From a virus: a stretch of DNA of 42,281 nt. Positions 1 through 42,281 of the stretch are shown here, piece after piece (within the stretch, counting starts at the first letter, position 1; every line of letters begins with the position of its first letter). The stretch is from the IMG/VR virus record IMGVR_UViG_3300032240_001128, positions 1 through 42,281 of that record; one strand, 5' to 3'. Below the pieces are notes generated by a model. The model was given only the letters and a program-made list of their open reading frames with translations. It was not told the DNA's origin and made no database searches. A program made the translations under genes and the position numbers.

Positions 1-1059
1 CAGCGCCTCCACCAGCGCCTCACGGTCGCTGGGCTGCTCGCCCTCGCCCAGCGCGGCCCACAGGGTGCCCAGCTGCGCCGCGCTCATGGCGCGCAGGGCG
101 GCACGACGGGCAGCCTGCGGGGTGCTGGCAGGTGCAGCCGCCTGCTCCGCCTTGCGGGTGCTGGAGCGGCTGTCGGCCTCGGCCTCCTTGCCAGCGATGA
201 TGTCCTCGGCCAGTGCCTGCATCTCGGCGACGTCGGCCTCGATGTCCTCCACCGCCACAGCCAGCGCCTCGCGGTACAGCGCCGCGCGCTGGGCGATGCT
301 GCTGAATCGCGCCAGCACGTGCTCCTGCGTGTCGCTGCGCACGCGCTTCGCCATGTCGCGCCAGCCCTCAATCTGCACGCGAAGCTCGTCAAGGTCGTTG
401 CGCAGCTCGGTGCGGCTCGCCTCGGCCAGCGGCTGCTCCCAGCCCTGCCCAGCCTGCACCTGCGCCACCTGCACCCGGAACGTGTCGAGGCCAGCCAGCG
501 CGCCCTGCATCTCCAGCACGGGCGCGCAGGTGGCGTGCGGCACCACGTGCATTCCACGGCGCAGGGTGAAGCTGTGCGCGCGGGCCATGCTGGGCACCAC
601 CAGCAGGTCGCGCACCGAGTTCCCGTCGAGGTAGGTGGCCAGCTCGGCAGCGTTCGCACGCAGCACTGCCGCGTCGGCGGTCAGGCCAGTGCTGTGCCAC
701 GCCTGCGCCACCTTGTCCCACACCAGCTCGTCGGTGGGGAGCTTGGCGATGCGCTCGCGGGACTGCTGGGTGAGCGTGAGCAGGTTTATGATGATGTGGT
801 TGGTGTTTTCGTGGGCCACCGCCGCCTCCATCGTCACCCGCTTGCCCTCGTGGCGCTTGAACTCGCGCACCGCCTGCCGAACCGCGTCGGTGGGGTCGAT
901 GTCCTTCACGGTGCTGGCGTCGAGGCCAGCTGCCGTCACGCGGATGCGCAGGTCGGCGGGCGTGATGGCGGTGCCGCTGAACTCCCACCACACCAGCGAG
1001 GCGAGGCCGGAAGCGACGGTGGAGAGCTTGTCGGTGGTCTGGGAGAGGGTCTGGGTCAT
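1..1059 (-). CDS. Hypothetical phage protein, 5' part only (runs off the window)
   Basis: An open frame of 353 codons starts at ATG 1059 and continues past the left edge, so the C-terminus is missing. The start follows a clear AGGAG ribosome binding site. Residues 1-60 contain a compact region with LVWWEFSGT and ITPADLR; the rest is rich in charged helices and ends in an Ala/Glu-rich, probably coiled-coil stretch from about residue 250. The N-terminus reminds me of a phage family of unknown function (DUF6744 type), but this is a memory of style, not a search. It has its own promoter-like sequence and a leader nearly identical to that of the plus-strand gene at 38113, so it probably belongs to a different transcription class from the lysis genes before it. 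Confidence 0.85.
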   Translation of the reverse strand, partial: MTQTLSQTTDKLSTVASGLASLVWWEFSGTAITPADLRIRVTAAGLDASTVKDIDPTDAVRQAVREFKRHEGKRVTMEAAVAHENTNHIIINLLTLTQQSRERIAKLPTDELVWDKVAQAWHSTGLTADAAVLRANAAELATYLDGNSVRDLLVVPSMARAHSFTLRRGMHVVPHATCAPVLEMQGALAGLDTFRVQVAQVQAGQGWEQPLAEASRTELRNDLDELRVQIEGWRDMAKRVRSDTQEHVLARFSSIAQRAALYREALAVAVEDIEADVAEMQALAEDIIAGKEAEADSRSSTRKAEQAAAPASTPQAARRAALRAMSAAQLGTLWAALGEGEQPSDREALVEAL

Positions 1060-1110
1060 TGTGTGCTCCTGCGTGGGTGGTTGCTGACTGCGACGCACCA
1101 GCGTCGTGCA

Positions 1111-1143
1111 AACCCTATACCCGGCCCACCGTTAGTCACGCAA
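1111..1143 (-). promoter_or_regulatory. Promoter candidate for the left-edge gene
   Basis: On the minus strand TTGCGT (1143-1138) and TATAGG (1119-1114) are separated by 18 bases, resembling -35 and -10 elements. The sequence after TTGCG (…CTAACGG) resembles the TTGCGCCTAACCG found before both plus-strand genes at 37691 and 38043. The start codon lies 54 bases downstream. Confidence 0.5.
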
Positions 1144-1155
1144 GGGCTTCTCATA

Positions 1156-1182
1156 GAAAAAAGTCAGATACGCCCCCATCTG
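1156..1182 (-). terminator. Weak terminator candidate after the RmlD-like gene
   Basis: A 5-bp stem (CAGAT/ATCTG with an 8-base loop) overlaps the stop codon of the RmlD-like gene and is followed by six T residues on the minus strand. The stem is short, so the call rests mainly on the T-run and on the promoter that follows. Confidence 0.3.
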
Positions 1183-1874
1183 GTGTCCGAAGGCTGCACA
1201 GGTAGCCGCCTCGAAGCTGCATCCTCTTGGCTTCGCACAATGTCCAGCAGCGCCGGGTGCTCGGGGTAGCGCCCCGACAGCAGCTCCGCAGGCGTGCAGG
1301 CTGGTGCGCTGCCCAGCTCTACCAGCGGCTCCAGCTGGTGCGCCGGGTAGCTGGCCCACATCCCCAGCATCGGCACCAGCTCGTCGGCCCAGCTGCGATT
1401 TGCCAGCGAGTAGCCGTTCGCCCACTGCCACCCAGCCACCTGCTCGTCGGTGGTGAACGCCACGCGCGCCACGTAGCCACCCGCCAGCAGCACCAGCTGT
1501 TCGGCCACCAGCTTGGCGGCTGCGTAGACCCCAGCGCCTGCCTGCTGGCGCAGCACTGCGTGCACGTAGTCGGTGCTCACGTACAGCAGCGGCACGCGCG
1601 CCGAGGTGGCGGCGTCGATGGCGTGCTGCGTGGTGAGCACGGTGTCCCGCACGCACGCGCCGGGCTGGTGCTGCGCACGCGCCACGTCCGTCCAGCTGGC
1701 CAGCGCCAGCACCCGGTCAGGCGCGAACACGCGCACAGCGGTGTCCACCTGCTGCGGCTGCGTCCACTCCACCTCGCCACGCGAGGGCGCTGCCACCGTG
1801 TGGCCATGCTCGCGCAGGTAGGGAACCAGCATCCTGCCCAGCCTGCCACCACCACCGCTGACCAGAATACGCAC
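1164..1874 (-). CDS. RmlD-like dTDP-4-dehydrorhamnose reductase / SDR-family sugar reductase
   Basis: A 236-residue extended short-chain dehydrogenase. The nucleotide-binding glycine motif SGGGGRLG is at 6-13, a VSTDYV segment at 99-104 and the catalytic Tyr117-x3-Lys121 (YAAAK) follows. The SWTDVARAQHQP segment at 60-71 matches the position and style of the RmlD active-site loop. RmlD enzymes reduce dTDP-4-keto-L-rhamnose with NAD(P)H in the cytoplasm. At 236 residues it is shorter than usual (about 280-300), with a reduced substrate domain, so the substrate may differ. The start is GTG 1874 behind a strong AGGAGGT site. It lies directly after the endolysin gene, far from the RmlB-like gene at 24738-25751, with which it could form part of one sugar pathway. 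Confidence 0.75.
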   Translation of the reverse strand: MRILVSGGGGRLGRMLVPYLREHGHTVAAPSRGEVEWTQPQQVDTAVRVFAPDRVLALASWTDVARAQHQPGACVRDTVLTTQHAIDAATSARVPLLYVSTDYVHAVLRQQAGAGVYAAAKLVAEQLVLLAGGYVARVAFTTDEQVAGWQWANGYSLANRSWADELVPMLGMWASYPAHQLEPLVELGSAPACTPAELLSGRYPEHPALLDIVRSQEDAASRRLPVQPSDTRWGRI

Positions 1875-1919
1875 AGGGCACCTCCTGCGCGCTGGTGTAC
1901 CGCGTCAACCGCTTGCGTG

Positions 1920-2726
1920 TCAGGCTGCGGTCAGCGCCAGCAGGCGAGGCCAGATGCTCTCGTCGGCGCGCTGCACCGCCGCTGCTGCGTCGGCCTCGCT
2001 GATGCCGAGCGCCTGCGCCAGCGCCGCGCGCGACTTGGCCCCGAACGCGCCGTCGATGGTGCCGATGTTGTGGCCTGCGCGCTGGAGCAGCGCCTGCGTG
2101 ATGCTGGCGTAGCTGGTGCCTGCGCCTGCGTGGCCCACCAGCAGCGCGCCTGCGAAGGCTGCCTGCTCGTAGCCGAGGCGCGCCAGCACACCGCGCAGGT
2201 CGCCCCAGCAGTCAAAATGCCACGCCTCGCTGGCGCGCTCGTCGGCAGACTTGATGATGGGTTGCCAGCCCAGCGGCTGCGCAAGATCCCACAGCTTGTC
2301 CAGCTGACGGTCGGCTGGCACACCGGGAAACTGGAGCGCGCCGAGGTTCACGTCGATGGCGCGACCAGCGTTGTGACAGCTGCGGCCCGGCATGGCCACG
2401 AACGCCGTCTTCATGGTCGCCGCATCGAAGCCAGCGGTGCCCTGCTTCGGCTTCCCAGCGGCCACCCATCGGTCATACTTGGCACGTGCAGCCTGCTGCA
2501 CAGCCACATCGCGGTGGAGTTCGGTCACCCGGAAGTCTCCGCCCGCTGCCTGCACCGCCTCGTGCAGCGCCAGCAGCGCGGCTGCCGTGCTGGGCACGCA
2601 GATGCCAGCCTTGCTCAGCTGCGCCAGCGGGCGCAGTTCGCTGCGTGGTGCGGTGGTGCTGCCTGCGCGCGTGTAGCTGGACAGGATGCGGGCATCGACA
2701 GGGACGAGGGCGACGGGAGGTGTCAT
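1920..2726 (-). CDS. Endolysin: M15 D-Ala-D-Ala carboxypeptidase-like with C-terminal peptidoglycan-binding domain
   Basis: 268 residues. The zinc peptidase motif S-x-H-x2-G-x-A-x-D is complete (Ser116, His118, Gly121, Ala123, Asp125) and is followed by E-x-W-H at 167-170, giving the expected zinc ligands His118, Asp125, His170 and catalytic Glu167 of the VanY/M15 family. A C-terminal segment at about 212-255 (GHNIGTIDGAFGAKSRAALAQALG, split: repeat-like DGAFG then SRAAL) fits a PG_binding_1 domain. It should cut peptidoglycan peptide bonds at lysis. No signal peptide is seen, so export would need a holin. It overlaps the membrane protein before it by ATGA and ends the lysis block. Confidence 0.88.
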   Translation of the reverse strand: MTPPVALVPVDARILSSYTRAGSTTAPRSELRPLAQLSKAGICVPSTAAALLALHEAVQAAGGDFRVTELHRDVAVQQAARAKYDRWVAAGKPKQGTAGFDAATMKTAFVAMPGRSCHNAGRAIDVNLGALQFPGVPADRQLDKLWDLAQPLGWQPIIKSADERASEAWHFDCWGDLRGVLARLGYEQAAFAGALLVGHAGAGTSYASITQALLQRAGHNIGTIDGAFGAKSRAALAQALGISEADAAAAVQRADESIWPRLLALTAA

Positions 2727-3052
2727 TGTTTTCCTTGCTGACAGGATTGTGTGGCTTGAAGGTACAGTTCTTCGATGCGCTGGATGTCTTTTTCAGCCCG
2801 CTCGATGCGAGTGCTTTGCTGCACATCGGTTGCCCACGGGTCAACGCCAGTCGCCGCGTCACGGTTAGCCTGTTCCAGCCGTTCGATGTCGCTTGCTGAG
2901 GTCTGGGCGCGAGACTCCAGCGTAGTGATGCGGCTCTCCAGCGCCGAGTATCCCCAAACAGCCGAGGCCACTGCTGCCAGCAGACTCACGAGGTTGCGCA
3001 GCGGGATGGCGATGCTGCTGTCGTCGCTGACGCTCATCGGCCTGTCAGACAT
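2723..3052 (-). CDS. Small membrane-anchored coiled-coil protein of the lysis block
   Basis: 109 residues with one predicted membrane segment at about 20-40 (LVSLLAAVASAVWGYSAL), then a heptad-like stretch (LESRITTLESRAQ…) to about residue 100. This N-in, helix, coiled-coil layout is common among small proteins beside phage holins and tail-end genes. It overlaps the holin candidate by 8 bases and the endolysin by ATGA, which supports a lysis role (holin partner or spanin-like), but I see no lipobox or true spanin motif. Confidence 0.7.
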   Translation of the reverse strand: MSDRPMSVSDDSSIAIPLRNLVSLLAAVASAVWGYSALESRITTLESRAQTSASDIERLEQANRDAATGVDPWATDVQQSTRIERAEKDIQRIEELYLQATQSCQQGKQ

Positions 3053-3593
3053 CGCTGCCCTCGCTTGGTGGGTTGCTGGGCGCGGGTTGCTCTGATGGTA
3101 TGGACGCCTGCGGAGGCGGCACTGCGCGGGTGCCGAAGTAGTAGCTGAACACCATCAAGCAAGTATCCTTGATGAACGCCAAAATACTGGCGTGCTCACC
3201 CTCGGTGAGCAGGCTGGTGTCGGGGCCAGCCACCAGCAGGTCGGCGATGTACGCGCCCACCACCAGCGCCACCATCGTGGTCACGAACTGCGTCAGTGCC
3301 GCGTGCTCGTCGCGGCTGCGCTGGTAGATGCGCGCGACCGACCACAGCACTCCAGCGATGATGATGCCTGCCAGCCCGATGGCCAGCAGTGTGCCCTGCT
3401 GGGTGTCGTAGAGGCTGGGGTAGCTCCGCTCGGCGGTCTGAACCACAGCCTGCGTTTCGGGCGTCTCCGCAGCCGCAGGCGGCAGCTCGTAGGGTGGGGC
3501 TACCTCCACCACCGGGGACAGGGCTACGGGGCCGTCCTGAGGCTGCTCCGTGCGGATCTCGCTGTGCTCGTTGGCCACCGCTGGGCTGGCCAT
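3045..3593 (-). CDS. Holin candidate (two or three membrane segments)
   Basis: 182 residues. A soluble acidic/proline-rich N-terminal third is followed by hydrophobic segments at about 85-105 (LLAIGLAGIIIAGVLWSVA) and 118-138 (FVTTMVALVVGAYIADLLVA), with a third weak segment near 150-165 (FIKDTCLMVFSYYFG). The C-terminal tail is Pro/Ser rich. Size, topology and its place two genes before the endolysin fit a holin that releases the endolysin. ATG 3593 was chosen because it overlaps the previous stop as TGATG; the frame stays open further upstream, but that part overlaps other genes. Confidence 0.65.
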   Translation of the reverse strand: MASPAVANEHSEIRTEQPQDGPVALSPVVEVAPPYELPPAAAETPETQAVVQTAERSYPSLYDTQQGTLLAIGLAGIIIAGVLWSVARIYQRSRDEHAALTQFVTTMVALVVGAYIADLLVAGPDTSLLTEGEHASILAFIKDTCLMVFSYYFGTRAVPPPQASIPSEQPAPSNPPSEGSDV

Positions 3594-3829
3594 CAGTGCG
3601 CCGCGCCATTCGCGGACACGATTGCGGGGATGGCTGCCTCGGCCAGCGCCCCGCAGAACGCACCCACAGCTTGCGCCACTTCGTCGGGCGTGACCCGTGC
3701 GCCTCCGGGGCTGGCAGGGTCGTGGTCGTCGTGCGCCACCGCCTGCGCAGCGCGCACTGCGTCGGGGATGGCTGCCAGCAGGGTGAAGATGGGGATGCGC
3801 ACTGCGCCGATTCGGACGGTGGTGGTCAT
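3593..3829 (-). CDS. Small hypothetical protein
   Basis: 78 residues, with a mildly hydrophobic N-terminal stretch (IPIFTLLAAIPDAV) and a helical Ala-rich C-terminal half (VAQAVGAFCGALAEAAIPAIV). Not recognised. Its stop overlaps the start of the holin candidate (TGATG) and its start overlaps the previous gene (ATGA), which supports it as a real member of the lysis block. Confidence 0.65.
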   Translation of the reverse strand: MTTTVRIGAVRIPIFTLLAAIPDAVRAAQAVAHDDHDPASPGGARVTPDEVAQAVGAFCGALAEAAIPAIVSANGAAH

Positions 3830-4026
3830 GCTCGCTCCGGGGTGGTGAGGGTGAACGTGGTGTGGCCAGACTGCCCTGCGCGCCCGCTTGGCGGCGCAGT
3901 AGACAGCAGGTGCGCTGGAGCGGGTATCGGCTGCGCTGTGGTGGCGATGGCGTCACGGGCTGCCTGCACCTCGGTGCGGGCACTGCGTACCAGCGCAGTC
4001 AGCTGCGCGCGGATGGACTCGCTCAT
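3826..4026 (-). CDS. Small hypothetical protein
   Basis: 66 residues. The first 28 form a likely helix (SIRAQLTALVRSARTEVQAA); the rest is Pro/Thr rich. No family recognised. It is joined to both neighbours by ATGA overlaps, the main evidence that it is translated. Confidence 0.6.
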   Translation of the reverse strand: MSESIRAQLTALVRSARTEVQAARDAIATTAQPIPAPAHLLSTAPPSGRAGQSGHTTFTLTTPERA

Positions 4027-4325
4027 GGCAGGCGCTCCAGAATCGTGTGGATGCTGTGCAGGTTGGCGTCAACGCTCACCAGTCGCTGGTCAACGCGCGC
4101 CAGCAGCTGCTGGTCAGCACGCTGGTGCTGCTCCAGCAGGGCCACCCGTGCAGGCAGCTGAGCGCCTTCGGTACGGTCGTGCGTAGACTTCAGCTCGTCC
4201 ACTCGGCGGTGCAGCGCCGCAAGCTGGTCGCGGGTGCGGTCGCTCGCGCGCCGCCACAGGCTTTCCGCCAGCACCAGCACTGACAGGCCGAAGCCCGCCC
4301 ACGTTGCGACCTGTTCGCCTGTCAT
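4023..4325 (-). CDS. Small membrane-anchored coiled-coil protein
   Basis: 100 residues: one N-terminal membrane segment (about 6-23, VATWAGFGLSVLVLAES) followed by charged residues and a long coiled coil to the end (LAALHRRVDELK…LLEQHQRADQQLLARVDQRL). The layout matches small inner-membrane proteins near phage lysis genes, but no specific family can be named. It is the first gene after a 73-base gap that holds a promoter-like element. Confidence 0.7.
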   Translation of the reverse strand: MTGEQVATWAGFGLSVLVLAESLWRRASDRTRDQLAALHRRVDELKSTHDRTEGAQLPARVALLEQHQRADQQLLARVDQRLVSVDANLHSIHTILERLP

Positions 4326-4349
4326 GCTGCGCCTGCTAATACGGTGAGG

Positions 4350-4389
4350 GTGTGCAGCCCGTCAGGCGGGTCTGCTGTCCCTATACCGC
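4350..4389 (-). promoter_or_regulatory. Possible promoter and hairpin before the lysis block
   Basis: The gap between the 67-residue gene and the lysis block contains GGTATAGGG on the minus strand (TATA at 4385-4382), the same string seen near 1116. Just downstream is a hairpin of GCAG and CCCG against CGGG and CTGC, with one bulge. There is no T-run, so I read it as a start-site region rather than a terminator. Confidence 0.3.
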
Positions 4390-4398
4390 GCGCAGCCC

Positions 4399-4602
4399 CT
4401 ACTGGGAAGCGATGGCAGCGTACTCGGTGCCGTCCTGCACCGTAACCACCACCCGACCAGCCACCCGTTCAGGCAGCATCGTGGCAGTGGGCAGCAGGCC
4501 CGACGCCACCAGCTGCGCGCAGGTAGCTGCCGATGCCTCCACCCGCATGATGGCGTGTCCGTCCGCCAGCATGGCCAGCACCCAATCCACTGCGCTATTC
4601 AT
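4399..4602 (-). CDS. Small hypothetical protein at the end of the tail block
   Basis: 67 residues, a mix of helix and strand (MLADGHAIMRVEASAATCAQLVASG … GRVVVTVQDGTEYAAI). It overlaps the preceding tail protein by ATGA. Not recognised; a small tail-associated or lysis-related protein are both possible. Confidence 0.55.
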   Translation of the reverse strand: MNSAVDWVLAMLADGHAIMRVEASAATCAQLVASGLLPTATMLPERVAGRVVVTVQDGTEYAAIASQ

Positions 4603-5606
4603 GCGACCGCCGGAAACATGAAACCCGCAGCAGGTGCCGAGGTATCCACGCTGACATAGTGGTAGAGGTCGGTTGCACCGTTGCGCAGGTAGCGCCCCGA
4701 CTGCACACCACCTGCAAGGAACACCCCGCGCAGGGTGCCCAGCCGAGTTCCGTTCAGCACGTTGTTTCCCGTTGCCTTGCCGAACCCGATGCTGTCCCCA
4801 ACGTAGGTGTTTGCTGCGTCCTGCAGCTCGGCCACAGCGCCACCCGTAGAGCTATACAGCGTGCGCCGTCCGCAGCTGTAGAGCGTGGCAGAACCGGGCT
4901 GAAAGGTTGCTGCATGTGGCGCAGACGCTGTCGTGCTGTAGCTGAACATATGTGCGCTATAGAGCCAAGTGGCAGGGACTGGTGAACTACCACACGAAAC
5001 CATCCCATAGATGCGCCCATCAGCTTCGCAGCACAGGTTCGTATCCCCTGTGTGGGGTTGCAGAATCGCTCCAGCCATTCCCCAGTATTGCACCGTTGCA
5101 CTCTGGATAATCTGAATGAAAATCACCTCTGACGACACGAACGCCCGAACGATGGTGCCCACTGCGTTGGCGGCTGCGGGTGCGAGCCTGTAGTAGCCGC
5201 TCCACTGCCCGGAAGTCATGGGCAAGGCGGCGTCCCAGCTGTTGTATGACCCGCTGTTTTTGTTGATGCCCATCATCAGCGTGCTGTTGAAGGCGGTGTC
5301 TGGCGCGAGCATGGTGGGAGCAGTGGGCGAGTTGACCGATGCCCTGCCAGCGAAGATGATGGTCGGAACGAGCGTCAGCGGTGTGCCCGTAGGTGCATCG
5401 CAGGTCACTGCGTTGGTTACCGAGGTGACCTGCCTCTTGGTTACCACCCAGCGGTGCGTGCTCGGCACGCTGGTGCCTCGGTAGTCCGTGGTAGCGGACA
5501 GCGCGGTGAAAATGGCATCCAGCATGTCAGCGATAGCCGTGCCTGCCACGGTTACATCGGGCAGCCGCGCGAAAGTCAAGTTGGGAACAGGGAACTCAAA
5601 CGCCAT
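4599..5606 (-). CDS. Virion structural (tail/baseplate) protein, uncharacterised
   Basis: 335 residues, rich in Thr, Ser, Gly and aromatic residues, predicted mainly beta, typical of receptor-facing tail proteins. No catalytic motif is seen. It directly follows the repeat-bearing fibre gene and overlaps its stop as TGATG at 5606; a GTG three bases upstream (5609) is an alternative start. Several cysteines (NLCCEAD, SCGSS, YSCGRR) are unusual for a tail protein. Position suggests an accessory fibre or tail-tip protein. Confidence 0.65.
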   Translation of the reverse strand: MAFEFPVPNLTFARLPDVTVAGTAIADMLDAIFTALSATTDYRGTSVPSTHRWVVTKRQVTSVTNAVTCDAPTGTPLTLVPTIIFAGRASVNSPTAPTMLAPDTAFNSTLMMGINKNSGSYNSWDAALPMTSGQWSGYYRLAPAAANAVGTIVRAFVSSEVIFIQIIQSATVQYWGMAGAILQPHTGDTNLCCEADGRIYGMVSCGSSPVPATWLYSAHMFSYSTTASAPHAATFQPGSATLYSCGRRTLYSSTGGAVAELQDAANTYVGDSIGFGKATGNNVLNGTRLGTLRGVFLAGGVQSGRYLRNGATDLYHYVSVDTSAPAAGFMFPAVA

Positions 5607-6808
5607 CACGGGCCTCCGATAGTGCCAGTGGAAGTGACCTGCGCGGCTGGCACGGTGTCGTGCCCGACCACCACTACATCGGTGGTAACAATCTGTGTCA
5701 CAAGGTAAACAGGCAGGATTGACCAGACAATAACTCCACCCGTTATGCGTGGAACCATGCCCTCGCTCGTGCCTCGCGGAAGTCGAGTCACCACCCCACC
5801 GCGCCGAATCAGCAAGTCCTCATCAGTGGTCAGCACCGAGGCCGCCACCTTGGTGTCAGCGTAGGTCTTGGTTGCTTTCTGGGTTGCCAGCTTGGCATCA
5901 CTGTTCGCAGCCAGCGTGCCATCTGCGTCCACCGTCACCGCTGTGCCGCCGATTTTGGCCACACCGGGGTTCGGGTAGGTGCCGCTGAGGTCGCCTCCAG
6001 CTGCGCCTGTAGGCGTGCGCGCGTCCGAGAGGCGGCTGTCGTTGCCTGCTGCCGCTTGCGTTGCACCCGTGCCGAGTGTGCGCAGCGAACCAGTGCCCGC
6101 CACGGCATCCACCACCAGCGCATCCGACCCACCGGGTTGATGGCTGGCAGCGTGAGCGGTGGGCGTGCGGGCGTCGGACAGGCGGCTATCGTTTCCGGCA
6201 GCAGCCTGCGTGCTACCCGTTCCCAGTGTGCGCAGGGAGCCAGTGCCTGCTGCTGCATCCACAGCAAGCGCATCAGAGCCACCCGGCTGGTGGCTTGATG
6301 CGTGCGACGTAGGCGTGCGCGCATCCGACAGCCTGCTGTCGTTGCCTGCTGCCGCCTGTGTGCTACCCGTGCCGAGCGTGCGAAGCGAACCCGTGCCCGC
6401 TGCCGCGTCCACAGCCAGTGCGTCGGCACCACCGGGCTGATGGCTGGCAGCGTGCGCAGTCGGTGCGCGAGCGTTGGAGAGGCGGCTGTCGTTGCCCGCG
6501 CAGGCGGTTCCTGCTGTGGTGCCCAGCGATGGCGTGCCGTGATTGTGATCACCGCGCGCGTAGGCAGTAGCGGTGCCCACTACCGGGGACTGCCCGAACA
6601 GGGTGGAGCCTGCCACGGTGGTGGCTGGCGTGCCACCGCCACCGCCACCGCCACCAGCCGCCAGTGCGAATGACTTGGTGGTACTGTCCCACGACAGCGT
6701 ATGGCCATCGGGCGTCGATGCCGTCGCGTTCTCCTTCAGCTTCGGTGCGTGCCCAGCAAGGTTGAGCAGGTTCAGCCTCTCGGTGGGACTTCCGGGTGCG
6801 CCAGCCAT
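5606..6808 (-). CDS. Tail fibre protein with three 50-residue repeats
   Basis: 400 residues. The N-terminal part has a Gly-rich hinge (eight consecutive Gly), followed by three near-identical 50-residue units, each carrying HQPGG, GTGSLRTLG and GNDSRLSDARTPT, and a fourth partial unit. The NDSRLSDARTPT motif is common in phage tail fibres and collagen-like fibre shafts. The C-terminal 150 residues are non-repetitive and may form the tip. ATG 6808 was chosen because it overlaps the previous stop (TGATG); a start further upstream at 6889 would lie inside the neighbouring gene. Likely host-recognition fibre. Confidence 0.8.
   Translation of the reverse strand: MAGAPGSPTERLNLLNLAGHAPKLKENATASTPDGHTLSWDSTTKSFALAAGGGGGGGGTPATTVAGSTLFGQSPVVGTATAYARGDHNHGTPSLGTTAGTACAGNDSRLSNARAPTAHAASHQPGGADALAVDAAAGTGSLRTLGTGSTQAAAGNDSRLSDARTPTSHASSHQPGGSDALAVDAAAGTGSLRTLGTGSTQAAAGNDSRLSDARTPTAHAASHQPGGSDALVVDAVAGTGSLRTLGTGATQAAAGNDSRLSDARTPTGAAGGDLSGTYPNPGVAKIGGTAVTVDADGTLAANSDAKLATQKATKTYADTKVAASVLTTDEDLLIRRGGVVTRLPRGTSEGMVPRITGGVIVWSILPVYLVTQIVTTDVVVVGHDTVPAAQVTSTGTIGGP
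6023..6472 (-). repeat. Three direct repeats of 150 bp inside the tail fibre gene
   Basis: Three head-to-tail copies of a 150-bp unit encode the 50-residue fibre repeat. The protein copies differ at only a few positions (for example AVDAAAG against VVDAVAG), while codon choice varies. A partial fourth unit begins at 6022. Confidence 0.85.
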
Positions 6809-8481
6809 CAGTTCCCTCCGGGTTGCGCTGTGCTGCTGGTCGAGCCGAGGGTCATGCTGCCGCCTCCGACGCTGTAGTATCGCGCCCACACGCGCAGCCC
6901 CAGCACGCAGCTGGCTGGCGTGTAGGTGATGCTCTCCACCGTGGCGCGCTGCTGCACCCAGCCGAACTCGTCGTCATTCAGCAGCACGGTGTCGCCGCGC
7001 GTCAGGTGCAGCAGCACCCACGTGCTGGTGTCGTAGTCCACCCGGTACGAGGGCAGGCTGGTGTGCTCCACCATCCAGTCCACCACAGCTTCGGCCACGC
7101 TTTGCTCTGTTATCCACAGGCTTTCCACCACATCGGCCTGACGGTCGCCAATCAAGGCGCGGCTGATGGCGCACAGCGTGCTGTTCGTAGGGCTGCGCTG
7201 CGCGACACCCGTGTAGGTGTCGGTGAGCGGGTCATAGCCATATTGCAGGGTGAACGTATTGAATAGGTCGCTCTTGGCCTGCTCCGTGACCTGCGTGGCG
7301 CGCACCAGCAGCGGCCACTGCCCCACAGTCAGCTCGGCCACAGGTGCACCACGCCTGTCGGTCACGATGGGGCCATAGCCGCCACCCTCCCAGACCATCG
7401 ACACCATCGGGAAGCTGGCCAGCAGCTCGCCTTCGATGAACGCCAGCGTGGTGGTATTGCTTGCCCCGCTGGCGTTGACCGCACAGCGTGCCTGCATGGC
7501 TGCACCCAGCCGTGCCTCGGCCTCGGCGAACAGTGCAGCGTTCGCGCCTGTGCGTCCGAGCACGGTGTATCGCTGCACCAGCTCGCGCGCGATGTTGGTG
7601 GGCACCCCGTTGCTCGGGCCACCACTGACTGCGACGTACACAGCCTCGTCGCCGCTGAACCCAGCGGTGCCACCCGTGAACTGAAGCAGCGTGTACGGCT
7701 CCCCCAGCAGGTCGCTCTCGTGCTGCTGCGACCACGGGTAGAAGGCATCTCCGCTGGTGTAGGCCACGCCGTCCACGTACACGGTGTCGATGGTGAGGTG
7801 CCCGTGGCAGCAGGCATAGCCGGGCTGCGTGGCACTGCTGGACACCAGCAGGGCAGGGATGGCGGCGAAGCTGGGCAGCACCACGGGGATGCGACTGCCA
7901 GCCGTGTCGTCTGGCAAGCTGGCGAACCGCTCGGTGGTCAGCACGTAGGGCGGCAGCGCCACGTCGCTGCTGGTGCTGGGGTCGGTCACCGTGCAGCTCA
8001 CCAGCTGCCGATACGCGCCGAACTGCACGCCACCGTCGATGTCGCCGCGAATCAGCACCAGCCGCTGGTCGTAGTCACCACCGTCCACGTTCAGCGACAC
8101 CTCGGCCACGCCTGCAAGGATGCGCCCGCTGGCAATCAGTGCGGCGCAGTCTACCAGCTCGTTCGGCAGGCTCACGCTCAGAGACTTGGCGCTGGCGCTG
8201 GCGCTGCCTAGCTGGTAGTCGAGCGTGATGCTGATGGCATCGGTCAGCAGGCCCACCCACTGCTGGAGGCTCTTGGTCATGGTGCTGCTGGTGCAGGCGG
8301 TTCGGTTGGCCACGCGCACCACCGTGTCGCCGCCGAACACCAGCTCCACGCACACCACCACCGTGCGCAGTTCCGGGTCGCGGCGCAGCACGTCCTGCCA
8401 GTAGGTGCTCACCATGCCACGCGCGCCGAACCGCGCAGTGCGCCACCGGGTGAAGGCGGCGTGCTCGGTGTAGAGGCTCAC
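6808..8481 (-). CDS. Tail protein (distal tail/baseplate type)
   Basis: 557 residues, mostly beta-like, with no enzyme motif. The N-terminus (TEHAAFTRWRTARFGARGMVSTYWQDVLRR) and the internal HLTRGDTVLLNDDEFGW segment near the C-terminus suggest a baseplate or tail-hub protein. It sits between the large sialidase-like tail protein and the fibre, and overlaps them by ATGA and TGATG. Order relative to the tape measure (second gene downstream) fits the distal-tail/hub region of siphoviruses, but I cannot assign a specific family. Confidence 0.65.
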   Translation of the reverse strand: MSLYTEHAAFTRWRTARFGARGMVSTYWQDVLRRDPELRTVVVCVELVFGGDTVVRVANRTACTSSTMTKSLQQWVGLLTDAISITLDYQLGSASASAKSLSVSLPNELVDCAALIASGRILAGVAEVSLNVDGGDYDQRLVLIRGDIDGGVQFGAYRQLVSCTVTDPSTSSDVALPPYVLTTERFASLPDDTAGSRIPVVLPSFAAIPALLVSSSATQPGYACCHGHLTIDTVYVDGVAYTSGDAFYPWSQQHESDLLGEPYTLLQFTGGTAGFSGDEAVYVAVSGGPSNGVPTNIARELVQRYTVLGRTGANAALFAEAEARLGAAMQARCAVNASGASNTTTLAFIEGELLASFPMVSMVWEGGGYGPIVTDRRGAPVAELTVGQWPLLVRATQVTEQAKSDLFNTFTLQYGYDPLTDTYTGVAQRSPTNSTLCAISRALIGDRQADVVESLWITEQSVAEAVVDWMVEHTSLPSYRVDYDTSTWVLLHLTRGDTVLLNDDEFGWVQQRATVESITYTPASCVLGLRVWARYYSVGGGSMTLGSTSSTAQPGGN

Positions 8482-11400
8482 AGCTCCTCCTCGAACGTCA
8501 TGGACAGGTCACCGACCTGCTCCCAGCGCGAGGTGGTGCTGTTGTAGTTCCATCCTGCATTTTCCAGCTCGGTTGAGCGGGTGAACCGCGCGTAGAGCAT
8601 GGAGCGGTTCTGCTGCTGGTCGTCGGTTGCCAGCACCATCACCTGCGTGCCGTACTGACCGAGGTGGCGCACCGTGCTGCGGAACGCATCGCGCCACCGG
8701 GTGATGTCGCCTTCGCTGGTGCCCTTGACTACCCTGCGCGGCTCGCCCAGCTGGTACGCGCTGCGCAGGCCACTGCTGGCAGTGTCCAGCTGCACGTTTC
8801 CAGCCTGCTCGTCGCTGTGCTCCCAGTTCATCGGCACGGTGAGCGGGAGGGTCATGCCTGCCACCAGCGCACCGATGCGCCAGTAGCCCTCGGGCGGTGC
8901 ACCCTGCACATCGCTGCTCGGTACGGTGAGCCGCATGTAGCGGGGGAAGTCTGCGGCGGTGATGCCTGCGACCTTGACCTTCACACCTGTGGGGTCGCTG
9001 GGGTAGGCATACAGGTGGCGGTCTGCCCAGATGTCCAGCGTGGCCAGCCCCGTGATGCCGTAGTTGAACAGCGACTGCGTGATGCCCGACAGCACGATGA
9101 CGTTCCCGTGGTTCTGCTCGATGCGCACGATAGCGGGGTTCGCACTTGCGTTGTTCGGTTGCGCGCGCAGGTAGTGACCAGCCAGCTCCATGTCGGCCCA
9201 CAGGCTGCCGTCGTTCACGGTGAATGCGTTGCCGCCGAAAATCTGCGCTGGCACGGTGGCGGTGTAGCGCAGGCCGTCGATGGTGAGCGCGGTGGGTGTG
9301 GTGAAGGCGGCGTCACCTGCGTACTCGATGCGCACGTAGCGACTATTCGTGCCAGCCACTGCTGCGCCGCTGTGGTGCAGGCGTGCCACCTCGGAGCTGG
9401 GTAGCCCTATCTGCGCGTCCAGCACCAGCTGCTGCGTGGTGGCGGTGGTGCTGCGCCAGTGGCTTTCCGGGCTGGCAGTGAACAGCTGCTCGGCCCCGTA
9501 CACGTAGCGCACAGGCGCGGTGAACGTGTCGCCGTCGAACCCACCACCGCCACCCCAGCGCACACTGACGCCCTGCGTCACGTGGTACGGGTAGGACGAG
9601 GTGAGCACGCCCCGGATGGTGCTGGGGTTGGTGGGCCTGAACTGGCCCAGCGCGCTGACGCGGCTGTACCACATTTCCTTCCAGTCGTAGGTGCTGGTGA
9701 TGGTGTTCTGCCGCTTGTGGCCATACTCAGCCAGTTGATACGCACTGGCCAGCACACCCGTGGTGAGCGTGAGCACACCTGTGCTCTGCCACGCCGAGTC
9801 GCCAGCCTTTGCCCACGCTACCTCTGCGAACTGGTTGGCCCCCACCTTGCTGAACGCGAGCCGGAAGTCCCACCACGTGCCCTGAGTGATGCCTGCTGCT
9901 GCGTTGGGGGCGCTCACGTAGAGGGTATTCACCGCGCAGGCGTCGAACACGCCGACGCGGCCATCGTTGGCGATGTGCACGCCGACGTTGTAGCTCAGCC
10001 CTGTGCTGCCGATGGCCTGCGCCACCGCGCCCCATGCGGGGGAGCGATATGCGAGCGCGGTGGCTGCCGTAGGGAGCACTGCACCTGTGGCTGCACGCGC
10101 GCGCGTCGTCCAACCCACCACACCCGCGTTGGCCATGAACTGGGTCGCACCCGCGATTGCCTGCTGGTGCGCGTAGTACGAGGTATCCGCGCCCGCAGCG
10201 ACGCCCACCTCCATCCAGTCGGTAGCCAGCACCTGCGTGGGTGCCCCAGCGGTAGCCCGCGTCCACGGGGTGAAGGCGCTGGCGTTGGCGCTCGCAGGCG
10301 CTCCCAGCTGCGCGCTCCAGTAGGCTGTGAACATGCTGCCGAACTCGTCCGTGGTAGCAGGCGCATCGCGCACCACCGGACGGCGCGAGTAGCCGCTCCA
10401 GTAGGCCAGCGATGCGGGTGTCCAGTTCGCTGGCGCAGTGCCTGTCTCACGGTCGATGCCGCCAGCGCACAGCGCGAGGCGGTCGCCCACCCACGCGAGG
10501 CAGGCGTTCTTCACGCCATACCGCTGCACCCCGTGCACGCCCAGCACATCCTGACCCCACAGCACCCACTCGTTCGTGCGTGGCGACGTGGCTGACCACC
10601 CATTGTTCAGCCTGTCCGCTGGGATCAGGTAGCTGTATCCGCCGAAGCTGGCACCACCTGCGCCGTCGTCCAAGTAGGCCAGCAGGTAGATATACGCACC
10701 ACCTCGCGCGAGGTAGACCGCCTTGCTGCTGAGGTAGCTTGGCAGCGCGCCAACGTGGAACGTCTCGCTCCACGCGCCATCTCGTGCACAGGTTTCGTAG
10801 GCCCAGCGCCCAGCACCCGAGGTGATGGCGCGCACACGGAAGAACGACCCGTCCAGCGTACCGAGTCCCACGATGTCGTGGCGTTCGAACGGCATGTAGC
10901 TGTCGCCGTTTCCAGTGGCGTCCAGCCCGTCAGGCGTGCCCACAGACAGCGCCCACGTGGCCCCACGATCACCGCTGTAGCCGCTGCACATCCCTTGCGG
11001 GGTGGTGCCGTAGTTCCACATTTCCATGCGCAGCCAGTCGCCGCTCACCGCCACGCGCATCGACTTGATTTGCTGCGTTGAACCGTACATCATCGTCAGG
11101 ATGCGCTCCTGCCCGACCGCCCACGTCAGCCCGCCATCGTTGCTCACCAGCATGTCCACGTCCATGTAGGAGGGCGCTGCGGTGGAATCGGGGATGTAGC
11201 AGTAGAACCAGCGCAGGCTCCCATCGGGAAGCTCCACGATGGAGCTGTAGCCGCACAGGCTGTAGTCGGGGATTTTCCCAAGCCCGAACGGGGTAGCAGG
11301 CACGCTCAGCGTGGTGTAGTTCGCACTTGGGTCGCTGGTGGCGGTGCTACGGTAGGCGAGGTCGAACTGCTGGGTGCCCGTCCTGTAGCGCGCCACCAGC

Positions 11401-11801
11401 ACGCGGTTGAACGCGCTGCTGTACGCCACCACGTTGTGGCTGCTGGCCACCTTGGTGGCCCACGGAACGTGGACGCTTCCCATGTAGCGCAGGTCATGCG
11501 CACCACGGTACTGGTCGGAGGCATCGAGGTCGAACTTCCACGCCCACTCGGTACCGTTGAACAGCCCGCCAGTGCTGGTGAGCACCAGCTGGATGGTGGT
11601 GGGTGTGGGTTGCGGCGTGCTGCCGCTGGTGTCCCACACGCCGTCCATGTAGGGCAGCAGGTCGCCTTCGTTGGTCTTGGACGGGTAGGCGGTGCCCACG
11701 CGCGCGCCCTGCTGGCTGGTGGCGGACAGCAGCAGGTTCCTGCGCAGGGCAACGTCCTGCGACAGCACGAAAGAAAGCGGTTCAGCGCGGGTGCTCGGCA
11801 T
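8478..11801 (-). CDS. Large tail protein with sialidase-like (Asp-box) propeller region
   Basis: 1107 residues, the first gene after the tape measure. Residues about 120-420 look like a beta-propeller: two Asp-box motifs S-x-D-x-G-x-T-W are visible at 220-227 (SNDGGLTW) and 276-283 (SGDRGATW), together with blade-like strands. Asp boxes mark sialidases and related glycan-binding propellers. I did not find a convincing arginine triad, so binding is as likely as cleavage. The remaining 600 residues are beta-rich and unassigned. The start ATG 11801 has a good GGAG site. Probable tail-tip protein that contacts host glycans. Confidence 0.72.
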   Translation of the reverse strand: MPSTRAEPLSFVLSQDVALRRNLLLSATSQQGARVGTAYPSKTNEGDLLPYMDGVWDTSGSTPQPTPTTIQLVLTSTGGLFNGTEWAWKFDLDASDQYRGAHDLRYMGSVHVPWATKVASSHNVVAYSSAFNRVLVARYRTGTQQFDLAYRSTATSDPSANYTTLSVPATPFGLGKIPDYSLCGYSSIVELPDGSLRWFYCYIPDSTAAPSYMDVDMLVSNDGGLTWAVGQERILTMMYGSTQQIKSMRVAVSGDWLRMEMWNYGTTPQGMCSGYSGDRGATWALSVGTPDGLDATGNGDSYMPFERHDIVGLGTLDGSFFRVRAITSGAGRWAYETCARDGAWSETFHVGALPSYLSSKAVYLARGGAYIYLLAYLDDGAGGASFGGYSYLIPADRLNNGWSATSPRTNEWVLWGQDVLGVHGVQRYGVKNACLAWVGDRLALCAGGIDRETGTAPANWTPASLAYWSGYSRRPVVRDAPATTDEFGSMFTAYWSAQLGAPASANASAFTPWTRATAGAPTQVLATDWMEVGVAAGADTSYYAHQQAIAGATQFMANAGVVGWTTRARAATGAVLPTAATALAYRSPAWGAVAQAIGSTGLSYNVGVHIANDGRVGVFDACAVNTLYVSAPNAAAGITQGTWWDFRLAFSKVGANQFAEVAWAKAGDSAWQSTGVLTLTTGVLASAYQLAEYGHKRQNTITSTYDWKEMWYSRVSALGQFRPTNPSTIRGVLTSSYPYHVTQGVSVRWGGGGGFDGDTFTAPVRYVYGAEQLFTASPESHWRSTTATTQQLVLDAQIGLPSSEVARLHHSGAAVAGTNSRYVRIEYAGDAAFTTPTALTIDGLRYTATVPAQIFGGNAFTVNDGSLWADMELAGHYLRAQPNNASANPAIVRIEQNHGNVIVLSGITQSLFNYGITGLATLDIWADRHLYAYPSDPTGVKVKVAGITAADFPRYMRLTVPSSDVQGAPPEGYWRIGALVAGMTLPLTVPMNWEHSDEQAGNVQLDTASSGLRSAYQLGEPRRVVKGTSEGDITRWRDAFRSTVRHLGQYGTQVMVLATDDQQQNRSMLYARFTRSTELENAGWNYNSTTSRWEQVGDLSMTFEEEL

Positions 11802-11809
11802 CTGGTCTC

Positions 11810-14800
11810 CTACGGGCTGAACTTGCCACGGGTGAATCCTACGTGCACGCCAGCACGCAGCGTCGTCTGGCGTAGGTCACGTGTAAGGCGCGGGGTCTGC
11901 CCGCGCTGCCCGGCTTCCCACAGCGCCTCGTCCAGCGTGCGCCCGTTGGCCTGCACGGTCACCTGCACCTGCTGCGTGCCACCGAGGCCACCCGTTCCCT
12001 GCGCGCTGGCAGTGATGGCGCTCGCCGCTTGCAGCATGGCCTGCGCCAGTCCAGCGGCTGCGGGGACGTCGGCCTGCCCAACCGAGTAACCACGCCCAGC
12101 GGGGCCGAGGGCACTGGCGAACTGGCCCTGCATGGCGTCCAGCGCCTGCTGGAGCAGCACGGCAGGGTTCTGCGCTGCCACCACGTAGTCACCGGGAGCG
12201 AAGCGGGCCGACAGGCCACCAGCGCCCGCACGCACTGCGCCGGGCGTGTCCCCAAAGGTTGCTGTCTCGTCAGCGCCCAGCGACACGATTTCAGCAATCA
12301 CATCCCTGAAAAACTTGCCTACAGCGTCGATTCCTTCGTCAATCAGCTTCCACAGGGCGGTGCCCAGCTGTGCCATCAGCTCCCCGATGGCCATCGGAAT
12401 CTCGTAGAAAATCGCCTTGAACAGCCCGCCGATAATCTCGGGGATGGACGTAAAAATGGCAGGTAGAAGCTCGGTGAACAGCGCCTTGATAATGACCGGG
12501 ATGCTGTTGATAAGCGCGGTGATGATGTAGGGTATCGCCGAGACAACGCCTTTGATAAGCGAAGGAATAAGCTGCACAATCGCCATAATCAGCGACGGCA
12601 GCATCTCGATGATGCTGGTCAGCAGGCTGGGCAGCATCTCAGCCACCGCCACGATGATGTCGGTCACCGCCACCAGCAAGGCGTTGATGATGGTGGGCAG
12701 CTGCGCCACCAGCTCCTGCACCAGCAGGGTCACAGCGTCAAGCACTGCGCGAATGAGCGCGGGCAGCTGCTGCACGATGCCGATGATGAGCTGCGGGATG
12801 GCAGCCAGCAGCACCTGCACCAGCTGGAGCACTCCTTGAACGAGTGCTTGAATGATGGTGGGAAGCTGCTGAATGACTACTTGCACCAGCATAATCACAG
12901 CGTCCACCAACGCCATGATGATGGTTCCCAGCGCGCCCACCAGCGACTGGATGATGGTGGGCAGGGCTTGCAGCACCGACTGCACCAGCCACGGCACGAT
13001 GTCCACCAGCTGCGCTATGATGCCGCCCAGCGTAGGCAGCAGCTGCACAATGGCGTCCAGCAGGCTGCTCACCAGCCCCGGAAGCCCAGCCACCAGCGCG
13101 TCAATGACCACGCCGATGCTGTCTGCCAGCGCCTGCGCCACCTGCGGCACCGCCTGCACGAGCGCCTCAATCAGTGGCCCGATGGAGTCAACCAGACCCT
13201 GCGTCACAGCAGGCAGGGCTGCCGCGAACTGGTCGATGAGCGCAGGAAGCTGCGCCCCGAGCGCCTGCACCAGCGCAGGCGCTGCCTCCACGAACGCCGA
13301 CAGCATCTGGCTTGCACCCTGCACCAGCTCCGTGACGTACTGCTCCGCAGCGGTTGCCAGCGAGCTGGGCAACGCCGCCATCTGAGCGGTGTATTCGGTG
13401 GGTGAGATATCGCCTGCTGCCAGCTGTGCAGCCAAGTCGGCAGTGTCCCCCATCGCACCCTTGACCGAATCCACAGCATCGAACAGGTCAAAGCTGAACC
13501 CAGTCATGTCCGCAAACAGGCCGATAACTCCCTGCGCTGCGTCGCCGATGCCGGATGCGATGGCCTTCGCCACGTTGAGCGCCGCTTGCTTCACCACGTC
13601 CAGCGCGGCTGCCATCTTGGCACCCGCCTCGTCGGTGCTGTCTGCCGCCTCGGCGTTGGCGTCGTCAATGGCCTGCGTGTAGTAGTCGATGACCTGCTGG
13701 CGCTCGTCGGTCTGGTCGTCGCCCAGCCGTGCCAGCATGGCGTCCCGCTCGCGCTCCAGCTGGAGCACCTTGCGCCCCTCGCCAGCCACCAGCATCACCA
13801 CCTCGTCGGTGAGCTTGCGCTTCTGCGCCAGCACGCGCCCGTCATACAGCGCGTTGATGGCAGCCACCTGCTCCTGCGTTGCACCCACTGCCTCCAGCAG
13901 CGATGCCTGCCTGTCTGCCTCAATGGCTTGCAGCTCGTTGGCGGCTGCCTGCGCATCCTGCGTGCGCAGTGTCAGCACCTGCGCGTCAACCTTGGCTTGC
14001 GCCTCGCGCTGGCGCTTAGCACTCTCGGCAGCCTCCAGCGCCTCCAGCTGCGCAGCTGCCTTGAAGTAGTGCTCCAGCACGAACAGGCGGTCAACGCTGC
14101 CCTTCTCGTACAGCACCAGCTCCTGCTGGAACGTGGCCTCCAAGTCGTCGCGGCGCTTCTGGAGCGCCTGCTGCTGCACGAACGCCTCCTGCTCGGCAGC
14201 CGTGCGCCCAGCCGCAAGCGTCGCCGCCGCGATGTCGTCTACCGCCTTGGTCTGGTCAGCCACAGCCTGCGCGGTGGCGTCCGCATGGATTTCCGCAACC
14301 ACACGCGCACGCTCACGCTCAGCAGCGGCGATGCGCGCGCGCTGCTTTCCATATGCCTTGACCTCGGCGTCGAATGCCTCGTTGATGGTTTCCAGCTGTG
14401 CCTGCATCTCGTTGCGCAGCTTGTCGGTGCTGGTGGCCTGCCGCTTGCCGATGGCGTCCTCGACCCGCTCCACCGCTTTCAGCCGTGCTTCGTAGGCGCG
14501 CTTCCACTCCTCGGCTGCCGCCTTAGCCTTGTCCCCAGCGCCCTCGGCGGCGTCCCCCATGCGCCCCTCGGCCTCGCTGGCGTTGAGTGTGGCCATCTCG
14601 TGTTTCGACAGCGTCTTGGTGGCTAAGTCCATGCCGTTGGTCAGCCCGTCCAGCTTCTTGCGCTGCTCGGCCAGTGTGGCAGTCAGCTGCTGCCCGCGCG
14701 CCTGCACCTCCTCCATGGTGCTGCCGAAGCGACCGAGCAGGATTTGAGCGTCCTTGCTGCTCGCGCCGCCAGCCTTGGTCACCTGCTCGTACTTCGCCAT

Positions 14801-16747
14801 CTGGTCGTTGAATATGCCAAGCTCAACCTGAGTATTCGCCACCGCCTGCGATGCGGAAGCCATCGCAGCCCTGTAGCCAGTAGACGCCTCGTCAGCCCCC
14901 AGCGTGGCATCGTATTGGAGCTGGAGCGCAGTGGTGTGGTCGAGCACCACCTGCGTGCCGTTGAGCGTGGTGGTGAACAGGTCACCACTGGCCAGCCCAG
15001 CCTGCACCGTGCCGCTGTCAAGCCGTTGCAGGTGCTCCAGCTGCTGCTCAATGGTATTGCTCAGCTGGCCTCGCGCCTGTAGCTCCAGCTCAAAGCCCGC
15101 CAGTGTGGTGGCCTGCGTTCCCGCGATGGCGTCGGCTTGCTTCTTGGCAGCAGCTGCGCGCGCGTCGGCCTCTGCCGCCAGCTTGGACTCGGCCTCTCGC
15201 AGCCTGTCGGCAGCGTCGGCTGCCGCGTTGCTGCTCAGCGTAAGGTAGGCGATGCCAGCCACGAGAGTGCCCACAGCGGCCACGACAGCATACAGCCCAC
15301 CCGTGGCAGCCGTGAGCGCGGTCATGACCGCCTCCACCCCGCCCGTCATGGCCATCAGCCCCGTGTATGCCGCCTGCACAGCCATCACGAAAACGCGCAC
15401 CTTGTCCGCAACCCAGATGACCAGCATGTATTTGGCAAGGCTGGTCAGCACTGGCAGCAGCTTGCCGAGGAACACCATCGCATCGCGCACGCCGTTGACG
15501 AAGCCAACGAACGTCAACGCGATTTCTGCCCGGTTGTTCCGCAGGTATTCCACCACCTGCTGCACGGTGTCCGAGAACGAGGCACCGATGGTGCCCGCCT
15601 GCCTGTTGAACACGCTGGCAACGTAGTTCAGCGTATCGCTGATCTCGGTTATCAGGCTTGAAAGCGGCCCTTTCATCTGGTCGAACAGGGACAGCATCAG
15701 CTCTTGGAACGACGAGGTGGCGATGTTGATGCGCCCCTGCACCGTGTCCGTCATGGTGGTGTAGAGCTTCTCGGCGTTACCCGCGCTATTCTCCAGTTCC
15801 CCCAGCAGCTCGTGGAACTGCGTGCTGCCGTCCGCGAACTGGCGCGCGATGGCCACCACGTTGGCACCACTGCGCTGCCCGAACACGTCGATGGCGTCCG
15901 ATGTGGTCATGGCCGACTTGCCGATGGTGGTCATAATGTCGGCGAAGGAGTGCAGTTCTGGGTTGATTTGCTCCTGCGTGATGCCGTACTTTTCCAGCGT
16001 CTTGCGGGCACTGTCGGTAACGTGCGCAGCGGCAGACATGGCCATGCGGAAGCTCGTGCCCGCCATCGAGCCTTCGAGGCCGAGGTTGCGGAACTGCGCC
16101 ACGGCAGCGGTGGTCTGCTCCAGCGTGTAGCCGAAGCCTGCGCCCACCGTGCCAGCGTACTTCATCGCCTCTTTGAGAGAATCAATGTTGAAAAGCGACT
16201 TCTGGAGTGTGCGCGTGAATACGTCCGAAACCTTGTTGGCCTGCGTGGCATCCATGCCAAACTGCGCCAGCGTGGCGGCGGTCAGCTCTGCCGAGTTGGC
16301 CAGCGTGGTAGCACCGCCTGCTGCAAGGTACAGCGCGGGGCCAGTAGCGTTCATGATGTCGTTGACTTTATAGCCCGCCGAAGCGAACCAATACATGGCG
16401 TCCGACACCTCCTTCGCCGTGTATTGCGTGGCGATGCCCAGCTCGCGCGCCTTGTTCTCCAGCTGCTTGAACTGCGGCCCCACGGCACCAGCCACCGCTG
16501 CCGTTGTTTGCAGCGACTGCTGGAAGTCGATGCCCACCTTCAGCGTGGCCACACCGAACGCGGCCATAGCCGCACCAGCGGCTGCGAGCGCGCCCTTCAC
16601 CACGCCGTCCAGCGAGCCAGCGAACGCCTCGCCCTGCTTCTGCATCCCCTCCAGTGCCGCTGTAGCGCCTTTCAGCCCACCACGGAACTGGCTGTCCTCC
16701 AGCCCCAGCTCGACTAAGAGCTTGCCGATGCTGGTTCCGCTGGCCAT
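11810..16747 (-). CDS. Tail tape measure protein
   Basis: 1645 residues, the longest gene here. Residues about 60-330 match the TP901-type tape-measure core (FQQSLQTTAAVAG, YTAKEVSDAMYWFASAGY, FRNLGLEGSMAGTSFRM). A hydrophobic region at about 440-510 is followed by a long coiled coil (about 750-1000) and then roughly 300 residues of hydrophobic repeats rich in LVQ, LPTII and IIMALV, typical of tape measures. The protein sets tail length and passes through the tube on infection. It lies right after the frameshifted chaperone pair, as in most siphoviruses. Taking 0.15 nm per residue, the tail would be near 245 nm, a rough inference. Confidence 0.95.
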   Translation of the reverse strand: MASGTSIGKLLVELGLEDSQFRGGLKGATAALEGMQKQGEAFAGSLDGVVKGALAAAGAAMAAFGVATLKVGIDFQQSLQTTAAVAGAVGPQFKQLENKARELGIATQYTAKEVSDAMYWFASAGYKVNDIMNATGPALYLAAGGATTLANSAELTAATLAQFGMDATQANKVSDVFTRTLQKSLFNIDSLKEAMKYAGTVGAGFGYTLEQTTAAVAQFRNLGLEGSMAGTSFRMAMSAAAHVTDSARKTLEKYGITQEQINPELHSFADIMTTIGKSAMTTSDAIDVFGQRSGANVVAIARQFADGSTQFHELLGELENSAGNAEKLYTTMTDTVQGRINIATSSFQELMLSLFDQMKGPLSSLITEISDTLNYVASVFNRQAGTIGASFSDTVQQVVEYLRNNRAEIALTFVGFVNGVRDAMVFLGKLLPVLTSLAKYMLVIWVADKVRVFVMAVQAAYTGLMAMTGGVEAVMTALTAATGGLYAVVAAVGTLVAGIAYLTLSSNAAADAADRLREAESKLAAEADARAAAAKKQADAIAGTQATTLAGFELELQARGQLSNTIEQQLEHLQRLDSGTVQAGLASGDLFTTTLNGTQVVLDHTTALQLQYDATLGADEASTGYRAAMASASQAVANTQVELGIFNDQMAKYEQVTKAGGASSKDAQILLGRFGSTMEEVQARGQQLTATLAEQRKKLDGLTNGMDLATKTLSKHEMATLNASEAEGRMGDAAEGAGDKAKAAAEEWKRAYEARLKAVERVEDAIGKRQATSTDKLRNEMQAQLETINEAFDAEVKAYGKQRARIAAAERERARVVAEIHADATAQAVADQTKAVDDIAAATLAAGRTAAEQEAFVQQQALQKRRDDLEATFQQELVLYEKGSVDRLFVLEHYFKAAAQLEALEAAESAKRQREAQAKVDAQVLTLRTQDAQAAANELQAIEADRQASLLEAVGATQEQVAAINALYDGRVLAQKRKLTDEVVMLVAGEGRKVLQLERERDAMLARLGDDQTDERQQVIDYYTQAIDDANAEAADSTDEAGAKMAAALDVVKQAALNVAKAIASGIGDAAQGVIGLFADMTGFSFDLFDAVDSVKGAMGDTADLAAQLAAGDISPTEYTAQMAALPSSLATAAEQYVTELVQGASQMLSAFVEAAPALVQALGAQLPALIDQFAAALPAVTQGLVDSIGPLIEALVQAVPQVAQALADSIGVVIDALVAGLPGLVSSLLDAIVQLLPTLGGIIAQLVDIVPWLVQSVLQALPTIIQSLVGALGTIIMALVDAVIMLVQVVIQQLPTIIQALVQGVLQLVQVLLAAIPQLIIGIVQQLPALIRAVLDAVTLLVQELVAQLPTIINALLVAVTDIIVAVAEMLPSLLTSIIEMLPSLIMAIVQLIPSLIKGVVSAIPYIITALINSIPVIIKALFTELLPAIFTSIPEIIGGLFKAIFYEIPMAIGELMAQLGTALWKLIDEGIDAVGKFFRDVIAEIVSLGADETATFGDTPGAVRAGAGGLSARFAPGDYVVAAQNPAVLLQQALDAMQGQFASALGPAGRGYSVGQADVPAAAGLAQAMLQAASAITASAQGTGGLGGTQQVQVTVQANGRTLDEALWEAGQRGQTPRLTRDLRQTTLRAGVHVGFTRGKFSP

Positions 16748-16775
16748 GCGTAAAGCCTCCGTGACGCTGGCACCC

Positions 16776-16783
16776 TATCACCA
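16776..16783 (-). promoter_or_regulatory. Recurrent GTGATA box before the tape measure gene
   Basis: The minus strand reads TGGTGATAGGGT in the 54-base gap between the chaperone and tape measure genes, 29 bases before the start codon. It matches the GCGTGATA boxes at 17636, 18555, 22942, 26852 and 37558 except at its first two bases. Confidence 0.35.
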
Positions 16784-16801
16784 CACGGGTGCGTGTGGAA
16801 C

Positions 16802-17218
16802 TTACCTCACCACGTCCACCGCCATGCCCATCGCAGCGAGGCGCTCTGCCACGTCCGCGCCCTTGCGCGGCTGCTCGCTGGGGTTGCCAGCCTCACGCTG
16901 TGCAGCCGCCTGCTGTAGCCGCTCGGCGCGGGCTGCCTTGCCCTTCGGTGGCTTCACCTTGCCGCCCAGCGCCGTTGACACGGCGGTGAGTATCATGTTG
17001 GCCTGCTCGCTCTTGTAGGCCACCACGCAGCGCCCCACAACGTTGACCTGCTCCCACGTGAGGTCGAGCACGTCCGCCAGCGTCCAGCCGCTGGCGAACA
17101 TCATGCCCAGCCCTTGCTCCAGCTGCGCTATCGTCAGGCGTTCGGCAGCTGCATCCCCTGCGTGCCCGCCGCCAGCACCGTCATGCCCTGCCCCAGCCTC
17201 CGCACGAACCGTTCGCAA
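16802..17218 (-). CDS. Tail assembly chaperone, T-like extension made by -1 frameshift
   Basis: 138 codons in the -1 frame relative to the upstream chaperone, entered at the slippery site 17224-17218. There is no proper start: the first codon is TTG inside the slip region, as expected for a frameshift extension. Frame shifting would join 128 residues of the upstream protein to this part, giving about 266 residues, equivalent to lambda gpGT. The fused product normally binds the tape measure while the tail tube is built. It contains a helical region (LTIAQLEQGLGMMFASGWTL) and a Lys/Arg-rich tail (GGKVKPPKGKAARAERL). Confidence 0.82.
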   Translation of the reverse strand: MRTVRAEAGAGHDGAGGGHAGDAAAERLTIAQLEQGLGMMFASGWTLADVLDLTWEQVNVVGRCVVAYKSEQANMILTAVSTALGGKVKPPKGKAARAERLQQAAAQREAGNPSEQPRKGADVAERLAAMGMAVDVVR

Positions 17219-17601
17219 AAAGGGAGCAGGGACGCTGCCAGCTCCTCGATGGGCAGGATGTCGAGCGGGTCGCGCCCGTCCAAAACCTCGGGGTAGGCAG
17301 CGGCGAACGCCTTGCCCAGCTTGTCGGCCACCACCTCGTCGGTGGCCAGCGCCACCACGGCATCCAGCAGTGCAGCCGTGCCGCCACCGCGCACACCCGA
17401 CATCGCGTTGGCCAGCTGCGGAAGCTCGGCCAGCTCCTTGATGATGCGGAACACCTGCACCTGTCGGCGTGCGCTGATGGCACCCGGCAGCTTGACGTCG
17501 CGCCCGTCAACGGTGCGCACGGTTACGTCGTCGGGCGGCACCAGCTTGTCGAGCAGGGCCGTGAGCTGGCTGGTAAAGTCGGCGGGGTTCTCGGTTGCCA
17601 T
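17134..17601 (-). CDS. Tail assembly chaperone, G-like
   Basis: 155 residues. The position just before the tape measure gene, the overlap with a second frame and the slippery sequence identify it as the short tail chaperone. The sequence is a helical protein with a basic/polar N-terminus (TVRTVDGRDVKLPGAISARRQ) typical of tail-chaperone N-termini that begin with a small beta domain. The short form ends 84 bases after the slip site. It acts in the cytoplasm during tail assembly and is not expected in the virion. ATG 17601 follows an AGGAGGT site. Confidence 0.85.
   Translation of the reverse strand: MATENPADFTSQLTALLDKLVPPDDVTVRTVDGRDVKLPGAISARRQVQVFRIIKELAELPQLANAMSGVRGGGTAALLDAVVALATDEVVADKLGKAFAAAYPEVLDGRDPLDILPIEELAASLLPFCERFVRRLGQGMTVLAAGTQGMQLPNA
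17218..17224 (-). promoter_or_regulatory. Programmed -1 ribosomal frameshift site CCCTTTT
   Basis: The minus strand has C CCT TTT TGC with the zero-frame codons as spaced, a perfect X-XXY-YYZ heptamer. A one-base slip back moves ribosomes into the open frame that ends at 16802. Confidence 0.85.
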
Positions 17602-17635
17602 GATGCACCTCCTGTGATGGGCGTCGTGGCAGCTG

Positions 17636-17643
17636 TATCACGC
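17636..17643 (-). promoter_or_regulatory. Recurrent GCGTGATA box before the tail chaperones
   Basis: GCGTGATA followed by CAGC on the minus strand, 35 bases before the chaperone start and overlapping the end of the 87-residue gene. Identical eight-base boxes occur at 18555, 22942, 26852 and 37558. Confidence 0.4.
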
Positions 17644-17901
17644 TCGGCGTGCAGCGTGGTAGGCGGCACGCATCTGGCTGTTGTCCCGGCGCACCTGCTC
17701 CAGCACTGCCAGCCCCTCGGCCAGCAGCGCCTGCACCTCGTCCTCGGGGCACTCGGGCCTATTGCGCACGCGCCACGCAAGGCGGCGCAGCACACGCTGT
17801 GCGTGGTCAATGGATGGGCAGGTGTGCCCCGGAGGGCGCGGTGCGCCAGTGTCCACACAGCCTCCGCTGCGCGCGAGTGGCTGGCAGGTGAGCGCACCCA
17901 C
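17638..17901 (-). CDS. Small tail-region protein with paired cysteines
   Basis: 87 residues from GTG 17901; a second GTG at 17856 with GGAGG four bases upstream would give 72 residues and may be the true start. The core reads CVDTGAPRPPGHTCPSID followed by an Arg-rich helix (RVLRRLAWRVRNR) and LAVLEQVRRDNSQMRAAY. Small proteins with a C-x(n)-HTCP motif and this helix are frequent between tail-tube and chaperone genes in marine and freshwater phages, as far as I recall. Function unknown; metal binding is possible. Confidence 0.68.
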   Translation of the reverse strand: MGALTCQPLARSGGCVDTGAPRPPGHTCPSIDHAQRVLRRLAWRVRNRPECPEDEVQALLAEGLAVLEQVRRDNSQMRAAYHAARRA

Positions 17902-17929
17902 GCTGCCAGCTACCCGTGCGCGTGCCCGG

Positions 17930-18481
17930 TCAGAGCACCCGCTCCAGCTTCATCAGCTGGACGCGCGGGGCGAGGGTGTTCCCCGCCCAGTCGGTGGCGG
18001 CGCGAAGCGCGGTGTAGGAGTATTCAAAGCTGTGCTCGTCCTGCCCCAACGGCAGGGTAAGACCGTTCTCGCTGGTTGATTTCCAGATGTAGGCGTTCAG
18101 CGTGTTGCCAGACACCGCCATGTAGTGCTGCACGTGCAGCGCCACCTGCGTCACGATGGGGTCACCGCCCCACGAGAACGTCTCCGAGCTGCCCGACACG
18201 GTGGTGGTGCCCGCGCCGAGCGCGCGCGCAAAGTTGTTGAAGTCCCACTCGATGCCCGTGACCTTCAGCATGACGCCCTGCGTCTGCGAAAAGTTGTAGA
18301 CCGGGATCTTGGGATTGCCCTGCGAGATATATCGCTTCTCGCTGGTGTATTCGATGCTGACGCCGTCTTCGGAGATGGCTCCCACGTCGATGGTGGGCGT
18401 GGCCCCGGCGACGCCGAGGTAGAGAACGGCGGGGCCGAAGCTGATGTCGTTGGTGCTGACGGTAGGTACGTTGAACGGCAC
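17930..18481 (-). CDS. Major tail (tube) protein
   Basis: 183 residues, mainly beta (YTSEKRYISQGNPKIPVYNFSQTQGVMLKVTGIEWDFNNFARALG). The ISEDGVSIEY and TQGVMLKVTGIEWDFNN segments are in the style of phage tail-tube proteins. Location just before the tail chaperones and tape measure, with neck proteins before it, is the classic place for the tube gene. It should polymerise into the inner conduit. It has its own GCGTGATA box 74 bases upstream and a GGAGG site, which suits a highly expressed structural gene. Confidence 0.85.
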   Translation of the reverse strand: MPFNVPTVSTNDISFGPAVLYLGVAGATPTIDVGAISEDGVSIEYTSEKRYISQGNPKIPVYNFSQTQGVMLKVTGIEWDFNNFARALGAGTTTVSGSSETFSWGGDPIVTQVALHVQHYMAVSGNTLNAYIWKSTSENGLTLPLGQDEHSFEYSYTALRAATDWAGNTLAPRVQLMKLERVL

Positions 18482-18554
18482 GGGTGCCTCCAGTGTGCTG
18501 GTGGGTGTGGCACCGCTGCGCGCCTTTCAGCGTCTGAGCGGGATGACCTGACGG

Positions 18555-18580
18555 TATCACGCACCCGCGTGCGGGTCTAC
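18555..18580 (-). promoter_or_regulatory. GCGTGATA box with adjacent hairpin before the tail tube gene
   Basis: On the minus strand a 6-bp hairpin (ACCCGC, AC, GCGGGT) is followed directly by GCGTGATACCG (box 18562-18555). It lies in the 95-base gap between the Com-like gene and the tube gene. No T-run follows, so it is more likely a start or processing site than a terminator. Confidence 0.4.
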
Positions 18581-18930
18581 CTGTCGTCGGCCAGCTTGTT
18601 CCGCTGCCCGCACCGCCTGCACGGCACCTCCACCGTGCCGCCTGCACCGGGGCGCACGTAGCAGATGAAGTCTTTGTAGCGCACACGCAGCTCGTCGGTG
18701 GTCTTGTCGTAGATGCCGAGGCGCGCGGCGCAGTTCGTGCAGCTCCACACCTTGTCGCGCATCGGGTGCGTGTCACCGTCCTCGCTTGCGCTGGGGTTCC
18801 CGCTGGCACTGGCAGCCTGCATCGCGCCCAGCAGCGCCACCTGCTGCCCCAGTGTGGTCACCGTCTGGTCAAGCTCGGACAGCACCACCTCGATATGGTG
18901 CATCCGGGCATCCGCGTCCCTACCCTGCAT
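18577..18930 (-). CDS. Com-like zinc-ribbon protein
   Basis: 117 residues. After a helical N-terminal half (about 1-55) comes a two-pair zinc ribbon: C-x2-C (WSCTNCAARLGIYD) and, about 30 residues on, C-x2-C (PCRRCGQRNKL). The pattern C-x2-C, LGIYDK, then a YKDFICYVR strand, then C-x2-C strongly resembles the Com family of phage Mu, an RNA-binding translational regulator of mom. Here it lies between a neck gene and the tail tube gene, so a role in controlling translation of the tail genes is conceivable but unproven. It overlaps the preceding small gene by 11 bases. Confidence 0.72.
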   Translation of the reverse strand: MQGRDADARMHHIEVVLSELDQTVTTLGQQVALLGAMQAASASGNPSASEDGDTHPMRDKVWSCTNCAARLGIYDKTTDELRVRYKDFICYVRPGAGGTVEVPCRRCGQRNKLADDR

Positions 18931-19117
18931 CGGGCACCCCGATGCGCACGGTGCGCTGGCAGCTGGTGCACGTCACCGTGCTGTCGGTTCCATCCCCGCG
19001 CGCACGCGCCACAGCCCGCCCAGCGGGCAGCGTCGTCAGCGCAGCACCACACGCGCAGCGCACGGTGAGCCTCGGGCCTGCTGGCGCGTTGCCAGCTTTC
19101 CAGTCTTGCGTTTTCAT
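18920..19117 (-). CDS. Small zinc-ribbon protein
   Basis: 65 residues with cysteine pairs C-x-C (VRCACGAAL) and C-x2-C (VTCTSCQRT), separated by about 27 residues, suggesting a single zinc ribbon. The start ATG 19117 sits behind GGAG and overlaps the preceding stop as ATGA. Longer readings of this frame run into the tail-terminator gene and were not used. Unknown function; together with the next gene it forms a tandem pair of zinc-ribbon proteins. Confidence 0.65.
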   Translation of the reverse strand: MKTQDWKAGNAPAGPRLTVRCACGAALTTLPAGRAVARARGDGTDSTVTCTSCQRTVRIGVPDAG

Positions 19118-19551
19118 TGCCCACTCCTGTAACCCGCACGCAGCGCCCACTGGCCCTGAGCGTAGTACGCACGAGCCACCTCGTTCCAGCCCTCGTTCGC
19201 GCGCTCGCTCTCCACTGCGTACCCAGCCACCGGAATGCCATCCCGGCGCAGCAGCTGGTGCTGGAGCGCAGCGGCGCAGGCGTCGTAGATGCGCAGCGCC
19301 TCGCCCGCGCTGTCGCGCGAGTATGCGTACACGTCCACAGTGCACAGCTGGTAGGTGCTGGTCGGGCTGATGTGGCCAGCAACCACGTCAATGATGACCA
19401 TCGGGTACACCACCGAGCGAGCATCTGGGTCTTGCACATGCGCACCGCGAACGTGCTGGCCCACCAGCGCGGCCACTGCGCTGTCGGACAGCAGGTGGCT
19501 GCGTAGCAGCAGCTTCAACTGCTCCATGCTGGGTGCTGGGTTCAGTGCCAT
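19114..19551 (-). CDS. Tail terminator / tail completion protein (DUF3168-like)
   Basis: 145 residues starting MALNPAPSMEQLK at ATG 19551, which overlaps the previous stop as TGATG. The order of elements (helix LRSHLLSDSAVAALVG, then VYPMVIIDVV, TSTYQLCTVDVYAYSRDSAGEALRIYDACAAAL, then QWALRA) fits the small alpha/beta fold of tail-completion proteins of the DUF3168/gpU type, which cap the tail tube and join it to the neck. Its place between a gp10-like protein and the tail tube agrees. Confidence 0.75.
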   Translation of the reverse strand: MALNPAPSMEQLKLLLRSHLLSDSAVAALVGQHVRGAHVQDPDARSVVYPMVIIDVVAGHISPTSTYQLCTVDVYAYSRDSAGEALRIYDACAAALQHQLLRRDGIPVAGYAVESERANEGWNEVARAYYAQGQWALRAGYRSGQ

Positions 19552-20078
19552 CACGTACCTCCGAAGCGGATGCCCGCCTGCGTGCGTAGTTCCTTGCCCA
19601 TCACAGTCACGAACGCGCGCATCATGGCCACGCGCATGTGAGGCGCGCTGACGCTGGCCCATAGAACGTCGCGTCCGAGCATGATTCTGGTTCCCTCAAC
19701 CACCCAGCGCACATAGCGGGGCGCACTGTCGGGCCAGCCGAGCAGGTAGTAGGGGCGCGCACCACCACCTGCACCACCTGCGCGGAACTTGACTTGGCCT
19801 TTCAGTGCAGCCGCCATGCTGCCGCTCTGGCTGTGCACCACGTGCGTTTCGCTGGTGTGCACCCGGATGCTACCGTGCCGCTTGGCATACGGGTGGCCGA
19901 GGCTGCGTAGCTGTGCAAGGCTGTGGTCGCTGCGCGTGACGTTGCGATAGGCTTCGCCCAGCGCAAGCGCACCAGCTGCGCCCATCGCCAGCCCAGCGGC
20001 ATCCCGCGCCACACGCTTCTCCAGCCCTCGCAGGTTGAAGATGGTGGCGTCGAAGCCGATGAGCCGGGTGTTTGACAT
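19551..20078 (-). CDS. HK97 gp10-like neck protein
   Basis: 175 residues from ATG 20078. The second helix contains RVARDAAGLAMGAAGALALGEAYRNVTRSDHS, followed by the HT(S/…)SGSMAAALKG region and a C-terminal helix (MRVAMMRAFVTVMGKEL). This is the usual style of HK97 gp10/tail-component proteins that bind between connector and tail. The gene follows the glycosyltransferase by four bases and precedes the tail terminator, the normal neck order. Confidence 0.7.
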   Translation of the reverse strand: MSNTRLIGFDATIFNLRGLEKRVARDAAGLAMGAAGALALGEAYRNVTRSDHSLAQLRSLGHPYAKRHGSIRVHTSETHVVHSQSGSMAAALKGQVKFRAGGAGGGARPYYLLGWPDSAPRYVRWVVEGTRIMLGRDVLWASVSAPHMRVAMMRAFVTVMGKELRTQAGIRFGGT

Positions 20079-20082
20079 GCTG

Positions 20083-22893
20083 TCAGGTTGCCTTGCTGGC
20101 AGCATGACACGCTGCCTCGAAACCATCCAGCAGCACCTCCAAGTCCGCATCGGCGGGAACAGCCGTGTGGCCAGCGCCGAGCTTCGGCTGGTCGGGTGCG
20201 TGCTCGGTCAGCCACCGCTCCATTTCCAGCACCTGCCCGTGCAGCGTGTGGCCCGGCACCAGCCGTTGACGGCTGTGGGTCACCAGCGTGCGCGCGATGC
20301 GCAGGTGGTACAGCGCCGCCTCCCGGAAGGGCAGGTAGCCCGTGCCAGCGCATCGCATGGCTGCCTCGTAGCAGGCCCACTGCTCGTCGCCCCTGCCGTC
20401 GTTGCCATACTGGAGGCCCAGCGACACCCACGCACCGGGGCTGCGCGGCTCGTCGGCCAGCTGCATCATCAGCAGGCGAGTGTACCGCTCCAGCTTGCGC
20501 TGCATGGCCTCCGGGCCACCCGCGAGGCCACGGTGGTCAACGGTGAAGGGCGCATAGCGCACCTGCGGGTGGATGCCGCGCCGCCCCAGCTCGGCCATGC
20601 CCTGCTCCAGCGTTTCGTGAACGCGCAGGTTGAACCGAAGGATGCCGCCATCAAGGCGGAACATGCGGGTGTTCTCGCTCCAGTTCCACTGCCCGTCCGC
20701 GCGCCAGTTACGGAACCGGAACATCCACGCCCAGCTGTCCGTGCACTCGGCCATGCGGCGCAGCGCGATCAGCGCGTTGAACGTGTTTTCGTAGCTTTCG
20801 TCCGCGTCCATCACGTGGCACCACGTGCACCCGTGCTCGCGCAGCCTGTCCACGCCAGCGTTTCGGGCGGTGCCGAGGTCGTCGTTCAGCGGGTGGTACA
20901 CCCACTCCACCCCGTACCGCTCGGCCACGTACTTGGTGTCCTCGTCTGGCTCAGTGCCAGCAGGGCCAGTCCACACGAGTACGATGTTGTCGGCCAGTGC
21001 GTACACTGCATCGAGGTGGCGGTGCAGGTCGAACAGCTGTTCGCCTGCGTGGTACAGCATGGTGAAGCCGATGCCGTTGGCGGGCTGCCACGGTTGCAGC
21101 TGCATCCCCTCCTCGCGCACGAGGTGGTCGTAGCTGCCCGCGCCCTTGGTGCTGCCTTGCGTGAGCACGCTGTCAGGCTGCGGGTCGAGCTGGTTGTACC
21201 GCTTCCACTTGCGAACGCGGTCTTGCGGCCTCATGTACCCGTAGTGACGGAAGCGGAACGCCGCCACCCGCTTGGCGTTCTCGCCTGCGTCGGGCACGTT
21301 GCCACAGTGCAGACCGATGGCGTTGCCTGCCTGCACCTGCTGCGTGCTGGGGTGCGTGACGCGCCAGATGCGGAACCCGCGCATGGAGCTACGGTAGTCA
21401 GGCGCGCACCACGGTGCGTCCACGCGGGACAGGCGCGGCGTGTCCCAGTGATTCGCCCAGCCAACGTCGTACAGCTGCACGAGCGGGTCGGGGTTGCGCA
21501 GCAGGCGCTGCACGTGCGCGCGGTCAATGCGCTCCTCCACCACCTCGTCGTGGTCAACCGACATCATCCAGTCAGGGTTCATCCCAAGCCCCAGCGCGAT
21601 GCTGGCGTTGCGCTCGTTGCGCTCGTTCCACTCGCCCTGCCACACGTCTGCGGCCACCTGCACCGGGTGCGCAAGCCCAGCCAGCTCCACCAGCTGACCG
21701 AGGTACACGCGCAGCGCCTCGGCGATGGCTTCGGGCGCAGCACCGCTGCACGTTGCCACCAGCTGAGCCTCGGGCGGCGGCAGCCTGCCCAGCTGCCACT
21801 CGTCGCTCTGCATGACCTCGGCGGGGTTGCCAGTGGCCAGCACCGCCAACCCGTCCGCCAGCTGCGCGGTGCGAATGACCGACTGCCGGAACATGGCGAG
21901 GTCGTAGGGTGTGCTCCAGCGCACGCGCCACACTGCCATCAGCTTCTGCTCGCGGTTGGTGTAGGCTTCCCACGTGCGCAGGTAGGTGGGCAGGTTGGCC
22001 ATCCCACGCTGTGCCTCCGGGTAGTGCGCGTCGAGCGTCTGGTGGCCGAGGTGATGCACGTAGCAGTTCGTCGCGATGGCCATGCGCCAGCCCAGCAGCT
22101 GAGCACGCATGGCGATGTCGTTGTCGTCGTAGCCGCCCACCCGGTACTGCGGGCGCACGAGGCAGGGCTGCCCGTCATGCTGCTCCAGCAGGTCTACGAG
22201 GCAGTCGCGCGCGTACAGCACGCACAGACCAGACAGGAAGCTGGCTGCCATCGGCGTCCAGCCGTTCTGCTCGGCGTAGTTCCCAGCGAACTGGTCAAGC
22301 ATGGCGTCAGCGTCAGCGGTGAAGGCGCTGCCGTTGCCCATTTTCACATCGGGCGCGCGCACGCACTGCACGCCAGCCACCACGTTCGACACAGGGCCGA
22401 CCATGCCGATGCGACCGTAGTTCGCCACAGGGTGCGCAGGCGAGTTCGGGCCATACCCGGCGACCTCGCCTTGGAGCTTGATGTCGCTGGTGGTGAGCGC
22501 GCCGTGCATTCGGTGCAGCCAGCCGGGGGTCACGCGCACATCGTCGTTCATCACCACCACGTTGCTGGGCAAGCCCTCGCCGTTCAGCGCCGCGCGCACG
22601 CCAGCGTTCACAGCGCCAGTCCAGCCAGCGGGGCCATCCAGCTGCACCCACTCCATCGTCACCTGCTGCGGGCTGGTGGCGCAGGCAAGCTCGGCCACCG
22701 CCTGCACCTGCTGGCGCAGGGCTTCGATGGTGCCGTTTTCCACCAGCTCGGCGCGCGGGTTGACCACCAGCATCAGCCGCCACTTGTCCACCTGCGTGCA
22801 GGTGATCAGCCGCTGCACGCAGGGCAGCACCAGCGCCGGGTCGCCCATCGTGGGCACAATCACCAGCGCACCGTTCTCGTCGTCGTACCGCAT
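20083..22893 (-). CDS. Three-domain family 2-type glycosyltransferase with C-terminal helical repeats
   Basis: 936 residues from ATG 22893 (GGGAGAG site; an upstream start at 22947 would add 18 unlikely residues). Domain 1 (about 8-300) has an IVPT start, GWTGAVNAG at 90-98, NDDV at 116-119 as the metal/sugar motif, and GYDDNDIAMRA at 254-264. Domain 2 (about 380-560) has WNERNERNASIALGLGMNPDW and DHDE at 447-450. Domain 3 (about 605-790) has NDDLGTARNAG at 670-680 and MDADES at 695-700. Residues about 800-900 look like TPR-type helices. It probably transfers activated sugars to a phage or host acceptor in the cytoplasm. It stands between structural genes, and the acceptor is unknown. Confidence 0.85.
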   Translation of the reverse strand: MRYDDENGALVIVPTMGDPALVLPCVQRLITCTQVDKWRLMLVVNPRAELVENGTIEALRQQVQAVAELACATSPQQVTMEWVQLDGPAGWTGAVNAGVRAALNGEGLPSNVVVMNDDVRVTPGWLHRMHGALTTSDIKLQGEVAGYGPNSPAHPVANYGRIGMVGPVSNVVAGVQCVRAPDVKMGNGSAFTADADAMLDQFAGNYAEQNGWTPMAASFLSGLCVLYARDCLVDLLEQHDGQPCLVRPQYRVGGYDDNDIAMRAQLLGWRMAIATNCYVHHLGHQTLDAHYPEAQRGMANLPTYLRTWEAYTNREQKLMAVWRVRWSTPYDLAMFRQSVIRTAQLADGLAVLATGNPAEVMQSDEWQLGRLPPPEAQLVATCSGAAPEAIAEALRVYLGQLVELAGLAHPVQVAADVWQGEWNERNERNASIALGLGMNPDWMMSVDHDEVVEERIDRAHVQRLLRNPDPLVQLYDVGWANHWDTPRLSRVDAPWCAPDYRSSMRGFRIWRVTHPSTQQVQAGNAIGLHCGNVPDAGENAKRVAAFRFRHYGYMRPQDRVRKWKRYNQLDPQPDSVLTQGSTKGAGSYDHLVREEGMQLQPWQPANGIGFTMLYHAGEQLFDLHRHLDAVYALADNIVLVWTGPAGTEPDEDTKYVAERYGVEWVYHPLNDDLGTARNAGVDRLREHGCTWCHVMDADESYENTFNALIALRRMAECTDSWAWMFRFRNWRADGQWNWSENTRMFRLDGGILRFNLRVHETLEQGMAELGRRGIHPQVRYAPFTVDHRGLAGGPEAMQRKLERYTRLLMMQLADEPRSPGAWVSLGLQYGNDGRGDEQWACYEAAMRCAGTGYLPFREAALYHLRIARTLVTHSRQRLVPGHTLHGQVLEMERWLTEHAPDQPKLGAGHTAVPADADLEVLLDGFEAACHAASKAT

Positions 22894-22941
22894 CGTCGCT
22901 CTCCCTCGCCTCTCGGGCGTGTTGTGTGGGTGCAGCGAGGG

Positions 22942-22949
22942 TATCACGC
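22942..22949 (-). promoter_or_regulatory. Recurrent GCGTGATA box before the glycosyltransferase gene
   Basis: GCGTGATACCC on the minus strand, 49 bases before the glycosyltransferase start, in the 63-base gap after the preceding gene. The stretch just upstream (CTAACCGC, 22952-22963) resembles half of the inverted repeat seen at 37698. Confidence 0.4.
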
Positions 22950-22956
22950 TCTGCGG

Positions 22957-23580
22957 TTAGGTGGTGTAACGGCTGCACCGTAGCTGCCAGTGGTGTGGGC
23001 GCACGCCGAACCCCACGCGCACCTCGCGCACGCCACGCACCACCCACACCTCACCCGTGGCTGCCTCGGTGCACAGGTCGTCCACTCGCGGGCACCACAC
23101 TTCCTCGTAGTCCACCAGCGTGATGGAGCCGTCCAGTTCCTGCGTGCCCTGCGTGGCTGCCGGGTAGTCGAACGGGCCAGTCCAGCCCACCACCACGGGG
23201 CGGTCGGCAGCCACCTCCACCTGCATGAACTGGGGAGTCCCGTCTGCGCTTACCGCCTGCACCGCCACGGTGGGCACAGCGGCCTCGTTCGCCAGCCCGG
23301 TCGTGGCGATGGCGGTCACAGTGGCGAACCGCTTGGCAGTCACCTGCGTGCCATTCGCCGCGAACGTCAGCACCTCGGACAACGCGCCACCACCGGGTGC
23401 AGTACCCGTCAGCGACACGGTGCCGCTGCCAGTGGTGCCACCCGCCACAGTCACCTGCACGAACGCAGCACCAGCCAGCGCACGCGCAGGCGTCAGACTC
23501 GCTGCCGCTGCTGTGGCCTCCAGCACGTAGGCGGTTCGACGCGCGAATGTCCAGTAGCGGCTGGCACTGCTGGCGATCAT
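22957..23580 (-). CDS. Head-tail/virion structural protein, uncharacterised
   Basis: 207 residues from ATG 23580 (ATGA overlap with the methyltransferase). The N-terminal half has Thr/Gly-rich strands (FVQVTVAGGTTGSGTVSLTG, VTAKRFATVTAIATTGL), the C-terminal half is acidic and aromatic (LVDYEEVWCPRVDDLC). The ending is conserved-looking (VWVVRGVREVRVGFGVRPHHW). It has no catalytic motif; beta-rich make-up and place between neck genes suggest a decoration or neck protein. An acceptor role for the adjacent glycosyltransferase is one option, without direct evidence. Confidence 0.55.
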   Translation of the reverse strand: MIASSASRYWTFARRTAYVLEATAAAASLTPARALAGAAFVQVTVAGGTTGSGTVSLTGTAPGGGALSEVLTFAANGTQVTAKRFATVTAIATTGLANEAAVPTVAVQAVSADGTPQFMQVEVAADRPVVVGWTGPFDYPAATQGTQELDGSITLVDYEEVWCPRVDDLCTEAATGEVWVVRGVREVRVGFGVRPHHWQLRCSRYTT

Positions 23581-24086
23581 GCCTTGATGCCCCACACCAT
23601 CGTGTCCAGCCCTTGCCGAGCCAGCCCACCATCCAGCTGCCGCCACTCGCAGGCAGCACGCAGCACGGCCAGCATCTCGTCAGGGTCGCGCCCTCCGTAG
23701 TAGCCGGGTGTCGGGCTGTCCTCCAAGTGGTGCTCGGGTCGCAGCTTGCTGGCGCAGGTGAACGCCAGCAGGCCACCGGGGCGCAGGTGCTGTGCAGCTG
23801 CACGCAAGGTTTCCTCCCAGAACGGGTCGTGCTCCAGCATTTCCGTGCTGACCACCACATCCACGGGGCCACCCTCGGGAGGGTGCTCGTGCGCGATGCC
23901 CACCACGTCAACGCCTGCGCCTGCGTAGGCGTCGATGCCGAGGTAGTAGCTGGGCGCGGGGAACAGGCGGCGCGGGCTGCCGTTGATGTCCCTGCTGCCG
24001 TACTCCAGCACACGCGCGCCAGCGGCGAACAGGCTGGGGTGGTTGAGCTTCATCTGGCTGAGCCAGTCCATGACGGTGCTGTGCAT
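23577..24086 (-). CDS. SAM-dependent class I methyltransferase
   Basis: 169 residues. Rossmann motif I is VLEYGSRDINGS (about 26-37), followed by YLGIDAYAGAGVDVVG (strand 2 acidic residue), DVVVSTEMLEHDPFWEETLR (motif IV area) and LRPGGLLAFTC. This is the Methyltransf_11-type order for small-molecule or glycan methylation rather than a DNA methylase: there is no DPPY/NPPY. Starting at ATG 24086 it overlaps the preceding stop as TGATG; GTG 24089 is possible. Located between an unknown protein and a structural gene inside the sugar cassette, it could methylate the transferred sugar, an inference. Confidence 0.8.
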   Translation of the reverse strand: MHSTVMDWLSQMKLNHPSLFAAGARVLEYGSRDINGSPRRLFPAPSYYLGIDAYAGAGVDVVGIAHEHPPEGGPVDVVVSTEMLEHDPFWEETLRAAAQHLRPGGLLAFTCASKLRPEHHLEDSPTPGYYGGRDPDEMLAVLRAACEWRQLDGGLARQGLDTMVWGIKA

Positions 24087-24751
24087 CACTGCTCCTGCGC
24101 GGGCTGCGCTGTCTCGCCCTCTGGGGCGGTTTCATCGGTCGGGGTAGGCGCTACCACGGGTGAGCCGCTCAACGCGCCCAGATCGCCGCTGAGAGCGGTT
24201 GTCGGCTGTGCCTCGGTGGGGCTGGGGACTGAGTCCGCAGGCAGCACCACTTCGGACGGCGGAGGCGGAAGCTGCTCGGCGGCAGCGCGGCGCTTCTTGC
24301 GTGCTGCTTCGGGCGCAGCGGTCACCACCGTGACCAGCGAGCGCCACTCCCCATCCCACGCCTGCACCGAAACCTGCCCAGCATCCGACACGATGATGCG
24401 CAGTGGCTCCGCGCCCAGATGCACGATGTGCGCCTCGTGCGTGGCACCCAGTGCCGCCACACGTTCCGCAGCCGCGCCCGCCTCGCCACACACCACAGCC
24501 ACCACCGCGCTGCGCAGGTCGTGCAGAAGCTCGGCCAGCTGCGCATCCGTGCCGACCACCACGGTGGCTCGACCGATGTGCGCTCGCCAGCCAGCGGCAC
24601 CAGCCACAGCGCGGCCACGCCCCACGGGCGGCAGCTTGGCGCTGTCCTCGACGTCCATCAGCAGCACGTGGCGAGCGTAGTGCAGGCTCTGCTGCACAGC
24701 AGCCAGCTGGTCAGCGGTGGGCAGAACGCCCACCAAGTCATTTTGACGCAT
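24086..24751 (-). CDS. Hypothetical protein of the sugar cassette
   Basis: 221 residues from ATG 24751, overlapping the RmlB-like gene by 14 bases. The first 150 residues look globular alpha/beta (ATVVVGTDAQLAELLHDLRSAVVAVVCGEAG, AHIVHLGAEPLRIIVSD); then comes a basic patch (RKKRRAAAEQL) and a Pro/Thr/Glu-rich disordered tail. No family recognised. Translational overlap with RmlB-like and methyltransferase genes suggests a linked task. Confidence 0.6.
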   Translation of the reverse strand: MRQNDLVGVLPTADQLAAVQQSLHYARHVLLMDVEDSAKLPPVGRGRAVAGAAGWRAHIGRATVVVGTDAQLAELLHDLRSAVVAVVCGEAGAAAERVAALGATHEAHIVHLGAEPLRIIVSDAGQVSVQAWDGEWRSLVTVVTAAPEAARKKRRAAAEQLPPPPSEVVLPADSVPSPTEAQPTTALSGDLGALSGSPVVAPTPTDETAPEGETAQPAQEQ

Positions 24752-25751
24752 GAATGGACTCCACGAAGGGCGCGAGGTGAACGGGTGTGTCGGAGCCGTA
24801 GTGCGCAAGCATGGCGCGCAGGTGCTTCGGATCGAGGATGTCGGCTTCGGCCTGCCAGCCCAGCTCGGACAGCTTGGTGCCGTCGATGCAATAGGCGGCG
24901 TCCTGACCGGGGCGCTGGGTGGTGTAGCGCATGGCGTGCTCGGCAGGCACCCCAGCTTCCTCGGCCAGCGCCTGCACCAGCTCGGCCACACTGCACACCG
25001 TTGGCCCAGCGATGTTGAGCACCGTTCCACTGGTGATGTCGCCGTCGTGCAGCCACGTGCCGACCTGCACCAGCGCCGACGCGAACTCCGGTGCTGCCAC
25101 CCACTGGCGCAGCTGCTGCCCGCCACCGTGCAGCGGCACAGGCTCGCCACGGTTCAGCAGGCTGCACGCGATGGGCATCAGCTTCTCTGCCAGCTGACCC
25201 GTTCCCCAAGCGTTGCACCCGCGCGTGATGGCATAGCGCAGGCCAGCACTGTGGCCCATCGCCTGCACTGCCAGCTCGCCCGCTGCCTTGCCTGCACTGT
25301 AGGGGCTGGACGGGTGCAGCTTCGCCTGCTCGCTGAACGCTGTGGGCACACGCCCCAGCATCAGCGCAGGGCCATACACCTCGTCCGTGGAGCAGTAGAC
25401 CATCGGCACGTTCGCAGCAGCGCACGCTGTGGCCACCACCTGCGTGCCGTAGGCGTTCACAGCCATCGCCTCGTTCGGCTCGCGCAGGCTTCGGTCAACG
25501 TGGCTCTGCGCAGCGAGGTGCAGAACCATGTGAGGCTGCGCAGCAACGATAGTCGCCAGCACCTCGTCAGGCGAGCACACGTCGCCCAGCCGCAGCTGCT
25601 GCCCCAGCGACTTGCTCACCGCGTGCCACCCAGTGGCTGCACGGGTGCGCGCATCGAGCACGTGCACGTTCTGCGCACCGTGTAGCCGCACCAGCCGCTG
25701 CACCACGTGCTGGCCGATGAAGCCCGCTCCACCTGTAACGAGCCAGCGCAT
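24738..25751 (-). CDS. RmlB-like NDP-sugar 4,6-dehydratase
   Basis: 337 residues. Extended SDR fold with TGGAGFIG at 6-13, LHLAAQSHVDRS at 78-89, CSTDEVYG at 120-127 and Tyr151-x3-Lys155 (YSAGK). The T-D-E triad together with Tyr/Lys are the catalytic residues of dTDP-glucose 4,6-dehydratases, so the enzyme looks intact; RTRAATGW rather than KLTYAGN follows strand 2, so the nucleotide or sugar may differ. The reaction makes a 4-keto-6-deoxy sugar for deoxysugar biosynthesis. No RmlA or RmlC partner is visible in the window. Start ATG 25751 overlaps the connector stop as TGATG. Confidence 0.87.
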   Translation of the reverse strand: MRWLVTGGAGFIGQHVVQRLVRLHGAQNVHVLDARTRAATGWHAVSKSLGQQLRLGDVCSPDEVLATIVAAQPHMVLHLAAQSHVDRSLREPNEAMAVNAYGTQVVATACAAANVPMVYCSTDEVYGPALMLGRVPTAFSEQAKLHPSSPYSAGKAAGELAVQAMGHSAGLRYAITRGCNAWGTGQLAEKLMPIACSLLNRGEPVPLHGGGQQLRQWVAAPEFASALVQVGTWLHDGDITSGTVLNIAGPTVCSVAELVQALAEEAGVPAEHAMRYTTQRPGQDAAYCIDGTKLSELGWQAEADILDPKHLRAMLAHYGSDTPVHLAPFVESIHASK

Positions 25752-26323
25752 CAGCTTGTCGCGTCCTTGGGAAAGATGCGCACGTAGCGCGCAAGGATGG
25801 CCAGCGCAGCAGGCGGCATCGCGCTGCTGTCCAGCGAGTAGCGATACCCGGTCATGCCCTCGCTGCTCATGCCAGCGTGGCGCGCACGGTTGAACTCGGC
25901 CACCGCGCACAGCGTGGCGGCGTGCTGGAGGTCGGCAGGCACGGTGCTGAAACCGTATGTGTACGTCACCGACACCTGCTGCCGCCCAGCTGGGAAGAAC
26001 TGCCCGCTGCCCGTTAGGCGCAGGGTGCCGGGCAGCTTGTCGATGTACCATGCGGCTGCGCTCAGCGTTGCACCAGCAGCCTGCACTGCTGCCACGCTGG
26101 CCACCGGGAACTGGCGCAGCGACAGCTCGGTGGTGCCCACCTGCTCAATGTCGTAGACCTCGGTGACGGTGGTGGACGTCAGCGCCGCCATGCCGCAATA
26201 CGCCAGCACCTGCTGGTCTGCCACGGCAACCAAGTCGTCCAGCAGCGCGTCGTGAATGGTCACGCCTGTGGGGATGCCGAGCACCCGCTTGCAGCGCACC
26301 GTGCTGGTCAGGTCAGACGCCAT
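25751..26323 (-). CDS. Head-tail connector (gp6-like adaptor)
   Basis: 190 residues from MASDLTSTVRCKR at ATG 26323 (11-base overlap with the preceding gene; ATG 26374 would add 17 residues). The layout, a helical N-terminus with TIHDALLDDLVAVADQQVLAYCG, then beta strands with VYDIEQVGTTELSLRQFPVASVAAV, and a final helical part (PADLQHAATLCAVAEFNRAR … ILARYVRIF) is that of connector complex proteins (HK97 gp6/lambda gpFII-neighbour style). It should sit below the portal. It follows the capsid gene by one gene, as expected. Confidence 0.75.
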   Translation of the reverse strand: MASDLTSTVRCKRVLGIPTGVTIHDALLDDLVAVADQQVLAYCGMAALTSTTVTEVYDIEQVGTTELSLRQFPVASVAAVQAAGATLSAAAWYIDKLPGTLRLTGSGQFFPAGRQQVSVTYTYGFSTVPADLQHAATLCAVAEFNRARHAGMSSEGMTGYRYSLDSSAMPPAALAILARYVRIFPKDATS

Positions 26324-26828
26324 CGAGTTCACCTGCGCGCGGGCCACGCCGATAGCGATACCCAGCGTTCCCACGCTCGTGCGCCTTGCGCCGCTCCCGC
26401 GCAGACAGGTTGCACGCTGCCAGCCCCTTCTCCTCCAGCAGCCGGATGGTGGTGCGCCACTCGCTGTCGGTGATGCCGCTGGTGCGCACGAGCTGTCCCT
26501 TGTCCTGCCACTCGTCGGTCAGCGCGGCGAAAATGGCGCGCTGGCTGGGCGTGGTCAGCTTCGGCTTGGCGTCCTCCAGCTTCTGCATCCACGCGGCAGT
26601 AGCGTCCTGCCAGCCGAGGCGCACAGCGCGCTGGAACGCCTCGTCACTGGCGAGGAACAGGGTGTGCGCCACCACGCCGTCCATCTCGATGGCGCGGCTG
26701 TCGGTGGCCTCGGTGTAGGTTGCGAACGCGATGGGCTGCGCGTCCCCGTGGTCAGCATCCTTGTCGTAGCGGCGCACCACGTGCCGATAAGCCGTGGCGT
26801 CAGGCGGGGTTTCCAGTAGTGCGCTCAT
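26313..26828 (-). CDS. Winged-helix-like hypothetical protein
   Basis: 171 residues. Residues about 90-160 suggest a winged helix: TPSQRAIFAALTDEWQ, then QLVRTSGITDSEWRTTIRLLEEKG (likely recognition helix), then a basic beta wing (RERRKAHERGNAGYRYRRG). The N-terminal 80 residues are acidic/aromatic and unassigned. The gene is the first after the capsid terminator and has both a GCGTGATA box 24 bases upstream and a strong GGAGG site, so it starts a transcription unit. Regulator or structural protein are both open. Confidence 0.6.
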   Translation of the reverse strand: MSALLETPPDATAYRHVVRRYDKDADHGDAQPIAFATYTEATDSRAIEMDGVVAHTLFLASDEAFQRAVRLGWQDATAAWMQKLEDAKPKLTTPSQRAIFAALTDEWQDKGQLVRTSGITDSEWRTTIRLLEEKGLAACNLSARERRKAHERGNAGYRYRRGPRAGELDGV

Positions 26829-26851
26829 AGTCTGGCCTCCAGCCGGGACTG

Positions 26852-26859
26852 TATCACGC
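26852..26859 (-). promoter_or_regulatory. Recurrent GCGTGATA box after the capsid terminator
   Basis: GCGTGATACAGT on the minus strand, 24 bases before the winged-helix gene and 54 bases beyond the capsid terminator. If the terminator stops most transcripts, a start site is needed here, which makes this box the best placed candidate for a promoter function. Confidence 0.45.
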
Positions 26860-26912
26860 TGCGCGGGCTACTGCGCACCACCCGCGCAGCTGCGCACCAC
26901 CACTGTGCACCC

Positions 26913-26957
26913 TAAAAAGCGAGGCACCCGCCACAGCGCAAGCCGTGACGGGTGCCC
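26913..26957 (-). terminator. Rho-independent terminator after the major capsid gene
   Basis: On the minus strand GGCACCCGTCAC (26956-26945) pairs with GTGGCGGGTGCC (26934-26923) over 12 bp with one G-U pair and a 10-base loop, followed after three bases by TTTTT (26918-26914). It lies 21 bases past the capsid stop codon. Confidence 0.88.
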
Positions 26958-26977
26958 GTTTGCCCTGTGGGCAGCCG

Positions 26978-27985
26978 TTAGGCGTTGGCGCTGATGCCAG
27001 CGAGCACGGACGCGCCCTTGGAGTTCGCGAGCACCACCGCGCCGTCCCAGTAGATGTCGAACTGGTCGAACTGGGAATCGGTGGTCGCAAGCGGCATCAT
27101 CGTCATGGGCGTCAGCTCTTCGAGGTAGGCGTGACGCTTGTTGACGACCACCAGCGCAGTGGTGGGGTTGGTGACCTCACCGGAGAGCTTGGTGATGGCG
27201 CTGCCCGACCAGCCGAGGTCGTCGCGCATACCCGTGGACACCACGATGGGCACGCCGTCGTAGGTGCGCACGCGGAAGCCCGCCGCGATCTCGGTTTCGT
27301 TGATGAACTGCTGCTGCGCCTGCAAGGCGGCGTTGAGCTTGCGGATGCCCTTGAACGAGCCGTAGATGACGAGGTCGGAACGGTTGCCCGCACCGCGCAC
27401 CGCGTCGATGGCTTCGTCCAGCTTGACGAGGGTGAGCGAGCCACCAGCGCCAGCCGAGGTCTGGGCAACCACCTGCCCCGACACCGCGTTGATCAGCGTG
27501 AGCAGGCCGTTCATCATGTTGGCGTCGCCGCTGGCACCGCTGTCGCCGATGAAGATCGCGGACTCCAGCGACTCGTTGAAGTCGTCGGCCTTCTGCATCA
27601 TTTCCTCAGCGAGGATGTCGATGTAGGAGCGTCCACGCGCGCGCATCTTGCGGGTCACCTTGCCACGGGTGGCGAGCGTCGCGTAGGTGAACGACACCTG
27701 CGCATAGCTGCCAGTGCTCTCCACGACCGAGTCGGTGTCCGCCACCCACACGTCCGCCACCGCCATCGCGCCAGCGGTGCGGCGGTTGATGATGGCAGCC
27801 GAGCCGGAACCGGGCTTGCGATCCATCGTGCCGAGCGCGCCGAACTCACGGATGGAGAGCTGCTGGATGATGCGGTTGGTGAAGTTCTGAACAAGGCTGG
27901 TGCCAGCGTTGCTCACGTTGATGGAGCGTTCGAACGCCCCACGGCGGGCGGGGTCAAGCCCAGCCCAGACGGTCAGGTTCGACAT
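26978..27985 (-). CDS. Major capsid protein (HK97 fold type)
   Basis: 335 residues. The order (NFTNRIIQQLSIREFGALGTM, an N-arm-like start; SYAQVSFTYATLATRGKVTRKMRARGRSYIDILAEEMMQKADDFNESLESAIFIGD, the spine-helix and E-loop region; later MNGLLTLIN, LVIYGSFKGIRKLNAAL, and GFRVRTYDGVPIVVSTG) follows that of HK97-like capsid proteins. It comes directly after the protease/scaffold gene, carries a strong GGGGAGG site at the end of that gene and ends in a terminator, all consistent with high expression. I see no obvious N-terminal delta domain, which matches a separate scaffold. Confidence 0.88.
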   Translation of the reverse strand: MSNLTVWAGLDPARRGAFERSINVSNAGTSLVQNFTNRIIQQLSIREFGALGTMDRKPGSGSAAIINRRTAGAMAVADVWVADTDSVVESTGSYAQVSFTYATLATRGKVTRKMRARGRSYIDILAEEMMQKADDFNESLESAIFIGDSGASGDANMMNGLLTLINAVSGQVVAQTSAGAGGSLTLVKLDEAIDAVRGAGNRSDLVIYGSFKGIRKLNAALQAQQQFINETEIAAGFRVRTYDGVPIVVSTGMRDDLGWSGSAITKLSGEVTNPTTALVVVNKRHAYLEELTPMTMMPLATTDSQFDQFDIYWDGAVVLANSKGASVLAGISANA

Positions 27986-27988
27986 GGC

Positions 27989-28438
27989 TCAGACCTCCCC
28001 AAAGGTGTCGTTGATGATGCCGTCGGCGAAGGCGGCGGTGAGCAGGCTGCGCAGGTCAGTCTCAAGCTCAGCGCGGGACTGGAGCTTGTGACTGTCGCGG
28101 CGCTCGGCCTGTGCGCGGGCGACCTGCACCAGCGCGCTGTCGGTGCCGAGCGTGCGCTCGACGGAACGGATGAGGGGCGCGTGGCCACCGACATCGGTGT
28201 GGCGCGCAGCGTGCGGGCTGTGAGCCACGCCAGCGCGGCCAGCGGCGGTCAGCGCGCGCTCCAGTTTGCGATTCGCAGCCTCCAGCTGCTCGCGCAGGGT
28301 GGTGGCCTCGTCCTTCTCGGTGGTGGTCGGGGCGACACGCTCCACCAGCTTGCCGATGGCACCGTGGAGTTCGCCGATGGCGCGCTCCATGCTGTCAAGG
28401 CGCTTGGTGTCGGTCGCCGTGCTGCTGTTGTCAGTCAT
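27989..28438 (-). CDS. Scaffold protein from an internal in-frame start
   Basis: In-frame ATG 28438 (Met671 of the protease gene) is preceded by GAGGAAAACGCC, a good ribosome binding site with 7-base spacing. Starting here gives a 149-residue protein: an acidic N-terminus, a coiled coil (MERAIGELHGAIGKLVERV, LREQLEAANRKLERAL) and a basic C-terminal helix region. It would be the counterpart of lambda Nu3 inside gene C. The start is inferred from sequence only. Confidence 0.65.
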   Translation of the reverse strand: MTDNSSTATDTKRLDSMERAIGELHGAIGKLVERVAPTTTEKDEATTLREQLEAANRKLERALTAAGRAGVAHSPHAARHTDVGGHAPLIRSVERTLGTDSALVQVARAQAERRDSHKLQSRAELETDLRSLLTAAFADGIINDTFGEV

Positions 28439-30448
28439 GGCGTTTTCCTCGCTGGTGGTTGATGGCAGTTCTGCGCTTACAGCGGCGTCTGACTGGCTGG
28501 TTGCAGTAGAACCCTGCGAGCCAGCGTTGTCAAGCCCCGTATCACCCGAGCGCAAGGCGGGTGGTTCCTTGTCGAATCGTGCGTAGAGCGCGGTGAGCTT
28601 ACGGTACACCGCCTCTTTTTCGTCGGCAGGCAGGTCTACTCCGCCACGTGCGCCCAGCAGCGCGCCCATCGCGGCGGCTACCCCACGCCACACGATGTGG
28701 ATGCTGCCGTCGATGACCTTGGCGAACGCCAGTTTGTAGCTGCCACGCACCTCGGGTGCGCTCTCGTCGTACCATGCGTGTACGCTTGCGAAGCGCCGCC
28801 AGTTCGGCGGGTCGCCCAGCACTGCATTTGCATCGCTGGCATCCCAGCTCCACGGGGTGTTTTCCGGTGCCAGCGGGAACTGCGTGTTTCCGCTGGCAGT
28901 GCGCTCCGCGTTCTCTGCGTCGGCCTCGGCCTGCGTGGCGGGCGCGTGCCCCGGCGCACCGCCCGCCATGATGTCGTCAGTGGTGCCCACTTGGTACGCA
29001 TCGCAGACGTACTCGTGGTGAGCGGCGAACCCGAACTTCTTGCACCAGCCGTCGCGCGTGTAGTATTCGCAGCGGTTGCACACCTGCGTGCCGATGTTGC
29101 TGTAGCGGTAGTTAGGTGCGTCAAGGAAGGTGCCACGTGTGGCAGCCGCCTCGGTTGCGCTCTCGTCGGTTGCCATCGGTTGCTCCGTGCTGGGGGTGGT
29201 GGTGGCTGCGGCAGCCGCTTCGGCCTTGGCATCATCGAACGGGCCGCCCACGACCCACGCCGCACAGGTGCGCTTCGCGCTACACTTGAAGTCGAACGCC
29301 TCGCAGAAGCCGAACGCGCCCTCGCGCTCCACCTCGGCGGCATCCGGGCCACCGATGCCCTGCGTGATGCAGTTCTGCACCTTGGTGGTGGTGTTGAACA
29401 GCGAGCAGTTCCCGCACACCATGCTGCGAGCCTCCTCCACCGTGGCCTGCCACGCCTGCGCCTTCTTGTCCCAGAAGTCACCGGGGTTGTCAGGGTTGGC
29501 TGGCCCATAGCCAGCACGGTCAATCGCGTGCTGCCTGTTGGCGAGGTTGGTGGGGATGTCCTGCGTAGCCACCGGACAGCTATCGCCCTCGGCGACGGTG
29601 CCGTTGGCCTCGGTTTCAGCCTCGTCAGCGTCGTCGTCGCCTACCACCACCGTCACAGCATCGCGCTGCACCAGCCCGCCGAGGTTGGCGGCAGCACGTG
29701 CAGCTGCGCTCTCCAGCGCGTGCTGGGGAAGCGCGCGCGCGGCGCTGAACGCTTGCGTGGTGCTACGGTGCAGCCCACCGATCCAGCTGTCCGGATTGCT
29801 GGGGCGGCGCGTCACAGCAAGGTGGTCGAGTTCCACCGCCTTGATGAAGATGCGGTCAACCTCGTCATTTTCGTTGGTGGTCACCTCGGCGTCGGTGAAC
29901 CATCCACCGATGCTCATGCCCACCACCTGCCCGCGCTCCACCGCCTGCATCAGCGCCTGCGCCTTCGGGTGGTCGGGGTACAGCTCCACGCGCACAGCCA
30001 GCCGATAGCCGTCCGCCTGCCCCTTGGTTCCGCCGTCGCGCACCACCATGCCCTGCTCAACGCGGGCCTCCACGGTGCGGCCCATCACGTCCATCCACTC
30101 GTCGTCGTTGTGCGCAGGCACATACGGAACACCAGCGGCCATCTGGAGCGCCATCGCATCCAGCGCCTCGCGGGTCATCTCGGTGCCGTGCCAGTCCACG
30201 CTGGTGCTGCTGGCGATGCCCTCCAGCACCATCGGACGCGCGGCATCAGCTTCGCCACCAGCCATACGTGCAGCCGCACCTGCGCCGGGTGCAGCTGGCG
30301 CATCCCGCTGCACGACCAGCGCGCCGGAAAACACACCCTGCATCGGCAGGCGGCACCGCCCAGCCCACACTCGTTTCCCGTCACGGTCGCCCGTGTAACG
30401 GAGGTCGATGTGGTGCTCGGTGTTACCCACAGGGACGGTCACGCGCAT
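27989..30448 (-). CDS. Prohead protease fused to cysteine-rich and scaffold domains
   Basis: 819 residues. Residues about 72-225 are an HK97-type prohead protease: PAHN with His113 and GMSIGG with Ser179 as likely catalytic pair, plus LDHLAVTRRPSNPDSW. Two cysteine clusters follow: C345/348/360/382/389/395 and C457/460/469/482, resembling small iron-sulphur or zinc knots seen in some phage proteases. Residues about 535-625 carry a domain typical of phage proteases (AYKLAF… WRGVAAAMGALLGARGGVDLP). Residues 671-819 form a scaffold: a coiled coil and a basic C-terminus. The protease would cut scaffold and capsid termini during head maturation. The domain order is clear; cofactors are inference. 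Confidence 0.85.
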   Translation of the reverse strand: MRVTVPVGNTEHHIDLRYTGDRDGKRVWAGRCRLPMQGVFSGALVVQRDAPAAPGAGAAARMAGGEADAARPMVLEGIASSTSVDWHGTEMTREALDAMALQMAAGVPYVPAHNDDEWMDVMGRTVEARVEQGMVVRDGGTKGQADGYRLAVRVELYPDHPKAQALMQAVERGQVVGMSIGGWFTDAEVTTNENDEVDRIFIKAVELDHLAVTRRPSNPDSWIGGLHRSTTQAFSAARALPQHALESAAARAAANLGGLVQRDAVTVVVGDDDADEAETEANGTVAEGDSCPVATQDIPTNLANRQHAIDRAGYGPANPDNPGDFWDKKAQAWQATVEEARSMVCGNCSLFNTTTKVQNCITQGIGGPDAAEVEREGAFGFCEAFDFKCSAKRTCAAWVVGGPFDDAKAEAAAAATTTPSTEQPMATDESATEAAATRGTFLDAPNYRYSNIGTQVCNRCEYYTRDGWCKKFGFAAHHEYVCDAYQVGTTDDIMAGGAPGHAPATQAEADAENAERTASGNTQFPLAPENTPWSWDASDANAVLGDPPNWRRFASVHAWYDESAPEVRGSYKLAFAKVIDGSIHIVWRGVAAAMGALLGARGGVDLPADEKEAVYRKLTALYARFDKEPPALRSGDTGLDNAGSQGSTATSQSDAAVSAELPSTTSEENAMTDNSSTATDTKRLDSMERAIGELHGAIGKLVERVAPTTTEKDEATTLREQLEAANRKLERALTAAGRAGVAHSPHAARHTDVGGHAPLIRSVERTLGTDSALVQVARAQAERRDSHKLQSRAELETDLRSLLTAAFADGIINDTFGEV

Positions 30449-30518
30449 GGCATACTCTCCGGTCGGTTTGGTGCGCCTCGCAGCGTCTGGGGTGTTCTAC
30501 CACCATGCTGGCTTTGCA

Positions 30519-33392
30519 TCAACCCTCGCCTCCGCCCGGAGCCAGTGCAGACAGCGCCACGGCGCTGCCGTTGGCCACCTCGGCACCCGTCCAGAACACC
30601 AGCACACAGCGGCAGTGACCGAGGCACAGCGTGTCCTCGCCGGGGCGGCGCTGTAGGTCACCCAGCCGCACGAAGCCCTGCGCGCCCTCGGCATCGCAGG
30701 TCGGGCAGCTACGCCCACCCGCGTTCACCCACTCAACCCACCACTCGACGGGCTGCTCGTTCACCGTGGTTACCGTGGCGTCCAGCGCATCGGTCAGCTC
30801 GCGGTTCGACAAGCCTACCAGCAGCCCGCTCCAGTTATCAATGCGTGCGGCCTGCGCGGTGAACGTGTCGCGCACCACCTGCACCACCTCGTCCATCGTG
30901 TCACTGGGGTCAACGTCGGTCACACGGCTGCGCTGCACCAGCGTGGCGCGGTTGAGCACCTCGCGGCACCGGGTGCGCAGCGTACCCACCAGCCCGCTGG
31001 GCTGCGCGAGCCACCCCATCGCCTCCTGCCAGTAGGTGCGTGCGTTGGTGCGCCACTGCGTGTCAACGGGTGCCATCGTGAACCGCTCCGCAGCGTCGTG
31101 GCCCAGCTTGGCGGCGCGCAGGTACAGCGGCTCAGTGCGTGCTGACCAGTCGGCCACCAGCTTGTCCAGCTCGGCCTCCACCTGCACCTGCGCACGACCC
31201 GCCTCTGCGATGTCCAGCACACCGTCAGCACCGTAGGACGCCGCCACGCTGGCCTGCACCAGCGCGCTGGCGCGGTCGTACAGCTCTGCGACGGCGAGGT
31301 TGTATTCGGCCACCACCTCGGCCAGTGCGCGCAGGTTGAGCGTGCGCATACCAGCGAAGCGACCAGCAGGCTGCCAGTCGCTGGGCAGCCACTCGTTCAC
31401 CTCGGCGCGTGACAGCGCAGCGCGCAGCTGCACAGCGTCACCCCACACAGCTCGGCCCTGCCTGCTGTGCTCGCAGTGCTCGCCACACTGGTGCAGCTCG
31501 TGGGCGTCGTCTACGCTGCCTGCTGCACGGTTGGCGTCCACCTTGGCTTTCTCCGCATCGAGCAGGTCTTTCATGTGCCGCTCGCCACGGTCGCCCACCG
31601 CCAGCCACTTCACCTGAGCCACCACCCCAGCCAGCAGGTGGTCGCCTGCGTGCCTTGCCACCCACGCCTCACGCAGCCGGATGGCTCCCTCCTCCGTCCC
31701 ATCGCGCGGTGCCATGCTGCCACCCCGCTGCACGATGGGCAGGAGCTTGGCATACTGGCTGTTTCCGCGCACGTTGCCACCCTTGCGCCAGATGCTGGGG
31801 TAGTCCTTGCGCAGCGCCTCGGCGTAGTCCACGTCGAACAGCTCCCACTGGCTGTTCCGCAGGCTGACAGCCTTGTTCTGGCCTGCTGCCGGGAAGTTCG
31901 TTGGGTCAGTGTCACCCACCGCCTTCACCAGCGGTGCAGCCGTGTTCGCGTCGCTGGTGGCAGCGCCGTCCGTGGTGCCGTTGGCGGCTGCGTAGGTGTT
32001 CGCGGGTGCCTGTCCGTTGACCAGCTGTGCCAGCGGCATCGGCCCCATATTCGTGTCCACCGTGGGGATGTCCCCGCCATCCACGGGCAGCAGGCCGAGG
32101 TCGGCGCGCACCTCGTTGACGGTCATGACGCCACGCTTCACCAGCACCTCGCTGGCCTGCGCCAGCTGGAGGCGCTGCTGCGGGGTAAACGGCTGCTCGC
32201 GGTCGAACGCGAAAACCACCTTGCCCACGGCTTCGCGCGGCAGCAGGCGCGGCAGGATTTGCGTGTTGATGCGCGCCTGCACCAGCTCCAGAATCGGGGT
32301 GAGCAGGTGGCTGCTGGACACATCCAGCTGAACGTGCGCGGTGGCGCGGGTGACGCCCTCACTCTCACCAAGTTCTACAGGCTGAACGCCGAACACGCGC
32401 CAGATGATGCGGCGCATGTTGTCCACCACCTCCAGCAGCTGCAAGTCCTTCGAGGTGCGCCGAAGCTCAATCCACTTGGCGTCAATGCCACCAGCCTGCG
32501 GGCTGGTGAGCACGCGCAGCTTCTGGTCTTTCCCACGCAACACCTGCAAGTCGGCGCGCGCACGCTCGGCGGCTGCGCCTGCCACCCCGCCCAGCACCAG
32601 CAGGCCGGGCGGAATCTCGTCAGCGTCCAGCGACAGCATGGCGTGCTCGCTGGCCAGCAGCGTGGTGATGCACTCGTTGATGATGGTGTCGAGCAGCGGA
32701 AGCCCGAGGTTCGACCGGGTGTTCTTGAACAGCGAGAAGTATGCCAGCCGCTCGGGCGGCACGGGGATGACCTGTGCAGGCGTCTGCACTGGCGTGCCCA
32801 CCTCGCGCTCCTGCTCGTAGCGCAGTAGCACCCCGTGCTCGTCGGTCACGGGGAACCACGTGCTGCCAAGCCACGGAACCAGCTCTTGCAGCTCGCCACG
32901 TGACCCAGATGCAAGCTCCAGCACGCCTGCGTCGTAGATGAGCAGGTCGGTGACCATCTTGGTCATGACCTCCTGCCACGTTTCGCCGTTACGGTTCGGT
33001 ACTGCCAGCCAGTTACGCGCCTGCTTCGCGTAGCCAGTCAGCGCCGAAAACTCCTCAGTGTGGCGCGGGTCGGTGGTGGGCTTGATGTACCAGTCCCACG
33101 TGGCCACCCGGCGCACAATGCTGTCCACGCACGCGCGCACATCCGGCGAGCTTCGGTACAGCTGCCAGTATTGAATCGGCATCAGGTTGCGATGCACGGT
33201 GTAGAAGCTGTAGTGCCCAGCGCCACCGTAGAACCCACCGGGTGGCGAGTCGAACGCCTGCGTGAACCCCAGCCGTTCGCGTGCGCTCGGCGGGCGGGCC
33301 TGCTTCATTGACAGCCAGCCGCCTGCCTGCGGAGCAGGCGCACTGCGGCCCACCTGCACACTCGTCATCGGCACCAGCTTGAACTCGGCCAT
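30519..33392 (-). CDS. Portal-MuF fusion protein
   Basis: 957 residues from ATG 33392 (GGGAGG site). Residues about 60-450 look like a portal (DUF935-type style: RSSPDVRACVDSIVRRVATWDWYIKP, LPLLDTIINECITTLLASEHAM, FGVQPVELGESEG, FTPQQRLQLAQASEVLVKRGVMTVNEVRADLGLLPV). A linker and a domain of unknown role (about 500-620, DYPSIWRKGGNVRGNSQYAKLLPIVQRGG) follow. The C-terminus is MuF-like: helical bundle, then C896-x2-C899 and LGHCRCVLVFW with C923, C927, C929, the H-x-x-CRC type signature of phage head morphogenesis proteins. The portal part forms the DNA channel; MuF parts enter the head and may be ejected. The fusion of both is unusual. Confidence 0.85.
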   Translation of the reverse strand: MAEFKLVPMTSVQVGRSAPAPQAGGWLSMKQARPPSARERLGFTQAFDSPPGGFYGGAGHYSFYTVHRNLMPIQYWQLYRSSPDVRACVDSIVRRVATWDWYIKPTTDPRHTEEFSALTGYAKQARNWLAVPNRNGETWQEVMTKMVTDLLIYDAGVLELASGSRGELQELVPWLGSTWFPVTDEHGVLLRYEQEREVGTPVQTPAQVIPVPPERLAYFSLFKNTRSNLGLPLLDTIINECITTLLASEHAMLSLDADEIPPGLLVLGGVAGAAAERARADLQVLRGKDQKLRVLTSPQAGGIDAKWIELRRTSKDLQLLEVVDNMRRIIWRVFGVQPVELGESEGVTRATAHVQLDVSSSHLLTPILELVQARINTQILPRLLPREAVGKVVFAFDREQPFTPQQRLQLAQASEVLVKRGVMTVNEVRADLGLLPVDGGDIPTVDTNMGPMPLAQLVNGQAPANTYAAANGTTDGAATSDANTAAPLVKAVGDTDPTNFPAAGQNKAVSLRNSQWELFDVDYAEALRKDYPSIWRKGGNVRGNSQYAKLLPIVQRGGSMAPRDGTEEGAIRLREAWVARHAGDHLLAGVVAQVKWLAVGDRGERHMKDLLDAEKAKVDANRAAGSVDDAHELHQCGEHCEHSRQGRAVWGDAVQLRAALSRAEVNEWLPSDWQPAGRFAGMRTLNLRALAEVVAEYNLAVAELYDRASALVQASVAASYGADGVLDIAEAGRAQVQVEAELDKLVADWSARTEPLYLRAAKLGHDAAERFTMAPVDTQWRTNARTYWQEAMGWLAQPSGLVGTLRTRCREVLNRATLVQRSRVTDVDPSDTMDEVVQVVRDTFTAQAARIDNWSGLLVGLSNRELTDALDATVTTVNEQPVEWWVEWVNAGGRSCPTCDAEGAQGFVRLGDLQRRPGEDTLCLGHCRCVLVFWTGAEVANGSAVALSALAPGGGEG

Positions 33393-33422
33393 CAGAACCT
33401 CCCGCGCACCGCGCACGCCCCA

Positions 33423-33695
33423 CTATCGCACGGCACCGCCCAGCAAGCGAACGAACCCGGCGAGGCTGCTACGGGGTGCCTCCTGCTGCACCTGCTGGTC
33501 ACACCCCGGCGTGACGCCCACGAACCCGCCGAAGATGCGCGCCATCAGCCTGCCCGTGCGCTGGTCAGACTGCTCCGCGCCTGCGTCGTAGGCGGCACGT
33601 AGCGCCACCACCAGCGCGCGCTGCTCCACGGGTGTCGCGCGCTGCACCAGTGTTGCCAGCTCGGGGTGCTGCTCCAGCAGCTGGCCCAGCACCAT
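33423..33695 (-). CDS. Small hypothetical protein between terminase and portal
   Basis: 90 residues from ATG 33695; GTG/TTG/ATG starts up to 33767 are open but overlap the terminase coding end. It is helical (LGQLLEQHPELATLVQRATPVEQRALVVALRAAYDAG) with a basic C-terminus. Small proteins at this site are common in phages. Not recognised. Confidence 0.55.
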   Translation of the reverse strand: MVLGQLLEQHPELATLVQRATPVEQRALVVALRAAYDAGAEQSDQRTGRLMARIFGGFVGVTPGCDQQVQQEAPRSSLAGFVRLLGGAVR

Positions 33696-33708
33696 CGTCG
33701 TTCCAAGG

Positions 33709-35376
33709 TCACCCAAGGTATGCTCCCTGTCCTGTGAGTAAGTCCATGGCGACACGGCTGTACGCATCGCAGAAACGGTAGTGGTCGTCGGCAGTGCCCT
33801 CGCTCCACAGGTAGCGGGTGCCGCTCTCGTTCAGCACCCGCTTCGGTGCCTGCATCTGGTCGGCCCAGCCCTTGACCCGCCACACGTCCTCGGGCCACGT
33901 GCGGCGCGCAGGCACCACACGTGTGTCCTCCATCGTGGCGTCCAGCAGCTGGGTACGGTCAACGGTGGCCAGCTTCCGGTCGTAGTCAAGGCGCACACCG
34001 TAGTCCTGTGCCCCCACCCGGTCGGTGGCGTGGAACTGGCACAGCCACACATCGCACACACCCGTTTCCGCGCAGCGGTCACGCAGCTGCTGTGCAGCCC
34101 GCGTCTCGGGCCTCGCGTCCACCACAGCGATGTCAACGTGGTAGCGCACGAGCAGGTCGTACAGCTCCTCAAAGGTGCCAACCTCGCCCGTCCAGCGACC
34201 GCGCCGCACGTTGCGCTCGTCCTCGGCGCGTGCCTCCACCACGCAGATGTCAACGTGCAGCGCGCGACTGCCTACGTCGATGCCAGCCACCACTTGCTGA
34301 CGTGCCAAGCGTGGGTCACCGCCCTCGTCCAGCGGGTCGCCGATGGCTGCGCGCATCAGCATCTCCTGCGTGACTGCGCTGCCTTCGGGCGCGTAAGGCA
34401 TCCCCAGCACCGAGGCATAGAACGCCACCAGCTTGGTGCCGCTGCCCTGCGCCTCCAGCCACTCCGCCCACAGCGGGCGCAGGTCTTGCGACAGCACATC
34501 GAGGCGGCTGATTTGGTAGCCGCGTCGGTGCTGCGTGGGGCGCTCGGCAACCCACTGGCCACCATTGGCCACCCGGTCGAACGGCTTGCCACACTTGCGG
34601 CACACCGGGCGCACGGTGCCCGTCACCTCGCTGGCAGTGTCGCGCAGCACCCAGCGCCCAGCCGTGTTCCTGTCCACCACGTTGGCGAGCCAGTCCAACG
34701 GCTGGCGCTCGCCGCAGTGCCCGCACTGGTGATGCCACTTGCGCCCATCGCTCTGGTCGTACAGCCCAGCGATGCCCTCACGCGGGAGTGTGGGGTTGCC
34801 GATGCGGAACAGCTGCGGGTGCTGGCTGGCGCGCAGTCGGTCGCGTGCGAAAGCGAGGTTCTCCTGCACACAGCGGTCGTACTCGTCCACCACCAGCGTG
34901 TCGGCGCTGAACTCGATGAAGTCGTTGACGGTGTTGGAACCCAAAAAAAGGAGCGCGCCCTTGCCGAATCGCTTGTGGCGCACGCTGCCGATGTCCCCGT
35001 GCGTCAGCTTGGCAGCGTAGGCGGGCACCTGCTCCAGCAGCGGGTGGATGCGGCGCTGCACGAAGCGGTCACGCAGCTGAAAGCTGGGCAGCACGTAGGC
35101 GCAGATGCGGCCACCCCAGCCAGCGCGCTCCAGTGCCAGCTGCACCAGCAGTTCGCTCCAGCCTACCTGCACGCATTTCATGGCGTCGAACCCGTCGATG
35201 CGTGGCGCATCGCAGTAGAGTTCGATCAGGTAGGGCTTGTCCTTGAACGTGAGCGGGTCGCCGCGCGTGCTGCGATGGTGGCGCAGCGCGATGCCGAGCA
35301 GTGGGTACTGCTCGGACAGCGTGTCCACCACGCGCGTGGTCGGTGCCTCCAGCTCGGTCAGCCTGTCGCGTGCCAC
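33709..35376 (-). CDS. Terminase large subunit (GpA family)
   Basis: 555 residues from GTG 35376, which overlaps the previous stop as TAGTG and has AGGAGG 8 bases upstream. ATPase: KCVQVGWSE at 67-75 aligns with the lambda gpA element KSARVGYSK (deviant Walker A), LVVDE at 161-165 is Walker B. A zinc-finger-like pair follows (C218-x2-C221; C259-x2-C262). Nuclease: D367 (GIDVG), D420 (VVDAR) and DDHYRFCDAY (530-539). The enzyme cuts concatemers and pumps DNA into proheads with the small subunit. It is the best anchor for taxonomy. Confidence 0.93.
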   Translation of the reverse strand: MARDRLTELEAPTTRVVDTLSEQYPLLGIALRHHRSTRGDPLTFKDKPYLIELYCDAPRIDGFDAMKCVQVGWSELLVQLALERAGWGGRICAYVLPSFQLRDRFVQRRIHPLLEQVPAYAAKLTHGDIGSVRHKRFGKGALLFLGSNTVNDFIEFSADTLVVDEYDRCVQENLAFARDRLRASQHPQLFRIGNPTLPREGIAGLYDQSDGRKWHHQCGHCGERQPLDWLANVVDRNTAGRWVLRDTASEVTGTVRPVCRKCGKPFDRVANGGQWVAERPTQHRRGYQISRLDVLSQDLRPLWAEWLEAQGSGTKLVAFYASVLGMPYAPEGSAVTQEMLMRAAIGDPLDEGGDPRLARQQVVAGIDVGSRALHVDICVVEARAEDERNVRRGRWTGEVGTFEELYDLLVRYHVDIAVVDARPETRAAQQLRDRCAETGVCDVWLCQFHATDRVGAQDYGVRLDYDRKLATVDRTQLLDATMEDTRVVPARRTWPEDVWRVKGWADQMQAPKRVLNESGTRYLWSEGTADDHYRFCDAYSRVAMDLLTGQGAYLG

Positions 35377-36239
35377 TACAGAACCCTCCTGCCTCGGTTG
35401 GCTGCCAGCGCGGGCAGCAGCGGTCGCGTCGGCCTGCCGGGATGGTGCGGCTGCACGTTGCTGGTGATGAACTCGCGCTTCTGCGCGCTGTACGCTCGCC
35501 CTCGCCTGCCGCCCTCGCGCGCCCACGTCAGCTCCTGCGCGTGCCAGCCAGCAGCCAGCAGCTCGGGAAGCGGCTCAGCCTCGGCCACCGCCACCACGCT
35601 GCCCGCAGCAGCCCAGCGCAGCGCAAGCTGCACCACCTCAGCGCGCTCCAGCTCGTGCGCATAGCCAGCGGTTCCAACGTAGGGCGGATCGAGGTACACC
35701 ACCGCTCCAGCCTGCGCAGGCACCTCACGCGCGTCAGTGTGCACCGTGGCGGGCAGCGCGTCATGCTGCACGTGCAGGCGCTTCACGAGGCCGGGCAGCG
35801 TGACCGCCACTGTGCCCAGCTTGCTGGCACCGGGGCCACGGTACATCGTGCCCCACAGGCTCCAGCCCTCCAGCAGCACGTGCCGCGCCAGTGCTCGCGG
35901 CGTGGCCTGCACTGGCGCAGCCTCGGCACGCAGGGCTTCCCACAGCGCGCGCGGCTGCTCGCGCTGCCACCCCGTGAGCACATCGGCAGCCGCTGCCCAC
36001 ATCGCCGGGTCGGCGTAGCTTGCCAGCAGCAGGCCAGCACCAGCATCCGGCTCGGCCCACACGTAGCGCAGCGCGCGCTGACCGGGTGTCAGGCCCAGCG
36101 CGCGCAGCGTGGCGTCGGCGTAGTTCTGTTTCCCGCCCTGCCTGCTGATGGGTGGCTTCCACTTCGCGTCGTGCAGGCGCAGCGACAGCGCAGCGGTGCC
36201 TGCGCACAGCTCAACGAACAGCGGCACAGGTGTGGTCAC
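35376..36239 (-). CDS. D12-type DNA adenine methyltransferase
   Basis: 287 residues from GTG 36239 (GTGA overlap). Motif I-like FVELCAGTAALSL at 8-20 (F-x-G-x-G style), GGKQNYAD at 35-42, and motif IV DPPY at 184-187 place it with N6-adenine methyltransferases of the Dam/D12 class, motif order alpha. The motif-I spacing FVELCAG instead of FxGxG and a shortened target region suggest a divergent specificity. It should methylate phage DNA, protecting it from host restriction or marking it for packaging. It is translationally overlapped with the large terminase, an unusual location. Confidence 0.8.
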   Translation of the reverse strand: MTTPVPLFVELCAGTAALSLRLHDAKWKPPISRQGGKQNYADATLRALGLTPGQRALRYVWAEPDAGAGLLLASYADPAMWAAAADVLTGWQREQPRALWEALRAEAAPVQATPRALARHVLLEGWSLWGTMYRGPGASKLGTVAVTLPGLVKRLHVQHDALPATVHTDAREVPAQAGAVVYLDPPYVGTAGYAHELERAEVVQLALRWAAAGSVVAVAEAEPLPELLAAGWHAQELTWAREGGRRGRAYSAQKREFITSNVQPHHPGRPTRPLLPALAANRGRRVL

Positions 36240-36568
36240 GGCTTGCGCTTGGTAGGCCCGAAGGCTGCGCGCTCGGCCTGCGGCGGGTGGCTCACCAGCG
36301 TCCACGTGTGGTACACGTGCCCATCGCCACCGCGCCAGCTGCGCACGCGCACACCGACCCCGTGCAGCACAGCGCGGCCCACCACACTGGCGCGCGCTAC
36401 GTCCAGCAGGTGCTCCAGCGTGGCGCGGTCGAGGAACATGCGAACGTCCTGCGCAGCCAGTGGGCCACCGACCGTCTGCTCGCCCAGCAGGGTGTCCTCC
36501 AGCCCCGGAGGGGCAACGCCTGCGCCGTGTTCGACAATGGCACCGGGTGGCAGTGCGATGCGGCTCAT
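36236..36568 (-). CDS. Hypothetical protein, 110 residues
   Basis: 110 residues with an AQDVRMFLDRATLEHLLDVARASVVGRAVLHGVGVRVRSW section, an alpha then beta arrangement, and a C-terminal HVYHTWTLVSHPPQ strand. The order loosely recalls MPN/JAB-like folds but the metal motif is absent, so I assign no function. It overlaps both neighbours by 4 bases and is part of the packaging transcription unit. Confidence 0.6.
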   Translation of the reverse strand: MSRIALPPGAIVEHGAGVAPPGLEDTLLGEQTVGGPLAAQDVRMFLDRATLEHLLDVARASVVGRAVLHGVGVRVRSWRGGDGHVYHTWTLVSHPPQAERAAFGPTKRKP

Positions 36569-37548
36569 TCTGCGTCCTCCGCTTCCACGTCGAGCACCTG
36601 CGTGCGCGGAACCGCCCGCAGGATGGTGCCCAGCTCTGCCACCTCGTCCTGCATGGCAGACAGCAGTGCGCTTCCGCCACGCTTGCGAGCGTCGGCCATG
36701 CGCGCGCTCTCCTGCACCACCTCATGCGTGTGCTGCACCTGCACCTGCGCAGCCAACGCCACCTGCTCGGTGGGCAACCCGGTGAGCAGCGCGCGCGCTT
36801 TCAGCAGCTGCGGGATGTCGGACACCTGCACGCGCAGTTCGCCGCTCTGCACCTTCTTGGCAATCAGACCCAGCGTGGCGTCAATCAGCAGTATCTGCCT
36901 GCGCACATCCTCGTCACGCAGGTGGTTTTCCAGCACGCGGGTGCGCAGCTTGCGCATGTAGGCGGCAGGGTCAAGCGTGGTCAGCTCGTTGTCCGACAGC
37001 GGTGTGCGGAACGCTGTGGTGGTGTGCTCGCTCTGCTTCTGCGCAGGCTGCGCTGGCGCATCGGGCGCAGCTGGCGCTGCCACGGGTGCAGGCGGTGGTG
37101 GCGGTGGAGGCACTGTGAGGTCAACGCCTTGCGTGCCCACACCGTTGCGCTCGGCAGCCACTTGGTGCCGGATGCTGGCGAAGCCTGCGCGGTCGAGCAC
37201 CACATCCATCGCCAGCCGCATCGCTGCCATCTTGGTGCTGCCCGGCTGCAAGTCCATCAGCGCACGGTAGGCTCGCAGTGCCTCCCACTCGGCGTTCGGC
37301 ACCTGCACCATGCGGCGCTCCCATGCGTGGTTCGACGCCCACAGGCGCACGTTCGCATCGCCGCACCCCAGCGCACTACCTATCAGCCGCTTGCTGCGCT
37401 CGTCAGGCGTGCTCATGCACCACAGCAGGAACGCAGCGTATGCACGGTCGTTCTCGTTCTCACGCGGACGCAGCGGCTCAGGCAGCGTTTCCAGCTGGCC
37501 TTTCGGCGGGGCAAGCCTCGGTTCTGACAGCTTCTTCGGTCTGGCCAT
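36565..37548 (-). CDS. Terminase small subunit-like protein
   Basis: 327 residues from ATG 37548 (an upstream ATG at 37563 would add 5). The N-terminal part contains AAFLLWCMSTPDERSKRLIGSALGCGDANVRLWASNHAWERRM, a helix-turn-helix in the style of terminase small subunits, followed by a long Pro-rich linker (eight prolines) and a C-terminal helical domain (YMRKLRTRVLENHLRDEDVRRQILLIDATLGL) that may oligomerise. The place at the head of the packaging genes and next to a palindrome-rich gap supports DNA recognition at the packaging site. The identification is by style and position. Confidence 0.65.
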   Translation of the reverse strand: MARPKKLSEPRLAPPKGQLETLPEPLRPRENENDRAYAAFLLWCMSTPDERSKRLIGSALGCGDANVRLWASNHAWERRMVQVPNAEWEALRAYRALMDLQPGSTKMAAMRLAMDVVLDRAGFASIRHQVAAERNGVGTQGVDLTVPPPPPPPAPVAAPAAPDAPAQPAQKQSEHTTTAFRTPLSDNELTTLDPAAYMRKLRTRVLENHLRDEDVRRQILLIDATLGLIAKKVQSGELRVQVSDIPQLLKARALLTGLPTEQVALAAQVQVQHTHEVVQESARMADARKRGGSALLSAMQDEVAELGTILRAVPRTQVLDVEAEDAE

Positions 37549-37557
37549 GCCCCACAC

Positions 37558-37565
37558 TATCACGC
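37558..37565 (-). promoter_or_regulatory. Recurrent GCGTGATA box before the packaging genes
   Basis: GCGTGATAGTGTGGGG on the minus strand only 10 bases before the small-terminase start codon. If the box is a -10 element the message would be nearly leaderless, so another role (operator, processing) should be considered. Confidence 0.35.
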
Positions 37566-37578
37566 ACTGCGCAGGGTG

Positions 37579-37596
37579 GGTGCGCAGCTGCGCACC
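37579..37596. repeat. 18-bp perfect palindrome GGTGCGCAGCTGCGCACC
   Basis: Perfect two-fold symmetry on both strands. The core GCGCAGCTGCGC recurs downstream of the capsid gene at 26884-26895. A half-copy (GGTGCGCAGCTG) is at 37621-37632. It is a plausible dimer-binding site beside the terminase genes. Confidence 0.6.
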
Positions 37597-37690
37597 TTCC
37601 CCGCGCAGTTACGCACAGCAGGTGCGCAGCTGGGTAGCTGGCTGCGCGCAGTGTTTTCGTATGATGTAGAACTTTTCTTCACTGTTGCCC

Positions 37691-37718
37691 TTGCGCCTAA
37701 CCGGGTAGCGGTTATTGT
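37691..37718 (+). promoter_or_regulatory. Promoter with internal inverted repeat, upstream of the 69-residue gene
   Basis: TTGCGC (37691-37696), a 16-base spacer and TATTGT (37713-37718). The spacer contains TAACCG-N5-CGGTTA (37698-37714), a perfect 6-bp inverted repeat that overlaps the -10 element, so a bound protein could block polymerase. The same arrangement recurs at 38043. Confidence 0.65.
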
Positions 37719-37767
37719 AGTGGTGTCAGCAAGGCGCAGCCGCCTACCATCCCCACAGGAGACCACC

Positions 37768-37977
37768 ATGAAAAACCTTACCACCACCTCCACCACCTCT
37801 ACCCTCACCGCTGGCCAGATTGTGCGCGGCGCTCGCGCTGGCACGTTCGTGGTGCTCGGCTTCCGCACCATCGGTGGCGAGGAGCACGTGCAGGTGCAGT
37901 CGGTCAACCCCTCCAACCACACCCAGCGCGCGTCGGGCACCTTCGCGCTGGCCACCAGCTCGGTCGTGGCAGTGTAG
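37768..37977 (+). CDS. Small hypothetical protein (plus strand)
   Basis: 69 residues, ATG behind AGGAG. Thr/Ser-rich N-terminus (TTTSTTSTLTAGQIVRG) followed by a beta-like section (AGTFVVLGFRTIGGEEHVQVQSVNPSN). No family recognised. It has its own promoter-like sequence and a strong UUCG-capped terminator, so it is a one-gene transcription unit read opposite to the structural genes, probably early or regulatory. Confidence 0.75.
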   Translation: MKNLTTTSTTSTLTAGQIVRGARAGTFVVLGFRTIGGEEHVQVQSVNPSNHTQRASGTFALATSSVVAV

Positions 37978-37997
37978 GCCACCAGCCTGCGCAGCAC

Positions 37998-38028
37998 GCG
38001 CTCACTTCGGTGGGCGCTTTGCTTTTTT
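37998..38028 (+). terminator. UUCG-capped terminator
   Basis: GCGCTCAC and GTGGGCGC form an 8-bp stem (one G-U) with loop TTCG, followed by TTTGCTTTTTT. It closes the 69-residue gene. Confidence 0.9.
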
Positions 38029-38042
38029 CTTCATGCTTCACC

Positions 38043-38070
38043 TTGCGCCTAACCGCCCAGCGGTTACTAT
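38043..38070 (+). promoter_or_regulatory. Promoter with internal inverted repeat, upstream of the 79-residue gene
   Basis: TTGCGC (38043-38048), 16-base spacer, TACTAT (38065-38070), with TAACCG-N5-CGGTTA at 38050-38066. The arrangement is the same as at 37691, differing in the five middle bases (CCCAG against GGTAG) and the -10. Confidence 0.65.
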
Positions 38071-38112
38071 GTGAGGGTCAGCAGCAAGCAACACACAGCG
38101 CAGGAGCACACA

Positions 38113-38352
38113 ATGACCAGCACCAACATTCACAATATCCTTCCCTCCCGCTTCATCCTCGGCGGCATCAACTACGTCCGCACGTTCATCCGTGAGAACA
38201 ACGTGCAGGCCGAGGTGGCTCGCCTGTGCGAGTGCACCAATGCCGGGCAGACGCAGTTCGCCATCGGTGTCGTGCTGGCCTGCGAGGCCAGCGGCTACAT
38301 GACCGCCACCGATACGCAGGAGATGCTGGACTACCTGTGCGCCATGCTGTGA
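38113..38352 (+). CDS. Small hypothetical protein (plus strand)
   Basis: 79 residues. A helical protein: RFILGGINYVRTFIRENNVQAEVARL, then two cysteines (CEC) and a helix with DTQEMLDYLCAML. Not recognised. Leader CGCAGGAGCACACAATGACC is nearly identical to that of the left-edge gene at 1059, which suggests shared control. Terminated by the hairpin at 38371. Confidence 0.75.
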   Translation: MTSTNIHNILPSRFILGGINYVRTFIRENNVQAEVARLCECTNAGQTQFAIGVVLACEASGYMTATDTQEMLDYLCAML

Positions 38353-38370
38353 ACGCAGCAGCGCAGCCAG

Positions 38371-38404
38371 CAGCCCGTCACTTCGGCGGGTTGTTTCGTT
38401 TTTA
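38371..38404 (+). terminator. Terminator after the 79-residue gene
   Basis: CAGCCCGTC and GGCGGGTTG pair over 9 bp (two G-U) around ACTTC, followed by TTTCGTTTTT. It lies between convergent genes and only the plus direction has a T-run. Confidence 0.85.
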
Positions 38405-38857
38405 CTCGGTTTCACCGCAGGAGTTAGGAGTCACCCCTGCCTCCAGCATCACTTCGGTGATGAACCCCATCGCCGTCAGTAGCTGACTCTGCTCGTCGTC
38501 GCCCTGCACCTGCACCCGCAGACTGCGCGGTTCGAAGCTGTGCAGCACGCCGTCGTCGTCCTCCACCTCCACCTGCCAGCAGGTGCCTGCATGGTCGGTG
38601 ATGCGGAACGCAGTGCGCGCACCGTGCCCAGCATCGCCACCTCGCGGCTCGGTGCTGATAGCGTGCACCTCTACGATGCAGGCGCTGTTCAGCATGACGC
38701 TGCGCTCCACAGTGCGAACAACGTACTTCGATGGCTGCACGTGCGGCGCGCGTAGCTCGGCGACAAGCTCGCGCAGTAGCGCCGCCTCTTGCGGTGCCCC
38801 AGCACGCTCGCGCATCAGCGCCAGCACCGTGGCCCGTTCTTCCAGAAGGCGCGTCAT
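38402..38857 (-). CDS. Hypothetical protein, last gene of the small minus-strand cluster
   Basis: 151 residues. A helical N-terminus (LLEERATVLALMRERAG, LRELVAELR) then a beta-rich part (YVVRTVERSVMLNSACIVEVHAI, FRITDHAGTCWQVEVEDDDGVLHSFEPRSLRVQVQGDD). Not recognised. It overlaps the previous gene by ATGA and converges on the plus-strand unit. Confidence 0.7.
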   Translation of the reverse strand: MTRLLEERATVLALMRERAGAPQEAALLRELVAELRAPHVQPSKYVVRTVERSVMLNSACIVEVHAISTEPRGGDAGHGARTAFRITDHAGTCWQVEVEDDDGVLHSFEPRSLRVQVQGDDEQSQLLTAMGFITEVMLEAGVTPNSCGETE

Positions 38858-39087
38858 GCCGCACCCCGCAGTGCAGCCTCGCGCACCGCTTCCGGCACGC
38901 TGCGCAGCCCCGTGGCATCACGCCAGCACAGCACCGCGCACAGTCTGCCCGCCTGCTCGTCCGCTGCCCAGCCCACCACCTCAGCGCGCCCAGTTGCGCC
39001 ACACAGCCGCCACAGCACGCGCCCGCTGGCCATCCGTTCCACCTGCACGCGCAGCCCATCGGGCAGCGCCAGTTCCCACAGCACCAT
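38854..39087 (-). CDS. Small hypothetical protein
   Basis: 77 residues from ATG 39087 behind a strong AGGAGGT, overlapping the preceding stop as TGATG. Beta-rich (LWELALPDGLRVQVERMASGRVLWRLCG). Longer readings up to 39210 overlap the previous gene and were rejected. Function unknown. Confidence 0.7.
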   Translation of the reverse strand: MVLWELALPDGLRVQVERMASGRVLWRLCGATGRAEVVGWAADEQAGRLCAVLCWRDATGLRSVPEAVREAALRGAA

Positions 39088-39332
39088 CACGCACCTCCTA
39101 CACGGGTAGCCTGTGCACGCGCAGGCGTGCCGCCCAGCACTGCCAGCTGTGCGCGCTCCATCGGCACGCCGTCGTCCTGCGAGCGCGCCTGCACGGGCAG
39201 GTGCTCGCACCGCTCCACACGCTCAGCCAGTGCCTGCACCAGCGCGAACGCCGAGGCGTCCTCGCGCACCTGCCACGCCACTACGGTTGACAGCCACGTG
39301 GCTACCTGCTGCGCGTGCTCATGCGCCCGCAT
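39087..39332 (-). CDS. Small hypothetical protein
   Basis: 81 residues, helical (HAQQVATWLSTVVAWQVREDASAFALVQALAERVERC). No motif. It is joined to both neighbours by overlaps (TGATG at its end, 14 bases at its start). Confidence 0.65.
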   Translation of the reverse strand: MRAHEHAQQVATWLSTVVAWQVREDASAFALVQALAERVERCEHLPVQARSQDDGVPMERAQLAVLGGTPARAQATRVGGA

Positions 39333-39618
39333 TCAGCACCTCGCCCACCTTGGCACCACGCAGGCACACGCTGGCCACCTGCACGGCTTCCTCCCGCGTC
39401 TGGAAGCACACAGGCCAGCGAGGCCACACGTTGGTCAGCATCGTGCCCTCGGGCATGTCACACACCCACAGCACCAGCAGCTGCTCCACCGCGCGCACCA
39501 GCGCCACCGCGTTCCATCCCGCGCCATCGGGCACCAGCATGATGGTGCCGTGCACCATGCACTCGTCCACTGCATCGCCATCTACGGTCAGCAGCCGCTG
39601 TCCTTCCTGCTCACTCAC
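39319..39618 (-). CDS. Small hypothetical protein (GTG start)
   Basis: 99 residues from GTG 39618 (GGAGGT 5 bases upstream, GTGA overlap with the preceding stop). Beta strands around VDECMVHGTIMLVPDGAGW, a helix with LVRAVEQLLVLW and a second half with QTREEAVQVASVCLRG. Not recognised. Readings starting further upstream overlap the neighbour. Confidence 0.68.
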   Translation of the reverse strand: MSEQEGQRLLTVDGDAVDECMVHGTIMLVPDGAGWNAVALVRAVEQLLVLWVCDMPEGTMLTNVWPRWPVCFQTREEAVQVASVCLRGAKVGEVLNAGA

Positions 39619-39833
39619 GTTGCACCTCCAGCCTGTTCGCGTTCCAGTAGCACGATGCATGTTCGGCAGGTAACCTCGTGCCGCACGTAGGTGCCTGCGC
39701 CCACCGTGTTCGCCAGCTGTTCCGCGCGCTCGCCTGCGCAGCACGCAGGGTAGTGTGGCAGGGCCACCCGCACGCCACCCCGCAGCGCCACACGCACGCC
39801 GCCCATCCAGTGCACCGCCATCGCCTTGGTCAT
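39615..39833 (-). CDS. Small cysteine-containing hypothetical protein
   Basis: 72 residues from ATG 39833 (GGAGG). Contains PACCAGERAEQL and C-x2-C (VTCRTCIVLLER) near the C-terminus, so a zinc ribbon is possible. Joined to the next genes by ATGA and GTGA overlaps. Confidence 0.6.
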   Translation of the reverse strand: MTKAMAVHWMGGVRVALRGGVRVALPHYPACCAGERAEQLANTVGAGTYVRHEVTCRTCIVLLEREQAGGAT

Positions 39834-40069
39834 ACCCGCCTCCCCGGACAGCCCTCGTCGGTGCCGCCTTGCATGATGTGGTCGCCTACCTTGCGCGGCA
39901 CATCGCCCGCGCGCCCATCCAGCAGCCTGCACGCCTGCCCCTCAGCGTAGCGGCACGCGCACACACCGTTCGGCGTACCCGCACGCCTGCGCGGTGCAGG
40001 CGTGGCAGTGGGTGCTGGCACGCTGGGCACCAGCAGCCTGCGCAGCGGCAGCACCTGCTGCACGCTCAC
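39830..40069 (-). CDS. Small cysteine-containing hypothetical protein (GTG start)
   Basis: 79 residues from GTG 40069, overlapping the preceding stop as GTGA and just behind a hairpin and GAGGGTG. Basic N-terminal half (LPLRRLLVPSV…PRRRAG), then CACRYAEGQACRLLDGRAGDVP and a short C-terminal part (KVGDHIMQGGTDEGCPGR). A DNA/RNA-binding role is possible; not recognised. Confidence 0.6.
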   Translation of the reverse strand: MSVQQVLPLRRLLVPSVPAPTATPAPRRRAGTPNGVCACRYAEGQACRLLDGRAGDVPRKVGDHIMQGGTDEGCPGRRV

Positions 40070-40290
40070 GGTGCACCCTCGCGGCGGTGCTCGCCGCGCT
40101 CGATGGTGGCGTCTCGGGTCGCGAGGGCGGCGACAAGAACCCGGCCGTGTCGCTGGATGTAGCACACCGAACATTCTTGCTTGTCAGCGCACTTCGCGCA
40201 CGTCTGCCCACCTCCGCGCGAGCAACGGATGTCGCCAGAGAAGGCGCGTATCGCAGCCTTGATTTCCACCGTCGTCGGGGCGTTGGTCAT
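40066..40290 (-). CDS. Small cysteine-rich protein ending in IERGEHRRE
   Basis: 74 residues, ATGA overlap with the preceding gene. Five cysteines in the middle (RCSRGGGQTCAKCADKQECSVCY) in a C-x(7)-C-x2-C-x(6)-C-x2-C arrangement suggest metal binding. The C-terminal peptide IERGEHRRE is shared with the preceding gene through a 28-bp DNA repeat. Confidence 0.65.
   Translation of the reverse strand: MTNAPTTVEIKAAIRAFSGDIRCSRGGGQTCAKCADKQECSVCYIQRHGRVLVAALATRDATIERGEHRREGAP
40077..40104 (-). repeat. 28-bp repeat copy 1: hairpin set against a ribosome binding site
   Basis: Perfect hairpin CGCGGCG-AGCAC-CGCCGCG on the minus strand at the end of the cysteine-rich gene, next to GAGGGTG and GTG start 40069. 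It matches copy 2 at 40298-40325 at 27 of 28 bases. Confidence 0.75.
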
Positions 40291-40844
40291 TCTTTCTCCT
40301 CGCGGCGGTGCTCGCCGCGTTCGATTTCAGCGGCAAACTGAGAAGCAATATCGTCGGCAAAAACGCACGACTCATCCTCGCAGGCCCGGAGCCACGTCAC
40401 CACGGCGGCGCGCTCCTGTGCTGCGCCGAGCGATGCGTAGTAGTCACGCTTCGGCTGCACCTGCTGTAGCCGCTCCACCTCGGCCAGTAGTGCGAGGTTG
40501 TCTGCGACGACCTGCCCTGCGTAGTTCGTGCGCCCTGCGTGGCTCTGGAGCGCCTGCACCCGTGCCTTGATGGCGTCGATGGTGGTGGCAGGTGCCTGCT
40601 CGGTGGGCTGCACAGCGGGCTGGGTGGTGGTGTCGGCGGCCATGGGTTGCTCCTTCTGTTGTTCGTTCTTCTTTGCACGTTGCTGGGACAGCAGCTGCTG
40701 CGCTGCGCTGTCGTAGGCCACCTTCCCGCAGGTGCGGCATCGCCACACCAGCATCGGCCTGCCCAGCGCACCGCTGCGCTCGTTGGTGGTCTGCGTGGCC
40801 ATGCTGGCACACTTCGGACAGGGAACCGTGTCGTATTCGGGCAT
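40287..40844 (-). CDS. Zinc-ribbon hypothetical protein with possible internal start
   Basis: 185 residues from ATG 40844. N-terminal zinc ribbon: C-x2-C (VPCPKCASM) and C-x2-C (WRCRTCGKV), then a basic stretch (SQQRAKKNEQQKEQP). From Met68 (ATG 40643) a strong AAGGAG lies 6 bases upstream, so a shorter 118-residue form (MAADTTTQPAVQP…) may also be made; this part is helical (LALLAEVERLQQVQ, AAVVTWLRACEDES). C-terminus IERGEHRREEKE lies in the 28-bp repeat. Function unknown. Confidence 0.65.
   Translation of the reverse strand: MPEYDTVPCPKCASMATQTTNERSGALGRPMLVWRCRTCGKVAYDSAAQQLLSQQRAKKNEQQKEQPMAADTTTQPAVQPTEQAPATTIDAIKARVQALQSHAGRTNYAGQVVADNLALLAEVERLQQVQPKRDYYASLGAAQERAAVVTWLRACEDESCVFADDIASQFAAEIERGEHRREEKE
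40298..40325 (-). repeat. 28-bp repeat copy 2: hairpin set against a ribosome binding site
   Basis: Same hairpin as copy 1; the 3' arm is directly followed by GAGGAG and ATG 40290 of the cysteine-rich gene. Confidence 0.75.
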
Positions 40845-40848
40845 ATTG

Positions 40849-41331
40849 CTACTCCAGTTCTGCGAGCAGCGCGCGCCACTCGTGGTATCCGGGCGCATCC
40901 GGGTGCACACCCTGCGCGCAGTGCCATGCCAGTGTGTTCCGCAGTGCGTGGCACAGCCGCTCGCGGCTATCCCCGCGCAAGTCCCGCGCATACCGGCGCA
41001 CGGTCTGGCGCAGGGAGTTGTTGTCCAGCCCGTCAACCACGGTGCTGTCCACCGCTGCGCGCAGCAGTTCAGACAGGTCACTATGCTCCACCACGCGACC
41101 GTCCTTGCCGTCCTGCACGAGCTGCGCTCCAGCCTGCACGACCACGCGCACACCGCTGTCCAGTCGGTAGAGCGTCACGGTAGGAACGCCTGTGGCGATG
41201 CTTAGCCCCAGCAGCCCGCCAGTGGGCAGGCCAGCGATGTCTCTGTGGCTGGGGAAGTAGAACTCCACCGTGCGCTCGTCCTTGCCGTCGTGCAGCGCAG
41301 CAGGGCACGACACGTTCACTCCGGGCTTCAC
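40849..41331 (-). CDS. Hypothetical protein
   Basis: 160 residues. N-terminal beta-rich part (VSCPAALHDGKDERTVEFYFPSHRDIAG, GVPTVTLYRLDSGVRVVVQAG) and a helical C-terminal part (SDLSELLRAAVDSTVVDGLDNNSLRQTVRRYARDLRGDSRERLCHALRNTLAW). Not recognised. It overlaps the preceding gene by ATGA and is 4 bases before the zinc-ribbon gene. Confidence 0.7.
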   Translation of the reverse strand: MKPGVNVSCPAALHDGKDERTVEFYFPSHRDIAGLPTGGLLGLSIATGVPTVTLYRLDSGVRVVVQAGAQLVQDGKDGRVVEHSDLSELLRAAVDSTVVDGLDNNSLRQTVRRYARDLRGDSRERLCHALRNTLAWHCAQGVHPDAPGYHEWRALLAELE

Positions 41332-42005
41332 TTCGCACCAGCGGGAACGGGCAGCCCTGCCAGCGCCAGCCCGTCAGCCGTGCACACGCACGCGCCCTCG
41401 GCCAGCACGGTGGTGGCCTGCACCAAGCCACAGTCCCGGTACAGCCGCACCCTGCGCACCGCCACCAGCTGGCCCTGTAGGTCGGCCAGCGCCGCGCCGT
41501 CGTGCACGGCACGGGTGGCTGCTGCCAAGTCCGTCAGCGCCTGCACTGCGTACAGCTGTTCGCTGGGCACAGCCAGTGCCACCATCGCCTCGGCCAGCCG
41601 CTCCTGTAGCTCGGCCACCTCGCCGCTCGCGGGCTTCTCGCGGCCCACACCCACCGCGTCACGCAAGTCCTCCAGCTGTGCCTGCAAGTCCATCGCCTGC
41701 TCGTGGGCGGTCATGAACCCTTGCTGCGCGGTGTGGGCCTCGGCCTGTAGCAGCACCACCTGCCGCTCCATGCCGTCCTGCTGGTCAAGCAGACGCTCCA
41801 CCTGCTCCTTCGCCTCCTCCAGCTCGTCGCGCAGATGGTCGGTGTAGTGCCGCTCAATGGCGCGCTCTACCGTGCGCGGGTGCACACCGTACTCGGCTGC
41901 GCCGAACCGCGCTGCGTAGCGCAGCAGCTCAACCACCATCTGCGGGTTCCGCTCGTCTACACGCTTGCGCCCCGGATGCGGGGCTGTGGGTTGCTTGCTT
42001 GCCAT
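41328..42005 (-). CDS. Helix-turn-helix coiled-coil protein
   Basis: 225 residues from ATG 42005 (CAGGAG). A probable helix-turn-helix is at about 24-52 (VVELLRYAARFGAAEYGVHPRTVERAIERH), in the style of transposase or small-terminase DNA-binding domains. A long coiled coil follows (about 58-150, DHLRDELEEAKEQVERLLDQQDG, LQAEAHTAQQGFM), then a C-terminal beta part (VRRVRLYRDCGLVQATTVLAEG). It could bind DNA as a dimer or be a partner of replication/packaging proteins. It is the first gene of the cluster. Confidence 0.7.
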   Translation of the reverse strand: MASKQPTAPHPGRKRVDERNPQMVVELLRYAARFGAAEYGVHPRTVERAIERHYTDHLRDELEEAKEQVERLLDQQDGMERQVVLLQAEAHTAQQGFMTAHEQAMDLQAQLEDLRDAVGVGREKPASGEVAELQERLAEAMVALAVPSEQLYAVQALTDLAAATRAVHDGAALADLQGQLVAVRRVRLYRDCGLVQATTVLAEGACVCTADGLALAGLPVPAGAK

Positions 42006-42281
42006 GCTGACTCCTGCGCCGCTTGGTGCGGCTGCTGTGCAACATAGTAGGCAGCCACCCGCTAACCCGCACACGGGTGCAGTCAGATTGCCTGCTGCAC
42101 GTGCTGCACTGCGCAGGTGCAGGTTCCTACAGTCGAAAAGCTAAAAACCCGTGCGGGCGACTTCGGCTCACTGCGCGGGGGAATGGCGGCTGGGTGGGTA
42201 GAAAAAAGTAGCTGCGCAGGGGCTGCGCGGGGAGTGGGGAAAATACGCGGGTGGCCGCGTGCACCCTGACCCCTCGTCGCC
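42006..42281. other. Right-end non-coding stretch (276 bases)
   Basis: No gene is convincing here. On the minus strand a promoter-like TACTAT (42049-42044) precedes the helix-turn-helix gene. The rest is rich in inverted elements: AACCCG-N4-CGGGT, CCCGCACGGG followed by TTTTT near 42150, and GCGCA/TGCGC followed by TTTTTT near 42207. Either could be a terminator for minus-strand genes beyond the right edge. Confidence 0.4.
42044..42071 (-). promoter_or_regulatory. Weak promoter candidate for the small gene cluster
   Basis: Minus strand TACTAT (42049-42044), the same -10 as at 38065, with TGCGGG 16 bases upstream as a poor -35 and a GTTAGC element in the spacer that recalls the CGGTTA half of the plus-strand operator. 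Confidence 0.3.

Follow-up and report, generated by a model that had tools for sequence, protein, structure and literature searches.

Gene content and layout of the locus

The stretch of DNA analysed here, referred to as the window, is a virus record of 42,281 bases. It is a phage fragment whose longest close relatives are contigs of about 71-79 kb. All genes discussed are encoded on the minus strand and were found where the initial annotation had placed them (Table 1), including an RmlD-like gene that sits apart from the others behind the endolysin. The cassette follows the order adaptor, RmlB, u221, methyltransferase (MT), stopper, glycosyltransferase (GT) and gp10-position gene. For the last of these, the earlier label 'gp10-like' agrees with position and synteny; the gene has no PHROG match, and no family match stands behind the name.

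Table 1. Features of the window discussed in the text
Feature	Position	Strand	Evidence or context
Terminase	33709-35526	minus	
Portal	30519-33416	minus	
Protease	27989-30448	minus	
Major capsid protein (MCP)	26978-27985	minus	
gp6-like head-tail adaptor	25751-26374	minus	upstream border of cassette; phrog_442 1.7e-24; adjoins RmlB in relatives too
RmlB-like NDP-glucose 4,6-dehydratase (predicted), 337 aa	24738-25751	minus	Pfam Epimerase 2.3e-47
u221	24086-24751	minus	follows RmlB; same position in all lineages examined
Class I SAM methyltransferase (MT)	23577-24089	minus	phrog_32762 2.2e-26; Methyltransf_23 7.5e-10
Probable head-tail stopper	22957-23580	minus	position and weak fold matches
Glycosyltransferase (GT), 936 aa	20083-22893	minus	Pfam PF13641 and PF00535 above cut-off
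gp10-position neck gene	19551-20078	minus	downstream border of cassette; position and synteny
Terminator-position gene			between gp10-position gene and probable tail tube
Probable tail tube	17930-18481	minus	by position
Tape measure	11810-16747	minus	
RmlD-like NDP-4-keto-sugar reductase, 236 aa	1164-1874	minus	after endolysin; RmlD_sub_bind 1.9e-17

Overlaps of 1-14 nt occur at the adaptor/RmlB, RmlB/u221, u221/MT and MT/stopper junctions, and the conserved start of the MT is the ATG at 24086. The translational linkage proposed for the whole cassette therefore holds from the adaptor through the stopper and does not extend to the GT. In all relatives the GT start corresponds to the ATG at 22893, while the start at 22947 chosen in the initial annotation is not conserved. 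This ATG lies 63 nt past the stopper stop codon and is preceded by a purine-rich stretch resembling a ribosome-binding site. Having its own leader, the GT is not tightly coupled to the stopper.

Enzymes for sugar synthesis

Judged by its sequence, the RmlB-like protein is an NDP-glucose 4,6-dehydratase with intact catalytic residues. Its best solved relatives are all dTDP-glucose 4,6-dehydratases (E 5e-39), the residues GxxGxxG, T-D-E and Y-x3-K are all present, and both T122-D123-E124 and Y151xxxK155 are invariant across nine aligned sequences. A homologue at about 35% identity is found among the phage nucleotide-sugar epimerases of PHROG 540, which sit in phage types other than that of the window (e.g. 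phAPEC8-like phages). In the RmlD-like protein, STDYV and Y117xxxK121 are invariant in six sequences; the protein is short and matches only positions 1-149 of the 287-position profile.

The RmlD-like gene is kept in the relatives G001, G003, G004, G007 and G008, and in the first four of these a gene for an RmlC-like cupin is found about 1.4 to 5 kb beyond it. A match to dTDP_sugar_isom over the curated cut-off was obtained in G001, G003, G004, G007, G010 and G014, with a strong score of 138 bits in G014. The window ends 1.16 kb past the RmlD-like gene, so that the lack of RmlC noted in the initial annotation means little: relatives carry the gene past the point where the window stops. The expectation that host precursors are required upstream is supported, as RmlA was found neither in the window nor in six relatives. 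Compared with the bacterial dTDP-L-rhamnose pathway RmlABCD, the likeness consists of the RmlB fold and catalytic residues, the RmlD-like reductase and, in relatives, the RmlC-like cupin, whereas the phage has no RmlA and its RmlD-like protein has only 236 residues. The product sugar is uncertain because the RmlC-like cupin of the relatives also matches PF14667.

The protein u221 consists of a conserved N-terminal part of about 150 residues and a variable Pro/Ala-rich tail. Profile searches of Pfam, PHROG and PDB gave no credible match, only noise. Since its gene always follows RmlB in the lineages examined, u221 probably works alongside RmlB or assists sugar synthesis, a putative role.

Glycosyltransferase, methyltransferase and a variable slot

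The GT is built from an N-terminal GT2 domain, a middle domain with GT-A-like motifs, a C-terminal GT2 domain and a helical tail. Pfam identifies the two GT2 regions (residues 28-316 and 670-780). The middle part carries the invariant motifs ER.ERN and DHDE and, judged by motifs and not by a database match, looks like a GT-A core. Motifs of the NDD, DHDE and DADE type are kept in eight relatives. The enzyme probably has three catalytic domains: of the three-domain architecture described previously, both ends are supported by Pfam and the middle is suggested by motifs. The protein shows no clear membrane span and is soluble. Its AlphaFold model was unusable (mean pLDDT 38.6, five sequences) and PDB profile searches with the GT returned no match.

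The MT probably O-methylates the sugar. Over 550 viral contigs carry a member of its family. The homologue adjoins other sugar genes or GTs in all four annotated phages inspected (S-CBS4, phiPsal1, ctKR88 and Zuko), and three of the four have it within or beside head genes. Among 27 related contigs, the genes directly upstream included GT2, DUF4422 and epimerase domains. The adjacency of MT homologues and GTs within head modules of unrelated phages was counted in favour of virion glycosylation.

Between u221 and the stopper, related lineages differ in the modifying enzyme they encode. The MT stands alone in the clade of the window, L017 and L103; it is accompanied by a P-loop protein of the GxQRSGT type with weak sulfotransferase matches in L019 and L152; and in L145, L148, L149 and L154 a sulfotransferase-like gene is present with no detectable MT. 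None of the sulfotransferase-like matches passes the curated cut-off, the strongest having E 4e-4. That methyl- and sulfotransferase-like genes replace one another at this position suggests capping of a glycan.

The probable stopper and relatives without the cassette

The gene between the MT and the GT has a counterpart in a relative that lacks the cassette. In L163, whose capsid protein is 45-46% identical, the adaptor, a small ORF, the stopper (12665-13306), the gp10-position gene (13319-13897) and the terminator follow in direct succession. The 29-kb record of L163 contains no epimerase-family and no RmlC-family gene, and the same holds for the 92-kb record of L165, a second relative without a detected cassette. 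Because L163 keeps the stopper without the enzymes, the gene at 22957-23580 is a neck gene and the enzymes form two blocks flanking it.

The model of this protein (pLDDT 79) has a β-rich N-terminal domain and matches weakly PBSX XkdH, neck proteins, head-to-tail stoppers and a closure knob; named stoppers appear at E 0.03-0.06 only, so these fold matches are suggestive, and PDB profile searches gave no match. The protein is most likely a head-tail stopper, that is, an ordinary neck protein. A dedicated sugar acceptor at this position, which the initial annotation had envisaged as one of several possibilities, was dropped in view of the cassette-free gene in L163 and the resemblance to head-tail stoppers.

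Conservation and selection

All related contigs of sufficient length show the cassette order, which answers the earlier suggestion that conserved co-occurrence be sought. Close relatives repeat it with GT identities of 72-76%, and so do the deeper lineages L017, L018/L019/L102 and L103 (GT 42-60%, RmlB 45-54%, MT 54-56%, capsid 65-72%). In a search with the capsid protein, RmlB was present in 25/25 loci that reach far enough and whose capsid protein is 65% or more identical, and the GT in all 14 loci long enough to show it; both counts take in overlapping or near-identical contigs. Across capsid identities of 65-90% the cassette was never lost or moved. The dN/dS values of the GT (0.07-0.36) and MT (0.09-0.27) are similar to those of the capsid protein (0.10-0.21), while u221 evolves fastest (0.23-0.64). 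These ratios indicate that the cassette is under purifying selection. Values well below 1 together with the exact recurrence of the order argue that the arrangement is not due to chance.

No cultured phage matched the GT or the MCP. In GTDB genomes neither protein led to a prophage, the sole match being a distant GT2 in a Gemmataceae MAG. Four related loci contained no tRNAs.

Relation to other phage glycosylation systems

Most of the documentation on glycosylated phage virions concerns a few mycobacteriophages. It had been assumed that phages usually keep sugar-modification genes apart from structural ones, an assumption contradicted by S-CBS4, phiPsal1, ctKR88 and the cluster-O mycobacteriophages, all of which have GT or MT genes inside the head module. 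Nor can the system be called undescribed in general terms, since virion glycosylation by phage GTs has been published (Freeman 2023, as cited in PMC11600133, PMC12363180 and PMC12691614). PMC11600133, citing Freeman 2023, gives the capsid and tail tube proteins as targets of the cluster-O enzymes; Corndog gp38 and Che8 gp110 are named as essential GTs in PMC12363180, and PMC12619734 reports mycobacteriophage glycans at the C-termini of capsid and tail tube.

In the cluster-O phages Firecracker and Dylan the order is portal, O-methyltransferase, unknown, GT, GT, protease, capsid. Cluster O (Corndog, Firecracker, Dylan) resembles the window in having O-methyltransferase and GT genes among head genes. 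It differs in using separate small GTs instead of one large enzyme and in placing the locus between portal and protease and not around the stopper; in Firecracker and Dylan, moreover, no RmlB is annotated between portal and capsid. BLASTP showed no resemblance of the window GT to gp35 or gp36 of Firecracker; Firecracker and Dylan served as the cluster-O representatives. Neither the GT nor the MT has detectable homology to the Firecracker and Dylan counterparts, and the window MT belongs to a different Pfam family from theirs. We therefore propose a system that works like that of the mycobacteriophages and do not claim membership in it. A Ser/Thr-rich tail, which we assume for acceptor tails, is found at the C-terminus of neither the MCP nor the probable tail tube protein. 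Like the missing homology of the GTs and the different MT family, this speaks against virion glycosylation; other proteins may act as acceptors.

Further parallels exist in phiPsal1 (a Pontimonas phage) and the cyanophage S-CBS4 (a Synechococcus phage), whose head modules contain a homologous MT (31-43% identity) next to GTs; the putative GT/MT module of phiPsal1 lies precisely where the capsid gene gives way to gp6-type neck genes. Their annotated stretches contain no RmlB, and the glycosyltransferases are separate group 1 and GT2 enzymes. The sugar supply of the cassette would be more self-sufficient than in the comparison examples found.

Proposed function and alternatives

In the reading that we favour and consider reasonably probable, the cassette adds sugar to the phage's virion proteins as particles assemble, using a 6-deoxyhexose that the phage itself makes in part; the acceptor is putative. 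What the sequence offers directly are the enzyme families, their intact catalytic residues, the conserved order and the joint absence in cassette-less relatives; from these we infer the identity of the sugar, the length of the glycan, the protein acceptor and the timing. The host would supply an NDP-glucose, probably dTDP-glucose, which the phage RmlB would convert to a 4-keto-6-deoxy sugar. The RmlD-like enzyme could then reduce this to a 6-deoxyhexose such as rhamnose, a step assisted in relatives by the RmlC-like epimerase, whose gene would lie here beyond the end of the window. In the cytoplasm, the soluble GT with its probable three catalytic domains would attach and extend a short glycan on structural proteins, and the sugar would be capped by the MT or, in sister lineages, by a sulfotransferase-like enzyme instead or in addition. 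Expression from the head-neck operon would time and dose the enzymes with their substrates. The initial proposal that the sugar is made and attached during assembly is supported insofar as a modification cassette is expressed with head-tail genes, with virion proteins as the most likely target; the acceptor is not pinned to the neighbouring protein, and operon position by itself does not fix it.

The enzymes might instead alter a host surface glycan (LPS, capsule or teichoic acid) during infection, blocking superinfection or preventing freed progeny from adhering to debris. Enzymes of the RmlB, RmlC, RmlD and GT2 families typify the synthesis of cell-surface polysaccharides, and phage GTs that change host serotypes are described in PMC12619734. 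Yet the cassette includes no flippase or clear membrane protein, its GT is soluble, and its late position in the structural operon is kept in every one of the 25 loci. An integrase was found in none of seven records, long relatives included; this speaks against the host surface as target and is nevertheless compatible with action there during infection. Overall we regard a host-surface role as unlikely. Seroconversion of the Gtr type was rejected as the main reading, given the lack of a clear membrane span in the cassette proteins and of an integrase in the seven records.

An auxiliary-metabolism or morphon-type insertion without a role in the virion, in which the neck operon is a tolerated site and the product a diffusible or host-directed sugar compound, is in our view quite improbable. 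Such an origin would fit the division of the enzymes into two blocks around the stopper gene, the existence of a relative without them, and the location of the RmlD- and RmlC-like genes elsewhere. It sits poorly with a cassette that stays in place throughout capsid identities of 65-90% and with dN/dS values of GT and MT near those of the capsid gene. Glycosylation of phage DNA, known from phages whose bases are hypermodified with sugars, is very improbable and was discarded as the main reading: DNA hypermodification can draw on nucleotide-sugar enzymes and GTs of phages (Pyle 2024, as cited in PMC12619734), but the pyrimidine hydroxymethylase/thymidylate synthase family (PF00303) occurs in 0/7 records (the window and six related ones, three of them 75-79 kb), the cassette lies among neck genes and not replication genes, and its tailoring is by MT or sulfotransferase-like genes.

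Implications for phage biology

Returning to virion glycosylation, the phenomenon itself and the presence of GT and MT genes in head operons are already known; new here would be the phage's own deoxysugar synthesis and the exchangeable capping enzymes. We tentatively suggest that the clade makes its own activated 6-deoxyhexose with RmlB, RmlC-like and RmlD-like enzymes and builds a methyl- or sulfate-capped virion oligosaccharide with a single three-site GT, with lineages swapping the capping enzyme, perhaps driven by immune-like or receptor selection. The association of MT and GT over many phage contigs would offer a marker for finding such systems. If the proposal is true, virion coats of tailored glycans exist outside any animal immune system, in an unrelated clade of uncultured phages, which would put the purpose of such coats in question: they may shield against proteases, avoid grazers, or serve adsorption or the evasion of defences.

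Variation within and around the cassette

A small ORF of 74-133 aa separates the gene for the gp6-like adaptor from that for the RmlB-like dehydratase in four related phage loci (L002, L008, L017 and L019), and in the cassette-less relative L163 a small ORF with a similar C-terminus sits between adaptor and stopper. The window lacks this ORF, and its adaptor and RmlB genes overlap at 25751. Further along, 600-700 additional bases with ORFs of uncertain coding potential separate the stopper from the glycosyltransferase in some relatives. The cassette of sister lineages contains a sulfotransferase-like P-loop protein, which adjoins the class I methyltransferase or replaces it.

Positions of variable and associated features
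Feature	Locus	Position	Remark
Stopper-glycosyltransferase extra stretch	L004	9407-10043	
Stopper-glycosyltransferase extra stretch	L006	2075-2711	
Stopper-glycosyltransferase extra stretch	L103	5557-6267	
Sulfotransferase-like P-loop protein	L019	6661-7254	
Sulfotransferase-like P-loop protein	L152	14405-14980	
Sulfotransferase-like P-loop protein	L145	14059-14634	
Sulfotransferase-like P-loop protein	L149	14204-14827	
Head protease gene	window	27989-30448	Cys-rich segment at protein residues about 285-403

Head genes and a further glycan locus

The portal gene (30519-33416) is of unusual length, encoding 965 aa; portal families match residues 77-539 only, and relatives vary around residue 632-664. 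The Cys-rich segment of the head protease follows the pattern CGNC..F...C...G.C..F.FKC....TC..W. Across many other phage contigs, similar segments with 43-53% identity to it occur 1-2 kb upstream of the homologous methyltransferase gene (29 matches in the survey of phage contigs carrying methyltransferase homologues).

In ctKR88, a podovirus from Manatee Spring, a large block of sugar genes at 2015-10846, comprising glycosyltransferases and methyltransferases, is flanked by capsid and stabilisation-protein genes. This block is a further glycan locus within the structural module.
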